DNA of 64,000 nucleotides, taken from assembly GCA_019454045.1 (NCBI GenBank), contig SKCR01035598.1, forward strand, positions 1-64,000, read 5' to 3'. A program made the position numbers and the translations under genes. The stretch is from Zanthoxylum bungeanum. Lineage: Eukaryota; Streptophyta; Magnoliopsida; Sapindales; Rutaceae. The notes beneath the pieces are model-generated. The model did no database searches and was not told the DNA's origin. It saw nothing but the letters and a program-made list of their open reading frames with translations. The first letter of the stretch is position 1. Each line of letters starts with the position of its first letter. Below, one piece after another: positions 1-64,000 of this stretch.

Positions 1-1068
1 ACACAAACATTTAGGGTTATTATTCCACACAATATTTTTCTAATGATGAATTGATTTTCTTATATATGTGTAATAAATCAGTTTGCTAATCTGGAACACG
101 AAGATATGCAAAAGCATCTTCCGATGGTCAGATGCAAACACCCAAAGTAACTCAATTAATCATATTCCTATGTTAACCAAGTTACCTGAATTCATTAAGT
201 TCAAGTTCCAATTATGGCTATCCTCGTCCGACAGGTATATTCCTATCCTGTAAGGAAATCTATTAAATGATTATCTATCCTCAAGGAAGATCGTGGGCTA
301 TTGAATTTAAGGTTGAAACCTAAAATCTATTTTCCAAGTTCATTTTAAGTTTACCACATCAATCTTATTAGTGATCAGGCAACAAGAAGCATTAAGCTTA
401 AAATTTAATAAACAAACTAAAAAATTACCCAATATATAATTAAATCAATGATTAAGTATGTGAATATTGTATTTCATCATTTCCCTAAAATAAAAATAAA
501 ATGCTAGGGTTGGGGGATCTACCTTTACTATTTCTAATTTAGAATCTCATTATTATAATACATAATTTATCCGTGATATTACCAACCGACCATATATGTG
601 GTATCAATAAGTCCAACCAACCATAAAGGCGGTATCATTATTTGTCTATAAATCAGCCATATAGGCGGTAATCATCTGTCACCTAAAGACCGGTCATATA
701 GGCGGTGTCATATTATGTCAAATAAATAAAATTAGTCATTAAGGCGGTAAACCTTTTAGTTTGAATTATAATTTCCATATTATAGTTAAGGGAGATTAAT
801 CTAAATTAAAATAATAAAAGCTTCACGTTTCCCCCAGCAGAATTAGAATTTAGGACTGCACTTCGTGATGCGTATAGTAAAATTTCATTTTTGACACTTT
901 TTCCTCCGGATTTTATCGTTTTAGCCTCGAGTTGATTCCATTAAGTCCCAATATTATTTTTATCTGCAAAATAAATAAAAACACATCAAAACGTTCATAA
1001 AATTCGAGAAATTATACAAAATAGTAGGTTAAATGAGTGAGAAATAGTGATATAATTACCACTCATCA
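1..1068 (-). mobile_element. LA-family LTR, minus orientation, cut by window edge
   Basis: Reverse-oriented LTR of the LA family. Its U3 edge is the CCACTCATCA ending at 1068, the complement of the TGATGAGTGG that starts the plus copies at 6085 and 20696. The other end lies outside the window. A degenerate array of about five CATATAGGCGGT-type units occupies about 577-752. The U5-side block with the CCGATGGTCAGATGC and AAGGAAGATCGTGGGC motifs is also shared with the other LTRs. It could be a solo LTR or the 5' LTR of an element extending left; no internal LA sequence follows 1068, so it is not the 3' LTR of an element lying to the right. Confidence 0.85.
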
Positions 1069-1170
1069 AGTTTCACTGAACTTAGGCTCATAAGGCACAA
1101 GGTCCTGCTGGAGTTTCGCTGAGCCTAGGCTCATAAGGCACGTGCCCGAAGCACTTGAGGCGCAAGAAAC
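1069..1170. repeat. Two-unit direct repeat
   Basis: Two imperfect copies of a unit of about 43 bp beginning AGTTTC.CTGA and containing TAGGCTCATAAGGCAC, at about 1069-1111 and 1112-1152. They lie just outside the LTR end. Origin unknown; similar AGGCTCA-rich DNA occurs at the edges of other plant retroelements. Confidence 0.5.
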
Positions 1171-2137
1171 CTATTTTTTAAATTAATTTCAGATAGCTTA
1201 TATTTTCTATATTTTTCATTAACTTGTTAAGTTAGTATTTCAATAAATTCATTTCTTTTAATATTTTTATCACATAAAGGGTTAGATTTAGACAACATAA
1301 TTATATAAAATAATGCAAAATATGTATTAGAAAAATCAAATTTGTCATACTCGATCAACTAATATTCGAACGCAATTAATATTCGCTTATATGGCGCGTT
1401 CTTCATGTCGCTCGTACGAAACTCTCCAGTGAGTTTTTGTTTAAGTTGCGTTCGAACACAACTTTCCAGTAAGCATGCGTGCGATTGGAGTTTGACGATG
1501 TTCGAAATGCCCTATTTTTTTAGATAAAAAATTTTAGAATTTCGGCCACTATAAATAGGTCCCTTTAGATATTTTCTTCTTTTTCTCTCTCTCATTCAGT
1601 ATCCACGCCTAGAACCTTCCATTTTTCTTCAAATCAAGCCATGATTTGGATGAATCCCATGCATTTTCAAGCATTAAGTGAGTCAAGTAAGCCTTTAAAG
1701 CTCTATTAAGAATTTAGTTACATTTTCAATTCACGTATTTTAGTTCATGTATTCAATTTACATATTTCAGTTTTTACATTCAATTTATATATTTCAGTGT
1801 ATAAATTCAATTTGCGTATTTAGTTCATGTATTCGTTCTACATTTTCAGCTCATGTATTTAGTTTACATTTAAGTTTACGTTGTATGTTTGTAATTCATT
1901 TTCCAGTTTGTGAGTTTTCATTTAGAGTTACTGGCTAGGATTTTCGTTCGGACGGTGCTCATCCTATGCCTATTCCCATATGAGCTTGTATGCATTTACC
2001 AGTACCAGTGTCGGTTTATAATGTTGCTTTCACACTTTACAATCCATGAATGCATTTATGTTTCAGTTTACAAATCTACCAAAATTCTCATTTTACGTTA
2101 TTCATGTATCATGTTATATAGTTATAATTTGTGTTTT
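1171..2137. other. Non-coding stretch with promoter-like and repeat sequences
   Basis: No supportable gene. A TATA-type core promoter (CTATAAATAGG) sits at about 1549-1559, followed by a CT-rich tract, as in an LTR promoter or plant core promoter reading right. Between about 1740 and 1880 a degenerate repeat of roughly 25-30 bp (TTCAATTTACATATTTCAG-like) recurs five or six times. Short open frames here have no recognisable protein content. This may be a worn LTR of another family; no ends could be fixed. Confidence 0.4.
1549..1559 (+). promoter_or_regulatory. Candidate TATA box
   Basis: CTATAAATAGG followed within about 30 bp by a CT-rich stretch (TTCTTCTTTTTCTCTCTCTC), the usual arrangement of a plant core promoter. 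No coding region follows, so it probably belongs to a decayed LTR. Confidence 0.4.
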
Positions 2138-3021
2138 TGACACACTCAAAAAATGGTTCTTTACTCCCAAGTATAAGAGTGTTTAAATAATAAAATACCT
2201 TGGTAATTCCGTGTCGATCCACATGGAATAGATTTAGTAAAATAAAATAAGAATATGAGTGGAAAAAAACTGAATTGATTGAAGTGATGCTAGATTTTTA
2301 AATTGAAATACAACAATAAATTAAAGTGCTGGATTTAGGAGATCCACTCTTAATATTTCAAATATAAAGAAATCTTACTTTTTATAATACATAAATTATC
2401 ATTATTACTCTGTTCATTTATTTCAGGAATTAATTATGTCAGTCATAATGATGGTGATAATATTTGTCTATAACAAGTCCAGTTAAGTATTTAATTATGC
2501 CAAATATATAAAACTAATTATATAGACGGTGACAAAGTTTGTCAATAATTAATCCAGATTTAAATTATTCTCTCATATAATATGAGGTAAATATTAATTG
2601 TGCCAGTCAAGATTTAATTGTCTACAGCAAATCAAAACACCTCAAATATAAAAGAAGATTAATATTAAGATTACAATTCATATATTATAATATAGTAAGA
2701 TTAATTTATATTTTCATATTAAGAGTTTCACTATTTTCCTTAGAAAAAATTGAATTAGCTACTAATGCTTTGAATAAAAACACACATAATTTTATTACTA
2801 AAAGAAAAAGAAATTACAACAAAACTTAAAAAAAAATAAAAAAAATACACAAGACACTTCTTCCATATTCTTCAGAGATAAAATGAAATAAGCATGAAGA
2901 AAATGAGAGGTGAACACCTCTATTTATAATAGAAGTGTTCATCCCTCAAATATGAATTACAACTATGCAAATCAAATTCAAACAATAAACTTTTACTATT
3001 TTCTTTTTCTTTTTCTTTTTT
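2138..3021 (-). mobile_element. Diverged LTR-like sequence, minus orientation
   Basis: Begins TGACACACTC and has, in the same order as the LA LTRs, a TATAAGAG/GTCGATCCACATGG block (compare GTATAAAAATATCGATCCCACG), a GGAGATCCAC...CTTAATATTTC block, degenerate relatives of the CATATAGGCGGT unit (ATATAGACGGTGAC near 2521) and a reversed TATA box near 2922. Distant LTR family, apparently cut at 3021 by the copia element. The homology is by eye and weak. Confidence 0.4.
2912..2940. repeat. Near-perfect inverted repeat around a TATA box
   Basis: A 29-nt inverted repeat: arms GAACAC-TCTATT and AATAGA-GTGTTC, with one mismatch position and a TAT centre. The reverse strand reads as a TATA box (ATTATAAATAGAGG). 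The dyad therefore coincides with the core promoter of the diverged LTR. Confidence 0.6.
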
Positions 3022-4165
3022 TGTGGAACTTCAGACTTTTAGTGGAATAACCCGGAGTTAATAATTCAAAATATTTAATTAAGAGCTTAATTATATTTTA
3101 AGATTATTGGAGCTCGGAACCGTAGGTCCATTTGGTCCCCGTGCTAGCTCAATATACTATATCAGATTTAGTATAATTGGATAGTCCAATTATATACTCA
3201 CATTTGTATAAATATTATTAATATGATTAATAATATTAATGCATATTAATAATATTAATGTGTCACACTTGATACTATATATTGAAAGGTTAGTATATAA
3301 TTTTAATTATTATTTGATGATTATTAATTGCATATTATTAATTATATTATTTATATAATTTAATAAATACAAAATTTGATTTTTGATTTTCCAAATATGA
3401 TTTTTGGAAGGTGTTTGATTGGTTTGAGTAATTGCTCTTTATGAAAATTAATTACACCTTTTATTTTTGTAACATATCCCTTATTATAGTAATAAAGGAT
3501 TAACGTTACAAAATTAAAGAAAATAAAGCCATATGGCCGAATATACCAATAGAAGGGAGGCTAAGGGTTTGTTAATTTTGGAAATTAGTAACCCTAAGTA
3601 TAAAATCCATGCCCCAAAGTACGTAGCTATTGGTCGAGACTGCTACACTAACCTCACTTTTGTAAATCAAAGGACACATCCTGCTAGGAAGAAGTTCGTA
3701 GTACACTCTGGATTAAGATCAATTCATATATGGCTATCTAGTAGATCAAAATGACTTTCTTTGTTTAATGGATATTATAAGAATGTCATTTCTATCTGGG
3801 TCTAGTCCTATATGATCACATCATACAAGGTGTCCTCCATTCTCATATCTCTACATGGACGATCTCGGATCAAGGTCGCCATACAAATATAGAATGGACT
3901 GTAGCTATAGATAAACCACAAACAAAGTACCAGTTTTGTTTGCTTTCTATAGACTATTTAAGATTACAAACTTCAAACTTAAATCATCTTGTGTATGACA
4001 CTCATACACTAAGTCTGAAGGTACATAAGTAATCAAGGGTATTCAAGATAATTTATAATATGCGAATATTAAACAAACACTTTGATAAATTAATAATGCA
4101 TCATTTATTTTAAAATACATAAAGCCGTTTACATTACACATAGCTCTAGGGCATACATCCCAACA
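3022..4165 (-). mobile_element. Copia element LTR (3' LTR of minus-strand element)
   Basis: The right boundary is firm: on the minus strand the copia stop codon is followed by a purine tract (AAGTGAGAGA) and then TGTTGGGATGTATGCCC, the usual start of a copia LTR after its polypurine tract. The left boundary (TG at 3022, giving a minus-strand end in CA) is inferred from the TG/CA rule only. The open frame at 3533-3754 has no recognised content. The second LTR of this element is not in the window. Confidence 0.6.
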
Positions 4166-4178
4166 ATCTCTCACTTGC
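4166..4178 (-). other. Polypurine tract of copia element
   Basis: On the minus strand GCAAGTGAGAGAT lies between the RNase H stop codon (TAG, 4180-4182) and the LTR start TGTTGGG, the expected plus-strand priming site of a Ty1/copia element. Confidence 0.65.
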
Positions 4179-4179
4179 A

Positions 4180-6084
4180 CTAGAGCAAATGGGACATGTC
4201 ACCTAATCCTAGACCATCTAGGTGACCTTCAAACACTTTAGCCGACAAGGTCTTCGTAAATAGATCTGCTAGGTTCCTATGATTTTCCTCTCTATATGTT
4301 TTCCCATCTTGTGACTTCTTGGTTCTTTGAATTTGCGACTCACCACTATTATCACAATAAAGTGTGAGTGGTCTATCTATATCTGGAACAACTTCCAAAT
4401 CTTCCAAGAATTTACGGAGCCAGACTGCTTCCATAGCTACTTCATAAGCTGCTACATATTCAGCCTCCATGGTGGAGTTAGCAATGCAAGATTGATTTAT
4501 ACTCTACCATATTATATACCCCCACCACCTAGGGTAAACACTGATCCAGATGTTGATTTCCTAGAATCGACATCTGTCTGAAAATCAGAGTATGTATATC
4601 CCCTTAGGATCATATCCTCCCCGGAATACACAAGCATATAATCTCTGGTTCTCTTAAGATACTTGAGATGTGTTTCACAGCCATCCGGTGATCCAATCCT
4701 GGTTTCGACTGAAACCTACTGACTACTCCCACTTCAAAATAGATGTATGGTCTCGTGCATAACATAGCATACATGAGACTACTAATTGCTGAGGTGTATG
4801 AGAGATGTCTCATTTCCTCAATATCTTAAGGTGTTTTAGGAGATTGTACCTTTGACAAATGAATTCCATGCCGATAAGGCAGATTTTCTTTCTTGGAATT
4901 CTTCATCCCAAATCATACAAGTATCCTGAGAAATAGCTAACAGTCATTTCTTGCGATCCTGAAGTATCTGAATCCCAAGAACATAGCTGGGATCTCCCAA
5001 ATCTTTCATTTGGAATTAGTTAGCTAGCCATGTTTCCACGTTCGATAATCTCTTTACATCATTCCCAATGAGTAAAATATCATCGACGTATAAAATAAGA
5101 AAAACCACATTCTCGTCAATGACGCGCTTGTATACACAAGGCTCATCAACATTCTACTCAAAATTATAAGACTTGATCGTGGTATCAAATCTTATATTCC
5201 AAGATCGAGATGCTTACTTAAGTCCATAAATGGACCTTTGCAGCTTGCAAACTTTTTGCTCTTGTCCTTGGGCTATGACCCCTCTGGTTGTACCATATAG
5301 ATACTCTCATTAAGATTTCCATTCAAGAATGCAGTCTTGACGTCTATTTTCCAATTTTCATAGTCATAATATGCGGCAGTGGATAGAAGAGTGCGAATGG
5401 ATTTGAGCATGGCTACTGGCGAGAAAGTTTTCTCATAGTCAACTCCTCTTTCTGGGTATAACAATTGGCCACTAGCCTAGTCTTGAAGGTTTGTATCTGC
5501 CCATCTACTCCTCTCTTCCTATTGTAGATCCACTTGCAACCTATTGGTTTCACCCCATCAGACTGGTCTACAAGTTCCTAGACTGAGTTGGAGTACATGG
5601 ACTCCATCTCTAGGTTCATGGCTTTGAGCCATTCCTTCTTGTCAGAATCATCTATTGCACTATGATAGGTCAATGGATCATTTATACCATCACTGATGCG
5701 ATAACTTGTACCTCTCCAACCCTAAGGTAGCGATCAGGTTATCGTATAACTCCCTCCACTATGTCTAGGTGGTAGATCATTCTGACAAACTTGCATCTGA
5801 AGCTCAAATGTCAAAGATGCTATGTATTTGTCAACCGTCGTTGACGATGGTGTGCTAGTCGAACCAGCAAGTAACTCCTCAAGTAAACATTACTTCGACG
5901 GTTGAACTCCCTCATATAGTCCTCCTCTAGAAACATAACATTTGTCGATACAAACACTTTGTTGGCATCAGGACTGTAGAAGAATCCACCCATAGTCTCT
6001 TTAGGATAGCCTACAAATAGGCACACCTGAGAACGTGGTTCCAACTTTGTAGTCTTATTCTTAAGCACATGTGTTGGTCACCCC
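4180..6084 (-). pseudogene. Ty1/copia pol, 3' part (integrase C-terminus, RT, RNase H), broken
   Basis: Reads right to left. At 6068-5820 lies the end of integrase (TKLEPRSQVCLFVGYPKET). RT follows: the TFSPVAMLKSIR and DVKTAFLNGNLNESIY motifs at 5464-5273, and an intact YVDD catalytic box at 5079-5090. The RT C-terminus is at 4813-4610 and RNase H (AEYVAAYEVAMEAVWLRKFL, YCDNSG, NLADLFTKTLSAKVFEGH) at 4470-4180. Frames change several times and part of RNase H between the CDNSG and NLAD motifs is missing, so this is dead. The element is cut at 6084 by LA1; its upstream part resumes at 22514. Confidence 0.9.
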
Positions 6085-7879
6085 TGATGAGTGGTAATTA
6101 TATCACTATTTCTCACTCATTTAACCTAATATTTTGTTTAGTTTCTCGAATTTTATGAATATTTTGATGTGTTTTTATTATTTTGCAGATAAAAATAATA
6201 TTGGGACTTAATGAATCAACTCGGGGATAAAACGATGAAATCCGGAGGAAAAATGGTCAAAAACGAAATTTTACTATACATGTCACGAAGTGCAGTCCTA
6301 AATTCCAATTTTATGTATGTTTCGTATTTTGGCCATAACTTTTTCATCCGATATCCGATTGAGCTAATTCAAGTTTCAGATTAAAGAAGACTCAAAGATA
6401 TACAACTTTGAAGATTTAAATATTTTCGAATTCGGAATTTCGGAACGCCGAAATTGATAAACAATCCAGTATATTTTGAGTAATTACTAAAGTCATTTTC
6501 AAAATATAAAATAAAAATAATAAAAATAAAAAATGTCAAACTTCCACCAAACATGCTTCCATGTTTGATGCCATGTTTGGTGCCATGTTTGTGGAGCAAT
6601 CGGTGGAGCAATCGGAGGAGAAATTGGTGGAAACCTTTAGATTTTCCTATAAATACCAAGTCATTTCATTTGTAATTCTCATGATTTCCTTAGGTTTTTG
6701 TAAGGAATTTAAGGATTGCATCTTGTGTATTTATTTTTAGTTATTTAATTTAGTATTTTTATTTTCAGTATAATAGTAGTAGTTTCTTTCCTTCTTCTTT
6801 TCTTTTCTTTTATGTTCAGTAGTTAGATTTTCCGCTGGGGAAGGGTAAAAATTTTATTATTTTAGTTTAGATTAATCTCTCTTAATTATAATATAGAAAT
6901 TATAATTCAAATTAAAAGGATTACCGCCTTAATTGATGATTTTATTTATTTGACATAAAATAACATCGCCTATATGGCTGGTTTATGGACAAATAATAAT
7001 ATCACCTTTATGGCTGGTTGGACTTAATTAAAATTTTACTTAATGGGAATACCACCTATATGGTCGGTCGGTAATATCACAGATAAATTCTGTATTATAA
7101 TAAGGGAGATTTCTAAATTAGAAATAGTAAAAGTGGATCCCCAACCCCCAGCATTTTATTTTATTCTAGGGAAGTGATGAAACACAATATCCACACTTAA
7201 TAATTGATTTTCTTTTTATGGGTAATTCTTTAGTTTGTTTATGAGTCTTAAGCTTAATGCTTCTTGTTGTCTGATCACCAATAAGATTGATGTGGTAAAC
7301 TTAAAATGAACTTGGAAAAGAGATTTTAGGTTTCAGCCTTAGATAAATAGCTCACGATCTTCCTTGAGGATAGGTAACCCTTTAATAGATTTCCTTACAT
7401 GATAAGAATATACCTGTCGGGCGAGGGTAACCATAATTGGAACTTGAACTTAATGAATCCAGGTAATTTGGTTGACATATGAATATGGTTCAATTGGTTA
7501 TACTGGATATTTGTGTCTGACCATCGGAAGAGGCTTTTGCATATCATCGTGTTCCAGGTTAGCAAACTAATTTATTACACATATACAAGAGAATCAATTC
7601 ATTTTTTAATAATATTGTGTGGAGTCACAACCCTAGATCTTTGAGTCTTTTCTTTTATTTTCCTTAGTATTTTCTTTTGAGTCTTTTTATTTTAATTAGC
7701 AAATCCACATTCAACCAACCAAAAGTAATCAATTCCCTTCTCCCTAAAATTAGATACATGTAAATAAATAGTATCAATAATTAATAACAACAGTAAGAAT
7801 TAAGTCCTCGTGGGATCGATATTTTATATACTTGAACGATACGTGCGCTTGCGTTATACGCGTGTGAATGCACTAGTCA
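6085..7879 (+). mobile_element. LA1 5' LTR
   Basis: TGATGAGTGG...GTCA, 1795 bp. U3 ends in a 12-bp repeat (6559-6594) and a TATA box (CTATAAATACC, about 6647). Downstream, in what should be transcribed R-U5, lies the array of ACCGCCTATATGGC units (about 6922-7080), then a well conserved block with the CTTCCTTGAGGATAG, CTTACATGATAAG and CCATCGGAAGAGGC motifs. It ends just before the primer site. The 3' partner is at 20696. Confidence 0.92.
6559..6594 (+). repeat. 12-bp U3 tandem repeat, three units
   Basis: CCATGTTTGATG, CCATGTTTGGTG and CCATGTTTGTGG in tandem, about 50 bp upstream of the TATA box. The same repeat has about six to seven units in the 3' LTR (about 21169-21244) and about five in the LTR at 43853 (about 44336-44412), so unit number differs between the two LTRs of one element. 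Confidence 0.85.
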
Positions 7880-7885
7880 AGTTTT

Positions 7886-7903
7886 TGGCGCCGTTGTCGG
7901 GGA
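7886..7903 (+). other. Primer binding site, tRNA-Asp type (LA1)
   Basis: TGGCGCCGTTGTCGGGGA is complementary, with one mismatch, to the 3' end of plant tRNA-Asp(GTC), six bases after the LTR end. This primer is typical of Athila-type Ty3/gypsy elements. Confidence 0.9.
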
Positions 7904-8013
7904 CTTATTTTTCTTGAGTTATTAATTTTGAATCTATCTAATTTACTTGTATCTAATTTTATTTATTTTTATCTGTAATTTTTATTTCTTTCTTTTATTT
8001 TCAGGTGATTGAT

Positions 8014-8063
8014 ATGGAACATTATTGAGAGATTGAGAGATTACGTGCTTCACAAGAAGATAC
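8014..8063 (+). pseudogene. LA1 gag-like ORF, first exon-size fragment
   Basis: ATGGAACATTATTGA...: the N-terminus of the gag-like protein (MEHY, stop, EIERLRASQEDT) matching the starts at 15382 and 57447. A TGA replaces the Trp codon at position 5. The frame is split after codon Asp-Thr by the solo LTR at 8064 and continues at 17540 (TPHIWEQQ). Confidence 0.8.
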
Positions 8064-8250
8064 TGATAAGTGTGGTTTATACCCACTTATTACGGTATTT
8101 TTAGCTTACTGTTTTGTTATAATTCGAGATATTTAAATGTCAATTATAGTTTATTTTGTGTTTTATTTGTAGGAGCATCAATACATGGATCTGGGAACAA
8201 TTGTACGTGTTTTGGGAACTTTCGGGAACACAGGACGAGCAACGGGAGCA

Positions 8251-8482
8251 TTGGCACCATGGCACAGATCATCAGGCGCCATGGCGCATAAATCTCATAC
8301 AAATCACAGAGAATAAGGCGCCACAGCGCCTAACATTTATAATTGAAGGCGCCATGGCGCCCACTTTCATGATAAATACATATGGCCCCATGACGTCAAT
8401 TGGAATAAAGAATAGAGGCGCCATGGCGCCTCCTCAATCAATTTGCCCATACATAATCCCGAGGATTTGGCGCCCAGACGCC
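8251..8482 (+). repeat. Array of GGCGCCATGGCGCC palindromes in SL1 U3
   Basis: Dyad motifs at 8251 (TGGCACCATGGCAC), 8275, 8317 (GGCGCCACAGCGCC), 8348, about 8383 (weak), 8417 (perfect 14-bp GGCGCCATGGCGCC) and 8469 (GGCGCCCAGACGCC), spaced about 24-52 bp. They end about 110 bp upstream of the TATA box, the position expected of an LTR enhancer. Confidence 0.8.
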
Positions 8483-8591
8483 AATTTGATAGGTCACGGC
8501 GCTGCGGGGAAAGATGTACACGCACGTTCCAGGATTGTGATTTTTAGGGTTTTTAATAATCCTAATGATACCCAAAGACTCACAGCTTCCA

Positions 8592-8602
8592 CTATAAATA
8601 TA
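8592..8602 (+). promoter_or_regulatory. TATA box of SL1
   Basis: CTATAAATATA in plus orientation, downstream of the palindrome array and upstream of an A-rich leader, consistent with a plus-oriented LTR promoter. Confidence 0.6.
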
Positions 8603-9472
8603 ACAGTTCATCCAACAACAAAGAAGAGGCTAATACACTACACAAAACACAGAAATAAATATTTTTAGAGATCCAAGGAAAGGATTGAAGAGCGACAAGA
8701 GGTGACAAAGGCTGTAATATCCAGAGAGGAAGAGATTCAATTCAGGTTATATCTTCTTATTTCTTTCTTAGAACTCTAATGATATCCATTAGATTCATGA
8801 CTTATTATTCATTGTTTTATTTTATTGTCATGAACTAAACTCCTTAATTCTGGAGAATGATGTAATCGATGCTTGAACCTTGTAATTGTTTGTCAACTTT
8901 GTTATGAAGTTTTATTAATTTATTTATATTCTTTTGAGTTTAATGCTTCTTGATTGTTGGCCACAATTGAAGATGATGAATGTTTAGAATCTATCACTCG
9001 AGAGATGGGATTTTGAATAGATCTAGAGAATATAGCCTAGGATTTTATAGAATTCGAGAGAGTCTGTAATCTTTTGAAGTCGTTAAAAGAGAATCACAAA
9101 TCGTAATGAGTTGTTAACTATTGGATTTTTATAGAGATATCGAAGTCTATAGTTGATGATATTTTCACTCGGCACTCGAGAGAGGGAATGAATATTTTAG
9201 GAGTCTTGACTTATAAATAATATAACTGAACAAGGATTAATTGACATGACAAATACATAAGCGACAAATAGGTGAAATCGGGATCCGGAATCTCTATCGT
9301 ATTAGTTTCTCCTATCCAAATATTCTTATTTTATATTTATTTATTATAAATCTTTATTATTTGTTTTCTAAATAAAGTTATAATTATCAATTGTAATACT
9401 TAGTGCGAGTTAACGCAATCCCTGTGGGTTCGACACTCTAAACTCATTTATACTAAAACTTGACACCGTACA

Positions 9473-11591
9473 TGACCGGCGTAAACACACGCGTATAACG
9501 CAAGCGCACGTATCGTTCAAGTAGTAGTATAAAAATATCGATCCCACGAGGACTTAATTCCTACTGTTGTTATTAATTATTGAATCTATATTTACAGATA
9601 TCTAATTGAGGGGAGAAGAGAATGATTGCTTGATTGATTTGGTTGATTGTAGATTTGCTAAAAAAAATAAATAAAATAAAAAGACAAAAGAAAATACTAA
9701 GGAAAATAACAAAAGACACAAAGATCTATGGTTGTGAATCATTCTAATATCTTTTAAAAGATGAAGTGATTATTTTATGTTTGTGTAATAAATCGGTTTA
9801 CTAACCTGGAACACTAAATTATGCAAAAGCCTCTGTCGATGGTCAGACGCAAATACCAGTTTAAACCAATTGAACCATATGTCTATGTCAACCAAATTAT
9901 CTGGATTCATTAAGTTTAAGTTCTAATTATGGCTACCCCGCCCGACAGGTATATGTCTATCCTGTAAGGAAATCTATTAAAGGGTTATCTATCCTCAAGG
10001 AAGATCGTGGGCTATTAAGTTAAGGCTGAAACCTAAAATCCCTATGTCTAGTTCATTTTAGATTTACCACATCAATCTTATTGGTGATCAGACAACAACA
10101 AGAAACATTAAGCTTAAGACTTAATAAGTAAACTTTAAATTACCCAAACTATAAATAATCCCTTATAAACCGGTGATATTAGAATTCATCACAACCCCAG
10201 ATAACTAAAACATAACTAGGGCTAGTAAAAACTTAAATAAAATAAAAGACATAAGTAAATTGCTGAAAATTAAATACTGAAAGTAAATTGCTGATGAAAA
10301 GTAAAAAGTAAAAGTAAAAAGTAAAAAGTAAAAAGTAAAAGTAAAAAGTAAAAAAAATTAAAAATAAATTACTAAAAGTAATTGTTGAAATTAAATAAAG
10401 TAAAGTATAATAAAAGAAAATGCTGGGGGTTAGAGGATCAACTTTTATTACTACTATTTAGATATCTCCCTTAATATAATATATCAATTTGCGTGATAAT
10501 TACCAACCAGCCATATAGGCGGTATCTGATTAAGTCAAATTAATAATTAATTACCAACCGACCAACCAGGCGGTATCCATATTTAGTCAGGTTTTAAAAC
10601 CAATTTATAATTAATTACCAACCGGCCAATATAGCGGTATCCTCGTTAAGTCAGGTTTTAAATAGCTTATATATTATAATTAAGGGAGATTAATCTAAAT
10701 AGCAATAATAAAAGCTTTACCTTTACCCCAGCAAGGGGGAATTACCTCCTCATTGCTTGAAAAATAAAAATGAAAAAAAGTAAAGAAAGAAAATGTTTGT
10801 GCGTAAAAGTAAATTGCGGAAAGTTAAAACTGAAAAATAAAGAAAAGAAAGTGCGAAAGCGAAATTAATTACTGAAACTGAAAATAAACAAACTAGATAC
10901 AATCTTCTTATTTATTCTTAAGGAATTTCAAAGAAGAAAGTATGAATTTTACAAATGAAATGACTTGGTATTTATAGGCAAAATTTTGCCACCATCAAAT
11001 CATCCATCAAATCTCCACCAAATCCATTATTAATCTCCACTAATTACTCCACCAAATCCATAATTGCTCCACTAATTGCTTATCTTGTTTGGTGTTGATT
11101 TGATAATTTTTATTAATTATTAATTAATTAATATTTTGCTTTGAAAATGATTGATAATGACTTTAATAATTACACTCCACACACTTTGGATGGTTCATCA
11201 ATATCGGTCATGAAATCATCAGAATTCGAAAATATTTTCTCTTTCAAAGTTGTAGAACTTTGAGTCTTCTTTAATCTGGCACTTGAATCAGCTCAATCCG
11301 ATATCTGAGTAAGAAGTTATGCCCAAAATACGAAGATGCACAAAACTGGAATTTCCAAAACTGCACTTCGTCAAAACGCCCCTTTCAAGTTTCCAATCTC
11401 CAAAATTAAAATATCAAGTCCAATAATTGCCTTTATTTGACCCATATTTCATCATAAATGATTTCATTAAGACCCGATATTATTTTATCTGCAAAATAAA
11501 CTAAAACACATCAAAAAGTTCATCAAACCCGAGAAACTAAACAAAATTAAGTAAAAGGGGCGGTAAATATTGATATATTTTCCGCTCATCA
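9473..11591 (-). mobile_element. LA2 3' LTR
   Basis: TGACCGGCG...CATCA on the plus strand, 2119 bp. The reversed TATA box is at about 10968-10977 (TATTTATAGG) and the CATATAGGCGGT array at about 10501-10655. It differs from its partner at 15513 by an extra segment near 10730-10790, an extra stretch near 11195-11275 (GAAATCATC...TTCTTTAATC) and a longer AAAAGT microsatellite. Confidence 0.9.
10296..10362. repeat. (AAAAGT)n microsatellite in LTR
   Basis: About ten units of AAAAGT/AAAGT in tandem. In the partner LTR the same place (about 16345-16380) has fewer units, showing slippage after insertion. Confidence 0.8.
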
Positions 11592-11604
11592 CACCCCCAA
11601 ACCT
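11592..11604 (-). other. LA2 polypurine tract
   Basis: CACCCCCAAACCT on the plus strand, so AGGTTTGGGGGTG directly before the 3' LTR on the element strand. The same tract precedes the LTRs of LA3 and LA4; LA1 has TTTGGTTCGGGGGTG. Confidence 0.8.
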
Positions 11605-11654
11605 AACATTTTGCTAGTCCTCGAGCAAAACAACAAAATAAAATAAAATTAAAC

Positions 11655-11770
11655 TAAGCCACTTTCGTAGGGATCACGGTTGCATTTAGCATATGCAACA
11701 AGCTTTTAAACCCCTAGGTGTCCCTAGTGGACGAGTTGTAGTCTCGTGAGGGTTTACATCAATGATACCC
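11655..11770 (-). other. LA conserved 3' non-coding block (LA2)
   Basis: A roughly 115-bp block (AAGCCACTTTCGTAGGG...TGATACCCACA) found at the same distance from the 3' LTR in LA1, LA2, LA3 and LA4. On the element strand it holds the stem-loop ACGAG-ACTACAA-CTCGT, a CTAGGGACACCTAGGG fold and GCATATGC. It does not code. Conservation across subfamilies with unlike U3s suggests an RNA-level role such as packaging, export or 3' processing; that role is inference. Confidence 0.7.
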
Positions 11771-12149
11771 ACAAACATTTTACAAAAGTAAAAAAGTTAG
11801 TTAAAACTAATGCACATAAAAGCAAAAAGACAAGAGAAAAGAGAATAAAGATGTTAGTGACTAATCAGGTGAAACTTCTACTCCAAGTTACTAGTTGTTT
11901 TGTTTCTTTCTAAATTACTAAATAAGTAAACTCTCCGATTATTTTTACCATTCTCCATATACACAGCCAACAAAATATTAAACAACTCATTTTTGCCCAC
12001 AACAGTCATAAGTGTAGTTGATAAGAGAGTAATATTTTTGTCCTAAAGTTCTATCAGATTTCACATCTTTTTGTAGCAATTGAATAATTTTTCTGATTTT
12101 TCTGATTTTTTCTTTGATTTTTTTTTTCTTTTTTTTATTTATATACAAT

Positions 12150-12377
12150 ATTTTCATCTATATAGCGAGTGTTGGGTCGGTGGCTCCCAAACCAGTTGGT
12201 TTTAGGGCACCAGGTGTTAAGACACCCATACGGACTTAATTACCCAGACTTCAGATATAAATATTTTTTGCAGCATCTTTGATCCATGTAACGAGCTTTG
12301 GGCCAGTGACTCCCAACCAGTTGGCTTTAGGGCACTAGGTGTTAAAACACCCTTACAGACTTAATAAATCGGATCTC

Positions 12378-12379
<2 letters not shown>
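12150..12379 (-). repeat. LA hairpin units, two copies (LA2)
   Basis: Two tandem units of about 100 bp (12153-12262 and 12281-12379). Each has TTGGG...CTCCCAA and a GGTGTTAA.ACACC near-palindrome followed by a run to GACTTAAT. The same pair occurs in LA1 and LA3, and one unit remains in LA4. Likely structured RNA in the 3' untranslated region. Confidence 0.7.

Positions 12380-12381
<2 letters not shown>

Positions 12382-12415
<34 letters not shown>
12382..12415. repeat. Poly-T run of about 34
   Basis: Uninterrupted T tract (A tract on the element strand). LA3 has about 17 T at the same place and LA1 a short A run, so it is an unstable homopolymer. Confidence 0.9.
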
Positions 12416-12418
<3 letters not shown>

Positions 12419-12847
12419 CCATTGCTTTTTTGAGATGCTTCCTCCAATTAAACTAGAGCACTGAATATTACAAACTTTTCAATTTAGCTCATGTCCGTAT
12501 GTTACTATGTATATATTGATAATATCTGCTAACTAAACATATGAAGATTCATTTTTAGTCAGTTTTAAGGAGAATTCACAAATTAATAATTCAAAATGAA
12601 ATAAACAAAAATTAACTTGTTTCGAAATAGGTTTGAGATACGTATCAGGAGTGGAAACTCCTTACTCAGCTATCTTTTACCAATTTCACCTTTTTAGTCA
12701 AATAATAAAAAACACAAAAACGCAAAATATTTTTTGTAATTTTTGAAAAATTTTCAATTTTTTTTGTATTTTTCGAAAAAATTTTGGACTAAAAAATAAA
12801 AATAACACACCAACTAAAAAAAAAAACAAGGTACTGATCAACTAATT

Positions 12848-12884
12848 CCCCCCCAAACCTAAATGAGACATTGTCCCCAATGTC
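12848..12884 (-). other. ATTGGGGACAATGT / GGTTTGGGGG box after LOG (LA2)
   Basis: On the element strand AGACATTGGGGACAATGT, then CATTTAGGTTTGGGGGG, about 60 bp after the LOG stop. ACATTGGGGACAATGT is a near-perfect dyad. Similar boxes are known downstream of the ORFs of Athila/Tat elements, and it recurs after every extra ORF in this window. Confidence 0.75.
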
Positions 12885-12943
12885 TTAAACAGTAGAAGAA
12901 GAGTTTAGAAGATAATACCTGGTTAGCAGAAATCTACAGGAAA

Positions 12944-13592
12944 TTAAAGGTTAAGATCCAGATTAACCCGACGCCTCTTACCACGATCGTCCCCAGACCA
13001 ATTTATCTTTGAAATGATAGGGTCAACTTGTGGTTCATAGGCTATGAGTTGGTCTATTAGATCCGGAGCAGTTCTGGCAGTGAAGAGGAGTTCTTTCATA
13101 GGTTTGACACAACCCATTCTCCGAGCATCATCAAGAAACACACAAAGAAAATCATAAAATCCATCAACGTTAAGCAGTCCAAGCGGTTTCTGGTTGTATG
13201 TTCAGGTTCGCCCAAGATAGAACTATAAAAATTTCCTCCAATGTGCCCAAGCCACCTGGCAAAGCGATAAAAGCATCAGCACGGTTAATCATTTATACCA
13301 GTCGTTCAGACATACCTGGCACGATCAGTTCCTCTCTGTTTGATGAACCATAAGATTTGCCCTGCCAAAGGTTTTGGGATGATTCCCAAAACATGACTGC
13401 CTCCTTCCTGTACAGCCTTTGAAACGATCCCCATAAGTCCAAGATTTCCTCCGCCATATATTAAGTGCATATTCCTTGCAGCTAAGACTCGACCCAATTC
13501 CTGTGCTGCTTCTATGTATTGTGGCTTAGTACCAACACTACTACCGCAAAACACGCAGATGTTTCAACTCGTCTTCTTGAAGTGGCTTCCAT
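12944..13592 (-). pseudogene. LOG-family cytokinin phosphoribohydrolase, transposon-borne (LA2)
   Basis: LOG enzymes release active cytokinin base from cytokinin nucleoside 5'-monophosphates. Starting at 13592 (MEATS) the frame has the N-terminal VFCGSSVG motif, an intact [10 protein letters not shown] nucleotide-binding motif and [10 protein letters not shown]. After frame changes it has MSERLV, which keeps the family Arg, then an intact PGGLGTLEE catalytic motif, SWANLNI, and ISKINWS. The end is an unusual tail, RGKRRRVNLDLNL, with a basic patch and an LxLxL motif. Full length would be about 215 residues, as in plant LOGs. Frameshifts near 13190 and 13350 and a TAA after MSERLV kill it. It lies after the gag-like ORF on the same strand. 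Confidence 0.85.
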
Positions 13593-14115
13593 TTTTTTTG
13601 TATTTTTTTTGTATTTCTTTCTCAAATCAAGATGCCTTCAAAAGTGCATTGACGGGCTGAATTTATAGTACCTGAAAAAGGGTGAGTAATAATAGCACTA
13701 ATATCTTCCAAAGTACGATTGTTAGCTTAACAATAAAAGAGATCGTGAAAGGTCAAAAAGTTTGGATCCTGTCTACGAAATAAAGATAATTACAATAGAA
13801 AAGCGAATCAAAGCAATAATTAAGGCAACGAAATTATGTACGCAATACGCCACTCGCTTAGTATAAATTCATTAGGATGTGTCTCAAGATTTCATTCCTT
13901 ATTCAGGCCATCGCTAATGAATTGTTTCTCATCTTTGATTGCCAAACACAATTCCTTCTGTCTTAAAATGCTTCGTTGTGCCTTCCCTACAAAAATAACA
14001 CACAAAATTAAAAGTTCACACAAAATATGAAAACAAATTACAACAAATTGCATGGTTGCCTCCCTGCTAGCGCTAAATTTTTCGTCTTCAGCCAAACGTG
14101 ACTGAAATTCATCTG
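13593..14115 (-). other. LA2 leader between gag-like ORF and LOG
   Basis: Contains, on the element strand, GCGCTAGCAGGGAGGCAACCATG (read 14073-14051), a T-rich tract ending TTTTTGTAGGGAAGGC that looks like a splice acceptor near 13985, and a remnant of a second frame (DEKQFISDGLNKE, LETHP) shared with the ORF at 31956-32360. The frames are too broken to call a product. Confidence 0.5.
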
Positions 14116-15382
14116 TTAAGGAGGTTTCAATGTCGTTTTGGATGTCCGATTAAAGATAATCCCGTGAGCGTTGCTTTTGAAGGGTCTCTTCCAATGGTAA
14201 AGTGGCAAAAAACGTTTTGTCTCATTTAGTGCTCGTGCCACATTTTTGCTCATTGTTACTCCAGTGGTTCCTGCAAAGAAAGAAATAAAATCAGGAGGTC
14301 TCGTATTATGCTTGACTTGGAATGGAAATTCCATTCTGTCAAGCTTCTGGGTGATTTCTTGATTTGTACTCCCCAAAATAGCGATGTTTCTCCTGAATGC
14401 TCTGGATCTTTATTAAGGTCAGACATTTGCTCCTCCATTTGCTCTGCTTCTTGCTTCAACCTTTTCTTCACATATGTCTTTTAAAATTTTGTATTCAGCT
14501 CTTCATCTGTCATCTGTGAAATACATGTTTCAAAATTTTCAACCTGAGAATGAAAAGAAATGTTAGATTTTAGGTCTTCATCCTCTGATCTGGGTGAAAT
14601 GATTGGCTCAGGTAGATATTCTTCAAACATTTATGCAAAGCATTCTCCAAGATCTTCATTTTGAGGCTGAAAAGTTTCATCCTCATTTGTTGGTTCAATT
14701 GGTGCTAACAGCTCAGCTTCATCATCGTCAGAGTCAGAATAATAAAAATCAAATTGAGAATTTGCTGGTTTGGGCTCCTGAACTGATACCTCTGGTTGTT
14801 GATACCTCTCAGCCTCCTCCTCTGTTGAAGTGTCATTGTGAAATGATTGATACTCGAAGGCTTCATCAGTGTCATCTGAAACTGGTTCTTGAGGTATGTA
14901 GTTCTGGTTTTCTGTGAATTGTCTCATTTGATCTGTCATCCTCTGAATGAATTCTGATTGTCTCTGAATACTTTCAAATTGTTTCTGGCTTGTTTCAAGC
15001 ATTGCATCCAACTTTTGTTTCTCGAACATATATTTGAGCATGTTTAACAACTGATCTTCCTATGATGGATCTGGTTGTTGATGAAAATCGCATATGGATG
15101 GTGGATAAGATGGAAAATGTGATGGTTTTTCATACTTTGAATGATTCTGAAAATTCTGCCACTCTGAAAGGTATATACATTGATCGCTCGGGTGGTACCA
15201 TCACATATTACACATCTCCCCATTTCGTTCTGTTGAGCAAATGTGGAATTGATTGGTTCTGGCATCCAGTGATAATTGTTGGGTTGGACAACAGGCCTCA
15301 GAAAATCGGATTGTTGCTCCCAAATGTGGGGTGTATCTTCTTGTAAAGCTCGTGATCTCTCAATCTCCCAATAATGTTCCAT
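14116..15382 (-). pseudogene. LA gag-like ORF (LA2), broken
   Basis: Starts MEHYWEIERSRALQEDTPHI, as do LA1 and LA4. Next come MPEPINSTFAQQNEMGRC, a degenerated zinc knuckle (CVICDG, His lost), a coiled Gln-rich stretch (QKQFESIQRQSEFIQRMTDQ-like, 15000-14920), an acidic stretch (SDSDDDEAELL) and a C-terminal region with RPPDFISFFAGTTG and WKRPFKSNAHGIIFNRT ending at 14116. The knuckle position and family suggest a gag relic; the C-terminal part is not one I recognise. Frames change near 15050, 14630 and 14370, so it is not translated intact. Confidence 0.65.
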
Positions 15383-15489
15383 TTTTCAATCACCTGAAAA
15401 TACAATAAAGAAATAAAAATTACAGATAAAGAAAAATTAGATACAAGTAAATTAGATAGCTTCAAACTTAATAACTCAAGAAAAATAAG

Positions 15490-15506
15490 TCCCGGCAACG
15501 GCGCCA
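15490..15506 (-). other. Primer binding site, tRNA-Asp type (LA2)
   Basis: Plus strand TCCCGGCAACGGCGCCA equals the tRNA-Asp 3' end with one C missing, six bases from the LTR at 15513. Confidence 0.85.
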
Positions 15507-15512
15507 AAAACT

Positions 15513-17500
15513 TGACCGGCGTAAACACACGCGTATAACGCAAGCGCACGTATCGTTCAAGTAGTATAAAAATATCGATCACACGAGGACTTAATTCCTA
15601 CTGTTGTTATTAATTATTGAATCTATTTATTTACAGATATCTAATTGAGGGAGAAGAGAATGATTGCTTGATTGATTTGGTTGATTGTAGATTTGCTAAA
15701 TAAATAAATAAATAAAAAGATAAAAGAAAATACTAAGGAAAATAACAAAAGATACAAAGATCTAGGGTTGTGAATCATTCTAATATCTTTTAAAAGATGA
15801 AGTGATTATTTTATGTTTGTGTAATAAATCGGTTTACTAACCTGGAACACTAAATTATGCAAAAGCCTCTGTCGATGGTCAGACGCAAATACCCAGTTTA
15901 ACCCAATTGAACCATATGTCTATGTCAACCAAATTATCTGGATTCATTAAGTTTAAGTTCTAATTATGGCTACCCCCCGCCCGACAGGTATATGTCTATC
16001 CTGTAAGGAAATCTATTAAAGGGTTATCTATCCTCAAGGAAGATCGTGGGCTATTAAGTCTAAGGCTGAAACCTAAAATCCATATGTCTAGTTCATTTTA
16101 GATTTACCACATCAATCTTATTGGTGATCAGACAACAAGAAGCGTTAAGCTTAAGACTTAATAAGTAAACCTTTAAATTACCCAAACTATAAAATAATCC
16201 CTTATAAACCGGTGATATTAGAATTCATCACAACCCCAGATAACTAACACATAACTAGGGCTAGTAAAAACTTAAATAAAATAAAGACATAAAGTAAATT
16301 GCTTGCTGAAAATTAAATACTGAAAAGTAAATTGCTGAAAAGTAAATAAAGTAAAAGTAAAAGTAAAAGTAAAAGTAAAAATAAATTACTAAAAGTAAAT
16401 TGTTGAAATTAAATAAAGTAAAAGTATAATAAAAGAAAATGCTGGGGGTTAGAGGATCAACTTTTATTACTACTATTTTAGATATCTCCCTTAATATAAT
16501 ATATCAACTTTGCGTGATAATTACCAACCAGCCATATAGGCGGTATCCTGATTAAGTCAAATTAATAATTAATTACCAACCGACCAACCAGGCGGTATCC
16601 CTATTTAGTCAGGTTAAAACCAATTTATAATTAATTACCAACCGGCCAATATATCGGTATCCTCGTTAAGTCAGGTTTTAAATAGCTTATATATTATAAT
16701 TAAGGGAGATTAATCTAAATAGCAATAATAAAAGCTTTACCTTTTACCACAGCAAATGTTTGTGCGTAAAAGTAAATTGCGGAAAGTTAAAAACTGAAAA
16801 ATAAAGAAAAGAAAGTGCGAAAGCGAAAATTAATTACTGAAAACTGAAAATAAACAAACTAGATACAATCTTCTTATTTATTCTTAAGGAATTTCAAAGA
16901 AGAAAGTATGAATTTTACAAATGAAATGGCTTGGTATTTATAGGCAAAATTTTGCCACCATCAAATCATCCATCAAATTCTCCACCAAATCCATTATTAA
17001 TTTCTCCACTAATTACTCCACCAAATCCATAATTGCTCCACTAATTGCTTATCTTGTTTGGTGTTGATTTGATAATTTTTATTAATTATTAATTAATTAA
17101 TATTTTGCTTTGAAAATGATTGATAATGACTTTTAATAATTACACTCCACACACTTCTGGATGGTTCATCAATTTCTTTAATCTGGCACTTAAATCAGCT
17201 CAATCTGATATCTGAATAAGAAGTTATGCCCAAAATACGACAGATGCACAAAACTGGAATTTCCAAAACTGCACTTCGTCAAAACGCCCTTTCAAGTTTC
17301 CAATCTCCAAAATTAAAATATCAAGTCCAATAATTGCCTTTATTTGACCCATATTTCATCCTAAATGATTTCATTAAGACCCGATATTATTTTATCTGCA
17401 AAATAAACTAAAACACATCAAAAAGTTCATCAAACCCGAGAAACTAAACAAAATATTAAGTAAAAGGGGCGGTAAATATTGATATATTTTCCGCTCATCA
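15513..17500 (-). mobile_element. LA2 5' LTR
   Basis: TGACCGGCG...CTCATCA, 1988 bp. TATA box (minus) at about 16934-16943, array of CATATAGGCGGT units at about 16521-16670. Very similar to the LTR at 9473 apart from the indels noted there, which suggests a fairly recent insertion. Confidence 0.9.
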
Positions 17501-17505
17501 GTACA

Positions 17506-17534
17506 CTTGCGGTACGATATAAAATATCACAACA
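17506..17534 (+). mobile_element. Solo LTR SL1, right end
   Basis: The last 29 bp of SL1 (CTTGCGGTAC...ATCACAACA), separated from 8064-9472 by LA2. Followed by the GATAC target duplication at 17535-17539. Confidence 0.88.
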
Positions 17535-17539
17535 GATAC

Positions 17540-18193
17540 ACCCCACATATGGGAGCAACAGTCCGGTCTTCTGAGGCATGTTGTCGAGCCCAACGATTAT
17601 CACTGGATGTCAGAACCAATCAATTCTACATTTGATCAACAGAATAAAATAAGGAGATGTGTGATATGTGATGGTAAACGCCCGAGCGATCAATGTATAT
17701 ACCTTTTCAGAGTGGCAGAATTATTGGAATCATTCAAGGTACTGACATCTCTTTACATCCTCAGGTTGATACTTATGGAGCATGCATTTCACAGATGACA
17801 GATGAAGAATTGAATGCGGAAATCCTAAAATATATATGTGAAGAAAATGTGGAGCAAGAAGCAGAGAAAATGGAGGAGCAAATGTCTGACCTTATTGAAG
17901 ATCCAGTGCATTCAAGAGAAACATCACTGTTTTGGGAAGTACAAATCAAAGACATCACCCAGAAGCTTGACAGAATAGAAATCTCATTCCAAGTCAAGTA
18001 CCATACGAGACCTCCTGATTTTTTTTCTTTCTTTTCAGGAATCACTGGTGCGACAAAGAATAAAAATATGTCACAAGCACTGAATGAGACAAAATTCTTT
18101 TTGCCACCTTACCGTTGGAAGAGACCCTTCAAAAGCAATGCTCATGGGATTGTCTTTAATCGTACATCCAAAACGACGCTGAAACCTCTTTGA
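17540..18193 (+). pseudogene. LA1 gag-like ORF, main part, truncated
   Basis: Continues the frame of 8014-8063: TPHIWEQQ, then MSEPINSTFDQQNKIRRC and a knuckle relic CVICDGKRPSDQC in which His is replaced by Arg. Next, in another frame, comes MTDEELNAEILKYICEE, SRETSLFWEVQIKDITQKLD, RPPDFFSFFSGITGA and WKRPFKSNAHGIVFNRT, ending at 18193. Compared with LA2 and LA4 (about 1270-1300 bp) the middle coiled and acidic portion, about 0.6 kb, is deleted. The C-terminal half (17693-18193, 166 codons) is open and is the best preserved copy of this unknown domain. Confidence 0.65.
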
Positions 18194-18249
18194 CAGATAG
18201 ATTTCAGTCACGTCTGGCTGAAGATGAAAAATTTAGCGCTAGCAGGGAG

Positions 18250-18338
18250 GTAACCCATGCAATTTTGTTGTAATTTTTGTTTTCATATTTTGTGTATACA
18301 TGTTGTAGAATTTTTAATTTTGTGTGTTATTTTTGTAG
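18250..18338 (+). other. Intron-like segment between gag-like ORF and LOG (LA1)
   Basis: GCTAGCAGGGAG is followed by GTAACC, and 89 bp later, after a T-rich tract, TTATTTTTGTAG and GGAAAAG: a plausible GT...AG intron or at least a splice acceptor. In LA2, LA3 and LA4 the left box reads GGCAAC rather than GGTAAC, while the T-rich acceptor is kept. LA LOG could be made from a spliced subgenomic RNA; not demonstrable from sequence. Confidence 0.4.
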
Positions 18339-18728
18339 GGAAAAGCACAAACGGAGCATTTTAAGACAGAAGGAATGATGTTTGACAATCACAAAGATGA
18401 GAGATAATTCATTAGTGGTGGCTGAGTAAGGAATGGATTCTTGAGACGCATCCTAATGGATTTATATACTAAACGAGTGGCGTATTGTGTACATAATTCC
18501 GTTGCCTTAATAATTACTTTGATTTTCTTTTCTTTTGTTATTTTCTTTTATTTTCGCCGACAAGATCTAAACTTTTTGACTTTTCACGATTTATTTTAAT
18601 GTTAATCTAATAATTGTCATTTGGCAGGTACTAGTGTTACTATTACTCACCCATTTTCAGGTTCTATAAATTCAGCGCTACATTTCTCTTTGACACATCC
18701 AGATATATATCCAATAAGAGAGATAAAA
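18339..18728 (+). other. LA1 segment upstream of LOG
   Basis: Holds remnants of the frame seen at 31956-32360 (AAGATGAGAGATAATTCATT..., GACGCATCC, AACGAGTGGCGTATTGTG), then AT-rich sequence and GGTACTAGTGTTACTATTACTCACCC leading to the LOG start. No intact ORF. Confidence 0.5.
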
Positions 18729-19381
18729 ATGGAAGCAACTTCACAGCAGCGATTCAAGTGAATTTGTGTTTTCTGTAGATCCAATTCTGGTAATAAACCA
18801 GAATTCATTGAGGCTGCAAAAGAATTGGGGCGAGTCATAGCAGAGAAAAATATGCACTTAGTATATGGCGGTGGCAATCTTGGATTTATGGGAAGCATTT
18901 CAAAAGCCATTCAGGATGGTGGCGGTCATGTTTTGGGAATCATTCCAAAACCTTTGGCGGACGAACAATTAATTGGACCAACAAATGGAGATGAACACAT
19001 TGTCTCGGGGATGTCTGAACAACTTCTTGAAATGGTCAATACTGCTGATGCGTTTATTGCTTTACCAGGTGGACTCGGAACGTTTGAAGAGATATTCACA
19101 GTGGCATCATGGGTGCACTTGAACATTCATTAGAAGCCCATTGGGTTACTTAATATTGAGCATTTCTTCGATATTCTGTTTGTATTTCTTGCGGAAGCTA
19201 AGAGACATAAGTTTGTCACCAAATCAGTACAAGATATTTTCCTGACTACAACAAAGGCCGATGAATTAATTGACCAATCCTAGCCTTTGAACCAAAAATC
19301 GACCTCATTCTTTCCAAGTTGAACTGGTAAGATAATGATCGTGATAAGAAGCGTAAATTGGACATAGATCTTAATCGGTAA
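18729..19381 (+). pseudogene. LOG-family cytokinin phosphoribohydrolase, transposon-borne (LA1)
   Basis: The most continuous LOG copy, nearly all in one frame. It has MEATSQQRFK, a stop (TGA, 18759), ICVFCRSNSG, YGGGNLGFMG and [20 protein letters not shown]. Then come MSEQLLEM, where the family has MxxRKxxM (the conserved Arg is Gln), [17 protein letters not shown] (catalytic motif intact) and WVHLNIH. A TAG at 19131 replaces the next codon. KPIGLLNIEHFFDILFVFLA and TKADELID follow, and a frameshift lies near 19275. The tail ends LDIDLNR at 19381 instead of the LDLNL seen in LA2 and LA3. Host LOGs are about 215 residues, the same length. The copy is dead. Confidence 0.88.
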
Positions 19382-19440
19382 TTTTTCGTAGATTTTCAGC
19401 TAACTAGGTACGACCTTCTTAACTCTCCTTCTACTGTTTA

Positions 19441-19477
19441 AGACATTGGGGACAATGTCTCATTTAGGTTTGGGGGA
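19441..19477 (+). other. ATTGGGGACAATGT / GGTTTGGGGG box after LOG (LA1)
   Basis: GACATTGGGGACAATGTC dyad and GGTTTGGGGGAGG, 60 bp after the LOG frame ends; same box as at 12848, 30862 and (changed) 54611. Confidence 0.75.
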
Positions 19478-19898
19478 GGTGAATAGTTAATTTATATCTC
19501 ATTTTTCTTATTTTTAGTCCTAATTTTTTTTCGAAAAATACAAAAAAATTAAAATTTTCAAAAATATTTTGCATTTTTGTGTTTTTATTTTGACTAAAAA
19601 GGTGAAATTGGTGAGAAATAGCTGTGTAAGGAGTTCCCACTCTTGATACGTATTTCAACCCATTTTCGAAACAAGTTAATTTTTGTTTATTTCCTTTTAA
19701 ATTATTTAATTTGTGAATTCTCCATAAAACTGACTAAAATGAATCTTCATATGCTCAGTTGGCAGATATTATCAATATGCATAGTAATACGGACATGAGT
19801 TGTAATTGAAAAGTTTGTAATATTCAGTGCTCTAGTTTAATTGGAGGAAGCATCTATAAATGGCAATGGAGTAAAAAAAAATGTGAAAAAAATGTATG

Positions 19899-20125
19899 AG
19901 ATCCGAGTCATTAAGTCTGTAGGGGTGTTTTAACACCTAGTGTCCTAAAACCAACTGGTTTGGGAGTCACTGGCCCAAACTCGCTACATGGATTGAAGAT
20001 GTTGCAAAATAAATATATATATCTGAAGTCTGAGTACTTAAGTCCGTAGGGGGGTCTTAACACCTGGTGCCATAAAGCCAACTAGTTTGGGAGCCACCAG
20101 CCCAAAGCTTGTTACATAGATGAAA
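19899..20125 (+). repeat. LA hairpin units, two copies (LA1)
   Basis: Units at 19899-19995 and 20022-20125. Each starts with AGTC.GTAGGGG, has GGTGTTTTAACACC or its equivalent, then CCAACTGGTTTGGGAG.CAC..GCCCAAA. Both stems keep pairing through changes between copies. Confidence 0.7.
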
Positions 20126-20506
20126 GATTTTGTATATAAATAAAAAATAAAATCTGAAAAAGAAAGAAAAATCAGAAAAATCCACAAAAAAAATTATTCC
20201 ATTGCTACAAAAAGTTTCGAAATCTGATAGAACTTTAGGACAAAAATATTACTCTCTTATCAACTACACTTGTGATTGTTGTGGGCAAAAATGAGTTGAT
20301 TAATATTTTGTTGGTTATGTATATGGAGAATGACAAATATAATCGGAGAATTTACTTATTCGGTAGTTTAAAAAGAGAGAAAACAACTACAAACTTAGAG
20401 TAGAAGTTTCACTTGATTAGTCACTAACTTCTTTATTCTCTTTTCTCTTGTCTTTTTGCTTTTGTGTGCATTAGTTTTTCTTCCTTTTTACTTTTGTAAA
20501 ATGTTT

Positions 20507-20622
20507 GTGGGTATCATTGCTGTAAGCCCTCACGAGACTACAATCGTCCACTATGGACACCTAGAGGTTTAAAGGCTTGTTGCATACGCTAATGCAACCG
20601 TGATCCCTACGAAAGTGGCTTA
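20507..20622 (+). other. LA conserved 3' non-coding block (LA1)
   Basis: TGGGTATCATTGC...GGGATC...CGAAAGTGGCTT, the element-strand version of the block at 11655-11770, 29704-29820 and 48708-48826. It keeps the stem (ACGA...TCGT in this copy) and the TGCATACGCTAATGCA fold. Confidence 0.7.
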
Positions 20623-20680
20623 ACTTAATTTTAATTTTATGTTATTTTATCTTGTATTTTGCTCGAGGACTAGCAAAATG

Positions 20681-20695
20681 TTTGGTTCGGGGGTG
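20681..20695 (+). other. LA1 polypurine tract
   Basis: TTTGGTTCGGGGGTG directly before the TGATGAGTGG of the 3' LTR; one change from the TTTGGGGGTG form of the other LA elements. Confidence 0.75.
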
Positions 20696-22508
20696 TGATG
20701 AGTGGTAATTATATCACTATTTCCCACTCATTTAACCTAATATTTTATTTAGTTTCTCGAGTTTTATGAATATTTTGATGTGTTTTTATTTATTTTGTAG
20801 ATAAAAATAGTAGTGGGACTTAATGAAATCAACTCGGGGTTAAAACGATGAAATCTGGAGGAAAAAGGTCAAAAACGAAATTTTACTATACGCGTCACGA
20901 AGTGCAGTCCTAAATTCTAATTTTGCGCATGTTTCGTATTTTGGCCATAACTTTTTCATCCGATATCCGATTGAGCTTATTCAAGTTGAAGATTAAAAAA
21001 ACTCAAAGATCTACAACTTTGAAGATTTAAATATTTTCAATTTTGAATTTTGGAAGGCCGAAATTGATGAACAATCCAGTAAATATTGAGTAATTACTAA
21101 AGTCATTTTCAATATATAAAATAAAAATAATAAAAATAAAAATAAAAATGTCAAACTTCCACCAAACATGCTTCCATGTTTGATGCAATGTTTGGTGCCA
21201 TGTTTGGTGTCATGTTTGATGCCATGTTTGGTGCCATGTTTGGTGGAGCAATCGGTGGAGAAATTGGTGGAAGCCTTTAGATTTTCCTATAAATACCAAG
21301 CTATTTCATTTGTAATTCTCATGCTTTCCTTAGGTTTTTGTAAGAAATTTAAGGATTGCATCTTGTGTGTTTATTTTTAGTTTTATTTTCAGTAATAGTA
21401 GTAGTTTCTTTTCTTCTTCCTTTCTTTTCTTTTATGTTCAGTAGTTAGATTTTCCGCTGGGAAAGGATAAAACTTTTATTATTTTAGTTTAGATTAATCT
21501 CCCTTAATTATAATATAGAAAGTATAATTCAAATTAAAAGGATTACCGCCTTAATGGCTGGTTTTATTTATTTGACATAAAATAACACCGCCTATATGGC
21601 TGGTTTATGGACAAATAATAATACCGCCTTTATGGATGGTTGGACTTAATTAAAATTTGACTTAATGAGGAATACCACCTATATGGTCGGTCGGTAATAT
21701 CATGGATAAATTATGTATTATAATAAGAGAGATTTCTAAATTAGAAATAGTAAAAGTGGATCCCCAACCCCAACATTTTATTTTTATTCTAGGGAAGTGA
21801 TGAAACACAATATCCACACTTAATAATTGATTTTCTTTTTATGGGTAATTCTTTAGTTTGTTTATTGATTCTAAGCTTAATGCTTCTTGTTGTCTGATCA
21901 CCAATAAGATTGATGTGGTAAACTTAAAATGAATTTGGAAAAAAGATTTTAGGTTTCAGCCTTAGATTCAATAGCTCATGATCTTCCTTGAGGATAGATA
22001 ATCCTTTAATAGATTTCCTTACATGATAAGAATATACCTTTCGGGCGAGGCTAACCATAATTGGAACTTGAACTTAATGAATCCAGGTAATTTGGTTGAC
22101 ATATGAATATGGTTCAATTGGGTTATACTGGATATTTGTGTCTGACCATCGGAAGAGGCTTTTGCATATCATCGTGTTCCAGGTTAGCAAACTAATTTAT
22201 TACACATATACAAGAGAATCAATTCATCTTTTTAATAATATTGTGTGGAGTCACAACCCTAGATCTTTGAGTTTTTCTTTTATTTTCCTTAGTATTTTCT
22301 TTTGAGTCTGTTTTTATTTTAATTAGCAAATCTACATTCAACCAACCAAAAGTAATCAATTCCCTTCTCCCTAAAATTAGATACCTGTAAATAAATAGTA
22401 TCAATAATTAATAACAACAGTATGAATTAAGTCCTCGTGGGATCGATATTTTTATACTACTTGAACGATACGTGTGCTTGCGTTATACGCGTGTGAATGC
22501 ACCGGTCA
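20696..22508 (+). mobile_element. LA1 3' LTR
   Basis: TGATGAGTGG...ACCGGTCA, 1813 bp, followed by the duplication ACCCC. U3 12-bp repeat expanded to about six to seven units (about 21169-21244), TATA box at about 21287, ACCGCCTATATGGC array at about 21541-21712. Near-identical to 6085-7879 apart from the repeat and scattered changes. Confidence 0.92.
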
Positions 22509-22513
22509 ACCCC

Positions 22514-23131
22514 CATATGCCGAAATGTCGTAAACTATTTTTACGACCATTCCACAACTCTAAGAGAGTCTTAGGAACTACATTAAAGATATAAATTACA
22601 GTTTGCAATGCATATCCCCAGAATGAACTAGGTAGTGAGCTATAACTAAATATAGATCTCATCATGTCTAGTAGGGTCCGATTTTTCCTCTCTTCAACAC
22701 CATTTTATTATGGTGTTCCAGGTGCTGTGAGCTGGGATACTATCCCATGCTCAACTAAGAATTCCTCGAAATCTCTGTTAAGGTATTCTCCTCCATGATC
22801 TATCGTAGAGTCTTGATTGTTTTACCTAATCGGTTCTCAACCTAAGCACGATACTCTTTGAACTTTTCAAAAGTATTTGACTTGTGCTGCATTAGGTAAA
22901 CATACCCATATCTAGAATAATCATCAATGAATGTAACGAAGTATTCATCACCACCTTGGGCTCTTACATTCATTGGTCTGCAAACGTCCGAATGTATTAG
23001 CCCAAGTGGTTGATTGGCTCTTATACCTTTTCCAGTAACAGGTCTCTTGGTCATTTTTCCTTCTAAACAGGATTCACAGACTGGTAAAGTTCTGAGCTTT
23101 AACTAGTTTAAGTCTCTGTTCTTTATCAATC
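22514..23131 (-). pseudogene. Ty1/copia integrase, middle part
   Basis: Right to left: LPVCESCLEGKMTKRPVTGKG (zinc-finger end and start of the catalytic core), PLGLIHSDVC, EYFVTFIDDYSRYGYVYLM (first two catalytic Asp regions, 23054-22842), then LPSSFWGYALQT and WNGRKNSLRHFGIWG (22665-22514). Stops and frame changes are present. It continues at 6084 across LA1 and at 43608 across the GY element; both joins restore the copia reading frame. Confidence 0.9.
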
Positions 23132-23833
23132 TGATATGATCCTAGCTGCACCTGGTTCGGTCCAGACCACAATCGATCCAATCCATGTACCAGTTGGACC
23201 AATTACAAGACACAGGGCTCGGAAGATCAAGGACGCTATGGCATGTCTAACCCAACATCATGTAGCAGAATTGAACAAGCAGGTTCGAGACCAATTGGAC
23301 TTCAAGGAAGAGGGTTCAAGAGTTATATATTTGACCTAAGTCATCGAGGAGCAACATGGATCGATTTCGTTCATTTAAGATTATTTATTATTTATTTGCA
23401 TGTATGGAACCAACTTGGACGACCGTTTTATTTATTATTTGGGTTAGTTTATTTAGTTATTTATGGGTTCAAAATGGGCTAGAAATTAGGAGTTATGGGC
23501 TTTTAGTTGCTAATTGGTAGTTTAGGGTTATTTTAGTCTTTTTAGCTCTCTTAGGGTTTGAGTATGTTACTATTTAAACTCAAAAACAACTCTTAATGAG
23601 GCACCAAAGTTTATGTGCGTGAATAGTAACTTTTTCTTGAGATAAAGAAAATTTTATCATCGTTCAGTGATTGAACAAAGACTTACTAAAGGGTTGGCAA
23701 TCCTTTGTGGCATCCGATTTGCTGGCAAAATTCATCTGAGGATATCTCCAAGGGTTTTCAAGGACAGGTTCTTTGGGGGTCTACGGCTAATCTCGGATCG
23801 AGTTTCGTGTTTTTCGTATCCGATTTTGTATCA
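23132..23833 (+). mobile_element. GY 5' LTR
   Basis: TGATATGATCC...TTGTATCA. Includes a TTTATTATTTATTTGCATGTATGG stretch and a leader with GAGGCACCAAAG and TTGAGATAAAG. The partner LTR at 42910 is closely similar with small indels. Confidence 0.9.
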
Positions 23834-23835
23834 AT

Positions 23836-23851
23836 TGGTTATCAGAGCCAG
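23836..23851 (+). other. Primer binding site, tRNA-iMet type (GY)
   Basis: TGGTTATCAGAGCCAG, the initiator-Met site TGGTATCAGAGCC with one extra T, two bases after the LTR end. Confidence 0.85.
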
Positions 23852-24839
23852 ATTTCAGGTCTGACTTTTCTTTATTTATTATTTTTCTTCATGTTCCTTC
23901 TTTCGTTTCTTTTGATCTTCAAAATCTTGTTCGTTTACTGTGCGTCGTTTAAAAAAAAACAGACACAAACCCACGTCTGATCTGCGTTGCCATTGACAAT
24001 TGATGTTGCAATTCATTCTTGGGACTGTGTAACAAAAAAAAAAAAAAAAAAACAAAAAACAAAAAAAACAAAAAAAAAATTTGTTCACGCCTCTGGCCAC
24101 AAAAAAAAACAACTGTTTTGTTTTGGGTTCGGCGCGAAAAAAAATGACCCAGACCCATGATTTGACCCACCCTTGACATCACTTGCTTTGTAAAAGGGCT
24201 GTTTCAAAAAAAATAAAAATGAAATAAAAATAAAAATTAAAAATAATTTCAGTTCATGCATGATTCCTATATAAGGCTATGTGAATGTTGACTTATTTCA
24301 TTGGATGGCGTGAATGCATGACAAAAGTTAATGCATGATAAGGGTTTGTTTTTTTTCTTTATTTATTTGTTTCAATAGTTATTATTTTTTTCCTTTCTAT
24401 TAATCGTTAATCAAATGACACAAAAATTCGTATCTGTCTTTATTGTGACTATTTTTTTTTCTTTTCTTTTCTAGTGCACATTTGTTACGGTAAAAAAAAA
24501 CAATAAAAAAAACAAGAAAAAAACATTGATCTTGTTTATTTTATTTTATTTTCCTTTTTGCACTCTAGTTTGAGGTTTTATTGATCGAGTATCGTCGTTA
24601 CTTCTCGAGTCACGTCTTATATTACTTGATACCCTTATTCCTTTGATTCCTTGTGGATTTTGCTAACTTTTGGACTACACACGGATTGTGTAATCCATTG
24701 GTGGTTAGCGTTCGGCATTAAACGGAGGTAATTATTCGATGGGAGTGTTTGAGAGAGAGTGAAACATGAGAGCTTGTGTGGGTTTCTTTAATTGATTTAT
24801 TTTTTTTTCTTGTTATTACTAATCTATTTGTTAAGTAAG
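23852..24839 (+). other. GY 5' untranslated leader
   Basis: AT-rich, with several poly-A and poly-T runs (24029-24080, 24480-24530). No supportable gene; open frames on the minus strand here are low-complexity products of these runs. Confidence 0.7.
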
Positions 24840-25869
24840 ATGGTAGAGAAAAATATGAACATGGATGAGAGGTTTAATACCATGGAGAAGAATATGGCTG
24901 AGTTCCAAGAGATGTTTAAAACTATGAATGCGGCAATAGAGAGGTTGTCGAGGGAGGTTACTAGCCTTCAATTCTCTAGTGTTCAAAAAGAGGTTGAGGG
25001 GCCACAACAATCTAGACCGGAGCAGGCAGAGCAACAACCACATAGGGTACCTATACATAAGGTTGAGGCCGAGAATAATCTGGATGATATGAAGGAGTTG
25101 GATGAGTTTGAAGATGAGGAGGATAGGTATAGACCGCGGGATAGGCGGTATGAGAGGAGATATGAAAGACGGGATATGAGGTTTGATGAGCGGGGAGGTT
25201 TTCAGAGAGGAGATAGAAGGGCCTTTGAGGGAGAAAATAGACGATTTAGTGATAGATTTGGTGACAGATTTGGAGATAGATACATATGATGAGCATAATT
25301 ATGACTATCGGAGGGAGCCTGACATGATAGATCATGATAGGAGAGATGATATTGATGGTGACCTAGGTAGTATCAAGATGAAAATTCCATCTTTCCACTG
25401 CAGAAATGATCCAGAGGCGTACTTGGACTGGGAAAGGAAGATTGAATTGATCTTTAATTGTCATAGGTATTCCGATGAGAAGAAGGTGAAGTTGGCTGCA
25501 ATTGAGTTTACAGACTATGTGGTGATTTGGTGGGATCAGTTGGTAACTAATAGGAGGAGGAGCCACGAGAGGCCAGTTGAGACTTGGGAGGAGTTAAAGG
25601 CTCTCATGCGTAAGAGGTTCATTCCAAGCAACTATTACAGAGAATTATATCAGAATCTACAACATTTGTATCAGGGGTCGAAGAGTGTTGAGGACTATCA
25701 TACAGAGATGGAGGTTGCGATGATTAGGGCAAAAGTAGTGTAGGATAGAGAAGCCCCAATAGCTCGATTTTTAGGAGGGTTAAATAAAGAGATTGTGAGT
25801 GTAGTTGAGTTGCATCATTATGTGGAGTTGGAGGATATGCTACATATGTCGATCAAGGTAGAAAGATAG
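24840..25869 (+). pseudogene. GY gag, broken
   Basis: Starts at ATG 24840 (MVEKNMNMDERFNTMEKN) with an N-terminal coiled coil and an acidic/arginine-rich stretch. After a frame change near 25260 comes the gag core: EAYLDWERKIELIF, KLAAIEFTDYVVIWWDQL, TWEELKALMRKRFIPSNYY and YQNLQHLYQGSKSVEDYH, the retrotransposon gag signature. TAG codons at 25741 and 25867 interrupt it. The zinc knuckle follows in the next ORF. Confidence 0.9.
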
Positions 25870-26682
25870 TTGAGGAAGAAATCTGCATCTAGATACACTG
25901 CACATGGAACTTCTGCTTGGAGGGGGAAGTGGCTTAGTAATGAGCGGAGAGATAAGGGTTTCAACAAGCCCAAGGCTGATAGTTGTAAAGGAAAAGATGT
26001 GGAGGCAATTAGATTTAAGGTTAAGTCTGAAGTGGTAATTCCAAAATCCAATGAGGTAAAGTGTTTTAAGTGTTTGGGTATGGGACATTATGCATCACAG
26101 TGCCCCAACAAGCGAACACTAATAATGAAGGATGATGGTAATATCGATTCCACAGATGAGGAGATGGAAGATGAGATGTATGTGTTAGAGGATGCTAATG
26201 ATGATGAGGGAGCAGCATACCCACTAGATAACTTGTCGCTTGTGTCTAGGAGAGCATTGACAGCACAGATAGTCGAGGAGGAGACCGAGCAGCAGAGAGA
26301 GAATATTTTTCATATTAGGTGTAGTGTGAATGGGAAGTCATGTAGTATGATCATAGATGGGGGTAGTTGCACCAAAGTGGCTAACACATCATTGGTGGCA
26401 AGATTGAGATTGTCATATTTAGCACATCCTAAAGCATATAGGCTACAGTGGCTTAATGAGTGTGGTGAGGTCAGGGTGACCAAGCAGGTATTGTTGACTC
26501 TTACCATTGGACCTTACACGGATGAGGTGTTGTGTGATGTGGTACCCATGCATGCAGGCCACATACTTTTGGGGAGGCCGTGGCAGTTCGATAGGAAGGT
26601 CATACATGATGGGTTTGGAAACAAATATTCATTCCAGCATAAGGGCAAGCCCATTACATTATATCCTTTGACATCAAGATAG
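25870..26682 (+). pseudogene. GY zinc knuckle and protease
   Basis: 270-codon open frame in the same frame as gag. CCHC knuckle CFKCLGMGHYASQC (CX2CX4HX4C) at about residues 65-78, an acidic linker, then an aspartic protease-like domain: CSMIIDGGSCTKVAN (active-site region with DGGS, as in this lineage), HILLGRPWQFDR and the flap-like segments between. Ends at a TAG; the M at the first codon is only where the frame re-opens. Confidence 0.9.
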
Positions 26683-26701
26683 AGGGAGAGAAGCCGCATC
26701 C

Positions 26702-27980
26702 TTGGGGGGTAAGAGTGATAACAGTGAGAAAATGGGATCTAAACACGAGAGTGGGGGAAACACTGGGATTAGAACCGAGAGTAAACCCAAGGGAAATGGG
26801 GCTGAAGGAGAGAGTGAGAAGAAAGGGAGAGTGAAAAAGAGTTTTTATCTTGGTGAGGGAGAAGTGAGGAGAGCCTACAAAGCTAGCAAAATCATGTTGC
26901 TACTAATGTATAAAGACACACCACATTTTTCTTTACTTACTAACACTAACAATTCACTTCTTGTTTCTATTTCTTCTCTTTTGCAGGAATTTGAAGACGT
27001 GTTCACAGAGGACATTCCTAATGGGCTCCCACCCATTCGAGGGATAGAACATCATATTGATTTCGCGCCTGGAGCTGTCATACCTAATAGAACCGCATAT
27101 ATGAGTAATCCTGAGGAGACCAAGGAACTTCAGAGGCAAGTTGAGGAGCTGATGGAGAAGGTTTACATACGAGAGAGTATGAGCCCGTGTGCAGTACCGA
27201 TATTATTAGTGCCTAAGAAGGATGAGACGTGGCGTATGTGCGTGGATTGTCGTGCCATCAATAATATCATGGTAAAGTATCGACATCCCATTCCTAGACT
27301 AGATGATATGTTAGATGAACTACATGGATCTAAGATTTTTAGTAAATTGAACTTAAAAGTGGATATCACCAGATTCGTATGAGAGAGGGAGACGAGTGGA
27401 AGACCACTTTTAAAACTAAGTATGAGCTATATGAGTGGTTAGTAATGCCTTTTGGTTTAACAAACGCCCCTAGCACTTTTATGAGACTTATGAACCATGT
27501 GTTGCATGCATGTATAGGGAAGTTTGTAGTGGTCTATTTTGATGACATATTAGTATACAGTAAATCTTTAGATGAGCATGTAGATCATTTGAAAAGTGTG
27601 CTTGATATTTTAAGAAAGGAAAGATTATTTGCTAATTATAAGAAATACACATTTTACATGGATATAGTCGTTTTTCTTGATTTTGTAGTGACTGCAGATG
27701 GCATAGAGATGGATGAGGAGAAAATTAAAGTGATTAGAGATTGGCCACCACCTACCACGGAGTCAGCGGTACGGAGTTTTCATGGATTGGCAATTTTCTA
27801 TAGGCATTTTATGAAGGACTTCCGTAGCATAACAGCACCATTGACTGAGGTAGTCAAGAAGACTGTTGGATTTCAGTGGGGTGAAGTTTAAGAGAGTGCC
27901 TTTCAGACTCTCAAGGAGATGCTATGTAGTGCACCAGGCCTTGCACTACCTAATTTTGAGAGCACATTTGAGATAGAGTG
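26702..27980 (+). pseudogene. GY reverse transcriptase and start of RNase H
   Basis: Linker, then RT: LQEFEDVFTEDIPNGLPPIR, VPKKDETWRMCVDCRAINNI and HPIPRLDDMLDELHG. A frameshift lies near 27360. It continues with [20 protein letters not shown] and the intact catalytic box [13 protein letters not shown], then [22 protein letters not shown] at 27889 replaces a codon. RNase H starts [13 protein letters not shown] and is cut at 27985 by LA3. It resumes at 41297 with [11 protein letters not shown]; the join (...GAG TGT GAT GCA AGT...) is exact. Confidence 0.92.
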
Positions 27981-27985
27981 TGATG

Positions 27986-29632
27986 TGACCGGCGTAATCA
28001 CACACGTATAACGCAAGCACACGTATCATTCAAGTAGTATAAAAAAGTATCGATCCCACGAGGACTTAAAACCTTTTTTATTAATTTTTATGAGGCTAAA
28101 TGATTACGGGTATCTAATGATTTGTTTGATTTCATTGGGAAAATGTGATGATTCTAAATTTAAAAACAAGTAAATAAAATTTGCGAAAGTAAATTGGTGG
28201 AAATTCAAATTATAAAAACTATCCAGGGTTGTGATTTATTCTAATATTATTTAAAGATGAAGTGGTTATCTTATAGTTGGGTAAAACATTGATTTATTAA
28301 CCTGGAACACTAAATTATGTAAAAGCCTCTTCCGATGGTCAATTACAAATACCTAGTATAATCCAATTGAACAAAATGTCTATGTCAATCAAATTACCTA
28401 GATTCATTAGGATTAAGTTTCAATTATGGCTACCCCCGCCCGACATGTATATTAATATCCTGTAAGGAAATCTATTAAAGGGTTATCTATCCTTAAGGAA
28501 GATCGTGGGCTATTGAGACTAAGGTCTTACCAAAAAAACCGGCCATATAGGCGGAAATGGAATTTTAAATACTAACCGACCAATCTAGCGGTATCCTTAC
28601 TTAGTCAAGATTAACCAGATTAAAATGATTTATCAAACGGCCAATATAGCGGTATCCTCATTAAGTCCAATTTTAAATAGTGAATATATTATTATTATGG
28701 GAGATTAATCTAACTAGCAATAGTAAAAGAATTACCTTTCACCTTAGCATGGGGAAGTTACATCGACATGGTTGAATAGTAAAACTGTAACAGTAAAAAG
28801 GTAAAAATAAATTACTATTACTATTACTATTACAAAAGTAAAATTACTATTACTATTACAGAACGTAATTAAAATTAATTACAAAACTTAAATTAAAAAA
28901 AGAAATAAGAAGATAACTCCCTATTTACATCAGAGAATTCAGAAAGAATGGTACATCTGAAACTGAAATCTGAACTCTATGTATAGGCACGGATAGGACT
29001 CGGGCGTCGCGACGCCGAAACAGTGACACATGTCACACGGAGGCGGCTGCAACTCAATGATTGTGCTGACGTGGCGACACATGGCGAAAGCGATTGTAGG
29101 CACCGTAGGATTGCGACACATGGCAACACGTGGCATGCTGTGATTGGCTGATGATGACGTGGCACTTTGACTTGGTCAACAGCTGATGACGTGGCATGAC
29201 ACGAGGTAAAGTTGACTCGTTGACTTGATGACGTGGCCGATGATGTGGCAACACGTAGGAAGACACGTGGCGATGGCGATTGTCGGCACCATAGGATGAT
29301 GACATGTGGCACGGCGCATGTTAGCAGATCGGCTATGATGTTGACACGTGGCACGACGTATTTTAGCAAAGTCAAACTTCTTAAATTCTGACTTGTTGAC
29401 CGGCGCACGTTAGCAGATCGGCGCACGTTAGGCGTCGCGACGTCAGCAATTTACCAAAATGCCATTTTTCCAAATTTTCAATGTTTTGCTCCAAATCACC
29501 TCCAGAGTGTCCTGAAACTTTATTTATCTATAAAATAACACAAAACACATCAAAATATTCACAAAACTCAAGAAACTATACAAAATATGAGGTTAAATGA
29601 GTGGGAAATAGTGATAGATTTACCACTCATCA
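27986..29632 (-). mobile_element. LA3 3' LTR, internally deleted
   Basis: TGACCGGCG...CTCATCA, 1647 bp against 2105 bp in the partner. About 450 bp are missing near 28530 (between TTGAGACTAAGG and GGCCATATAGGCGG), removing part of the R-U5 block. Array remnant at about 28540-28665. The TATA box is altered to CTATGTATAGG (28977-28987). U3 has many ACGTGGC/W-box motifs (29060-29360) and the GGCGTCGCGACGCC palindrome. Confidence 0.9.
29003..29016. repeat. Perfect 14-bp palindrome GGCGTCGCGACGCC
   Basis: A perfect dyad just upstream (element sense) of the TATA position in LA3. Variants occur in the partner LTR (about 40628, 41072) and in LA4 (58881-58894 perfect; about 48036-48049). Confidence 0.85.
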
Positions 29633-29645
29633 CACCCTCAAACCT
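29633..29645 (-). other. LA3 polypurine tract
   Basis: CACCCTCAAACCT, i.e. AGGTTTGAGGGTG on the element strand, directly before the 3' LTR. Confidence 0.75.
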
Positions 29646-29703
29646 AACATTTTACTAGTCCTCGAGCAAAACATAAAATATAATAACATAAACAAATTTA
29701 AAC

Positions 29704-29820
29704 TAAGCCACTTTCGTAGGGATCACGGTTGCATTTAGCATATGCAATAAGCCTTTAAACCCCTAGGTGTCCCTAGTGGACGAGTTGTAGTCTCGTGAGG
29801 GCTTATAGCAATGATACCCA
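29704..29820 (-). other. LA conserved 3' non-coding block (LA3)
   Basis: Same block as 11655-11770, almost identical although the LTRs of the two elements differ strongly. The stem-loop ACGAG-ACTACAA-CTCGT is intact. Confidence 0.7.
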
Positions 29821-30201
29821 CAAACATTTTTCAAAAGTAAAATGTAGTGAAACTAATGCACACAAAAGTAAAAAGACAATAGGAAAGAGAATAAAGAAGT
29901 TAGTGACTATCAGGTGAAACTTCTACTCCAAGTTACTAGTTGTTTTGTTTCTTTCTAATTACCAAATAAGTAAATTCTCCGATTATATTTACCATTCTCC
30001 ATATACACAGCCAACAAAGTATTAATCAATCTCATTTTTTCCCACAACAGTCATAAGTGTAGTTGATAAGAGGGTAATATTTTTGTCCTAAAGTTCTATC
30101 AGATTTCACACCTTTTTGCAGCAATGGAATAATTTTTCGGATTTTTCGGATTTTTTCTTTGATTTTTTTCCTCTATTTTTTATTTATATACAATACCTTC
30201 C

Positions 30202-30420
30202 ATCTATGTAGCGAGCTTTGGGTCGGTGGCTCCCAAACCAGTTGGCTTTAGGGCACCAGGTGTTAAGACACCCATACAGACTTAATTATCCAGACTTCAT
30301 ATATATATATTTTTGCAGCATCTTCGATCCATGTAACGAGCTTTGGGCAGTGACTCCCAAACTAGTTGGCTTTAGGGCACTAGGTGTTAAAATACTCTTA
30401 CAGACTTAATAACTCGGATC
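30202..30420 (-). repeat. LA hairpin units, two copies (LA3)
   Basis: Units at 30202-30298 and 30320-30420 with the TTTGGG/CCCAAA and GGTGTTAAGACACC-type stems described for LA2; in the second unit the latter stem is weakened (GGTGTTAAAATACTC). Confidence 0.7.
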
Positions 30421-30861
30421 TCAGACGTTTTTTTTTTTTTTACTCCATCACTTTTTGAGATGCTTCCTCCAATTAAACTAGAGCACTGAATATTACAAAC
30501 TTTTCAATTACAGCTCATGTCTGTATGTTACTATGCATATTGATAATACCTGCCAACTTAGCATATGAAGATTCATTTTATCCGTTTTATGGAGAATTTA
30601 CAAATTAAATAATTTAAAATAAAATAAACAAAAATTAACTTGTTTTGAAATGGGTTGAAATATGTATCATGAGTGGAAACTCTTTACTCAGCTATCTCTC
30701 ACCAATTTCACCTTTTTAGTCAAAATAAAAACACAAAAACGCAAAATATTTTTGTAATTTTTGAAAAAATTTCAATTTTTTTTGTATTTTTCGAAAAATT
30801 TTAGACTAAAAATAAAAACAACATACATTAAAAACAAGATACTAATTAACTAATTTCCTCC

Positions 30862-30897
30862 CCCAAACTTAAATGAGACATTGTCCCCAATGTCTTA
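30862..30897 (-). other. ATTGGGGACAATGT box after LOG (LA3)
   Basis: Element-strand GACATTGGGGACAATGTC followed by AAGTTTGGGGGAGG, 60 bp after the LOG stop, as in LA1 and LA2. Confidence 0.75.
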
Positions 30898-30954
30898 AAA
30901 AGTAGAAGAAGAGTTTAGAAATAGTATTTGGTTAGCTAAAATTCTACACGAAAA

Positions 30955-31607
30955 TTAAAGGTTAAGATCCAGATTAATCCGACGTCTCTTACCACGATCG
31001 TTCTCGGACCAATTTATCTTAGAAAGGATAGGATCGATTTGTGGTTCAAAAGCTAAGATTTGGTCAATTAAATCTGGGGCAGTTCTGTCAGTAAGGAGAA
31101 ATTCTTTCAAAGGTTTTGTCACGAACCCATTTCTCCGGACATCCTCAAGAAACACACAAAGAAAATCATAATATCCTTCAACATTATACAGTCCAAGTGG
31201 TTTCTGGTGTATGTTCAAGTTCGCCCAAGATAGAACTATAAAAATTTCCTCCAATGTGCCCAAGCCACCTGGCAAAGCATAAAAGCATCAGGACGATTAA
31301 TCATTTCTACCAGTCGTTCAGACATACCTGACACAATTAGTGCTTCTCCATTTGATGGTCCAATAAGATTTGCCTCTGCCAAGGGTTTTGGGATGATTCC
31401 CAAGACTGGACTGCCTCATTCCTGTACGGCCTTTGAAATGATCCACATAAGTCCAAGATTGACTCCGCCATATACTAAGTTCATATTCCTTGCAGCTAAG
31501 ACTCGACCTAATTCTTGTACTGTTGCTATGTATTCTGGTTTAACACCAACACTAGTACCACAAAACACACAGATGTTCTCAATTCGTCTTCTTGAAGTGG
31601 CTTCCAT
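30955..31607 (-). pseudogene. LOG-family cytokinin phosphoribohydrolase, transposon-borne (LA3)
   Basis: MEATSRRRIENICVFCGTSVG; the nucleotide motif is changed to YGGVNLGLMW. Near 31415 VQE runs into a stop. It resumes with [30 protein letters not shown] (family Arg kept, Lys replaced by Leu) and, after a 1-bp deletion near 31280, [11 protein letters not shown]. Then comes the best preserved C-terminus: SWANLNIHQKPLGLYNVEGY, FLEDVRRNGFV, TAPDLIDQILAFEP, LSKINWS and the tail RGKRRRINLDLNL. It lies between the integrase/Cys-rich ORF and the 3' hairpins, on the element strand, so it is a regular element gene rather than a later insertion. Confidence 0.9.
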
Positions 31608-31955
31608 GTTTATGTATTTCTTTCTTAAATCTGGATGCCTTCCAAAGTGCAATGACGGGCTGAATTTATAGCACCTGAAAAGAGTGAGTAATAATAGCAC
31701 TAGTACCTGCCAAATGATAATTATTAGTTAAACAGTACAATAAATCGTGATAGTAAAAAAGGTCCAGATCCTATCTGAGAAAATAAAAGAAAACAACAAA
31801 ACAAATCAAAATTATTAGAAAAAGACAAAGAGATATAATATGTACAAGAAAAGTAACGGCTTGATTGACGTCTATGCGTCAGGGACAAGCTTCCCATCCA
31901 ATTTTCTTATAAATTGGCAAACATGGTCTTTTTGAGTCAGATTCCCGAGACTTAA
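31608..31955 (-). other. LA3 spacer upstream of LOG
   Basis: AT-rich; contains the TACTAGTGCTATTATTACTCAC motif also found upstream of LOG in LA1 and LA4. No gene seen. Confidence 0.5.
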
Positions 31956-32360
31956 CTATTGTCTTTCTCTTAGAAATTGTGTATGTAATTTGCGAATGGC
32001 TATATGAACATATCCACTGGGATGCGTCTCAAGAGTCGAAGATAGGTCATATAAAGACTCCTTACTCAAGCCATCCCTAATGAATTTAATTTTATCTTCG
32101 CGATTATCAGACACCATTCCTAAAGAACGACAACGAGTATTGCAATTACATCGTGCACATTTGAAACAAACACCCATTTGTTTAGCTCTACGTTTCTTTG
32201 CATATGTGCTTCTTCCAAATCCAAGCAAATAAGAAGTACAAGAATCAGAATACTCACCTGCTAATCGAACTTGTGCTTCGATTACCCAACGAATGTCATT
32301 AGGAATACCATGGATCATCAGTAGTCTCATTCTTTCCAAGCGAGCTTTGTAAACTTTCAT
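31956..32360 (-). CDS. Unknown Cys-rich ORF between integrase and LOG (LA3)
   Basis: 134-codon open frame, not recognised. Basic N-terminal half, then a cysteine cluster, CFKCARCNCNTRC (CX2CX2CXCX3C), and a C-terminal segment IKFIRDGLSKESLYD...LETHPSGYVHIAIRKL. That last segment recurs in broken form in LA1 (18390-18480), LA2 (13850-13960) and LA4 (twice, near 55580 and 55890), so it is an LA family gene or exon rather than chance. It follows the GGGAGGCAACCC box and a T-rich TTTTTACAG tract at about 32435-32515. An exon joined to LOG, or an env-like protein, are both possible; I cannot decide. Confidence 0.45.
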   Translation of the reverse strand: MKVYKARLERMRLLMIHGIPNDIRWVIEAQVRLAGEYSDSCTSYLLGFGRSTYAKKRRAKQMGVCFKCARCNCNTRCRSLGMVSDNREDKIKFIRDGLSKESLYDLSSTLETHPSGYVHIAIRKLHTQFLRERQ

Positions 32361-32494
32361 CAGAGAGTTTTGAGGGAGAGAGGGAAATTACTTGTGAAGA
32401 TTTGCGAGAACTTCTTCCATCTTGTAATGACTAAATCTGTAAAAACTAAACACACAAAATTAAATCACACCAAATTACAATATATACAATGATT

Positions 32495-32525
32495 ACATGG
32501 GTTGCCTCCCTGCGAGCGCTAAGTT
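32495..32525 (-). promoter_or_regulatory. GCGCT.GCAGGGAGGCAACCCATG box (LA3)
   Basis: Conserved post-pol box on the element strand, also at about 14051-14073 (LA2), 18235-18258 (LA1) and 56090-56110 (LA4). GGGAGGCAACCCA boxes are known just after pol in Athila/Tat elements. In LA1 it reads as a splice donor. Confidence 0.5.
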
Positions 32526-32612
32526 TAAAGTCGTCAGCTAGACGTTGCTACTCGAACGTTATGCTGGATCTGAAAGTGTGACACTTTTTTTTTGTCGCTC
32601 GAATGATTCTCC

Positions 32613-33430
32613 CTAGTAGTGCTTGACACGCTGACTGTTAACTTTGAATGTGTTATTGGTATTGGGATCCAGTAACTCAACGGCTCCATGTGATAAAACT
32701 TGAGTGATCACAAATGGACTTGACCACCTTGATTTTAACTTTCCAGGGAACAGTTTAAGCCTCGACTTGTAGAACAACACCTGTTGTCTTGGTTCCAACT
32801 GTCTGTGCACTATTTTTTGGTCATGCCATTTATTGGTCTTTTCTTTGTACAGTCTGGCATTCTCATAAGCCTGTAAGCGAAATTCCTCCAATTCATTGAG
32901 TTGGTGGAGTCTTTTCTCTCCTGCAGCTTGTGAATCAAGATTCAGCTTCTTTAGTGCCCAGTACGCCTTGTGTTCAAGCTCAACTGGCAGATGACATGCT
33001 TTCCCAAACACCAATTGATATGGGACATACCAATGGGTGTCTTGTAAGCTGTACGGTAAGCCTATAATGCGTCATCCAGTTTTGTAGACCAGTCCCTCCT
33101 TGTTGATCCAACGGTTCTCTCTAAGATTCTTTTGATTTCTCTGTTTGAAACCTCAACCTGTCCATTTGATTGTGGATGGTAAGCAGTGGAAACCTTGTGA
33201 GAAACTCCGTATTTGGATAGAAGTGCATCAAAGTATTTGTTGCAGAAGTGAGAACCACCATCGCTGATGATCGCCCGAGGTGTTCCGAACCGAGTGAAAA
33301 TATTCTTTTTCAGAAATTTGATCACCACTTCTGAATCATTGGATGGCAGTGCAATTGCTTCGACCCATTTGGAGACGTAATCTACAGCAACCAAGATGTA
33401 CATGTTTCCAAATGATGGAACAAAGGGTCT
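32613..33430 (-). pseudogene. LA3 integrase, core and C-terminus
   Basis: Right to left: [55 protein letters not shown] (second Asp), [20 protein letters not shown] (third acidic residue) and [11 protein letters not shown]. After a frame change near 33060 come [28 protein letters not shown] and the tail [16 protein letters not shown]...[11 protein letters not shown]. The first Asp region is separated from this part by the 413-bp insert at 33431. Confidence 0.92.
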
Positions 33431-33843
33431 GATACCACTTGTCGTATGAGGAACGGACAAACCAGAGCGCAGCGGAAACCCGCCCGAGATCAAATCGCGA
33501 GCGAATAAAAAAATATTATTATTTTTAATTAAATCTCGGTAGTCCTAAAAATAGTGGGTTTAAAATTTTTAATTACAAACTTAAAATTTCAAATGCATTA
33601 AAACATTTTCATGCATTAAAATAATTACCATAAGCCAATTAAAAATTTTCAACACACTTAAAAATATTTATCAACTTTTGATAAATCATTCCAAGCAATA
33701 AATTAATTTTCAAACTCTTGGAAAAATTAATCCATGCTAACAAAATAATTTTCCAACATTTACAAAATTATTCCAAGCATATTACATAATTTCCAACTCT
33801 TGAAAATTACTTCAAGCATACAAAAATTTCTATATCAACTATA
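33431..33843 (-). mobile_element. 413-bp insert in LA3 integrase, copia-LTR-like
   Basis: Splits the codons for DFM / PFVPSF; a 3-bp TCT is found at both sides (33428-33430, 33844-33846). The right-hand end on the minus strand reads CCGCTGCGCTCTGG...GACAAGTGGTATCAGA, like the end of a copia LTR plus its tRNA-iMet primer site; the rest is AT-rich with no ORF. It could be a truncated copia LTR, a TRIM-like element or another small insertion. Boundaries follow from the integrase frame and are firm; identity is tentative. Confidence 0.6.
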
Positions 33844-34149
33844 TCTCATGAAATCAATACCCCACACATCGAATATCTCCACTTCCAAAATACTTTGCAA
33901 CGATCCTTCATTTTTCCTCGAAATATTCCCTATTCTCTGGCACTTGTCACATTGAAGAGCAAAAAGATAAGCATCTTTAAAAAATATGGGCCAGAACAAA
34001 CCTGATTGAAGAACTTTTGCTGCAGTTTTGACACCGTTGAAGTGTCCGCCATATGGTGATGAATGACAGTGCTGCAAGACACTGTTGACCTCCTCATGTG
34101 GAACGCATCGTCTCAATAATTGATCAGCACACCGTTTGAACAGGTACGG
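33844..34149 (-). pseudogene. LA3 integrase, zinc-binding N-terminus
   Basis: RCVPHEEVNSVLQHCHSSPY and GGHFNGVKTAAKVL, then FWPIFFKDAYLFALQCDKCQ: the HHCC zinc-binding domain of gypsy integrase with all ligands visible, ending VWGIDFM, which begins the catalytic core before the insert. Confidence 0.9.
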
Positions 34150-34924
34150 CTAATCCCAGACATAATGCTTGACATCTTTGAAGAATTTCTTTCGTTGCTG
34201 AGTTGTCCATTCTAACAGCCATTTTCCTGATACAATGTAATTGACATAATCAGCATACCAAGGGATATCGTGCTGTTTCATGGCAAACAGATGTTCAACT
34301 GGAAAAGTTTCTTTGATTGTCAGTTCTTTGCCAGCTGTTTCTCCATTATCGAGCCTCGATAAATGATCTGCCACTTGGTTTTCTGTCTCTTTCCTATCTC
34401 GAATCTCCATGTCAAATTCTTGTAGAAGAAGTATCCAACGGATCAATCTGGGTTTGGCATCTTTCTTTGCGATCAGATATTTGATTGCTGAATGATCTGT
34501 GTAGACCACCACTTTGGGACCCAGCAGATAGGAAAGAAATTTATCAAAAGCGAACACAACTGCAAGCAACTCTTTTTCAGTGGTTGTGTAATTGAGTTGA
34601 GCTTCATTCAGAGTTCTGCTGGAATAGTAAATGGTATGGAAAATCTTTGCTTTGTGTTGTCCCAAAACTGCACTTACAGCAAAATCACTAGCATCACACA
34701 TTACTTCAAATGGAAGGGTCCAGTCTGGTGCTACTATGATGGGGGCATAAACCAGCTTCTGTTTCAATATCTCGAAGGCTTCCTAGCATTCTTTGGTGAA
34801 GTTAAAATGCACATCCTTTTCCAGAAGATTGCAAAGAGGTTTTGCAATTTTGGAAAAATCTTTGATAAATCTCATGTAGAATCTTGCATGTCCAAGAAAA
34901 CTCTGAATCCCTTTGACAGATGTT
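34150..34924 (-). pseudogene. LA3 RT C-terminus and RNase H
   Basis: TSVKGIQSFLGHARFYMRFI and FSKIAKPLCNLLEKD, then RNase [64 protein letters not shown] and DLS-like HLSRLDNG. A stop lies near 34770-34780 between the two. The reading frame stays open for about 205 codons over RNase H. The RT domain is split from its main part by the hAT MITE. Confidence 0.92.
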
Positions 34925-34932
34925 GGTAGAGG

Positions 34933-35724
34933 TAGGGGTGAGCAAAACTGATTTCGGTTCCGGTTCCGCATGGAACCGGAACCTACCCGGAAAAATTCGG
35001 TTCCGCACTAAGTGGAACCGGAACCTACCCAATTAAACAGGGTACTCTATTATTCGGTTCCAATCTGGTTCCGGTCCGGTTCCGGTCCGATTCCGAATTA
35101 CCATATTTTAAAATATTTTAATGAAAACTACATTCTAATACGAGTCCGTAGGAAAAAACGGGGACCAAACGGGGACCAAACTACACTTTCTCTCTTGAGT
35201 ATTCACTTATCTGGTCCTAATGATGATATTCTTACTTATATTTTAGAGTTGGGATAATAATACTCTCTATTATTGTATCTCATGTAGGAGACTACTGGTT
35301 ATTTCTTCTGTCTAGAGGATTGAGCTTTACTTTGTCGAAAATGTGATGTTGCCATCCACACAACAAATACATATGTCTCTGCTTATCAGCAATTTGTGCT
35401 GACTGGTGTCAAAGTAGGACTTGGATCAACATAACCATGTGTATCCACTACCATGAACAAGTCAGATTCAGATTGAGCTACAACTTAATTTTTCATGAAC
35501 AATTACAAAAAGTTGTATGTAATGTATGAAGTTGATGTGAAACCGGTTCCATGGTCCGGTTCCGGTTCCGATCATTTTGGAACCGGAACCTACCCGGATA
35601 AAATCGGTTCCTTTATTTTTGGAACCGGAACCTACCCGATTACAACCGGTTCCGGTTCCAAACCCGAAAAATCGGTCCGGTTCCAACCGGTTCCGGGTAG
35701 ACCCGGAACCGTTGCTCACCCCTA
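34933..35724. mobile_element. hAT-type non-autonomous transposon (MITE) in LA3
   Basis: 792 bp with terminal inverted repeats TAGGGGTGAGCAA...TTGCTCACCCCTA and an exact 8-bp duplication GGTAGAGG (34925-34932 and 35725-35732), the hAT hallmark. Both subterminal regions are dense in GGTTCCGG/CCGGAACC, the same motif that fills the ends of the hAT element at 61139-63709. No transposase. It interrupts RT of LA3 between LPLP and TSVKG; apparent coding at its left end in the RT frame is read-through. Confidence 0.95.
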
Positions 35725-35732
35725 GGTAGAGG

Positions 35733-37541
35733 TAGTTTTTCAATTATCTTGATCTTTGCTTTGTCTACCTCAATCCCCTTTTGTGAGATCCGGTGTCCAA
35801 GAACAATGCCTTCCTGCACCATGAAGTGGCATTTCTCCCAGTTGAGTACCAGGTTTGTGTCTTCGCACCTTTGTAACACATGTTCCAGATTTTGCAAGCA
35901 GTGGCCAAAAGAATCTCCAAACACAGAAAAATAATCCATGAATACCTCCATGCTCTGTTCCAGCATGTCTGAGAGAATGGCCATCATGCAACGCTGAAAT
36001 ATGGCTGGGGCATTACATAATCCAAATGACATTCTGCGGAAAGCAAAAGTACCATAGGGACATGTAAACGTCGTTTTCTCCTGGTCCTCTGGTGTGATGG
36101 CAATTTGATTGTAACCTGAATATCCATCCAGAAAGCAATAGTATTCATATCCAGCCAGTCTGTCCAGCATCTGGTCAATGAATGGCAGCGGAAAATGGTC
36201 ATTTCTCATAGCTTTGTTCAGCTTTCGATAATCCATGCATACTCTCCATCCAATCACCGTTCTTGTTGGAATCAACTCATTCTTTTCATTGATGACAACA
36301 TTAATTCCTCCTTTCTTCGGCACACACTGCATAGGACTCACCCAACTGTTGTCTGATATGGGATAAATGATGCCAGCATCCAACCATTTGATGATTTCTT
36401 TCTTCACGACTTCCTTCATGATTGGATTGAGTCTCTGTTGATGCTCCACTGTGGGTTTGTACTTATCGTTCATCAGAATCTTGTGCATGCAAAATGATGG
36501 ACTAATACCTCGAATGTCTGCTATATTCCAGCCAATGGCTTTCTTGTGCTCTCGCAATACTCTCAGTAACTTTTCTTCATGTTCCAATGTTAGTGAAGAA
36601 GAAATAATAACAGGTAATTCAAAAGAGTTTCCAAGAAATGCATACCTGAGATGACTCGGAAGTAATTTCAGTTCCAACTGCGGTGGTTCTTCAATTGAAT
36701 GTTTGATTCGATCTTTCTTCGGTAGTTCTAGACTTTCCACTAGTGTTGTTGATTTGAAACGGAACGGCTTGTCAAGATAGTTGATACATTCCATAATTTC
36801 AGCATCAAGCTCGCTGTCAGTCATGTTGGTGATGCAAGCTTCAAGTTTGTCTGTGGGAACTGTATCACTGTCTTGGATGATACTATCAAAAACATCAATT
36901 CTGAAGCATTTTTCCTCATTTTCATCGCTCGGGAATTTCATGGCTTTGAAAACATTGAAGGTAACTTCTTGGTCCTGAACTTTCATGGTTAGTTCTCCTT
37001 TTTGAACGTCAATCACAGTTCGACCTGTTGCCAAAAATGGTCTCCCAAGAATGATAGGAACATCTTTGTCTTCTTCCATGTCTAGGATGATGAAATCTGC
37101 TGGGAGAATGAGTTTGTCAACTTTGACCAGCACATCTTCAACAACACCCTTCGGAAATGCGAGCGTTCGATCAGCAAGTTGTAATGAAACTGAGGTAGGC
37201 ATTGCTTCTCCAATTTTTAGTTTCCTATAAATAGAAAAAGGCATTAAATTAACACTTGCACTTAAATCACATAAAGCCTTACCAATGTATTGTTCTCCAA
37301 TGGTGCAAGTGACTGTGAAACTGCCAAGATCTTTCAACTTCAGGGGAAGTTTCCTCTGAATGATGGCGCTGCATTCTTCCGTCAATGCTACTGTCTCGTA
37401 GTCTCCCAATCTCCGTTTCCGCGAAAGAATGTCTTTCATGAATTTGACATAACTGGGCATTTCTTCCAAGGCTTCTGCGAATGGAATGTTAATGTGCAGC
37501 TTTTTGAACACCTCCAGGAATCGAGCAAACTGTTTGTCCAT
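35733..37541 (-). pseudogene. LA3 protease and reverse transcriptase
   Basis: One long open frame. N-terminal FLEVFKKLHINIPFAEALEE (end of gag/protease linker), protease with ALCDLSASVNLMPFSIYRKL (active site DLSA where DLGA is usual) and VPIILGRPFLATGRTVIDVQ, a linker, then RT: WVSPMQCVPKKGGINVV, GWRVCMDYRKLNKAMRNDHF, YCFLDGYSGYNQI, GTFAFRRMSFGLCNAP. The catalytic box reads MEVFMDYFSVF, where MDD is expected, so the second catalytic Asp is Tyr (about 35930-35935). The content is that of Athila-type gypsy. Open frame but inactive RT. Confidence 0.93.
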
Positions 37542-37548
37542 TTTATTT

Positions 37549-39066
37549 TTCTGAAGACGCTGAGGAAAATGTGGAGGTGGAGTGATCTGTTCTGGTTCCT
37601 TTTCCTTTGCTTTTTTTCCTTTGCTTCTTTTTCCTCAATCTGTGGAACTGCATCTTTAGGAACTTCCTCGATTGTTGTTTTGAGTCCAACATCTTTGTTG
37701 ATCTTAGTACCGCTTTTCAAGGTGATGGGTTGACATTGCTCCTTCCCTCGGTTCCTTGGATTTGGTTCAGTATTGCTGGGAAGATTTCCTGGCAGTCTGT
37801 AACTCTGAGCATTGGCCAGTTGGCCAATTGATTCTCCAATGCTTTGATGGAAGCTGATTGGTTTTGGAACATAGCTTCATATCTTTTTAACTGAGCTAGC
37901 ACTTCTACCATTATTGGTTCTTTTTCATGCTCCTAGCTTTTGTTCTGTTGTTGGAATCCAGATGGTGGATAGTTCTGCTGTTGGAATCCAGGTGGTGGAT
38001 TGTTCTTCTGCTGTGAATTGTTGCTCCATGAAAAGTTAGGATGAGTCCTCCACTCTGGGTTGTAGGTGTTGGAATATGGATTGTTCCCTTGTCTGTTGAA
38101 ATTGTTGACATAATTCACCATTTCTTTAGGTTGAGTTGGTTCTGGTGCTCCTTCATATGTTGAACTTGTGGCTCCAATGTTGCTTTGAGTGCTGAGAGTC
38201 TCCATGAATTGCATATCTGATCCATTGATGACTGCCTGACTGCTGTATTGGCTCCACTTCATAAATTCCTGCAATTCTTTGAATCATGCTCCTTTCTGTT
38301 GGCCACAAGGATTGTTGTTGGCCATCTCTTCAATTAGGTCTCAGGCTTGCTCTTCTCCTTTTGACATCAACGCTCCTCCAACAGCAGCATCAATTGTGGT
38401 TCTCATCAGTCAAGAAAGTCCATTATAGAAAGTTTGGACTTGAAGCCATTTTGGAATCTCATAGTGAGGACATTTTCAGAGCAAATCTTTCTACCTTTCC
38501 CAAGCTTCGTAAAGGGATTCCGAATCTTGTTGTACAAAAGATGTGATGTCATTCCTCAGTTTTGCTGTTCTGGCTGGTGGAAAGTACTTTGCAAGGAATC
38601 TGGTGGCTAGAGTGTTCCACGTTGTGATGGAACCAGCTGGTAGTGAATGTAGCCAAGCTTTTGCTCTGTCTTTCAAGGAGTATGGAAAAACTCGCAGTCT
38701 CATTGCTTCTTCAGCTCCTCGGTTGTAATTGAAAGTGCCGCAAACTTCCAGGAAGTTGCTGATGTGGGCATTAGGATCTTCAGTTGCATTCCCCCCAAAC
38801 TGAACTGACTGCTGAATCATATGAATGCAAGTTTTGATGTCACCCGCATTTGCTGGTAAGGGAGGAAGTACAATACAGGAAATGAGGCCATCTACCACCG
38901 GAATGGTTCTGTCTCGAATGGGAATTGGTGGTGCAACCTCCAAAGGTTCAGGTTCCATGTTAACGATTGCTTCTTGACCTTCTCACATTTCCCTTCTCAA
39001 CTGTCTGATGGTTCTTTCAATTTCTGGGTCAAACGGATGGAATTCAAAGCTTCTGGCTCGTCTCAT
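37549..39066 (-). pseudogene. LA3 gag, broken
   Basis: Starts at 39066 (MRRARSFEFHPFDPEIERTI), with a stop after LRREM. Next comes the gag core at 38958-38491: ISNFLEVCGTFNYNRGAEEA, LKDRAKAWLHSLPAGSITTW and RFLAKYFPPARTAKLRNDIT. The tail has NPYSNTYNPEWRTHPNFSWS and Gln/Pro-rich PPGFQQQN repeats (38274-37933), then a coiled segment with LKRYEAMFQNQSASIKALEN (37911-37717). Several stops and frame changes. Typical Athila/Tat gag. Confidence 0.9.
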
Positions 39067-39167
39067 GAAATGTTTGAGAACCTGAAACACATAAAATAAA
39101 ATAAAAAAGAAAAATTAGATACAAGTAACAAATCTAACCCCTAAACTAATAGTAAAGGATAAATAAG

Positions 39168-39185
39168 TCCCCGGCAACGGCGCTA
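39168..39185 (-). other. Primer binding site, tRNA-Asp type (LA3)
   Basis: Plus strand TCCCCGGCAACGGCGCTA, one mismatch to the tRNA-Asp 3' end, six bases from the 5' LTR. Confidence 0.9.
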
Positions 39186-40600
39186 AAAACTTAATCGGCG
39201 TAATCACACTCGTATAACGCAAGCGCACATATCGTTCAAGTAGTATAAAAAGTATCGATCCCACAATGACTTAAAACCTTTTGTTATTAATTTTTATGAG
39301 GCTAAATGATTACGGGTATCTAATGATTTGTTTGATTTCATTGGGAAAATGTGATGATTCTAGATTTAAAAACAAGTAAATAAAATTTGCGAAAGTAAAT
39401 TGGTGGAAATTCAAATTATAAAAACTATCAAGGGTTGTGATTTATTCCAATATTATTTAAAGATGAAGTGGTTATCTTATAGTTGGGTAAAACATTGATT
39501 TATTAACCTGGAACACTAAATTATGTAAAAGCCTCTTCCGATGGTCAATTACAAATACCTAGTATAATCCAATTGAACCATATGTCTATGTCAATCAAAT
39601 TACCTAGATTCATTAGGATTAAGTTCCAATTATGGCTACCCCCGCCCGACAGGTATAATCTTATCCTGTAAGGAAATCTATTAAGGGTTATCTATCCTCA
39701 AGGAAGATCGTGGGCTATTGAGTCTAAGGTTTTAAACTTAAAATCCATATGTCTAGTTCATTTTAAGTTTTCCTAATCAATTTTATTAATGGCCAATTAA
39801 TAAAAAGCATTAAGATTAAGACTCAATAAATAAATCTTTAAATTACCCAAACTATAATCTAACCCTTATAAAATCGTGATATTGAAATTCATCACAACCC
39901 TAGATAACTAACTTAGTTACGACACATAACTAGGGCTAACGAAAACTTAAAAGACATAAGGTAAAAATTGCGGAAAAGTAAAAGTAAACACTGAAAAGTA
40001 AATTACAATAAAATAAAATGCTAAAGTAAAAGGAATTAACTTCTACTATTTATTATTTAGATATCTCCCATAATATAATATATTAACTTGTGATAGTTTT
40101 ACCAACCAGCCATATAGGCGGTATCCTGATTAAGTCAAATTAAGTCCAACCAGCCATAAAGGCGGAACCAAAATAAACCAGCCATATTGGCGGAAAGGGA
40201 ATTTTAATTACTAACCGACCAATCTGGCGGTATCCTTACTTAGTCAAGTTTAACCAGATTAAAATGATTTACCAACCGGCCAATATAGCGGTATCCTCAT
40301 TAAGTCCAATTTTAAATAGTGAATATATTATTATTATGGGAGATTAATCTAACTAGCAATAGTAAAAGAATTACCTTTCACCTTAGCAGGGGGAAGTTAC
40401 ATCGACATGGTTGAATAGTAAAATTGTAACAGTAAAAAGGTAAAAATAAATTACTATTACTATTACAAAAGTAAAATTACTATTACAGAACGTAATTAAA
40501 ATTAATTACAAAACTTAAATTAAAAGAAATTAAGAAGATAACTCCCAATTTACATCAGAGAATTCAGAGAGAATGGTACATCTGAAACTGAAATCTGAAC

Positions 40601-40612
40601 TCTATTTATAGG
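40601..40612 (-). promoter_or_regulatory. TATA box of LA3 5' LTR
   Basis: CCTATAAATAGA on the element strand, with the G-box array immediately upstream; the leader downstream holds the CATATAGGCGGT array. Confidence 0.7.
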
Positions 40613-40639
40613 CGCGGATAGGCCTCAGGCATCGCGACG

Positions 40640-41045
40640 CCGGAACAAGGACACGTGTCACGCGGAGGCGGCTGCAACTCAATGATTGTGCAGACGTGGC
40701 GACACGTGGCGAAAGCGATTGTAGGCACTATAGGATTGCGACACGCGGCGACACGTGGCATGCTGTGATTGGCTGATGATGACGTGGCACTTTGACTTGG
40801 TCAACATCTGATGTGGCTGATGACGTGGCATGACACGGGTAGAGTTGACTCGTTGACTTAATGATGTGGCCGATGATGTGGCAACACGTAGGAAGACACG
40901 TGGCACACGTGGCGATGGCGATTGTCGGCACCATAGAATGATGACACGTGGCACGGTGCATGTTAGCAGATCGGCTGTGATGTTGACACGTGGCACGGTG
41001 CATTTTAGCAAAGTCAAATTTCTCAAATTCTGACTTGTTGACCGA
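40640..41045 (-). promoter_or_regulatory. G-box/ABRE and W-box array in LA3 U3
   Basis: Nine ACGTGGC cores within about 300 bp (40690-40995), six of them as the full G-box/ABRE-type CACGTGGC. Also TGACG elements, paired TTGAC/GTCAA W-box cores near 40792-40803 and 40845-40857, and a GATTGGC CCAAT box. bZIP/bHLH factors bind CACGTG-type and WRKY factors bind TTGAC-type sites; a stress-inducible promoter is an inference. Confidence 0.7.
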
Positions 41046-41296
41046 CAGACGTTAGCAGATCGGCGCACGTTAGGCGTCGCAACGCCAGCTTGGGCGCGTC
41101 GCGAAACCGGCAAATTACCAAAATGCCTTTTTTCCAAATTTTCACTGTTTTGCTCCAAATCACCTCCAGAATGTCCTAAAACTTTATTTATCTACAAAAT
41201 AACACAAAACACATCAAAATATTCACAAAACTCAAGAAACTATACAAAATATGAGGTTAAATGAGTGGGAAATAGTGATAGATTTACCACTCATCA

Positions 41297-42909
41297 TGAT
41301 GCAAGTGGCATATGTATTGGAGCAGTATTAATGCAAGAGAAAATACTTATTGCGTACTTCTGTGAAAAGTTGAACAAGGAAACTTTGAGGTATCCCACGT
41401 ACGATAAGGAGTTGTATGCACTTGTTCGAGCACTGGAGAATTGGAAACATTACCTATGGCCCAAAGAGTTCGTGATACACACAGATCATGAGAGTTTGAA
41501 ATACCTTAAAGGGCAAGGAAAACTGAACAAGAGGCATGCTAAATGGATGAAGTTTGTAGAGACATTCCCATACGTCATTCGCTACAAACAAGGTAAGGAA
41601 AATGTAGTTGCAGATGCCTTGTCACGCATGTATGTTTTACTTACTTCTTTAGGTGCTAAAATGTTAGGGTTTGAATTTATTAAAGAGCTTTATGCATGTG
41701 ATGTGGATTTTTGTGATATATATGTTGCATGTATTAAATCTGCATTTAGTAAATTCTACCAGCATGAGGGATTTCTGTTTAGAGAAAATAAGTTATGCAT
41801 TCCTTCTTATAGTATGTGTGAGCTATTAGTGAGAGAGGCTCACAGAGGCGGACTAATGGGACATTGTGGAATTAGTAAGGCAATAGAAACCTTAAAGGAT
41901 CATTTTTACTGGCCAAAGATGAAGCGCGATGTAGAGCGAATTTATGATCGATGTCTCACTTGTAGAAGGCCAAATCTAGGGTGAAGCCTCATGGATTATA
42001 TACTCCATTACCTGTACCTAGTGAACCATGGGTAGATATTTCGATGGATTTTATGTTGGATTTACCTAGGACTAAACGAGGTAAGGATTTCATTTTTATA
42101 GTGGTTGATAGATTTAGCAAAATGGAACACTTCATTGCGTGCCATAAAACTGATGATGCCACTAACATATCAGACTTATTCTTTAGAGAGGTAGTACGAG
42201 TACATGGAATTCCTAGGAGTATAGTTTCTGATAGAGATGTCAAGTTCTTGAGTCATTTCTGGAAGGTTTTGTGGGGTAAGCTAGAGACTAAATTACTTTA
42301 TTCTACTACGTGTCACCCTCAAACAGATGGATAGACAGAGGTGGTCAATAGGACCTTGACTCAGTTGCTTCGGACCATAGTCACTAAGAATTTAAAATCA
42401 TGGGAAAAGTGTTTGCCATTTATAGAGTTTGCATACAATAGGTGCATTCATTCTTCTACTTCATATTCACCTTTTGAAATTGTATATGGATTTAACCCAC
42501 TAACGCCATTGGATTTATTGCTTTTGCCTATTGAGGAAATAGTAGGTTTAGATGGGAAAAAGAAAGCAGAATTGGTGAAACAAATACATGAGAAAGCACG
42601 TGAACACATATTACGGAAAAATGAGCAGTACGTTTCTCATGCGAATAAATGCCGTAAACGCGTGGTGTTTGAGCCTGGTGATTGGGTTTGATTACACATG
42701 CATAAGGAAAGGTTTCCGGCTCAACGAATATCCAAGCTTCAACCTCGAGGAGATGGTCATTTTCAAGTCATCGAAATGATCAATGATAATGCATATAAGC
42801 TTGATCTGCCTGGTGAGTATAATGTTTCTGCTTCATTTAATGTTTCTGATTTATCCCATTTTGATGCAGGTGTCGATTCGAGGTCGAATCCTTTTCAAGA
42901 GAGAGGGGA
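41297..42909 (+). pseudogene. GY RNase H (rest) and integrase
   Basis: RNase [66 protein letters not shown]. Integrase zinc-binding domain: [16 protein letters not shown]...YDRCLTCRR, then a stop at 41982. Core: [39 protein letters not shown] and a TAG after CHPQTDG just before TEVVNRTL (third catalytic residue region). C-terminus: ERFPAQRISKLQPRGDGHFQ, LDLPGEYNVSASFNVSDLSH. No chromodomain follows. The first 30 bp complete the codons cut by LA3. Confidence 0.93.
42897..42909 (+). other. GY polypurine tract
   Basis: AAGAGAGAGGGGA directly before the 3' LTR start TGATGTGATCC. Confidence 0.8.
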
Positions 42910-43602
42910 TGATGTGATCCTAGCTGCACCTGGTTCGGTCCAGACCACAATCGAATCCAAGTACCAGTTGGACCAATTACAAGACACAGGGCTCGGAAGA
43001 TCAATGACGTTATGGCAGGCCTGGCCCAACATCATGTAGCTGAATTGAACAAGTAGGTTCGAGACCAATTGGACTTCAAGAAAGAGGGTTCAAGAGTTAT
43101 ACACTTGACCCAAGTCATCGAGGAGCAGCATGGATCGATTTCGTTCATTTAAGGTTATTTATTATTTATTTGCATGTATGGAACCAACTTGGACGACCAT
43201 TTTATTTATCATTTGGGTTAGTTTTTTTAGTTATTTATGGGTTCAAAATGGGCTAGAAATTAGAAGTTATAGGCTTTTAGTTGGTAATGAGTAGTTTAGG
43301 GCTATTTTAATCTTTTTAGCTCCCTTAGAGTTTGAGTATGTTACTATTTAAACTCAAAAATAACTCTTAATGAGGCACCAAAGTTATGTGCGTGAATAGT
43401 AACTTTTTTCTTGAGATCAAGAAAATTTTATCATCGTTCAGTGATTGAACAGAGACTTATCAAAGGGTTGGCATCCTTTGTGGCGCCCGATTTGCTAGCA
43501 AATTCATCTGAGGCTATCTCCAAGGGTTTTCAAGGACAGGTTCTTTGGGGGTCTACAGGATCTTGGATCAGGTTTCGTCTTTTCGTATCCGATTTCGTAT
43601 CA
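42910..43602 (+). mobile_element. GY 3' LTR
   Basis: TGATGTGATCC...TTCGTATCA, 693 bp, followed by CAATC. Partner of 23132-23833. Confidence 0.92.
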
Positions 43603-43607
43603 CAATC

Positions 43608-43852
43608 TGTCTATCCGGTCAAGGTTGATGTGACCAAGTCTAAGATACCACAGATATACTCATAATGAGAAATATTTTGCCGTTTAGTTTTAGGTTTCTC
43701 AACCTTAAACATTTCAATATTGAGCAGTGACTTATGTGCTAACGGTCTTAACACATACAAATTATCTCCTAGTTTCCTTAGCATATAGGTAATCCATTTT
43801 TGAAATAATAACTATTATTTTTAGATAAAATGATAACCATCATCCAATAGTT
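43608..43852 (-). pseudogene. Ty1/copia gag-pre-integrase segment
   Basis: Right to left: KLGDNLYVLRPLAHKSLLNI, a linker, then after a frame change YLWYLRLGHINLDRIDRL, the His-containing gag-pre-integrase motif. It continues at 23131 (IKNRDLN, stop, LK.RTLPVCESC). The rest of copia gag and its 5' LTR are absent; an LA LTR starts at 43853. Confidence 0.88.
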
Positions 43853-45684
43853 TGATGAGTGGTAATTATATCACTATTTCCCACTCATTTAACCTAATAT
43901 CTTGTAAAGTTTCTCGGGTTTGAAGAATTTTTTGATGTGTTTTAATTTATTTTGCAGATAAAATAAAATTGGGACTTAATGGAATCATTTAGGATGAAAT
44001 TTGGGTCAAATAAGGGTTAAAAATGGACTTGACATTTTGATTTTGGAGATTGGAAACATGAAAGGGCGTTCTAACGAAGTACAGTTTCGGAAATTTCAAC
44101 TTTGTACAACTGTCATATTTTGGCCATAACCTTTTACTCCGATATCGGATTGAGGTGATTCAAGTTCCAGATTAAAGAAGACTCAAAGATCTAAAACTTT
44201 GAAGAACAAAATAATTTCGAATTCTGAAGATTTCATGACCGCAATTGATGAAATATCCGCAAGTGTGTTATGTGTGATTATTAAAGTCATTTTCAAAGTA
44301 AATAAATAAATAAAACTTGTCAAACTTCCACCAAACATGCTTGCATGTTTGGTTGAAGATTTGGTGCCATGTTTGGTGCCATGTTTGATGTCATGTTTGG
44401 TGCCATGTTTGGTGGAACAATTGGTGGAAGCCTTTAAATTTTCCTATAAATACCAAGCCATTTCATTTGTAATTATCATGCTTTCCATAGATTTTTGTAA
44501 GGAATTTAAGGATTGCATCTTGTTTGTTTAATTTTTTTAATTTATTTTATGCATTTTTATTTTCAGTAATAGTAATAGTTTAGTTTCTTTTCTTTTCTTT
44601 TATGTTTAGTAGTTAAATTTCTGCGGGAGAAGGGTGAAGCTTTTATTATTTTAGTTTAGATCAATCTCCCTTAATTATAATACGAAAGTTATATTTTAAA
44701 TTAAAGGATTACCGCCTTAATGGCTGGTTTTTATTTATTTTACATAATGTGACACCACATATATGATCGGTCTTTAGCTGATAGATGATTACTGCCTATA
44801 TAGCTGGTTTATGGACAAATGATAACACCGCCTTGAAAATCTGACTTAATCAGAATACCGCCTATATGGTCGGTTGGTAATATCACTGATAATTTCTATA
44901 TTATAATAATAGAGATTTCTAAATTAGAATTAGTAAAGGTGGATCCTCCAAGCCCCAGTATTTTATTTTTATTCTAGGGAATTGATGAAACATAATATTC
45001 ACATGCTTAATAATTAATTTAATTATATATTGGGTAATTCTTTATTTTGTTTATTGAATCTTAAGCTTAATGCTTGTTGTTGTCTGATCACCAATAAGGT
45101 TGATATGGTAAACTTAAAATGAACTTGGAAAAATGATTTTAGGTTTCAGCCTTAGATTCTATAGCTCACGATCTTCTTTGATGATAGAATAGATTTCCTT
45201 ATAGGATAGGAATATACCTGTCGGGCGGGGGTAGCCATAATTGGAACTTGAACTTAATGAATTCAAGTAACTTGATTAACATAGGAATATGATTAATTGG
45301 GTTATTTTGGGTATTTGCATCTGACCATCGGAAGAGGTTTTTGCATATCTTCGTGTTCCATGTTAGCAAACTAATTTATTACACATATATAAGAGAATCA
45401 ATTCATCATTAAAATAATATTGTGTGGAATCACAACCCTAGATTTGTATGTCTTTTGTTTATTTTTCATTTGTATTTTCTTTTGTGTATTTATTTATTTA
45501 CTTAGCAAATCCACATTCAACCAACCAAAAGCAATCAATCTCTTCTCCCTTTAATTAGATACATGTAAATAAATAGTATCAATAATTAATAACAACAGTA
45601 GAAATTAAATCCTCGTGAGATCGATTTTTATACAACTTGAACGATACGTGCACTTGTGTTATACGCGTGTGATTACGCCGATCA
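43853..45684 (+). mobile_element. LA5: LA-family 5' LTR of a truncated element
   Basis: TGATGAGTGG...GCCGATCA, 1832 bp. 12-bp U3 repeat (about 44336-44412), TATA box CTATAAATACC at about 44444, array at about 44707-44885. Its closest match in the window is LA1. A primer site follows, then only about 70 bp of LA leader before the match ends near 45775. No 3' LTR is seen, so the element was cut or recombined. Confidence 0.9.
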
Positions 45685-45690
45685 AGTTTT

Positions 45691-45708
45691 TGACGCCGTT
45701 GCCGAAGA
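45691..45708 (+). other. Degenerate tRNA-Asp primer site (LA5)
   Basis: TGACGCCGTTGCCGAAGA; three G to A changes from the tRNA-Asp complement, as expected of decay by methyl-cytosine deamination on the other strand. Confidence 0.8.
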
Positions 45709-45972
45709 TTTATTTTTCTTGAGTTATTAATTTTGAAGTTATCTATTTTGCTTGTATATAATTTCTTTTTATGTACATATAAAAATAAAATCATTCCGTC
45801 CAATAATATCGTAGATAAGAAACTCACCTGCCTTAATGGATATTTTTAGTTGAGATGGAATCGGAATGAAATGGAATCGGAATGAGCTGGAATAGGAATG
45901 GTAAATCGAAATCAGAATAAATTATTTACTTAACTGTAACAATCAGAATTGGAATGAAGCAATATTACCATT
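45709..45972. other. LA5 leader remnant and junction
   Basis: LA-type leader to about 45775 (TTCTTGAGTTATTAATTTTG), then unrelated DNA with repeated GGAATCGGAATG motifs (45856-45900). No gene. Confidence 0.5.
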
Positions 45973-46704
45973 GATGTGTTTTACTTTGTCCAGTAATCGA
46001 AATGGATTGTTAAAAAGTTACAAAAATACCCTTAGTTATAATTATATATTAATTTATTATTATTAATTATTATTAATTTTTGATGTATTAAATTAATCAA
46101 TGTTAAATTATTCTTTTATTAAAATATTAAATATTATTTTATTATTAATTATTGATTAATATTTTTTATTTATTATTTATTATTTACGTATTAATTAATT
46201 ATTAATATATTAAATTACTAAATATTAAATTATTCTTTTATTAAATTATTATTTTATTAAAATTTTAAATATTATTTTATTATTAATTATTATTAATTTT
46301 ATTTATTATTTATAAATTAAGTATTAATTAAGTATTACTTTTTTAATTAATTATTAATATATTAAATTACTAAATATAATATAATTTTTTATTAAATTAT
46401 TATTTTATTGAAATAGTAAATATTATTTTTTATTAATTATTAATTATTAATACCTTGTATTTATTATTTATAAATTAATAATAATTAATTATCTTAGGGA
46501 TAATATTGCAATTTCCCATCAATAATGGGAATAGGAATTCCATTCTCATGGAGGGCGGTGGGAATGAGATTCTCATTCATCATTCCCAAATTAATGGGCG
46601 CCACTCTCATTCTCATTCTCATTTTTATTCAATTTTATGAAATAAACAACCATATTGGAAATGATTCTCATTCCCCCTTCTCATTACCCTTAAGTAAACA
46701 CACC
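45973..46704. mobile_element. Putative AT-rich MITE
   Basis: Ends are inverted (left GATGTGTTTTACTT, right AAGTAAACACACC), flanked by ATT on both sides, a 3-bp repeat that would suit a PIF/Harbinger-type element. Inner sequence is very AT-rich (TTATTAATTATTAATATATTAAA repeated) and the right end is rich in CATTCTCATTC. About 730 bp, no ORF. The similar GGAATG sequence left of 45973 leaves the left boundary uncertain. Confidence 0.45.
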
Positions 46705-46832
46705 ATTAAACTAAACAAGATATATAAGTGGATGAGGGGACTAAAACATCAGCTATAATAAAAAGTTATGGAGATATGGTAATTATTGAAATCTTGTTTT
46801 TGTTGTAATAGATGTTGAATGTGATCCAAAAA
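46705..46832. other. Unassigned flank
   Basis: No feature seen. The local target of the hAT MITE at 46833; continues at 59526. Confidence 0.5.
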
Positions 46833-47172
46833 TAAGGGTGTTAGAAAAGTCCGGGCTTTGGCCCGACCCAGGGAAAAAAATCCGGGTCGGGCCCTATAAT
46901 GAAAGCCCGACTCGGGCTCGGGCCCGAGCCGCAAAACCAAAAAAAACATATATATATATATATGTATGTATGTTTGTAGTATTTTTATTTGTTTATAGCA
47001 TTTAAATTGCTAATTTATCGATGAAACTTTTAATTTATCTATGAATTGTCTTTGCATATAATGTGAATATATTTTTTATTTGTATGTTTTTAATTTTTTT
47101 TTTAAAATTCGGGCCGGATAAAGCCCGGGACCGAGCCCAGCCCGGTCAGGAAGACACCCGGGCCGGGCTTTT
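46833..47172. mobile_element. hAT-type MITE, left part (continues 59485-59517)
   Basis: TIRs TAAGGGTG...CACCCTTA and an 8-bp duplication TCCAAAAA (46825-46832 and 59518-59525). About 373 bp without LA4. The ends are full of GGGCCCG/CCCGGGC motifs (CGGGCTCGGGCCCGAGCC). Split by LA4. Confidence 0.88.
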
Positions 47173-48643
47173 TGATCGGCGTAATCACACGCGTATAACG
47201 TAAGCGCACGTATCGTTCAAGTACTATAAAAATATCGATCCCACGAGGACTTAATTCCTACTATTGTTATTAATTATTGATACTATTTATTTACAAGTAT
47301 CTAATTATAGGGAGAATGAAATGATTGCTTTTGGTTGGTTGAATATGGTTTTGCTTAATAAAATAAAATAAAGACACAAAAGAAAAAGACACAAGAAAAT
47401 ACTAAAGACAAAAGAAGAAAAGACTCAAAGATCTAGGGTCGTGACTCCACACAATATTATTAAAAAGATGAATTGATTCTCTTGTTTAAGTGTAATAATT
47501 CAGTTTGCTAACCTGGAACACGATAATATGTAAAAACCTCTTCCGATGGTCAGACGTAAATACCCAGTATAACCCAATTGAACCATATGTTTATGTCAAC
47601 CAAATTACATGGATTCATTAAGATCAAGTTCCAATTATGGCTACCCCCGCCCGACAGGTATATTCCTATCCTGTAAGGAAATCTATTAAAGGGTTATCTA
47701 TCATCAAGGAAGATCGTGGGCTATTGAATCTAAGGCTGAAACCTAAAATCTCTTTTCCAAGTTCATTTTAAGTTTATCATATCAATCTTATTAATGGCCA
47801 ATTAACAAGAAGCATTCAGCTTAAAACTCAATAAAAAAGAAAATCAATTATTAAGTATGGATCAATTATTAAGTGTGGATATTGTGTTTCATCACTTCCC
47901 TAGAATAAAAATAAAATGCTGGGGTTGGGGATCCACTTTTACTATTTCTAATTTAGAAATCTCATTTATTATAATATAGAATTTATTCGTGATATGAAAT
48001 AGTGGAGGCCTCAATTTATAGACAATTTTTGGGGCCGGCGTCGCGACGCCCACACGCGTATCTGGTCTACGCGTTTTGACCTCGCGTGTTCTGTTGGCAG
48101 AATCAGGTGGTGACACGTGTCACGCGGAGACGCGGTGCAATCAGAAGGTGACACGTGGCGGCATGTGATTGGCTGGATTTTTGGTCTAATGAGTAGATGA
48201 CATGTGGCTCAATGTGGTTCGCTGATGATACGGTCCAACGACAGCTTGACACGTGGCACGCGCTTAGTTTGGTCCAATAGGATTTCGACACGTGGCAACC
48301 GGCGCACGTTGGCAAAGTCGGTGCATGTTAGCAAGATCCGACGCACGTTAGCAAGTCCAATTTCTCAGAATCTGACACGTGGCAAATGGCGCACATTAGC
48401 ATGTCCGGCGCATTTTAGGCATCGCGATGCGGAAGGTCTTGGCGTCACGACGCTGGCAAATTACCAAACTGCCTTTTTTGTCCAATTTTTGCTATTTTGC
48501 CCGCAAATTGCTTCCAATGCTTTCCAAACTTTATTTATCTGCAAAACAACACAAAACACATCAAAACGTTCACAAAACCCGAGAAACTATACAAAATATT
48601 AGGTTAAATGAGTGGGAAATAGTGATATAAATACCACTCATCA
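47173..48643 (-). mobile_element. LA4 3' LTR, lacking the internal array
   Basis: TGATCGGCG...CTCATCA, 1471 bp. Compared with 57583-59479, about 400 bp are missing exactly at about 47995, removing the whole CATATAGGCGGT array and the segment to GGTGGAGGCC; the TATA position (about 48012-48021) and U3 are kept. Confidence 0.9.
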
Positions 48644-48656
48644 CACCCCCAAACCT
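48644..48656 (-). other. LA4 polypurine tract
   Basis: CACCCCCAAACCT, i.e. AGGTTTGGGGGTG on the element strand before the 3' LTR. Confidence 0.8.
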
Positions 48657-48707
48657 AACATTTTGCTAGTCCTCGAGCAAAACACAAAATAACAAAAATA
48701 TAATTAA

Positions 48708-48826
48708 CTAAGCCACTTTCGTGAGGATCACGGTTGCATTTAGCGTATGCAACAAGCCTTTAAACCTCTAGGTGTCCCTAGTGGACGAGTTGTAGTCTCG
48801 TGAGGGTTTACAGCAATGATACCCAC
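48708..48826 (-). other. LA conserved 3' non-coding block (LA4)
   Basis: Fourth copy of the block, with the ACGAG-ACTACAA-CTCGT stem-loop and CTAG.GACACCTAG fold kept. Confidence 0.7.
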
Positions 48827-49035
48827 ACACAATTTAATAAAAGTAAAAAGAAAGTAGAACTAATGCACACAAAAGCAAAAAGAAAAGAAGAAAGATATAT
48901 AAATATCGTCCTCAGAGAATGTTCAGCTTCAAAGTTAGAGGAACCTTCAAAATGCATATCTCAACTAAATCCTTTCTTTTGAACAACATATCTAAATTAG
49001 ACTCAGGTGTGTGTGTGAATAGTCCAGCAAACAGC

Positions 49036-51650
49036 TGTTGGGGTTGGTGCTCAGAGCGCCAATCCGGACCGTATTTATGTCTGATTCATGAATATGAACA
49101 TCCCCTTATTCCATAATATTACTTGTTTATGGTTGCACCTCTTGTTCTTATATATATATTCGATCTGATTACGATTAGATTGAAACTAAATGTGGTTTAG
49201 TGATATGTATATATTAGACAAAGGCCCGATAATATATAATGCAGTACACAGTTACAAAGTTAGTTTGTAATTGACATTGGGAAGTGTCACTGCTATATGA
49301 ATATTATCAAACATAGTTCCTGGTCAAGATTTGCTAACACGGGTCGGTTAGTCAAATCCGTTGAGACCAGTACATGTCGTATATCGAGACTTGGTCCGAT
49401 GGTTTATCCCAATGAACCATGAGTCTATGGAGACTCGTATAGACGTGTAGGTGTTTATAGTGGATAAACACTGAACGGCTCACCGAATATTCTTAATGGA
49501 TGGTACACCAACGTCAATAAGAATCTTCTCGGGTTGAGTAGCATAGTGGTCCTTCGACTTGAGACACCACTGTGGATGTATGAGACATCCTTCACACTTA
49601 GATGGCAGTCACGTCACCGATCTATTTAGATCAGACCTCCGCCTGTTCGTTGGGTGTGGATCGATCCTCAGGATATCCTGTGTGTGTCAAGATAGGATCC
49701 GTCAGTTCTGTGTACAGAGCATAGGTAGTCCATATATATTTAGCAGTCTTTTAAATCTGTGGCCACAGTATACATCGGAAGTAAGTTCCGAGTGTTATTT
49801 AGAGATTGCTAATAGATACGTCGACGAGATAATACCTATAGAGATTTGACGTTTACATCTATATCTCTGGTATTATCCGGACACCTGTGACGGAGGGATT
49901 ATACGTATGCAATGACCTCGACCTGTATGATTCAGCTAGTTTATCCGTGATCGTCATAATCTACGGGTGGATAGATTATGGACACGAAATTGGATTTCGT
50001 GACGGATATACCTGAATCTAGAGAGTCTCAATAATGAAACATACTCGTAGAGCACTAGAGCAACATTTATAAATAATGTTGATTATTTATAAATCGTTTA
50101 AACATTAAACGAAAAATACATGCGAATGGGCCGAACCGTCATTTCCTAATTAATGTGTATTTGTATTTAATATATGATATTATTAAATACACATTAATAA
50201 ATAGTCAAATAAAGGTATTTGACATATATCATCAATATATGTATTTGAGATATTTAAAGTAAATATAATACATATATTTGATATATTTGTATTTAATTAA
50301 TTATTTAATTGTTAAATGATTAATATAATTAAAATATAAATATATCACCAATGATAAAGTTAGGAAATGATTATAAGTTGCAATTGCTGACTTATACATT
50401 AAAGGAATGGTTGTCAAATTGATTTTGACTTCTTAAGATATTTGTTCAAAAATGTTTGAAAATTGAAAATATCTTTTTCCTTTATTTTTCATTAAATTCG
50501 GCCATAACACTTAAATATAAGAGTTATATTTTTCTTAGTTGCATTTTTTGACTTAATTAAATATCTAATAAAGTGTTATTTGGATATTTATGCAAGTTGA
50601 TCAAATGAAAATCAAATGAAGATGAAATTAATAGTCTTGTTTATTTTAAGGCCAAATTCGGCCAAGCACAAAAATAAATAAGTATATATTGTTTTTCATT
50701 TCATTTGGTATCTAACCTAATACAATTTAAAGAAAAACTCCATTAATGGAAGCAAAGGAAGCTTGTGAGAAAGAAAGAAGAAATCAAAGAAAGCTTGGAT
50801 TTTAGTGAGTTTTTCCAACTTGCTATTAGAAAGGAAAATGTTCCTTAGGATCTAGGCTTTAACATATGATGTTCTTAGGTTATTTCTTTCTTTATTCCTT
50901 GTATTTTTGTTGATGAAAGTTTTGATGGAAGTGTTGAGCATGTATGATGAAGGAAGGTTGTGACTATTGTAGTTATAAGCTTTCTTTTAAGGTTTTGGAA
51001 ACCATGTTGCTAATCTAGAGTTGTTGACCCACTCTTAGATGACCTATATTTGATCTTGAGTTGTTTCATTGTGTTGAGACTTTGATTGGATGGAAGAAAC
51101 ATGATTGAAGTATTGGATTTAACCAATTTGGTCTAATTTATCCAATTTGATGAAATTGAAAAATTAGGGTTCATGACCAATTCCAAATTTGGGGATTTTC
51201 ATATATGTTGTGAATTTGGATGTGTATATGATGCTTATAAAGTTTCATGTTCATTGGATTACATCTTGATGTGTTTTGATGCATGAAATGACAAAGTGCA
51301 CAAAATGGCACCAAATGGATGCATTCGGCCAATAATTAAGAAAATGAGATTTTTGGTGCTTTTGGTGTTTTGATGTTTTGAACATGCTAAGTTCATCTTA
51401 GAAATTATTTAGAATCATTCAAAATTGATTAGATCAATTTCGGACTAAAATGGACAAAATACCAATATAAGGGCAATTTGGTAAATTCACTTAAATATGA
51501 TTTATTTGAATTTTATTTCATAATTTGATTATTGGATAATTAAATAAATATGTTTATTTAATTAATCCCAGAAAAAGTTTTGAAATCGGAAAATACGATT
51601 TTCCACCGCTTCCGCTGCGTTACCGGATATTCCCCCTAAAAACCCCTACA
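49036..51650 (+). mobile_element. Solo LTR (SL2), copia-like, 2.6 kb
   Basis: TGTTGGGGTTGG...AAACCCCTACA with an exact 5-bp duplication ACAGC (49031-49035 and 51651-51655). There is no primer site, purine tract or ORF inside. The right end (TTCCGCTGCGTTACCGG) resembles copia LTR ends, which favours plus orientation. 49400-50040 is relatively GC-rich with CGTATAGACG and TGACGGATATACC motifs; the rest is AT-rich. The open frame at 49559-49849 has no recognisable content. Confidence 0.85.
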
Positions 51651-51800
51651 ACAGCTTCGATTCTAAGTTGTCAACTCGGTGATTTCGTCTCAATTCTCAG
51701 TAGTTAATGGGTCAAACCAATCTGAGTATCTAAAATTGTTCTGTCTACTACAATCAGCTCAGGTGAGGTATGTGATTTTTCTATTTTTTTATATATACAA

Positions 51801-51910
51801 CATATTTGATCTATATAGCGGGTTTTGGGTCAGTGACTCCCAAACCAGATGGTTTTATGGCACTAGGTGTTAAAACACCCCTACGGACTTAATCACCCGG
51901 ATCTCGGATG
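51801..51910 (-). repeat. LA hairpin unit, single copy (LA4)
   Basis: TAGCGGGTTTTGGGTCAGTG, CTCCCAAACC and GGTGTTAAAACACC, then CGGACTTAATCACCCGG: one of the two units found in the other LA elements; the second is absent or was lost with the SL2 insertion. Confidence 0.7.
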
Positions 51911-52391
51911 TTTAATAAACTAACACAAGCTTTCCCGTTTGACGCGAACTATCACTGCTTACTGAGGCAAGATGCCCGGTTACTAAGTACTTGCTTGGTT
52001 TAGTTTATTCTTTTTTTTTTTTACATACCTCACATAATAAATGTAGACAGAAACAGAAACTCAGACAAATGGTCATTCATCAACCACCGATTATTTAAAC
52101 TAGTCACTTTGTTAATTCCTTATTATCTAACTGCTTACAAGAATATTTTAGTAGTGCGCACGAGTCTGACCTAGATATGAATTCAAATTAGGGATAAAAG
52201 TGAAATTAGCATTTATCTTTTCCTAAAACTTTTTAGCTAAACAAACAATCAAATCATCGGACTTTTTTTTTTGATTTTTTTGGGTTTTTTCGATTTTAAA
52301 AACACACATAAAACAGAAAATAAAACACACGCTATGCAGAAAAGAAAAATTTTAACGGAATTTTTGAAAAAGTTTAAATAAATGACTCATA
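51911..52391 (-). other. LA4 3' untranslated DNA
   Basis: AT-rich, homopolymer T run near 52012. No gene seen. Confidence 0.5.
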
Positions 52392-52425
52392 CCCCCAAAC
52401 CTAAACCTAGCATTATCCCCAATGC
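52392..52425 (-). other. ATTGGGGATAATGC / GGTTTGGGGG box after second ORF (LA4)
   Basis: Element strand CGCATTGGGGATAATGCTAG, then GTTTAGGTTTGGGGGT, about 50 bp after the ORF at 52472. Equivalent to the box after LOG, so each extra ORF has its own copy. Confidence 0.7.
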
Positions 52426-52471
52426 GTTAGAAAACATAAATCAAAAGAAGGGAACAATAATACCTGAGTTT

Positions 52472-53496
52472 TTAGTCACCGGCCTCCTCCTCATCACTGT
52501 CAATATTTGGATACGGTGGAAACTGATCATCTTGAATTCCTACTTGTCGTGCAATTTGTTGGAGCAGTTGAACCATGTATCCTTGCTGAGATTCCAATCT
52601 AGTGACCCTCTGAGTTAAGGAACGAGACTGAGATGATCTGTGTGGTCGTGGAGGCGGTTGATGTGGTGCAAGTGCTGGTGCAGAAGATGATGATCCAGCT
52701 TGAACTTGTCTCTCTGCTCGGAGTTGCTGGATTATGCGGGCTGTTAATGCTGTCATAGGCTGCATCATTTCTTCTCTTGGGTCAATCGGGACCATGGCCA
52801 AAGTACAAAGTGATGTAATCAAATGGCAATATAAAAGGTCAGCCTGTGTTGAATTCGCAGTCCAGATAATATTTGTTGAAATCAAGACCCCCACATCAAT
52901 AGACAACCCTTCCATTAAGCAATATAGCAGAATCATCCTTTCCTTCGTTACAAATGTTATATGAGTTCCAGGCAATAACGATCTGGTAAGGAAATGAAAC
53001 CAAACTCGAGCTTCAGGTTTTAGAGACTTGGAACTCATCTTCATATATTCCCCGCTACTACTCATTTCCCAGGTAGCATTGGGAACACACAATGTCTCTG
53101 TCAAATGAGTTATGTCGATCTCATTCCTTATCGCAGAATACTCATCTACTTCCATCTCCCATAAAACCTATTAATGCTCGACGCGTCCACTGTCACCTGT
53201 TTTCCTCTAACCATCACCTCATAAGCATGATGCTCTGGAGCATTTGCATAAAACGCATGTACTATAGAGATACATGCAGGTTGGGGTTGCTGGCAAAGCT
53301 TCTGCCAGTGCCTGATATTGATAACCCTGTCAATCTCCGGGAATAGTCCGGGGTTTATTTCGAAACCCCTCTCCATAATTGCAACTTTACTCCTCATTCC
53401 CCTATCATACCTCTGCTCAGTAACTGCCGAAACAAATCTAGTTCTATCAAATATGGGTTCGGCAGATGTGGAAGTTCTGGATCTCTTCGGCGGCAT
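52472..53496 (-). pseudogene. Putative plant transposon protein (Transposase_32-like), one frameshift
   Basis: Starts at 53496: MPPKRSRTSTSAEPIFDRTR. Conserved domain: RFVSAVTEQRY, MERGFEINPG, HWQKLCQQPQPACISIVHAF, YANAPEHHAYEVMVRGKQVT and SSINRFYG. A frameshift near 53150 moves to the frame with DEYSAI, LTETLCVPNATWEM, LKPEARVWFHFLTRSLLPGT, ERMILLYCLMEG and ADLLYCHLITSLC. It ends in a Gln/Pro/Ser-rich linker, a short coiled coil (TQRVTRLESQQGYMVQLLQQ) and an acidic tail. From memory this is the domain called putative plant transposon protein, function unknown, often found in plant gypsy derivatives. Total about 340 codons. Confidence 0.7.
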
Positions 53497-54632
53497 TTTT
53501 CACAGAATTTTCGGCAGAATCTCCCCTAAAATATCAGAGTTTCCCACAAAACACCCTAAAGCTATCAACTCAATACGCCCAAATTCACCAAACTTCGCCC
53601 CCAAACTACGAATCAGTCCAAGTTCAACACTTCTAAAGTCCAATCAATCACAACCAATACTACCAATACCACACAAATTATCAAATTTTCTTTAAATTTT
53701 TAATATTAAAAATTTAAAATTCGGACATGTGTCTACAGTTTTGGCTCGGCAGTGGTGGTTTCTGTTGGATCTTGGTGGAATCGGTAAGGGTGGCTCGGCT
53801 TCTGGTGGGCTTCGGTAGTGGTTGACTCGGTTCACGGCAAGGGACGGTTCTGTTTCTGGTGGGCTTCGGCAGTGGTGGTTTTAGTGGTGGGTTGTGTTAT
53901 CTCGGCTTGTGGTCTCGGTAAAGGTGGTTCACGGTGAGGGTTGGCTCGCGGCTTCTGGTGATGGACTCTCGGTTTGTGCGACTGGTGGATTTCTTGGTGA
54001 GTCACGGTGGTGAGTGTCTCGGTGGTGGTGGTTGGTTGTTCTCGGGATGTGGTGGGTGAGAGCGGTTCACGGTGGATGATGGTTGAATCGGGTATGGGTT
54101 CTCTGTTGGACGAGTCGGCTCACGGTGGGTGTAGAGGCTCGGCTGTGGTGGTTGTGAGTTGAGAGAGACTGGTGAGATATGTGAAGGAAATGGGTTCTGT
54201 TCTCGGCGGCTGCATGCTTAAGTGCTGTAGGCGAGCTAGCGTCGTGGCGCTAAAATTAGTCTAGCATCGCGACACTCGATTTTTAGGGTTAGGGTTTTGT
54301 GTCATGCCTATGGTGTCGCGACGCGTTAGGTGTTTGGCATCGCGACGCGGGATTTTTTTTTTTTGGCAAAATCAAGTCTTTCGACGGATAAATCCACTGT
54401 GACGCGTCTCAAGAGCTGACTCCTTACTCAGCTGTCTTTACTGGATCAAATTTCTATCCTTGTGATTTTGTCAAGTTTTTATTTTGAAATAATCCCGCTT
54501 GCACTGGATTGCTTTGTCCTGAAAAATTCCGTTTTTATTTTTCCTCCAAAAATAACACAAAATTAACACAAATTTATAAGACAAATAAGATACGTATCAA
54601 ATGTTCTCCTCCCCCAAGATGAAACATTATCT
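53497..54632 (-). other. LA4 GC-rich segment between LOG and second ORF
   Basis: 53700-54350 is strongly strand-biased (GGTGG, TCGG, CACGGTGG, GGCTTCGG repeated many times), then has TCGCGACGCG motifs at about 54315 and 54345 like those in the LA3/LA4 U3. 54397-54450 repeats the GACGCGTCTCAAGAG...CCTTACTCAG leader motif. It could be the promoter or leader that came with the second ORF. No coding sequence recognised. Confidence 0.5.
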
Positions 54633-55319
54633 TCAATATCTTAAAGAAGAGTTTAGAGAATCGTACCTGGTTAAATGAAAATTTACAAAAATTGACCGAT
54701 AAAGATCTATGTCTAGTTTACGCTTTTTTCCACGATCACTATCTGTCCAATCTAATTTGGAAAGAATATGGTATAGTTTTGGTTCAAAGGTTAGGATTTG
54801 GTCAATCAATTCTTCGGCCTTTGTAGCAGTCAGGAAATTCGTGACGAACTCATGTCTTTTGGCTTCCGCAAGGAATACAAACAGAAAATCGAAGAAATAT
54901 TCAATGTTAAGTAACTCAATGGCCTTCCGATGAATGTTTAAGTGCACCAATGATACTACTGTGAACATTTCTTCAAACATTCCCAACCCTTCTAGTAACG
55001 CAATAAACGCATCCGCTGCATTGATCATTTCTTGGATTTGTTCAGACATTCCTGATACGACGTTCATCTCCGTTCGTGGGTCCGATTAACTGTTCGTCTG
55101 CCAAAGGTTTTGGGATGATTCCCAAAACATGTCCGCCACCTTCCTGAACGGCTTTTGAAATTCTTCCCATCATTCCAAGATTGTCACCGCCATAAACTAA
55201 GTGCATATTTTTCTCAACCATGACTCGCCCAATTCCTTTGCAGCCTCAATGAATTCTGGTTTATTACCAGAGTTGGATCCACAAATTCTCTTGAATCGCT
55301 GCTGTGAAGTTGATTCCAT
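54633..55319 (-). pseudogene. LOG-family gene, transposon-borne (LA4), heavily damaged
   Basis: Start at 55319 (MESTSQQRFKRIC), with three codons of the VFCGSNSG segment lost. A frameshift follows ELGE. The nucleotide motif is changed to [27 protein letters not shown] is present in pieces. C-terminal frame 55067-54633: MSEQIQEM (family Arg is Gln, as in LA1), DAFIALLEGLGMFEEMF (catalytic PGGxGTxxE destroyed), WVHLNIHRKAIELLNIEYFF. The tail KKRKLDIDLYR runs past the normal stop. Groups with LA1. Confidence 0.85.
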
Positions 55320-55394
55320 TTTCTCTCTTATTTGGATGTATATCTGGATGTGTCGAAGAGAGAAATGTAGAGTTGAATTTATATAACCTGAAAA

Positions 55395-56025
55395 TGGGTG
55401 AGTAATAATTGCACTAGTACCTGACAAATGACAATTATTAGATGTACGTTAAAATAAATCGCGAAAAGTCAAAAAGTATAGATCTTGTTGGCGAAAATAA
55501 ACGAAAAGCAAATCAAATAAATTATTAAGGCAACGGAATTATGTACGCAATACGCCACTCTCTTAGTATAAATTCATGAGGATGCGTCTCTAGAATTCAT
55601 TCCTTACTCAGCCACCACTCATGAATTAGCTCTGATCTTTGTGATTGCCAAACACCATTCCTCCTTAAATGTTTCGTTTTTGCCTTTCCCTAAAAAATAA
55701 CAAATGACAAATGGGTGAGTAATAATTGCACTAGTACCTGACAAATGACAATTATTAGATGTACGTTAAAATAAATCGTGAAAGGTCAAAAAGTATAGAT
55801 CTTGTCGGCGAAAATAAACGAAAAGAAAATCAAATCAATTATTAAGGCAACGGAATTGTGTACGCAATACGCCACTCTCTTAGTATAAATTCATGAGGAT
55901 GCGTCTCAAGAATTCATTCCTTACTCAGCCACCACTCATGAATTAGCTATGATCTTTGTGATTTCCAAACACCATTCCTCCTTAAATGTTCTCTTTTTGT
56001 CTTTCCCTATAAAAATAACACACAA
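55395..56025 (-). repeat. 317-bp tandem duplication upstream of LOG (LA4)
   Basis: Unit 1 starts at 55395 (TGGGTGAGTAATAATTGC), unit 2 at 55712, period 317 bp, highly similar over the full length. Each unit holds the leader with TTAAGGCAACGGAATT, GTACGCAATACGCCAC, GATGCGTCTC and the T-rich acceptor-like end. LA1 and LA2 have one copy. Confidence 0.85.
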
Positions 56026-56150
56026 AATTAAAAACTCTACAACATGTATACACAAAATATGAAAACAAAAATTACAACAAATTTCATAAGTTGCCTTCCT
56101 GCTAGCGCTAAATTTTTCGTCTTCAGCCAGACGTGACTGAAATCTATCTG

Positions 56151-57447
56151 TCAAGGAGGTTCCAGCGTCGTTTTGGATGTCCGATTAAAGACAATCCCAT
56201 GAGTGTTGCTTTTGAAAGGTCTCTTCCAACGGTAAGGTGGCAAAAAGAATTTTGTCTCATTCAATGCTTGTGCCACCTTTTATTCGTTGTCGCTCCAGTG
56301 ATTCCTGAAAAGAAAGAAAGAAAATCAGGAGGTCTCGTATGGTGCTTGACTTGGAATGGGATTTCCATTCTGTCAAGATTCTGGGTGATATCTTTGATTT
56401 GTACTCCCCAAAACAATGATGTTTCTCTTGAATGCACTGGATCTTTAATAAGATCAGACATTTTCTCCTCTATTTGCTCTGCTTCTTACTCCACCTTTTC
56501 TTCACAGATGTATTCTAGGATTTCCGCATTCTGTTCTTCATCTGTCATCTGTGAAATGCATGCCTCATAATTATCTGCCTGAGGATGTAAAGATGTTTCT
56601 GACATTAGGTCTTCATCCTCTGATACGGCTGGAATGGATGGTTCAGGAAAATCTTCATCAAACATCATGGTAAAACATGCTCCAAGATCTTCATTTTGAG
56701 GATTGAAAGTTTGATCCTCCGTTGTTGGCGCAGTTGATACAAATAGATCAGCTTCATCCTCGTCAGAATCCGAATAATAAAAGTCAAATAGAGACTTTGC
56801 TAGTTTGGGCTCCTGAACTGATACCTCTGGTTGTTGATACTGTTCAGCCTCCTCCTCTTCTAAAGTGTCATCGTGAAATGATTAGTATTCGAAGGCTTCA
56901 TCAATGTCATCTGAAAATGGTTCTTGAGGTATCTAGCTCTGGTTTTCTGTTAATTGTCTCATTTGTCTGTCATACTCTGAATGGATGATGATTGTCTATG
57001 AATACTTTTGAGTTGATTCTGGAATATTTCAAGCATTGTATCCAACTTTCCATCTCGTTTCTTGAACAAATCTTTGAGCATGTCAAACAATTGTTCTTCC
57101 TCTGACGGTTCTGGTTCTTGATGAAGATCATAGTAGGTGGGTGGTGGATAAGATGGAAAATGTGGTTCTATGAAATGTGATGGCTATTCATACCATGCAG
57201 GATTTTGATAGCTCTGCCACCCTGGATTATAGTTGTACTCGCAATAATCTCTCAGGTGGTTACCATTACATATGTCACATCTCCCCATTGCATTCTGTTA
57301 AGCAAATGTAGTATTGCTTGGTTCTGGCATCGAGTGATAATTGTTGGGCTGGACAACAGGCCTCAGAAAATTGGATTGTTGCTCCCAGATATGGGGTGTA
57401 TCTTCTTGTAAAGCACGTAATCTCTCAATCTCCCAATCGTGTTCCAT
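56151..57447 (-). pseudogene. LA gag-like ORF (LA4), broken but with intact zinc knuckle
   Basis: Start at 57447 (MEHDWEIERLRALQEDTPHI). The knuckle GRCDICNGNHLRDYCEYN has CX2CX3HX4C, the spacing of Athila-type gag, and is followed by NPGWQSYQNPAWYE. Next come a coiled part (SEEEQLFDMLKDLFKKR), acidic and Gln-rich parts, MTDEEQNAEILEYICEE, and the terminal RPPDFLSFFSGITGAT, WKRPFKSN and NRTSKTTLEPP ending at 56151. Multiple stops and shifts. This copy ties the ORF to gag; the C-terminal half is unique to the pol-less LA elements. Confidence 0.7.
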
Positions 57448-57558
57448 TTTTCAACCACCTGAAACAAAAGAAAGAAATAAAAATTACAGATAAAAATAAA
57501 GAAAATTAGATACAAGTAAATTAGATAGCTTCAAAATTAATAACTCAAGAAAAATAAG

Positions 57559-57576
57559 TCCCCGGCAACGGCGCCA
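57559..57576 (-). other. Primer binding site, tRNA-Asp (LA4), perfect
   Basis: Plus strand TCCCCGGCAACGGCGCCA, identical over 18 bases to the 3' end of plant tRNA-Asp including CCA; six bases from the 5' LTR. Confidence 0.92.
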
Positions 57577-57582
57577 AAAACT

Positions 57583-59479
57583 TGACCGGCGTAATCACAC
57601 GCGTATAACGCAAGCGCACATATCGTTCAAGTATTATAAAAATATCGATCCCATGAGGATTTAATTCATACTGTTGTTATTAATTATTGATACTATTTAT
57701 TTACAAGTATCTAATTATAGGGAGAAGAGAATGATTGCTTTTGGTTGGTTGAATGTGGTTTTGCTTAAATAAAATAAAATAAAGACACAAAAGAAAATAA
57801 TAAAGACAAAAGAATAAAAGACTCAAATATCTAGGGTCGTGACTCCACACAATATTATTAAAAAGATGAATTGATTCTCTTGTTTAAGTGTAATAATTCA
57901 ATTTGCTAACCTGGAACACGATAATATGCAAAAGCCTCTTCCGATGGTCAGACGCAAATACCCAGTATAACCCAATTGAACCATATGTCTATGTCAACCA
58001 AATTACCTGGATTCATTAAGATCAAGTTCCAATTATGGCTACCCCCGCCCGATAGGTATATTCTTATCATGTAAGGAAATCTATTAAAGGGTTATCTATC
58101 CTCAAGGAAGATCGTGGGCTATTGAATCTAAGGCTGAAACCTAAAATCTCTTTTCCAAGTTCATTTTAAGTTTACCATATCAATATTATTAATGGCCAAT
58201 TAACAAGAAGCATTAAGCTTAAGACTCAATAAACAAACTAAAGAATTACCCATAAAAAAGAAAATCAATTATTAAGTATGGATATTGTATTCATCATTTC
58301 CCTAGAATAAAAATAAAATGCTGGGGTTGGGGATCCACTTTTACTATTTCTAATTTAGAAATCTCCTTTATTATAATATAGAATTTATTCGTGATATTAC
58401 CGACCGACCATATAGGTAGTATTCCTCATTAAGTCAAATTACGTCCGACCAGCTATAAAGGCGGTATTATTATTTGTTCATAAACCAGTCATATAGGCGG
58501 TAATTATCTGTCACCTAAAGACCAGCCATATAGGCGGTGCCACATTATGCCAAAAAAAACTAGCCATTAAGGCGGTAATCTTTTTAGTTTGAATTATAAA
58601 TTCCATATTATATTTAAAGGAGATTAATCTAAATTAAAATAATAAAAGTTTCACCATTCCCCAGCGGAAAATTAACTACTAAACATAAAAGAAAGGAGTA
58701 GAAGAAGAACTATATTTATTACTGAAAAATAAAATACATAAATTATTTATTTATACAAAAAACTAGATGCAATCCTCTAAAAACAGGGAAAAGCTCCCAA
58801 GGAAAGCACACGAAATGAAATGGTGGAGGCCTCAATTTATAGACAATTTTTGGGGTCGGCATCGCGACACTAAGGTGCTTGGCGTCGCGACGCCCACACG
58901 CGTATCTGGTCTACGCGGTTTGACCTCGCGTGTTCTGTCGGTAGAATCAGGTGGTGACACGTGTCACGCGGAGACGCGGTGCAATTAGAAGGCGACACGT
59001 GGCGACATGTGATTGGCTGGATTTTCGGTCTAATTAGTAGATGACACATGGCTCAATGTGGTTCGCTGATGATTCGGTCCAATGACAGCCTGACACGTGG
59101 CACGCGCTTAGTTTGGTCCAATAGGATTTCGACACGTGGCAACCGGCGCACGTTAGCAAAGTCGGCGCATGTTAGCAAGATCCGGCGCACGTTAGCAAGT
59201 CTAATTTCTGACACGTGGCAAACAGCGCACGTTAGCATGTCCGGCACATTTTAGGCGTCGCAACACGGAAGGTCTTGGCGTTGCGACACTGGCAAATTAC
59301 CAAACTGCCCTTTTTGTCCAATTTTTGCTATTTTGCCCCCAAATTACTTCCAATGCTTTCCAAACTTTATTTATCTGCAAAACAACACAAAACACATCAA
59401 AACGTTCACAAAACCCGAGAAACTATACAAAATATTAGGTTAAATAAGTGGGAAATAGTGATATAAATAACACTCATCA
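57583..59479 (-). mobile_element. LA4 5' LTR
   Basis: TGACCGGCG...CTCATCA, 1897 bp, followed by CTTTT. Array at about 58398-58590 (five CATATAGGCGGT-like units), TATA position (minus) at about 58834-58842, perfect GGCGTCGCGACGCC at 58881-58894. U3 (58850-59290) has four CACGTGGC G-boxes, several GCGCACGTTAGCA repeats and CCAAT boxes. Confidence 0.92.
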
Positions 59480-59484
59480 CTTTT

Positions 59485-59517
59485 CCTGGGCCCGGGCCTG
59501 GCCTATTGCCACCCTTA
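59485..59517. mobile_element. hAT-type MITE, right end
   Basis: CCTGGGCCCGGGCC...CACCCTTA, right end of the MITE at 46833; the target duplication TCCAAAAA follows. Confidence 0.88.
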
Positions 59518-59525
59518 TCCAAAAA

Positions 59526-60715
59526 TAATTCAGTGCTTATACCTTATTGATAAAAACCAATTGATTAATTCATAACGAATTCTACTCAATAAAAAACGTA
59601 GACAAACCAATCTCCAATGCAAGAAGAATATAAAAGGGTATGTCTATGATACTCAATGGTATTACATACCCTTGGGTATCAAAGTTGCATGTTCAATGCA
59701 ACTTTCAGCATTGAGCATGCAACTTTGAGCATTAAACATGAAAATTTTATCAATAAATATGAAATTTTTTAAAACATAAAATCAGTTGCATGTTTATTGT
59801 CTTATTGATATGAGTTGCATATTCAATATTCTAAATTGCATCAAACATACAACTTTAAACTAAGGTTTTTGATACTTTTAGGTACCATGGCATTACCCAA
59901 ATATTAAAACGTAAGACCTCCGCCTGAAGTCATAGTAATGTCACCATCATCAGAAAAAATCATGCATCAATCATCACAACATCTTTTTTTTTTCTAAATT
60001 TATCATTATATTATTTTTAATTAGTTTTTACTTCTTTACAAATTATTCTTATTTTTTATTTTCTTTATATATTAAAATTTTGGTATTCTTTTAACAATGA
60101 TATATAAATATAATTAGTCAAAAAAATTAATTTAACTAATAAAGAGACCACGCTATACCTTTTAATTTAATAAGTTTGATTTATAATTATTTTTTTATTC
60201 AATTTCGGATCTCATATTGGTGGTGTGGAAATTAAGATTGTTTGGACTTGACTGGAACCGAACCGAACCATGCGGTTCTACGTTTTAGTTTTTTGGTATC
60301 GTAAAATCAAACCGGAATCGAATTCGATTCTCTATTTTTAAGGAAAAAATTTTAAAAAATTGATTCGGTTCGGTTCTAGTTCTAAACTGGAATCATGGCC
60401 GGATCTATCAATTGATTTGTTTTCAAGCTCCCAAAAGAAGGTGGAACAATACAGCAACAGCCACTAAAATTTATTTTCTGTTTTTGACTTTTTATGACAT
60501 CTTTCACAGCCATATAATACCAATTAAATTTTGTTTTTCATATTTAAATTCTAAATGCAAGGATAAGACTGTGTATAAGTGTGAGAAACATCATATAATT
60601 GATCATTCTATCCAAATTAATAAATGCATGCATATTGAAAACGGTAGCATCATATATCAAACCGTACGAGATCCTGATCGAAATTTAAGATTTTTTCTTA
60701 TTTTATGTATATCTT
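59526..60715. other. Unassigned AT-rich DNA with a hAT-end relic
   Basis: No gene supported; the 155-codon frame at 60412-60879 is AT-driven and overlaps the MITE. Between about 60250 and 60400 lie GGAACCGAACCGAACC and, inverted, GGTTCGGTTCTAG, about 150 bp that look like the ends of a small hAT derivative; no duplication was found. 59660-59860 repeats GCATGCAACTT.GAGCAT-like motifs. Confidence 0.4.
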
Positions 60716-60969
60716 GGGTTATATTAATGAGTGTTCTTAGGACACTTATTAAGAATATATTTAAGAAAAAATTTGACATCATTTTTATGCGGAATAAAAA
60801 AAAAATTGTCAAATCATTAGTGATTTCGTTAAGAATCCATTTAATGAAAAAAAAGAAAAAAAAATCATTAATGATTTGATAGTTTTTTTTTTTTAATTTT
60901 TCATAAAAATAATGTCAAAAGTTAAATACATTCTTAACGAGTACCCTAAGGGCACCGTTAGCATAACCC
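60716..60969. mobile_element. Long-TIR MITE
   Basis: 254 bp, nearly all inverted repeat: left GGGTTATATTAATGAG, CTTAGGACAC and TTAAGAATATATTTAA, right the complement of GGGTTATGCTAACGG, CTTAGGGTAC and TTAAGAATGTATTTAA. The inner arms (TCATTAATGATTTGA-like) also pair. TT lies on both sides; the true target duplication is unclear, so the superfamily is not assigned. RNA from it would fold into one long hairpin. Confidence 0.75.
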
Positions 60970-61138
60970 TTAGTATAAATGGTTAACTAAACCCAATTTT
61001 TTTTTTTTTTAAAAAAATCTTGCATTTAAATAAATTTATATTATTCAGAATTATTATTCTTTCTTTCATTTTCTGCTTCCTCAATAAGAGATAAAAATAT
61101 GGTTTGCTTGACAGACACACACTTGATCCCTCCACTCT

Positions 61139-63709
61139 GACCCGGCCAAGGTTCCGGTTCGGAACCGGAACCGAACCGGTTGGAACCGAAAGGTTCCGGT
61201 TCCGGTTTCGGAACCGAACCGGAAAGGGACCGGTTCGGTTGGGGTTCCACCCCAACTCGAACCTGTGGAACCGTACAGTTCCACCGGTTCGGACGGTTCC
61301 AACAGGAACCCTACGCGCCCCCAACGGCTATTAGCTCATCTGAGAACATTATGTCAAATATGCCAACCCAAGAGAGCGGCCCTAGTGTCAGTGCACAATC
61401 ACGTAGAAGAGAAGTTAAGGCTCGGTCCTCGGATATTTTCAAAATTCATTTTACTTTGGAACGTCTAGAAGATGGTTCACAATAAGCAATTTGCAACTAT
61501 TGTGGGGTTATCTATAAATTTTCTGGTGGATACGGCAATATGATCAAGCACATGGAAAAACATCATCCGGTTGAATTTGGCATTGATACGACGCAGACTC
61601 AAATGGCCAGGTACGCATCATCTAGTAGAGGTATGAGTAGTGTAGATTTATTTAAATATTCTGATGCAAAAAATAGAGAAGAATTTGCGAAATTAACATG
61701 TATGGCACATCTTTCTTTAAGCTTTGGTGAAAAACTCCATTTTACTAATTACGTGCATAATGCTTTAAACCCTGCTGCATGTAGAATGACTCGAAACACA
61801 ACAAAACGTCATATTTTCAAATTATATAAAGATGGTAAAATTATTTTAAATGAAATATTTAAAGAGATGAAAGGTCGTATTTCTATATGTTCTGATATTT
61901 TGAGTGACCATTGGCAAACACACTCATACATGGGTGTGACTTGTCATTGGATTGATGCATCATTTACCATGCAAAAAAGACTTATTGCATTTAGAGTTTT
62001 TGATGACCCACATACTGCACATAATATTTATAGAATGATGAAGGTAATTTTTGATGAATATGGTTTAGTAGAAAAAATTTTAACAATTGGATTTGATAAT
62101 GCATCTGCAAATACTGCATCCATTCATGATTTAAAATCCTTATGTGAACCAAATTTAGGGGGTCGATTTTTTCATATTCGTTGTACATGTCATGTCCTTA
62201 ACATATGTGTGCAAGACGGACTTAAATTATTATCACCTTTCCTTGATCCAATTAAAACGGCAATTAACTGTATTTGGTCATATTCTCAAGTTAGGAGAGA
62301 ATGGACCAAGTTTTGTAAAATAAATGGTATTAAACCGATTAAATTTTCAAGAGATGTTCCAACACGTTGGAATTCTACTTATTTTCTTTTATGTCAAGCA
62401 TTTCAATACAAAGATGCATTATGTAGTTTTTTTTCTCAACATGTTCAAAATATCACACTTTATCCTAGTCAATGGGATATTTGTGAAAAAATTTTAGATA
62501 TTTTAAGAGTTTTTAATGATGCTACTTTAGTTTTTAGCGGTGTTTATTATCCTACAGCACATTTATTTCTTCTTGAGAGTTTGAATATTGTTGGCACTCT
62601 CGATGAACATGTTGACAGTGACGACCCTAATGATATTGTTTTGCTCGAAGCCATTACTGCTATGAAGGTAAAATGGTTGAATTATTTTAGAGAAATTCTT
62701 TTACTTTATCTTATTGCTGCTGTTTTTGATCCTAGATTTAAATTAGAAGGTTTGAATGGTGGTTTACAAGCTTACTATGGTTATTTAGGAATATTAGATG
62801 ATGTTGATATTACGAGCATAATGACGAAATTAAGAAGTGATTTAATTACTTTATTTAATGAATATATTGTAAGATATAACTTAGGAACATTAGGTCAATC
62901 TAGTAGTAGCGAACCGGTAATTCAAACAAGACTTAGCGCAGGGGATCGTTGGTTATTGCAACGAAATAAAAATCTAGGGATACGACAACAACTAATAACC
63001 CTGAATTAGATAATTATTTATCTACAAATTTTGAGTTTTCTAATGAAAGTTTATGCAGTAAAAATTTTAAAATCCTTGAATGGTGGAACCGGCATCAAAA
63101 TATATATCCTGTTTTATCTATTATTGCTAAAGAGATCTTGGTAGCACCTATTTCCACCGTTGCGGTTGAGTAAGCCTTCAGCTTGGGAGGTAATATATTG
63201 GAAGCTAGGCGATCTTCATTACATCCAAGCACTCTAGAAGCAACAGCTTGTGTGGATGATTGGACTCGAGCTGATCTGAGACAACAAGAAGATGCCCCCC
63301 GATGATTTTGAAGATTTGTTCGATAATGCTTCTGCAACAAGTGCAAGCGGAACCGGAGCCGAAGGATCAACTGATAATGATGATTGATAATTGTAAAATT
63401 ATAATTTACAAAGGGGATATGTCTAAAAGACTAAAACTTGTAATGGAACTACGTGAGCTTTGATTCCTCTCACCCTGGAGGATACGTAGGCAACTTAAAT
63501 TTTTAAAATTTAAGCTCAAGCTCTTCAATGTAATAAATTTTTTTTATTTATAAAATTCATTTCATTTATTTTTATAATTTAAAAAAAAAATATTCGAACC
63601 GAACCGTTCGGTTCCGGTTAGTTCGGTGTTTCGGTTCCACTTAAGTGTGGAACCGGAAACCGGCCGGTTCTGTTCGGTTCCGAACCGGAACCGAACCGCC
63701 GGCCGGGTC
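61139..63709 (+). mobile_element. hAT transposon, nearly complete
   Basis: Encloses a hAT transposase. Both ends are dense in GGTTCCGG/CCGGTTCG direct and inverted motifs (61145-61300 and 63595-63705), and the outermost GACCCGGCC (61139-61147) is inverted as GGCCGGGTC (63701-63709). I could not find a matching 8-bp duplication, so the exact ends are uncertain by a few bases. Confidence 0.8.
61351..63387 (+). pseudogene. hAT-family transposase, lightly damaged
   Basis: About 680 codons from ATG 61351 to TGA 63385-63387. A BED zinc finger (ICNYCGVIYKF, GNMIKHMEKHHP) has one stop (TAA 61483) just before it. The catalytic region runs open from 61540 to 63009 and includes SICSDILSDHWQTHSYMGVT, TIGFDNASANTASIHDL, RCTCHVLNICVQDGL and FSRDVPTRWNSTY, all usual hAT landmarks. 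A frameshift near 62995 leads to the hATC dimerisation domain (ILEWWNRHQNIYPVLSIIAK, TVAVE, stop at 63171, AFSLGGNILEARRSSLHP, WTRADLRQQ). Another frameshift near 63300 precedes an acidic tail. Cut-and-paste transposase of the nucleus; damage is recent-looking. Confidence 0.9.
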
Positions 63710-64000
63710 TATCTCAAGAAACAAAATGAATGTTACCAATCTGTCTTTTGCCCTCATCTCGTTCGAGATGAGATTTGTAACATATTTTTACGTCTCGATT
63801 TCAAAATTAGATGAGGCAAAAAATTCTTGATTTGTAATATATTTTTTTTATCTCCCTCCATAGTTCCTCCAAGCCCGACAGATGAAGCACCTATCTCGAC
63901 TGATCGTCCTACATGATTTTTTTAATGTAATTAAATTTTTATTTTATATATATAATAATTATTTCATTTTTGTTTTTTAAAATTTTAAAAATAAAATATT
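63710..64000. other. Unassigned flank
   Basis: AT-rich; no gene, repeat or terminal structure recognised to the end of the window. Confidence 0.5.

Follow-up and report, generated by a model that had tools for sequence, protein, structure and literature searches.

LOG genes and their elements in the window

A LOG-family gene lies on the reverse strand at positions 30955 to 31607 of the window, as the whole 64-kb stretch of Zanthoxylum bungeanum DNA analyzed here is called. It belongs to LA3, one of four LTR retrotransposons, LA1 to LA4, whose features are given below. LOG-family reading frames are present on the element strand at all four sites where the first-pass annotation had placed them. 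They are of two subtypes, named after the residue at position 99 (glutamine, Q99, or arginine, R99) in the numbering of the Corynebacterium glutamicum enzyme, CgLOG.

6085 to 7880, forward strand: LA1 5' LTR; primer binding site at 7886
18729 to 19381, forward strand: LA1 LOG, Q99 subtype, broken
20696 to 22508, forward strand: LA1 3' LTR
9473 to 11591, reverse strand: LA2 3' LTR
12944 to 13592, reverse strand: LA2 LOG, R99 subtype, broken, in several frames
15510 to 17500, reverse strand: LA2 5' LTR; primer binding site at 15494-15506
27986 to 29632, reverse strand: LA3 3' LTR
30955 to 31607, reverse strand: LA3 LOG, R99 subtype, broken; pieces 79% and 87% identical to the intact P0012
31608 to 31720, reverse strand: LA3 conserved block upstream of LOG; TATAAATT at 31663-31670, 63 bp before the ATG
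31875 to 32420, reverse strand: LA3 cysteine-rich protein, 182 codons with two in-frame stops, between integrase and LOG
32616 to 34149, reverse strand: LA3 integrase, three pieces in differing frames (zinc-binding, core and C-terminal)
34153 to 34782, reverse strand: LA3 RNase H, from a domain scan of open pieces
35643 to 37634, reverse strand: LA3 protease-reverse transcriptase, open piece
37936 to 38982, reverse strand: LA3 gag pieces; Retrotrans_gag at 2.3e-15 within 38494-38982
39191 to 41296, reverse strand: LA3 5' LTR; primer binding site at 39173-39185, one mismatch
47173 to 48644, reverse strand: LA4 3' LTR
54633 to 55319, reverse strand: LA4 LOG, Q99 subtype, broken
57582 to 59479, reverse strand: LA4 5' LTR; primer binding site at 57564-57576

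Each of the four LOG genes is bracketed by a pair of LTRs, which were located by comparing the window with itself. The identity between the two LTRs of a pair is 0.950 in LA1, 0.980 in LA2, 0.951 in LA3 and 0.943 in LA4. The target duplications differ, as had been stated earlier: all are exact, 5 bp long and distinct (ACCCC, GTACA, TGATG and CTTTT for LA1 to LA4, respectively). The interior of LA1 is the insertion site of LA2. With LTR pairs and distinct target duplications at all four sites, and with direct repeats on both sides of all eight intact copies described below, LOG moves with the element.

The primer binding site, TGGCGCCGTTGYC, is exact in three of the four elements and has one mismatch in LA3; the window contains five matches with at most two mismatches, compared to 0.34 expected. 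We take it to be of the tRNA-Asp type that is usual for Athila. Gag, protease-reverse transcriptase (RT), RNase H and integrase are found in LA3 only, and a search with the gag-pol pieces of LA3 at E<=1e-4 gave no match in the other three elements. The order of the domains, tested in LA3 only, is protease-RT-RNase H-integrase, which is the Ty3/gypsy order. Neither a second (archaeal-type) RNase H nor a chromodomain was detected in the open pieces of LA3 scanned with Pfam, which cover part of its bases. The position of LOG 'after gag/pol', assigned by the first-pass annotation to all four elements, holds for LA3, but not for LA1, LA2 and LA4, nor for the eight intact copies, which have no RT-RNase H-integrase core. 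Similarly, the 3' modules thought to be shared by all are indeed common to LA1, LA2 and LA3, as a segment of ~2.2 kb, 81-87% identical, that begins shortly before LOG and extends to the 3' LTR, whereas LA4 matches this segment in pieces only.

The window contains other mobile sequences. LA3 sits between the RT and the RNase H of another Ty3/gypsy element (23132-43602), which is on the forward strand and has RT at 27379-27888, RNase H and an integrase zinc-binding domain at 41265-41981, and outer repeats (23132-23833 and 42910-43602) that are 92% identical. An extra LTR of the same family as those of the LOG elements (43853-45772, forward strand) has a near-match primer binding site at 45691 with one mismatch, and no LOG accompanies it within the window. 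A 489-residue open frame at 61540-63009 (forward strand) contains a hAT-like transposase domain with an RNase-H fold. A putative plant transposon protein (Transposase_32) at 52472-53155 (reverse strand), within the LA4 interval, is probably a nested insertion. The 5' part of LA2 aligns with LA4 and LA1, and its 3' part is closer to LA3. LA2 (9473-17500) has the youngest LTR pair of the window (98.0%), yet its LOG is disrupted and spread over several frames; the gene may already have been damaged when the element moved.

All four LOG genes of the window are broken. There are three stops and one frameshift in LA1, one stop and one frameshift in LA3, and three stops and 19 gap positions in LA4, and the LA2 gene is spread over three frames with one stop. 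The LA1 frame, with X at the stops, has 5709 homologs at E<=1e-3, the best at 5.5e-105, which rules out chance reading frames as the source of LOG. The best 120 of these 5709 matches constitute the element-like set used below. The profile of the LOG family (TIGR00730/PF03641), TIGR00730, is matched by all 30 aligned members. Viral contigs searched with LOG gave no match.

Intact copies in the genome

The genome of the window (3.96 Gb in 51,709 contigs) contains many intact element LOGs. By hand count, no stop is present in the matched stretch of 80 of the 150 best-scored genome matches to the intact P0001 and of 125 of the 150 best-scored matches to P0012, proportions that overstate intactness because these are the top-scoring matches; the unscored candidates of a first look (4165, 70,440 and 70,454) were not taken as copy counts. 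Two genome copies match P0012 with 100% identity. Among 30 loci (L009-L038), 15 have an intact LOG of 216-217 residues, 14 of them distinct, and 20 more intact frames, picked from matches without stops, are of the R99 type. A DNA search with the LA3 LOG gave eight loci, L001 to L008 (L001 is LA3). LOG is broken in all eight and the R99 pocket string is readable in four.

Intact LOG frames inside LTR pairs, for which a genome-wide search had been proposed, do exist. Long direct repeats bracket all eight intact copies whose flanks were examined, six of the Q99 type (6/6) and two of the R99 type (2/2). The repeats are 98.8, 99.8, 98.9, 97.6, 99.2, 98.0 (C48082), 99.7 (C32635, truncated where the stretch ends) and 98.8% identical, and C48082 has a second repeat piece of 679 bp at 94.1%. 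The exact primer binding site lies at the inner edge of the 5' repeat in seven of the eight elements; in C32635 it was not found with zero mismatches allowed. Five of the six copies tested have an exact 5-bp target duplication and TG...CA ends, the exception being C14400.

A tblastn search with the LA3 domain pieces (E<=1e-5) found the RT-RNase H-integrase core between the repeats of none of the eight elements. Three of them (C33363, C17879 and C43776) have one and the same arrangement of gag, protease, a stop-containing RT stub of 36-42 residues, the C-terminus of integrase, and LOG. LOG is the sole recognized gene in five of the eight, and open frames of unknown kind are present in all three LOG-only elements whose frames were listed. 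Because their repeats are nearly identical and the core is missing, the eight elements are non-autonomous, fairly recent insertions that have retained LOG. The view of LOG as a maintained gene of the element holds and is strengthened; the gene is real and genome-wide.

Active site and fold of the element LOG

As far as the available text of the CgLOG study goes (PMC4979012), R99 and E122 are proposed to be catalytic, adenine is bound by M96, K100 and E121, and the prenyl site consists of M96, H97, K100, E125 and W129. All nine positions checked are invariant in the host LOG set (120/120). In the element-like set, that is the best 120 matches, R99 is found in 98/120, E122 in 118/120, E121 in 117/120 and W129 in 118/120, and H97 is found in 43/120, K100 in 13/120 and E125 in 13/120. 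K100 is replaced by Leu, Ile, Met or Phe, and E125 mostly by His, Thr, Gln or Ile. The LA1/LA4 subtype has Gln at position 99 in all 15 intact copies (14 distinct). In the LA3 subtype, R99 is combined with S97, L100 and I125 in all 20 R99-type copies; E122 is present in 19 of the 20, one copy having E122D, and single copies are altered in the PGGxGTxxE motif. In the Citrus cluster P0100, with 79 member sequences, this motif reads PGDLATFEA and E122 is missing.

The predicted model of the element LOG has pLDDT values of 76-97 in most core blocks, and its core matches that of AtLOG3, 2A33 (TM by target 0.94). Over the aligned core, the P0001 model is 45-46% identical to AtLOG3 (2A33) and 44% to AtLOG8 (1YDH). 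The element protein thus has its predicted fold and the phosphate-binding motif in common with the host enzymes, but H97, K100 and E125 are mostly replaced and R99 is gone in one subfamily. Judging from the model, the LOG fold and the phosphate site have been kept, and the base/prenyl site appears rewired. The replacement of pocket residues in most element-type LOGs and the loss of R99 in the LA1/LA4 subfamily make canonical cytokinin release doubtful, and with it the name 'cytokinin-activating' used in the first-pass annotation; for the LA1/LA4 subtype such activity is unlikely. The NCBIfam model CtkRMPhLog, which is bacterial/archaeal, gives 106.4 bits for P0001 and 114.4 bits for P0012, compared to a cut-off of 300, but three host LOGs (116-132 bits) are also below it, and the cut-off was dropped as a test of enzyme class.

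Origin of the element LOG

Two trees were calculated. The first contained 119 of the 120 element-like hits (P0099 was dropped as too gappy), 120 host LOGs and AtLOG3, and was rooted at its midpoint. An element-type clade of 107 sequences, with a support of 0.93, includes none of the 121 host sequences. It consists of 106 hits without K100 and one with K100 (P0090), and P0001, P0012 and the Populus, Reevesia and Citrus hits belong to it. The remaining 12 hits, all canonical at K100 and E125, group with the hosts (support 0.94) and may be host LOGs or an early form of the element gene. The window copies were added in the second tree (137 rows, FastTree, rooted on 28 hosts). All four are inside a clade of 22 sequences (0.914), where LA1 and LA4 belong with P0001 to a clade of 11 (1.0) and LA2 and LA3 group with P0017 (0.875). 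The comparison with host LOGs, another of the proposed checks, thus gives one element-type clade and not four captures. LOG was captured once according to the sampled tree, the host and element-type sets of which are the best 120 of two separate searches, so that intermediates or closer host LOGs may be absent.

Selection on the element LOG

The element LOG is under purifying selection, which had also been among the proposed checks. By the conditions that the first-pass annotation had named for its rejection (LOG limited to the four copies with dN/dS near 1, or four separate captures), its claim survives. Thirteen intact Q99-type copies, distinct and full-length after one duplicate and one 216-residue copy had been dropped, give a pooled dN of 0.030, dS of 0.234 and dN/dS of 0.13 (bootstrap 0.09-0.18), and 20 R99-type copies give a dN/dS of 0.19 (0.13-0.24); all 33 genome copies were chosen by protein score and intactness, which lowers dN. 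The variable sites in the 13 Q99-type copies number 41, 20 and 109 at the three codon positions. For the window copies dN/dS is 0.13-0.30 in all six pairs, with the top upper bootstrap limit at 0.50, over alignable codons (212/216, 200/200, 211/217 and 147/206, stop codons excluded) that had passed a local-identity filter, which itself lowers dN. In these pairs dS between the two LOG subtypes is near saturation.

In the three elements with gag and protease, dN/dS is 0.08-0.09 for LOG, 0.12-0.17 for gag and 0.07-0.11 for protease (0.07 from five changes), so that the constraint on LOG is similar to that on protease and exceeds that on gag. The integrase remnant of the same elements gives 0.30-0.33 in two pairs and 1.52 (seven changes) in the third. 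LOG in three LOG-only elements has a dN/dS of 0.09-0.12. C33363 (L039) and C17879 (L041) are nearly identical in protease and the integrase remnant and have diverged in gag and LOG. Their protease dS is 0.03, whereas their LOG dS is 0.24, and thus the elements recombine. Because of this recombination, the evidence for selection after the loss of pol falls short of strict proof.

A second, virus-type gene

The cysteine-rich frame of LA3 is 93% identical to the intact P0121. The protein has 279 relatives, and the 120 matches listed include proteins of Populus, Xanthoceras, Acer, Orobanche and Rhamnella and many contigs; one cluster of relatives, P0180, has 566 member sequences. Pfam Carla_C4 is found in 40 of the 42 aligned members and Viral_NABP in 38, with a best E of ~1e-8. 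The predicted fold is poor (pLDDT 58) and has no match at E<=1e-3. The 31 weak fold matches include 19 proteins of this cysteine-rich type, 18 of which we take to be from Betaflexiviridae and one from Garlic virus X, presumably an allexivirus. Viral contigs gave 32 pattern hits with no relative among them.

The gene lies upstream of LOG in all eight LA3-like loci, L001 to L008. It is essentially full length with one or two stops in six, split in L004 and partial in L003; an unbroken full-length frame is present in none of the eight. In the 30 loci L009-L038 no such gene was found within 1.5 kb upstream of LOG. Next to the LOG element of C32635, behind a gag-pol remnant, there is a stop-free cysteine-rich sequence of 144 residues, truncated where the stretch ends. 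The direct loci are better evidence for the pairing than contigs of equal size, where one pair (8723 bases) among 17 x 24 lengths above 3 kb was too weak alone and was rejected as a sign that the two genes travel together.

Like the cysteine-rich, nucleic-acid-binding proteins of Betaflexiviridae (carlavirus CRP), the element protein has Carla_C4 and Viral_NABP, with a basic stretch and a cysteine finger. Unlike these, it is longer (commonest length 182 residues), is encoded by an LTR retrotransposon, and has conserved N- and C-terminal regions of its own. The second gene of LA3 is, at the level of its sequence, a homolog of RNA-binding and silencing-suppressor proteins of this virus family, with a putative function. 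In the available part of PMC3689765, the protein of this family from the carlavirus potato virus H suppresses silencing, and one carlavirus protein is cited as not doing so. A partial literature search found no paper on an element-borne cysteine-rich protein.

Sequences flanking LOG

The conserved block upstream of the LA3 gene contains CAGGT 3'-splice-like sites at 31677 and 31709. In all four window copies TATAAATT lies 63-75 bp before the ATG, with at least one CAGGT just upstream of it. The mean pairwise identity of a 40-bp interval over TATAAATT is 0.88, compared to 0.66-0.86 for intervals inside LOG. It is higher still, 0.90, in a noncoding 40-bp interval just downstream of LOG (LA1 19427-19466), which is the top of the four-copy alignment. 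That interval contains GACATTGGGGACAATGTC and then a purine-rich stretch, and may be an internal polypurine tract. In P0001 and P0005, N-terminal extensions of the protein run through the sequence upstream of LOG. The motifs in the upstream block suggest that LOG has its own promoter (TATA box) or splice acceptor; given this conserved block of its own, LOG is probably expressed from a separate transcript.

Possible roles of the element LOG

In the Athila lineage and its non-autonomous derivatives, LOG is probably an accessory gene that was captured once, is still under selection and has an altered biochemistry. A plant LOG would have been captured once, long ago, by an LTR retrotransposon of this lineage, and would now occupy the env position as a regular accessory gene, both in the lineage and in derivatives that lost the RT-RNase H-integrase core and kept LOG. 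The protein would be made as a nucleotide-binding dimer of the LOG fold with an altered adenine/prenyl pocket, and not as the unchanged host enzyme. The mechanism that we hold most likely is that this altered protein shifts the cytokinin or adenine-nucleotide state of the cell towards division in the element's favor, which would provide more copying chances in the lineages leading to gametes. LA3-type elements would add the cysteine-rich protein of RNA-virus type, which may blunt silencing. When a product is available to every copy in the cell, selection can hardly favor it in a non-autonomous element without an action in cis, and the proposed steps do not account for such an action. More tentatively, the whole might be a cassette that manipulates the host or serves the element itself. 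Its LOG-derived protein would have given up canonical cytokinin activation in one amplified subfamily, where R99 is lost, and yet is one of the most constrained genes of the element, is the sole recognized gene of some non-autonomous copies, and is paired with an RNA-virus-type silencing-suppressor homolog in LA3-type elements.

Several alternatives have to be weighed against this reading. Separate captures from host LOGs would account for two well-separated subtypes, R99 and Q99, within one genome, and the host sampling of the tree is incomplete. However, both subtypes fall, together with LOGs named Populus, Reevesia and Citrus, into one clade without sampled host LOGs, and element sequence upstream and downstream of LOG is common to the copies; four separate captures are rejected on these grounds, and we regard several captures as hardly credible. 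It is also very unlikely that LOG is a hitchhiking passenger with a low dN/dS due to host ancestry or to the choice of copies. The four broken copies of the window and the sampling of genome copies by protein score and intactness would fit a passenger, but a dS of up to 0.5 at a dN/dS of ~0.1-0.2 has accrued inside the element family, as its single clade indicates, and the window copies, which were not picked for intactness, give 0.13-0.30.

The two other alternatives concern what the protein does. If it freed the cytokinin base from the riboside monophosphate like the host enzyme, cytokinin would rise in the cells that express it. The predicted LOG fold agrees with such an activity, as do E122 in 118/120 and R99 in 98/120 element-like hits, R99 in all 20 R99-type copies, and K100 in 13/120 hits, 12 of which group with host LOGs in one tree. 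Canonical activation is nevertheless unlikely: H97, K100 and E125, present in 120/120 hosts, are kept in 43, 13 and 13 of the 120 hits, and R99 is absent from all 15 intact copies (14 distinct) of the LA1/LA4 subfamily. Moreover, alanine at the AMP-binding or catalytic residues of the C. glutamicum LOG, S19A excepted, nearly abolished activity in the available text of PMC4979012, which concerns alanine changes and not the natural replacements of the element LOGs. A protein of the LOG fold could instead have been repurposed to bind nucleotides for the element itself, serving packaging, reverse transcription or nucleotide supply in cis, with no role in hormone biology. The retention of LOG as the sole recognized gene in five of the eight intact-LOG elements, its position as one of the most constrained genes in elements that still have gag and protease, and the loss of R99 in a young subfamily all point in this direction. 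On the other hand, the phosphate-binding motif is kept, which also fits an enzyme, and an additional unclassified open frame is present in some LOG-only elements; we consider a role in cis doubtful. We know of no retroelement that uses a LOG fold in cis for any of these purposes.

Relation to earlier work and significance

LOG-like genes in plant retrotransposons have a history. Steinbauerova, in 2011, is said to have described two Athila-like elements with similarity to LOGL4. More recently, a YgdH/LOG domain was found in consensus Ty3/gypsy sequences from two Citrus species and, when the filter was relaxed, from P. trichocarpa (Alvarado-Marchena 2022, PMC9289625). The available part of that paper cites Steinbauerova 2011 as earlier work. 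The first-pass annotation had thought the combination undescribed, which these reports contradict. Plant LOGs are classified in PMC11593424 with no mention of transposons in the part available, and the terms YgdH, cytokinin and decarboxylase do not occur in PMC7264820 or PMC6317226. The Citrus and Populus elements, Athila-like and with a YgdH- or LOGL4-like gene, resemble those described here in that a plant Ty3/gypsy element carries an additional ORF of the LOG family. New here, beyond those reports, are the many intact element LOGs in young copies, the measured purifying selection, the clade with a rewired pocket, the non-autonomous derivatives that keep LOG and the second, virus-type gene in LA3-type elements. 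The Gypsy elements of Phalaenopsis, which have acquired and retained another host-type enzyme as an extra ORF, are a further parallel. The enzyme is a different one, an AlkB-type RNA demethylase with activity shown in vitro (PMC9289625, as far as available), whereas the element LOG is known from its sequence.

Most extra ORFs of plant retrotransposons have no known use. LOG has a known ancestor, a structure, an active-site map and an assay, and the intact copies and the signal of selection in elements without an RT-integrase core make its retention directly testable. Some genes annotated as 'LOG' in Populus, Citrus or Reevesia may in fact belong to transposons and have an altered chemistry. 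A retrotransposon gene held in common with the silencing suppressors of RNA viruses would link two worlds of counter-defense.
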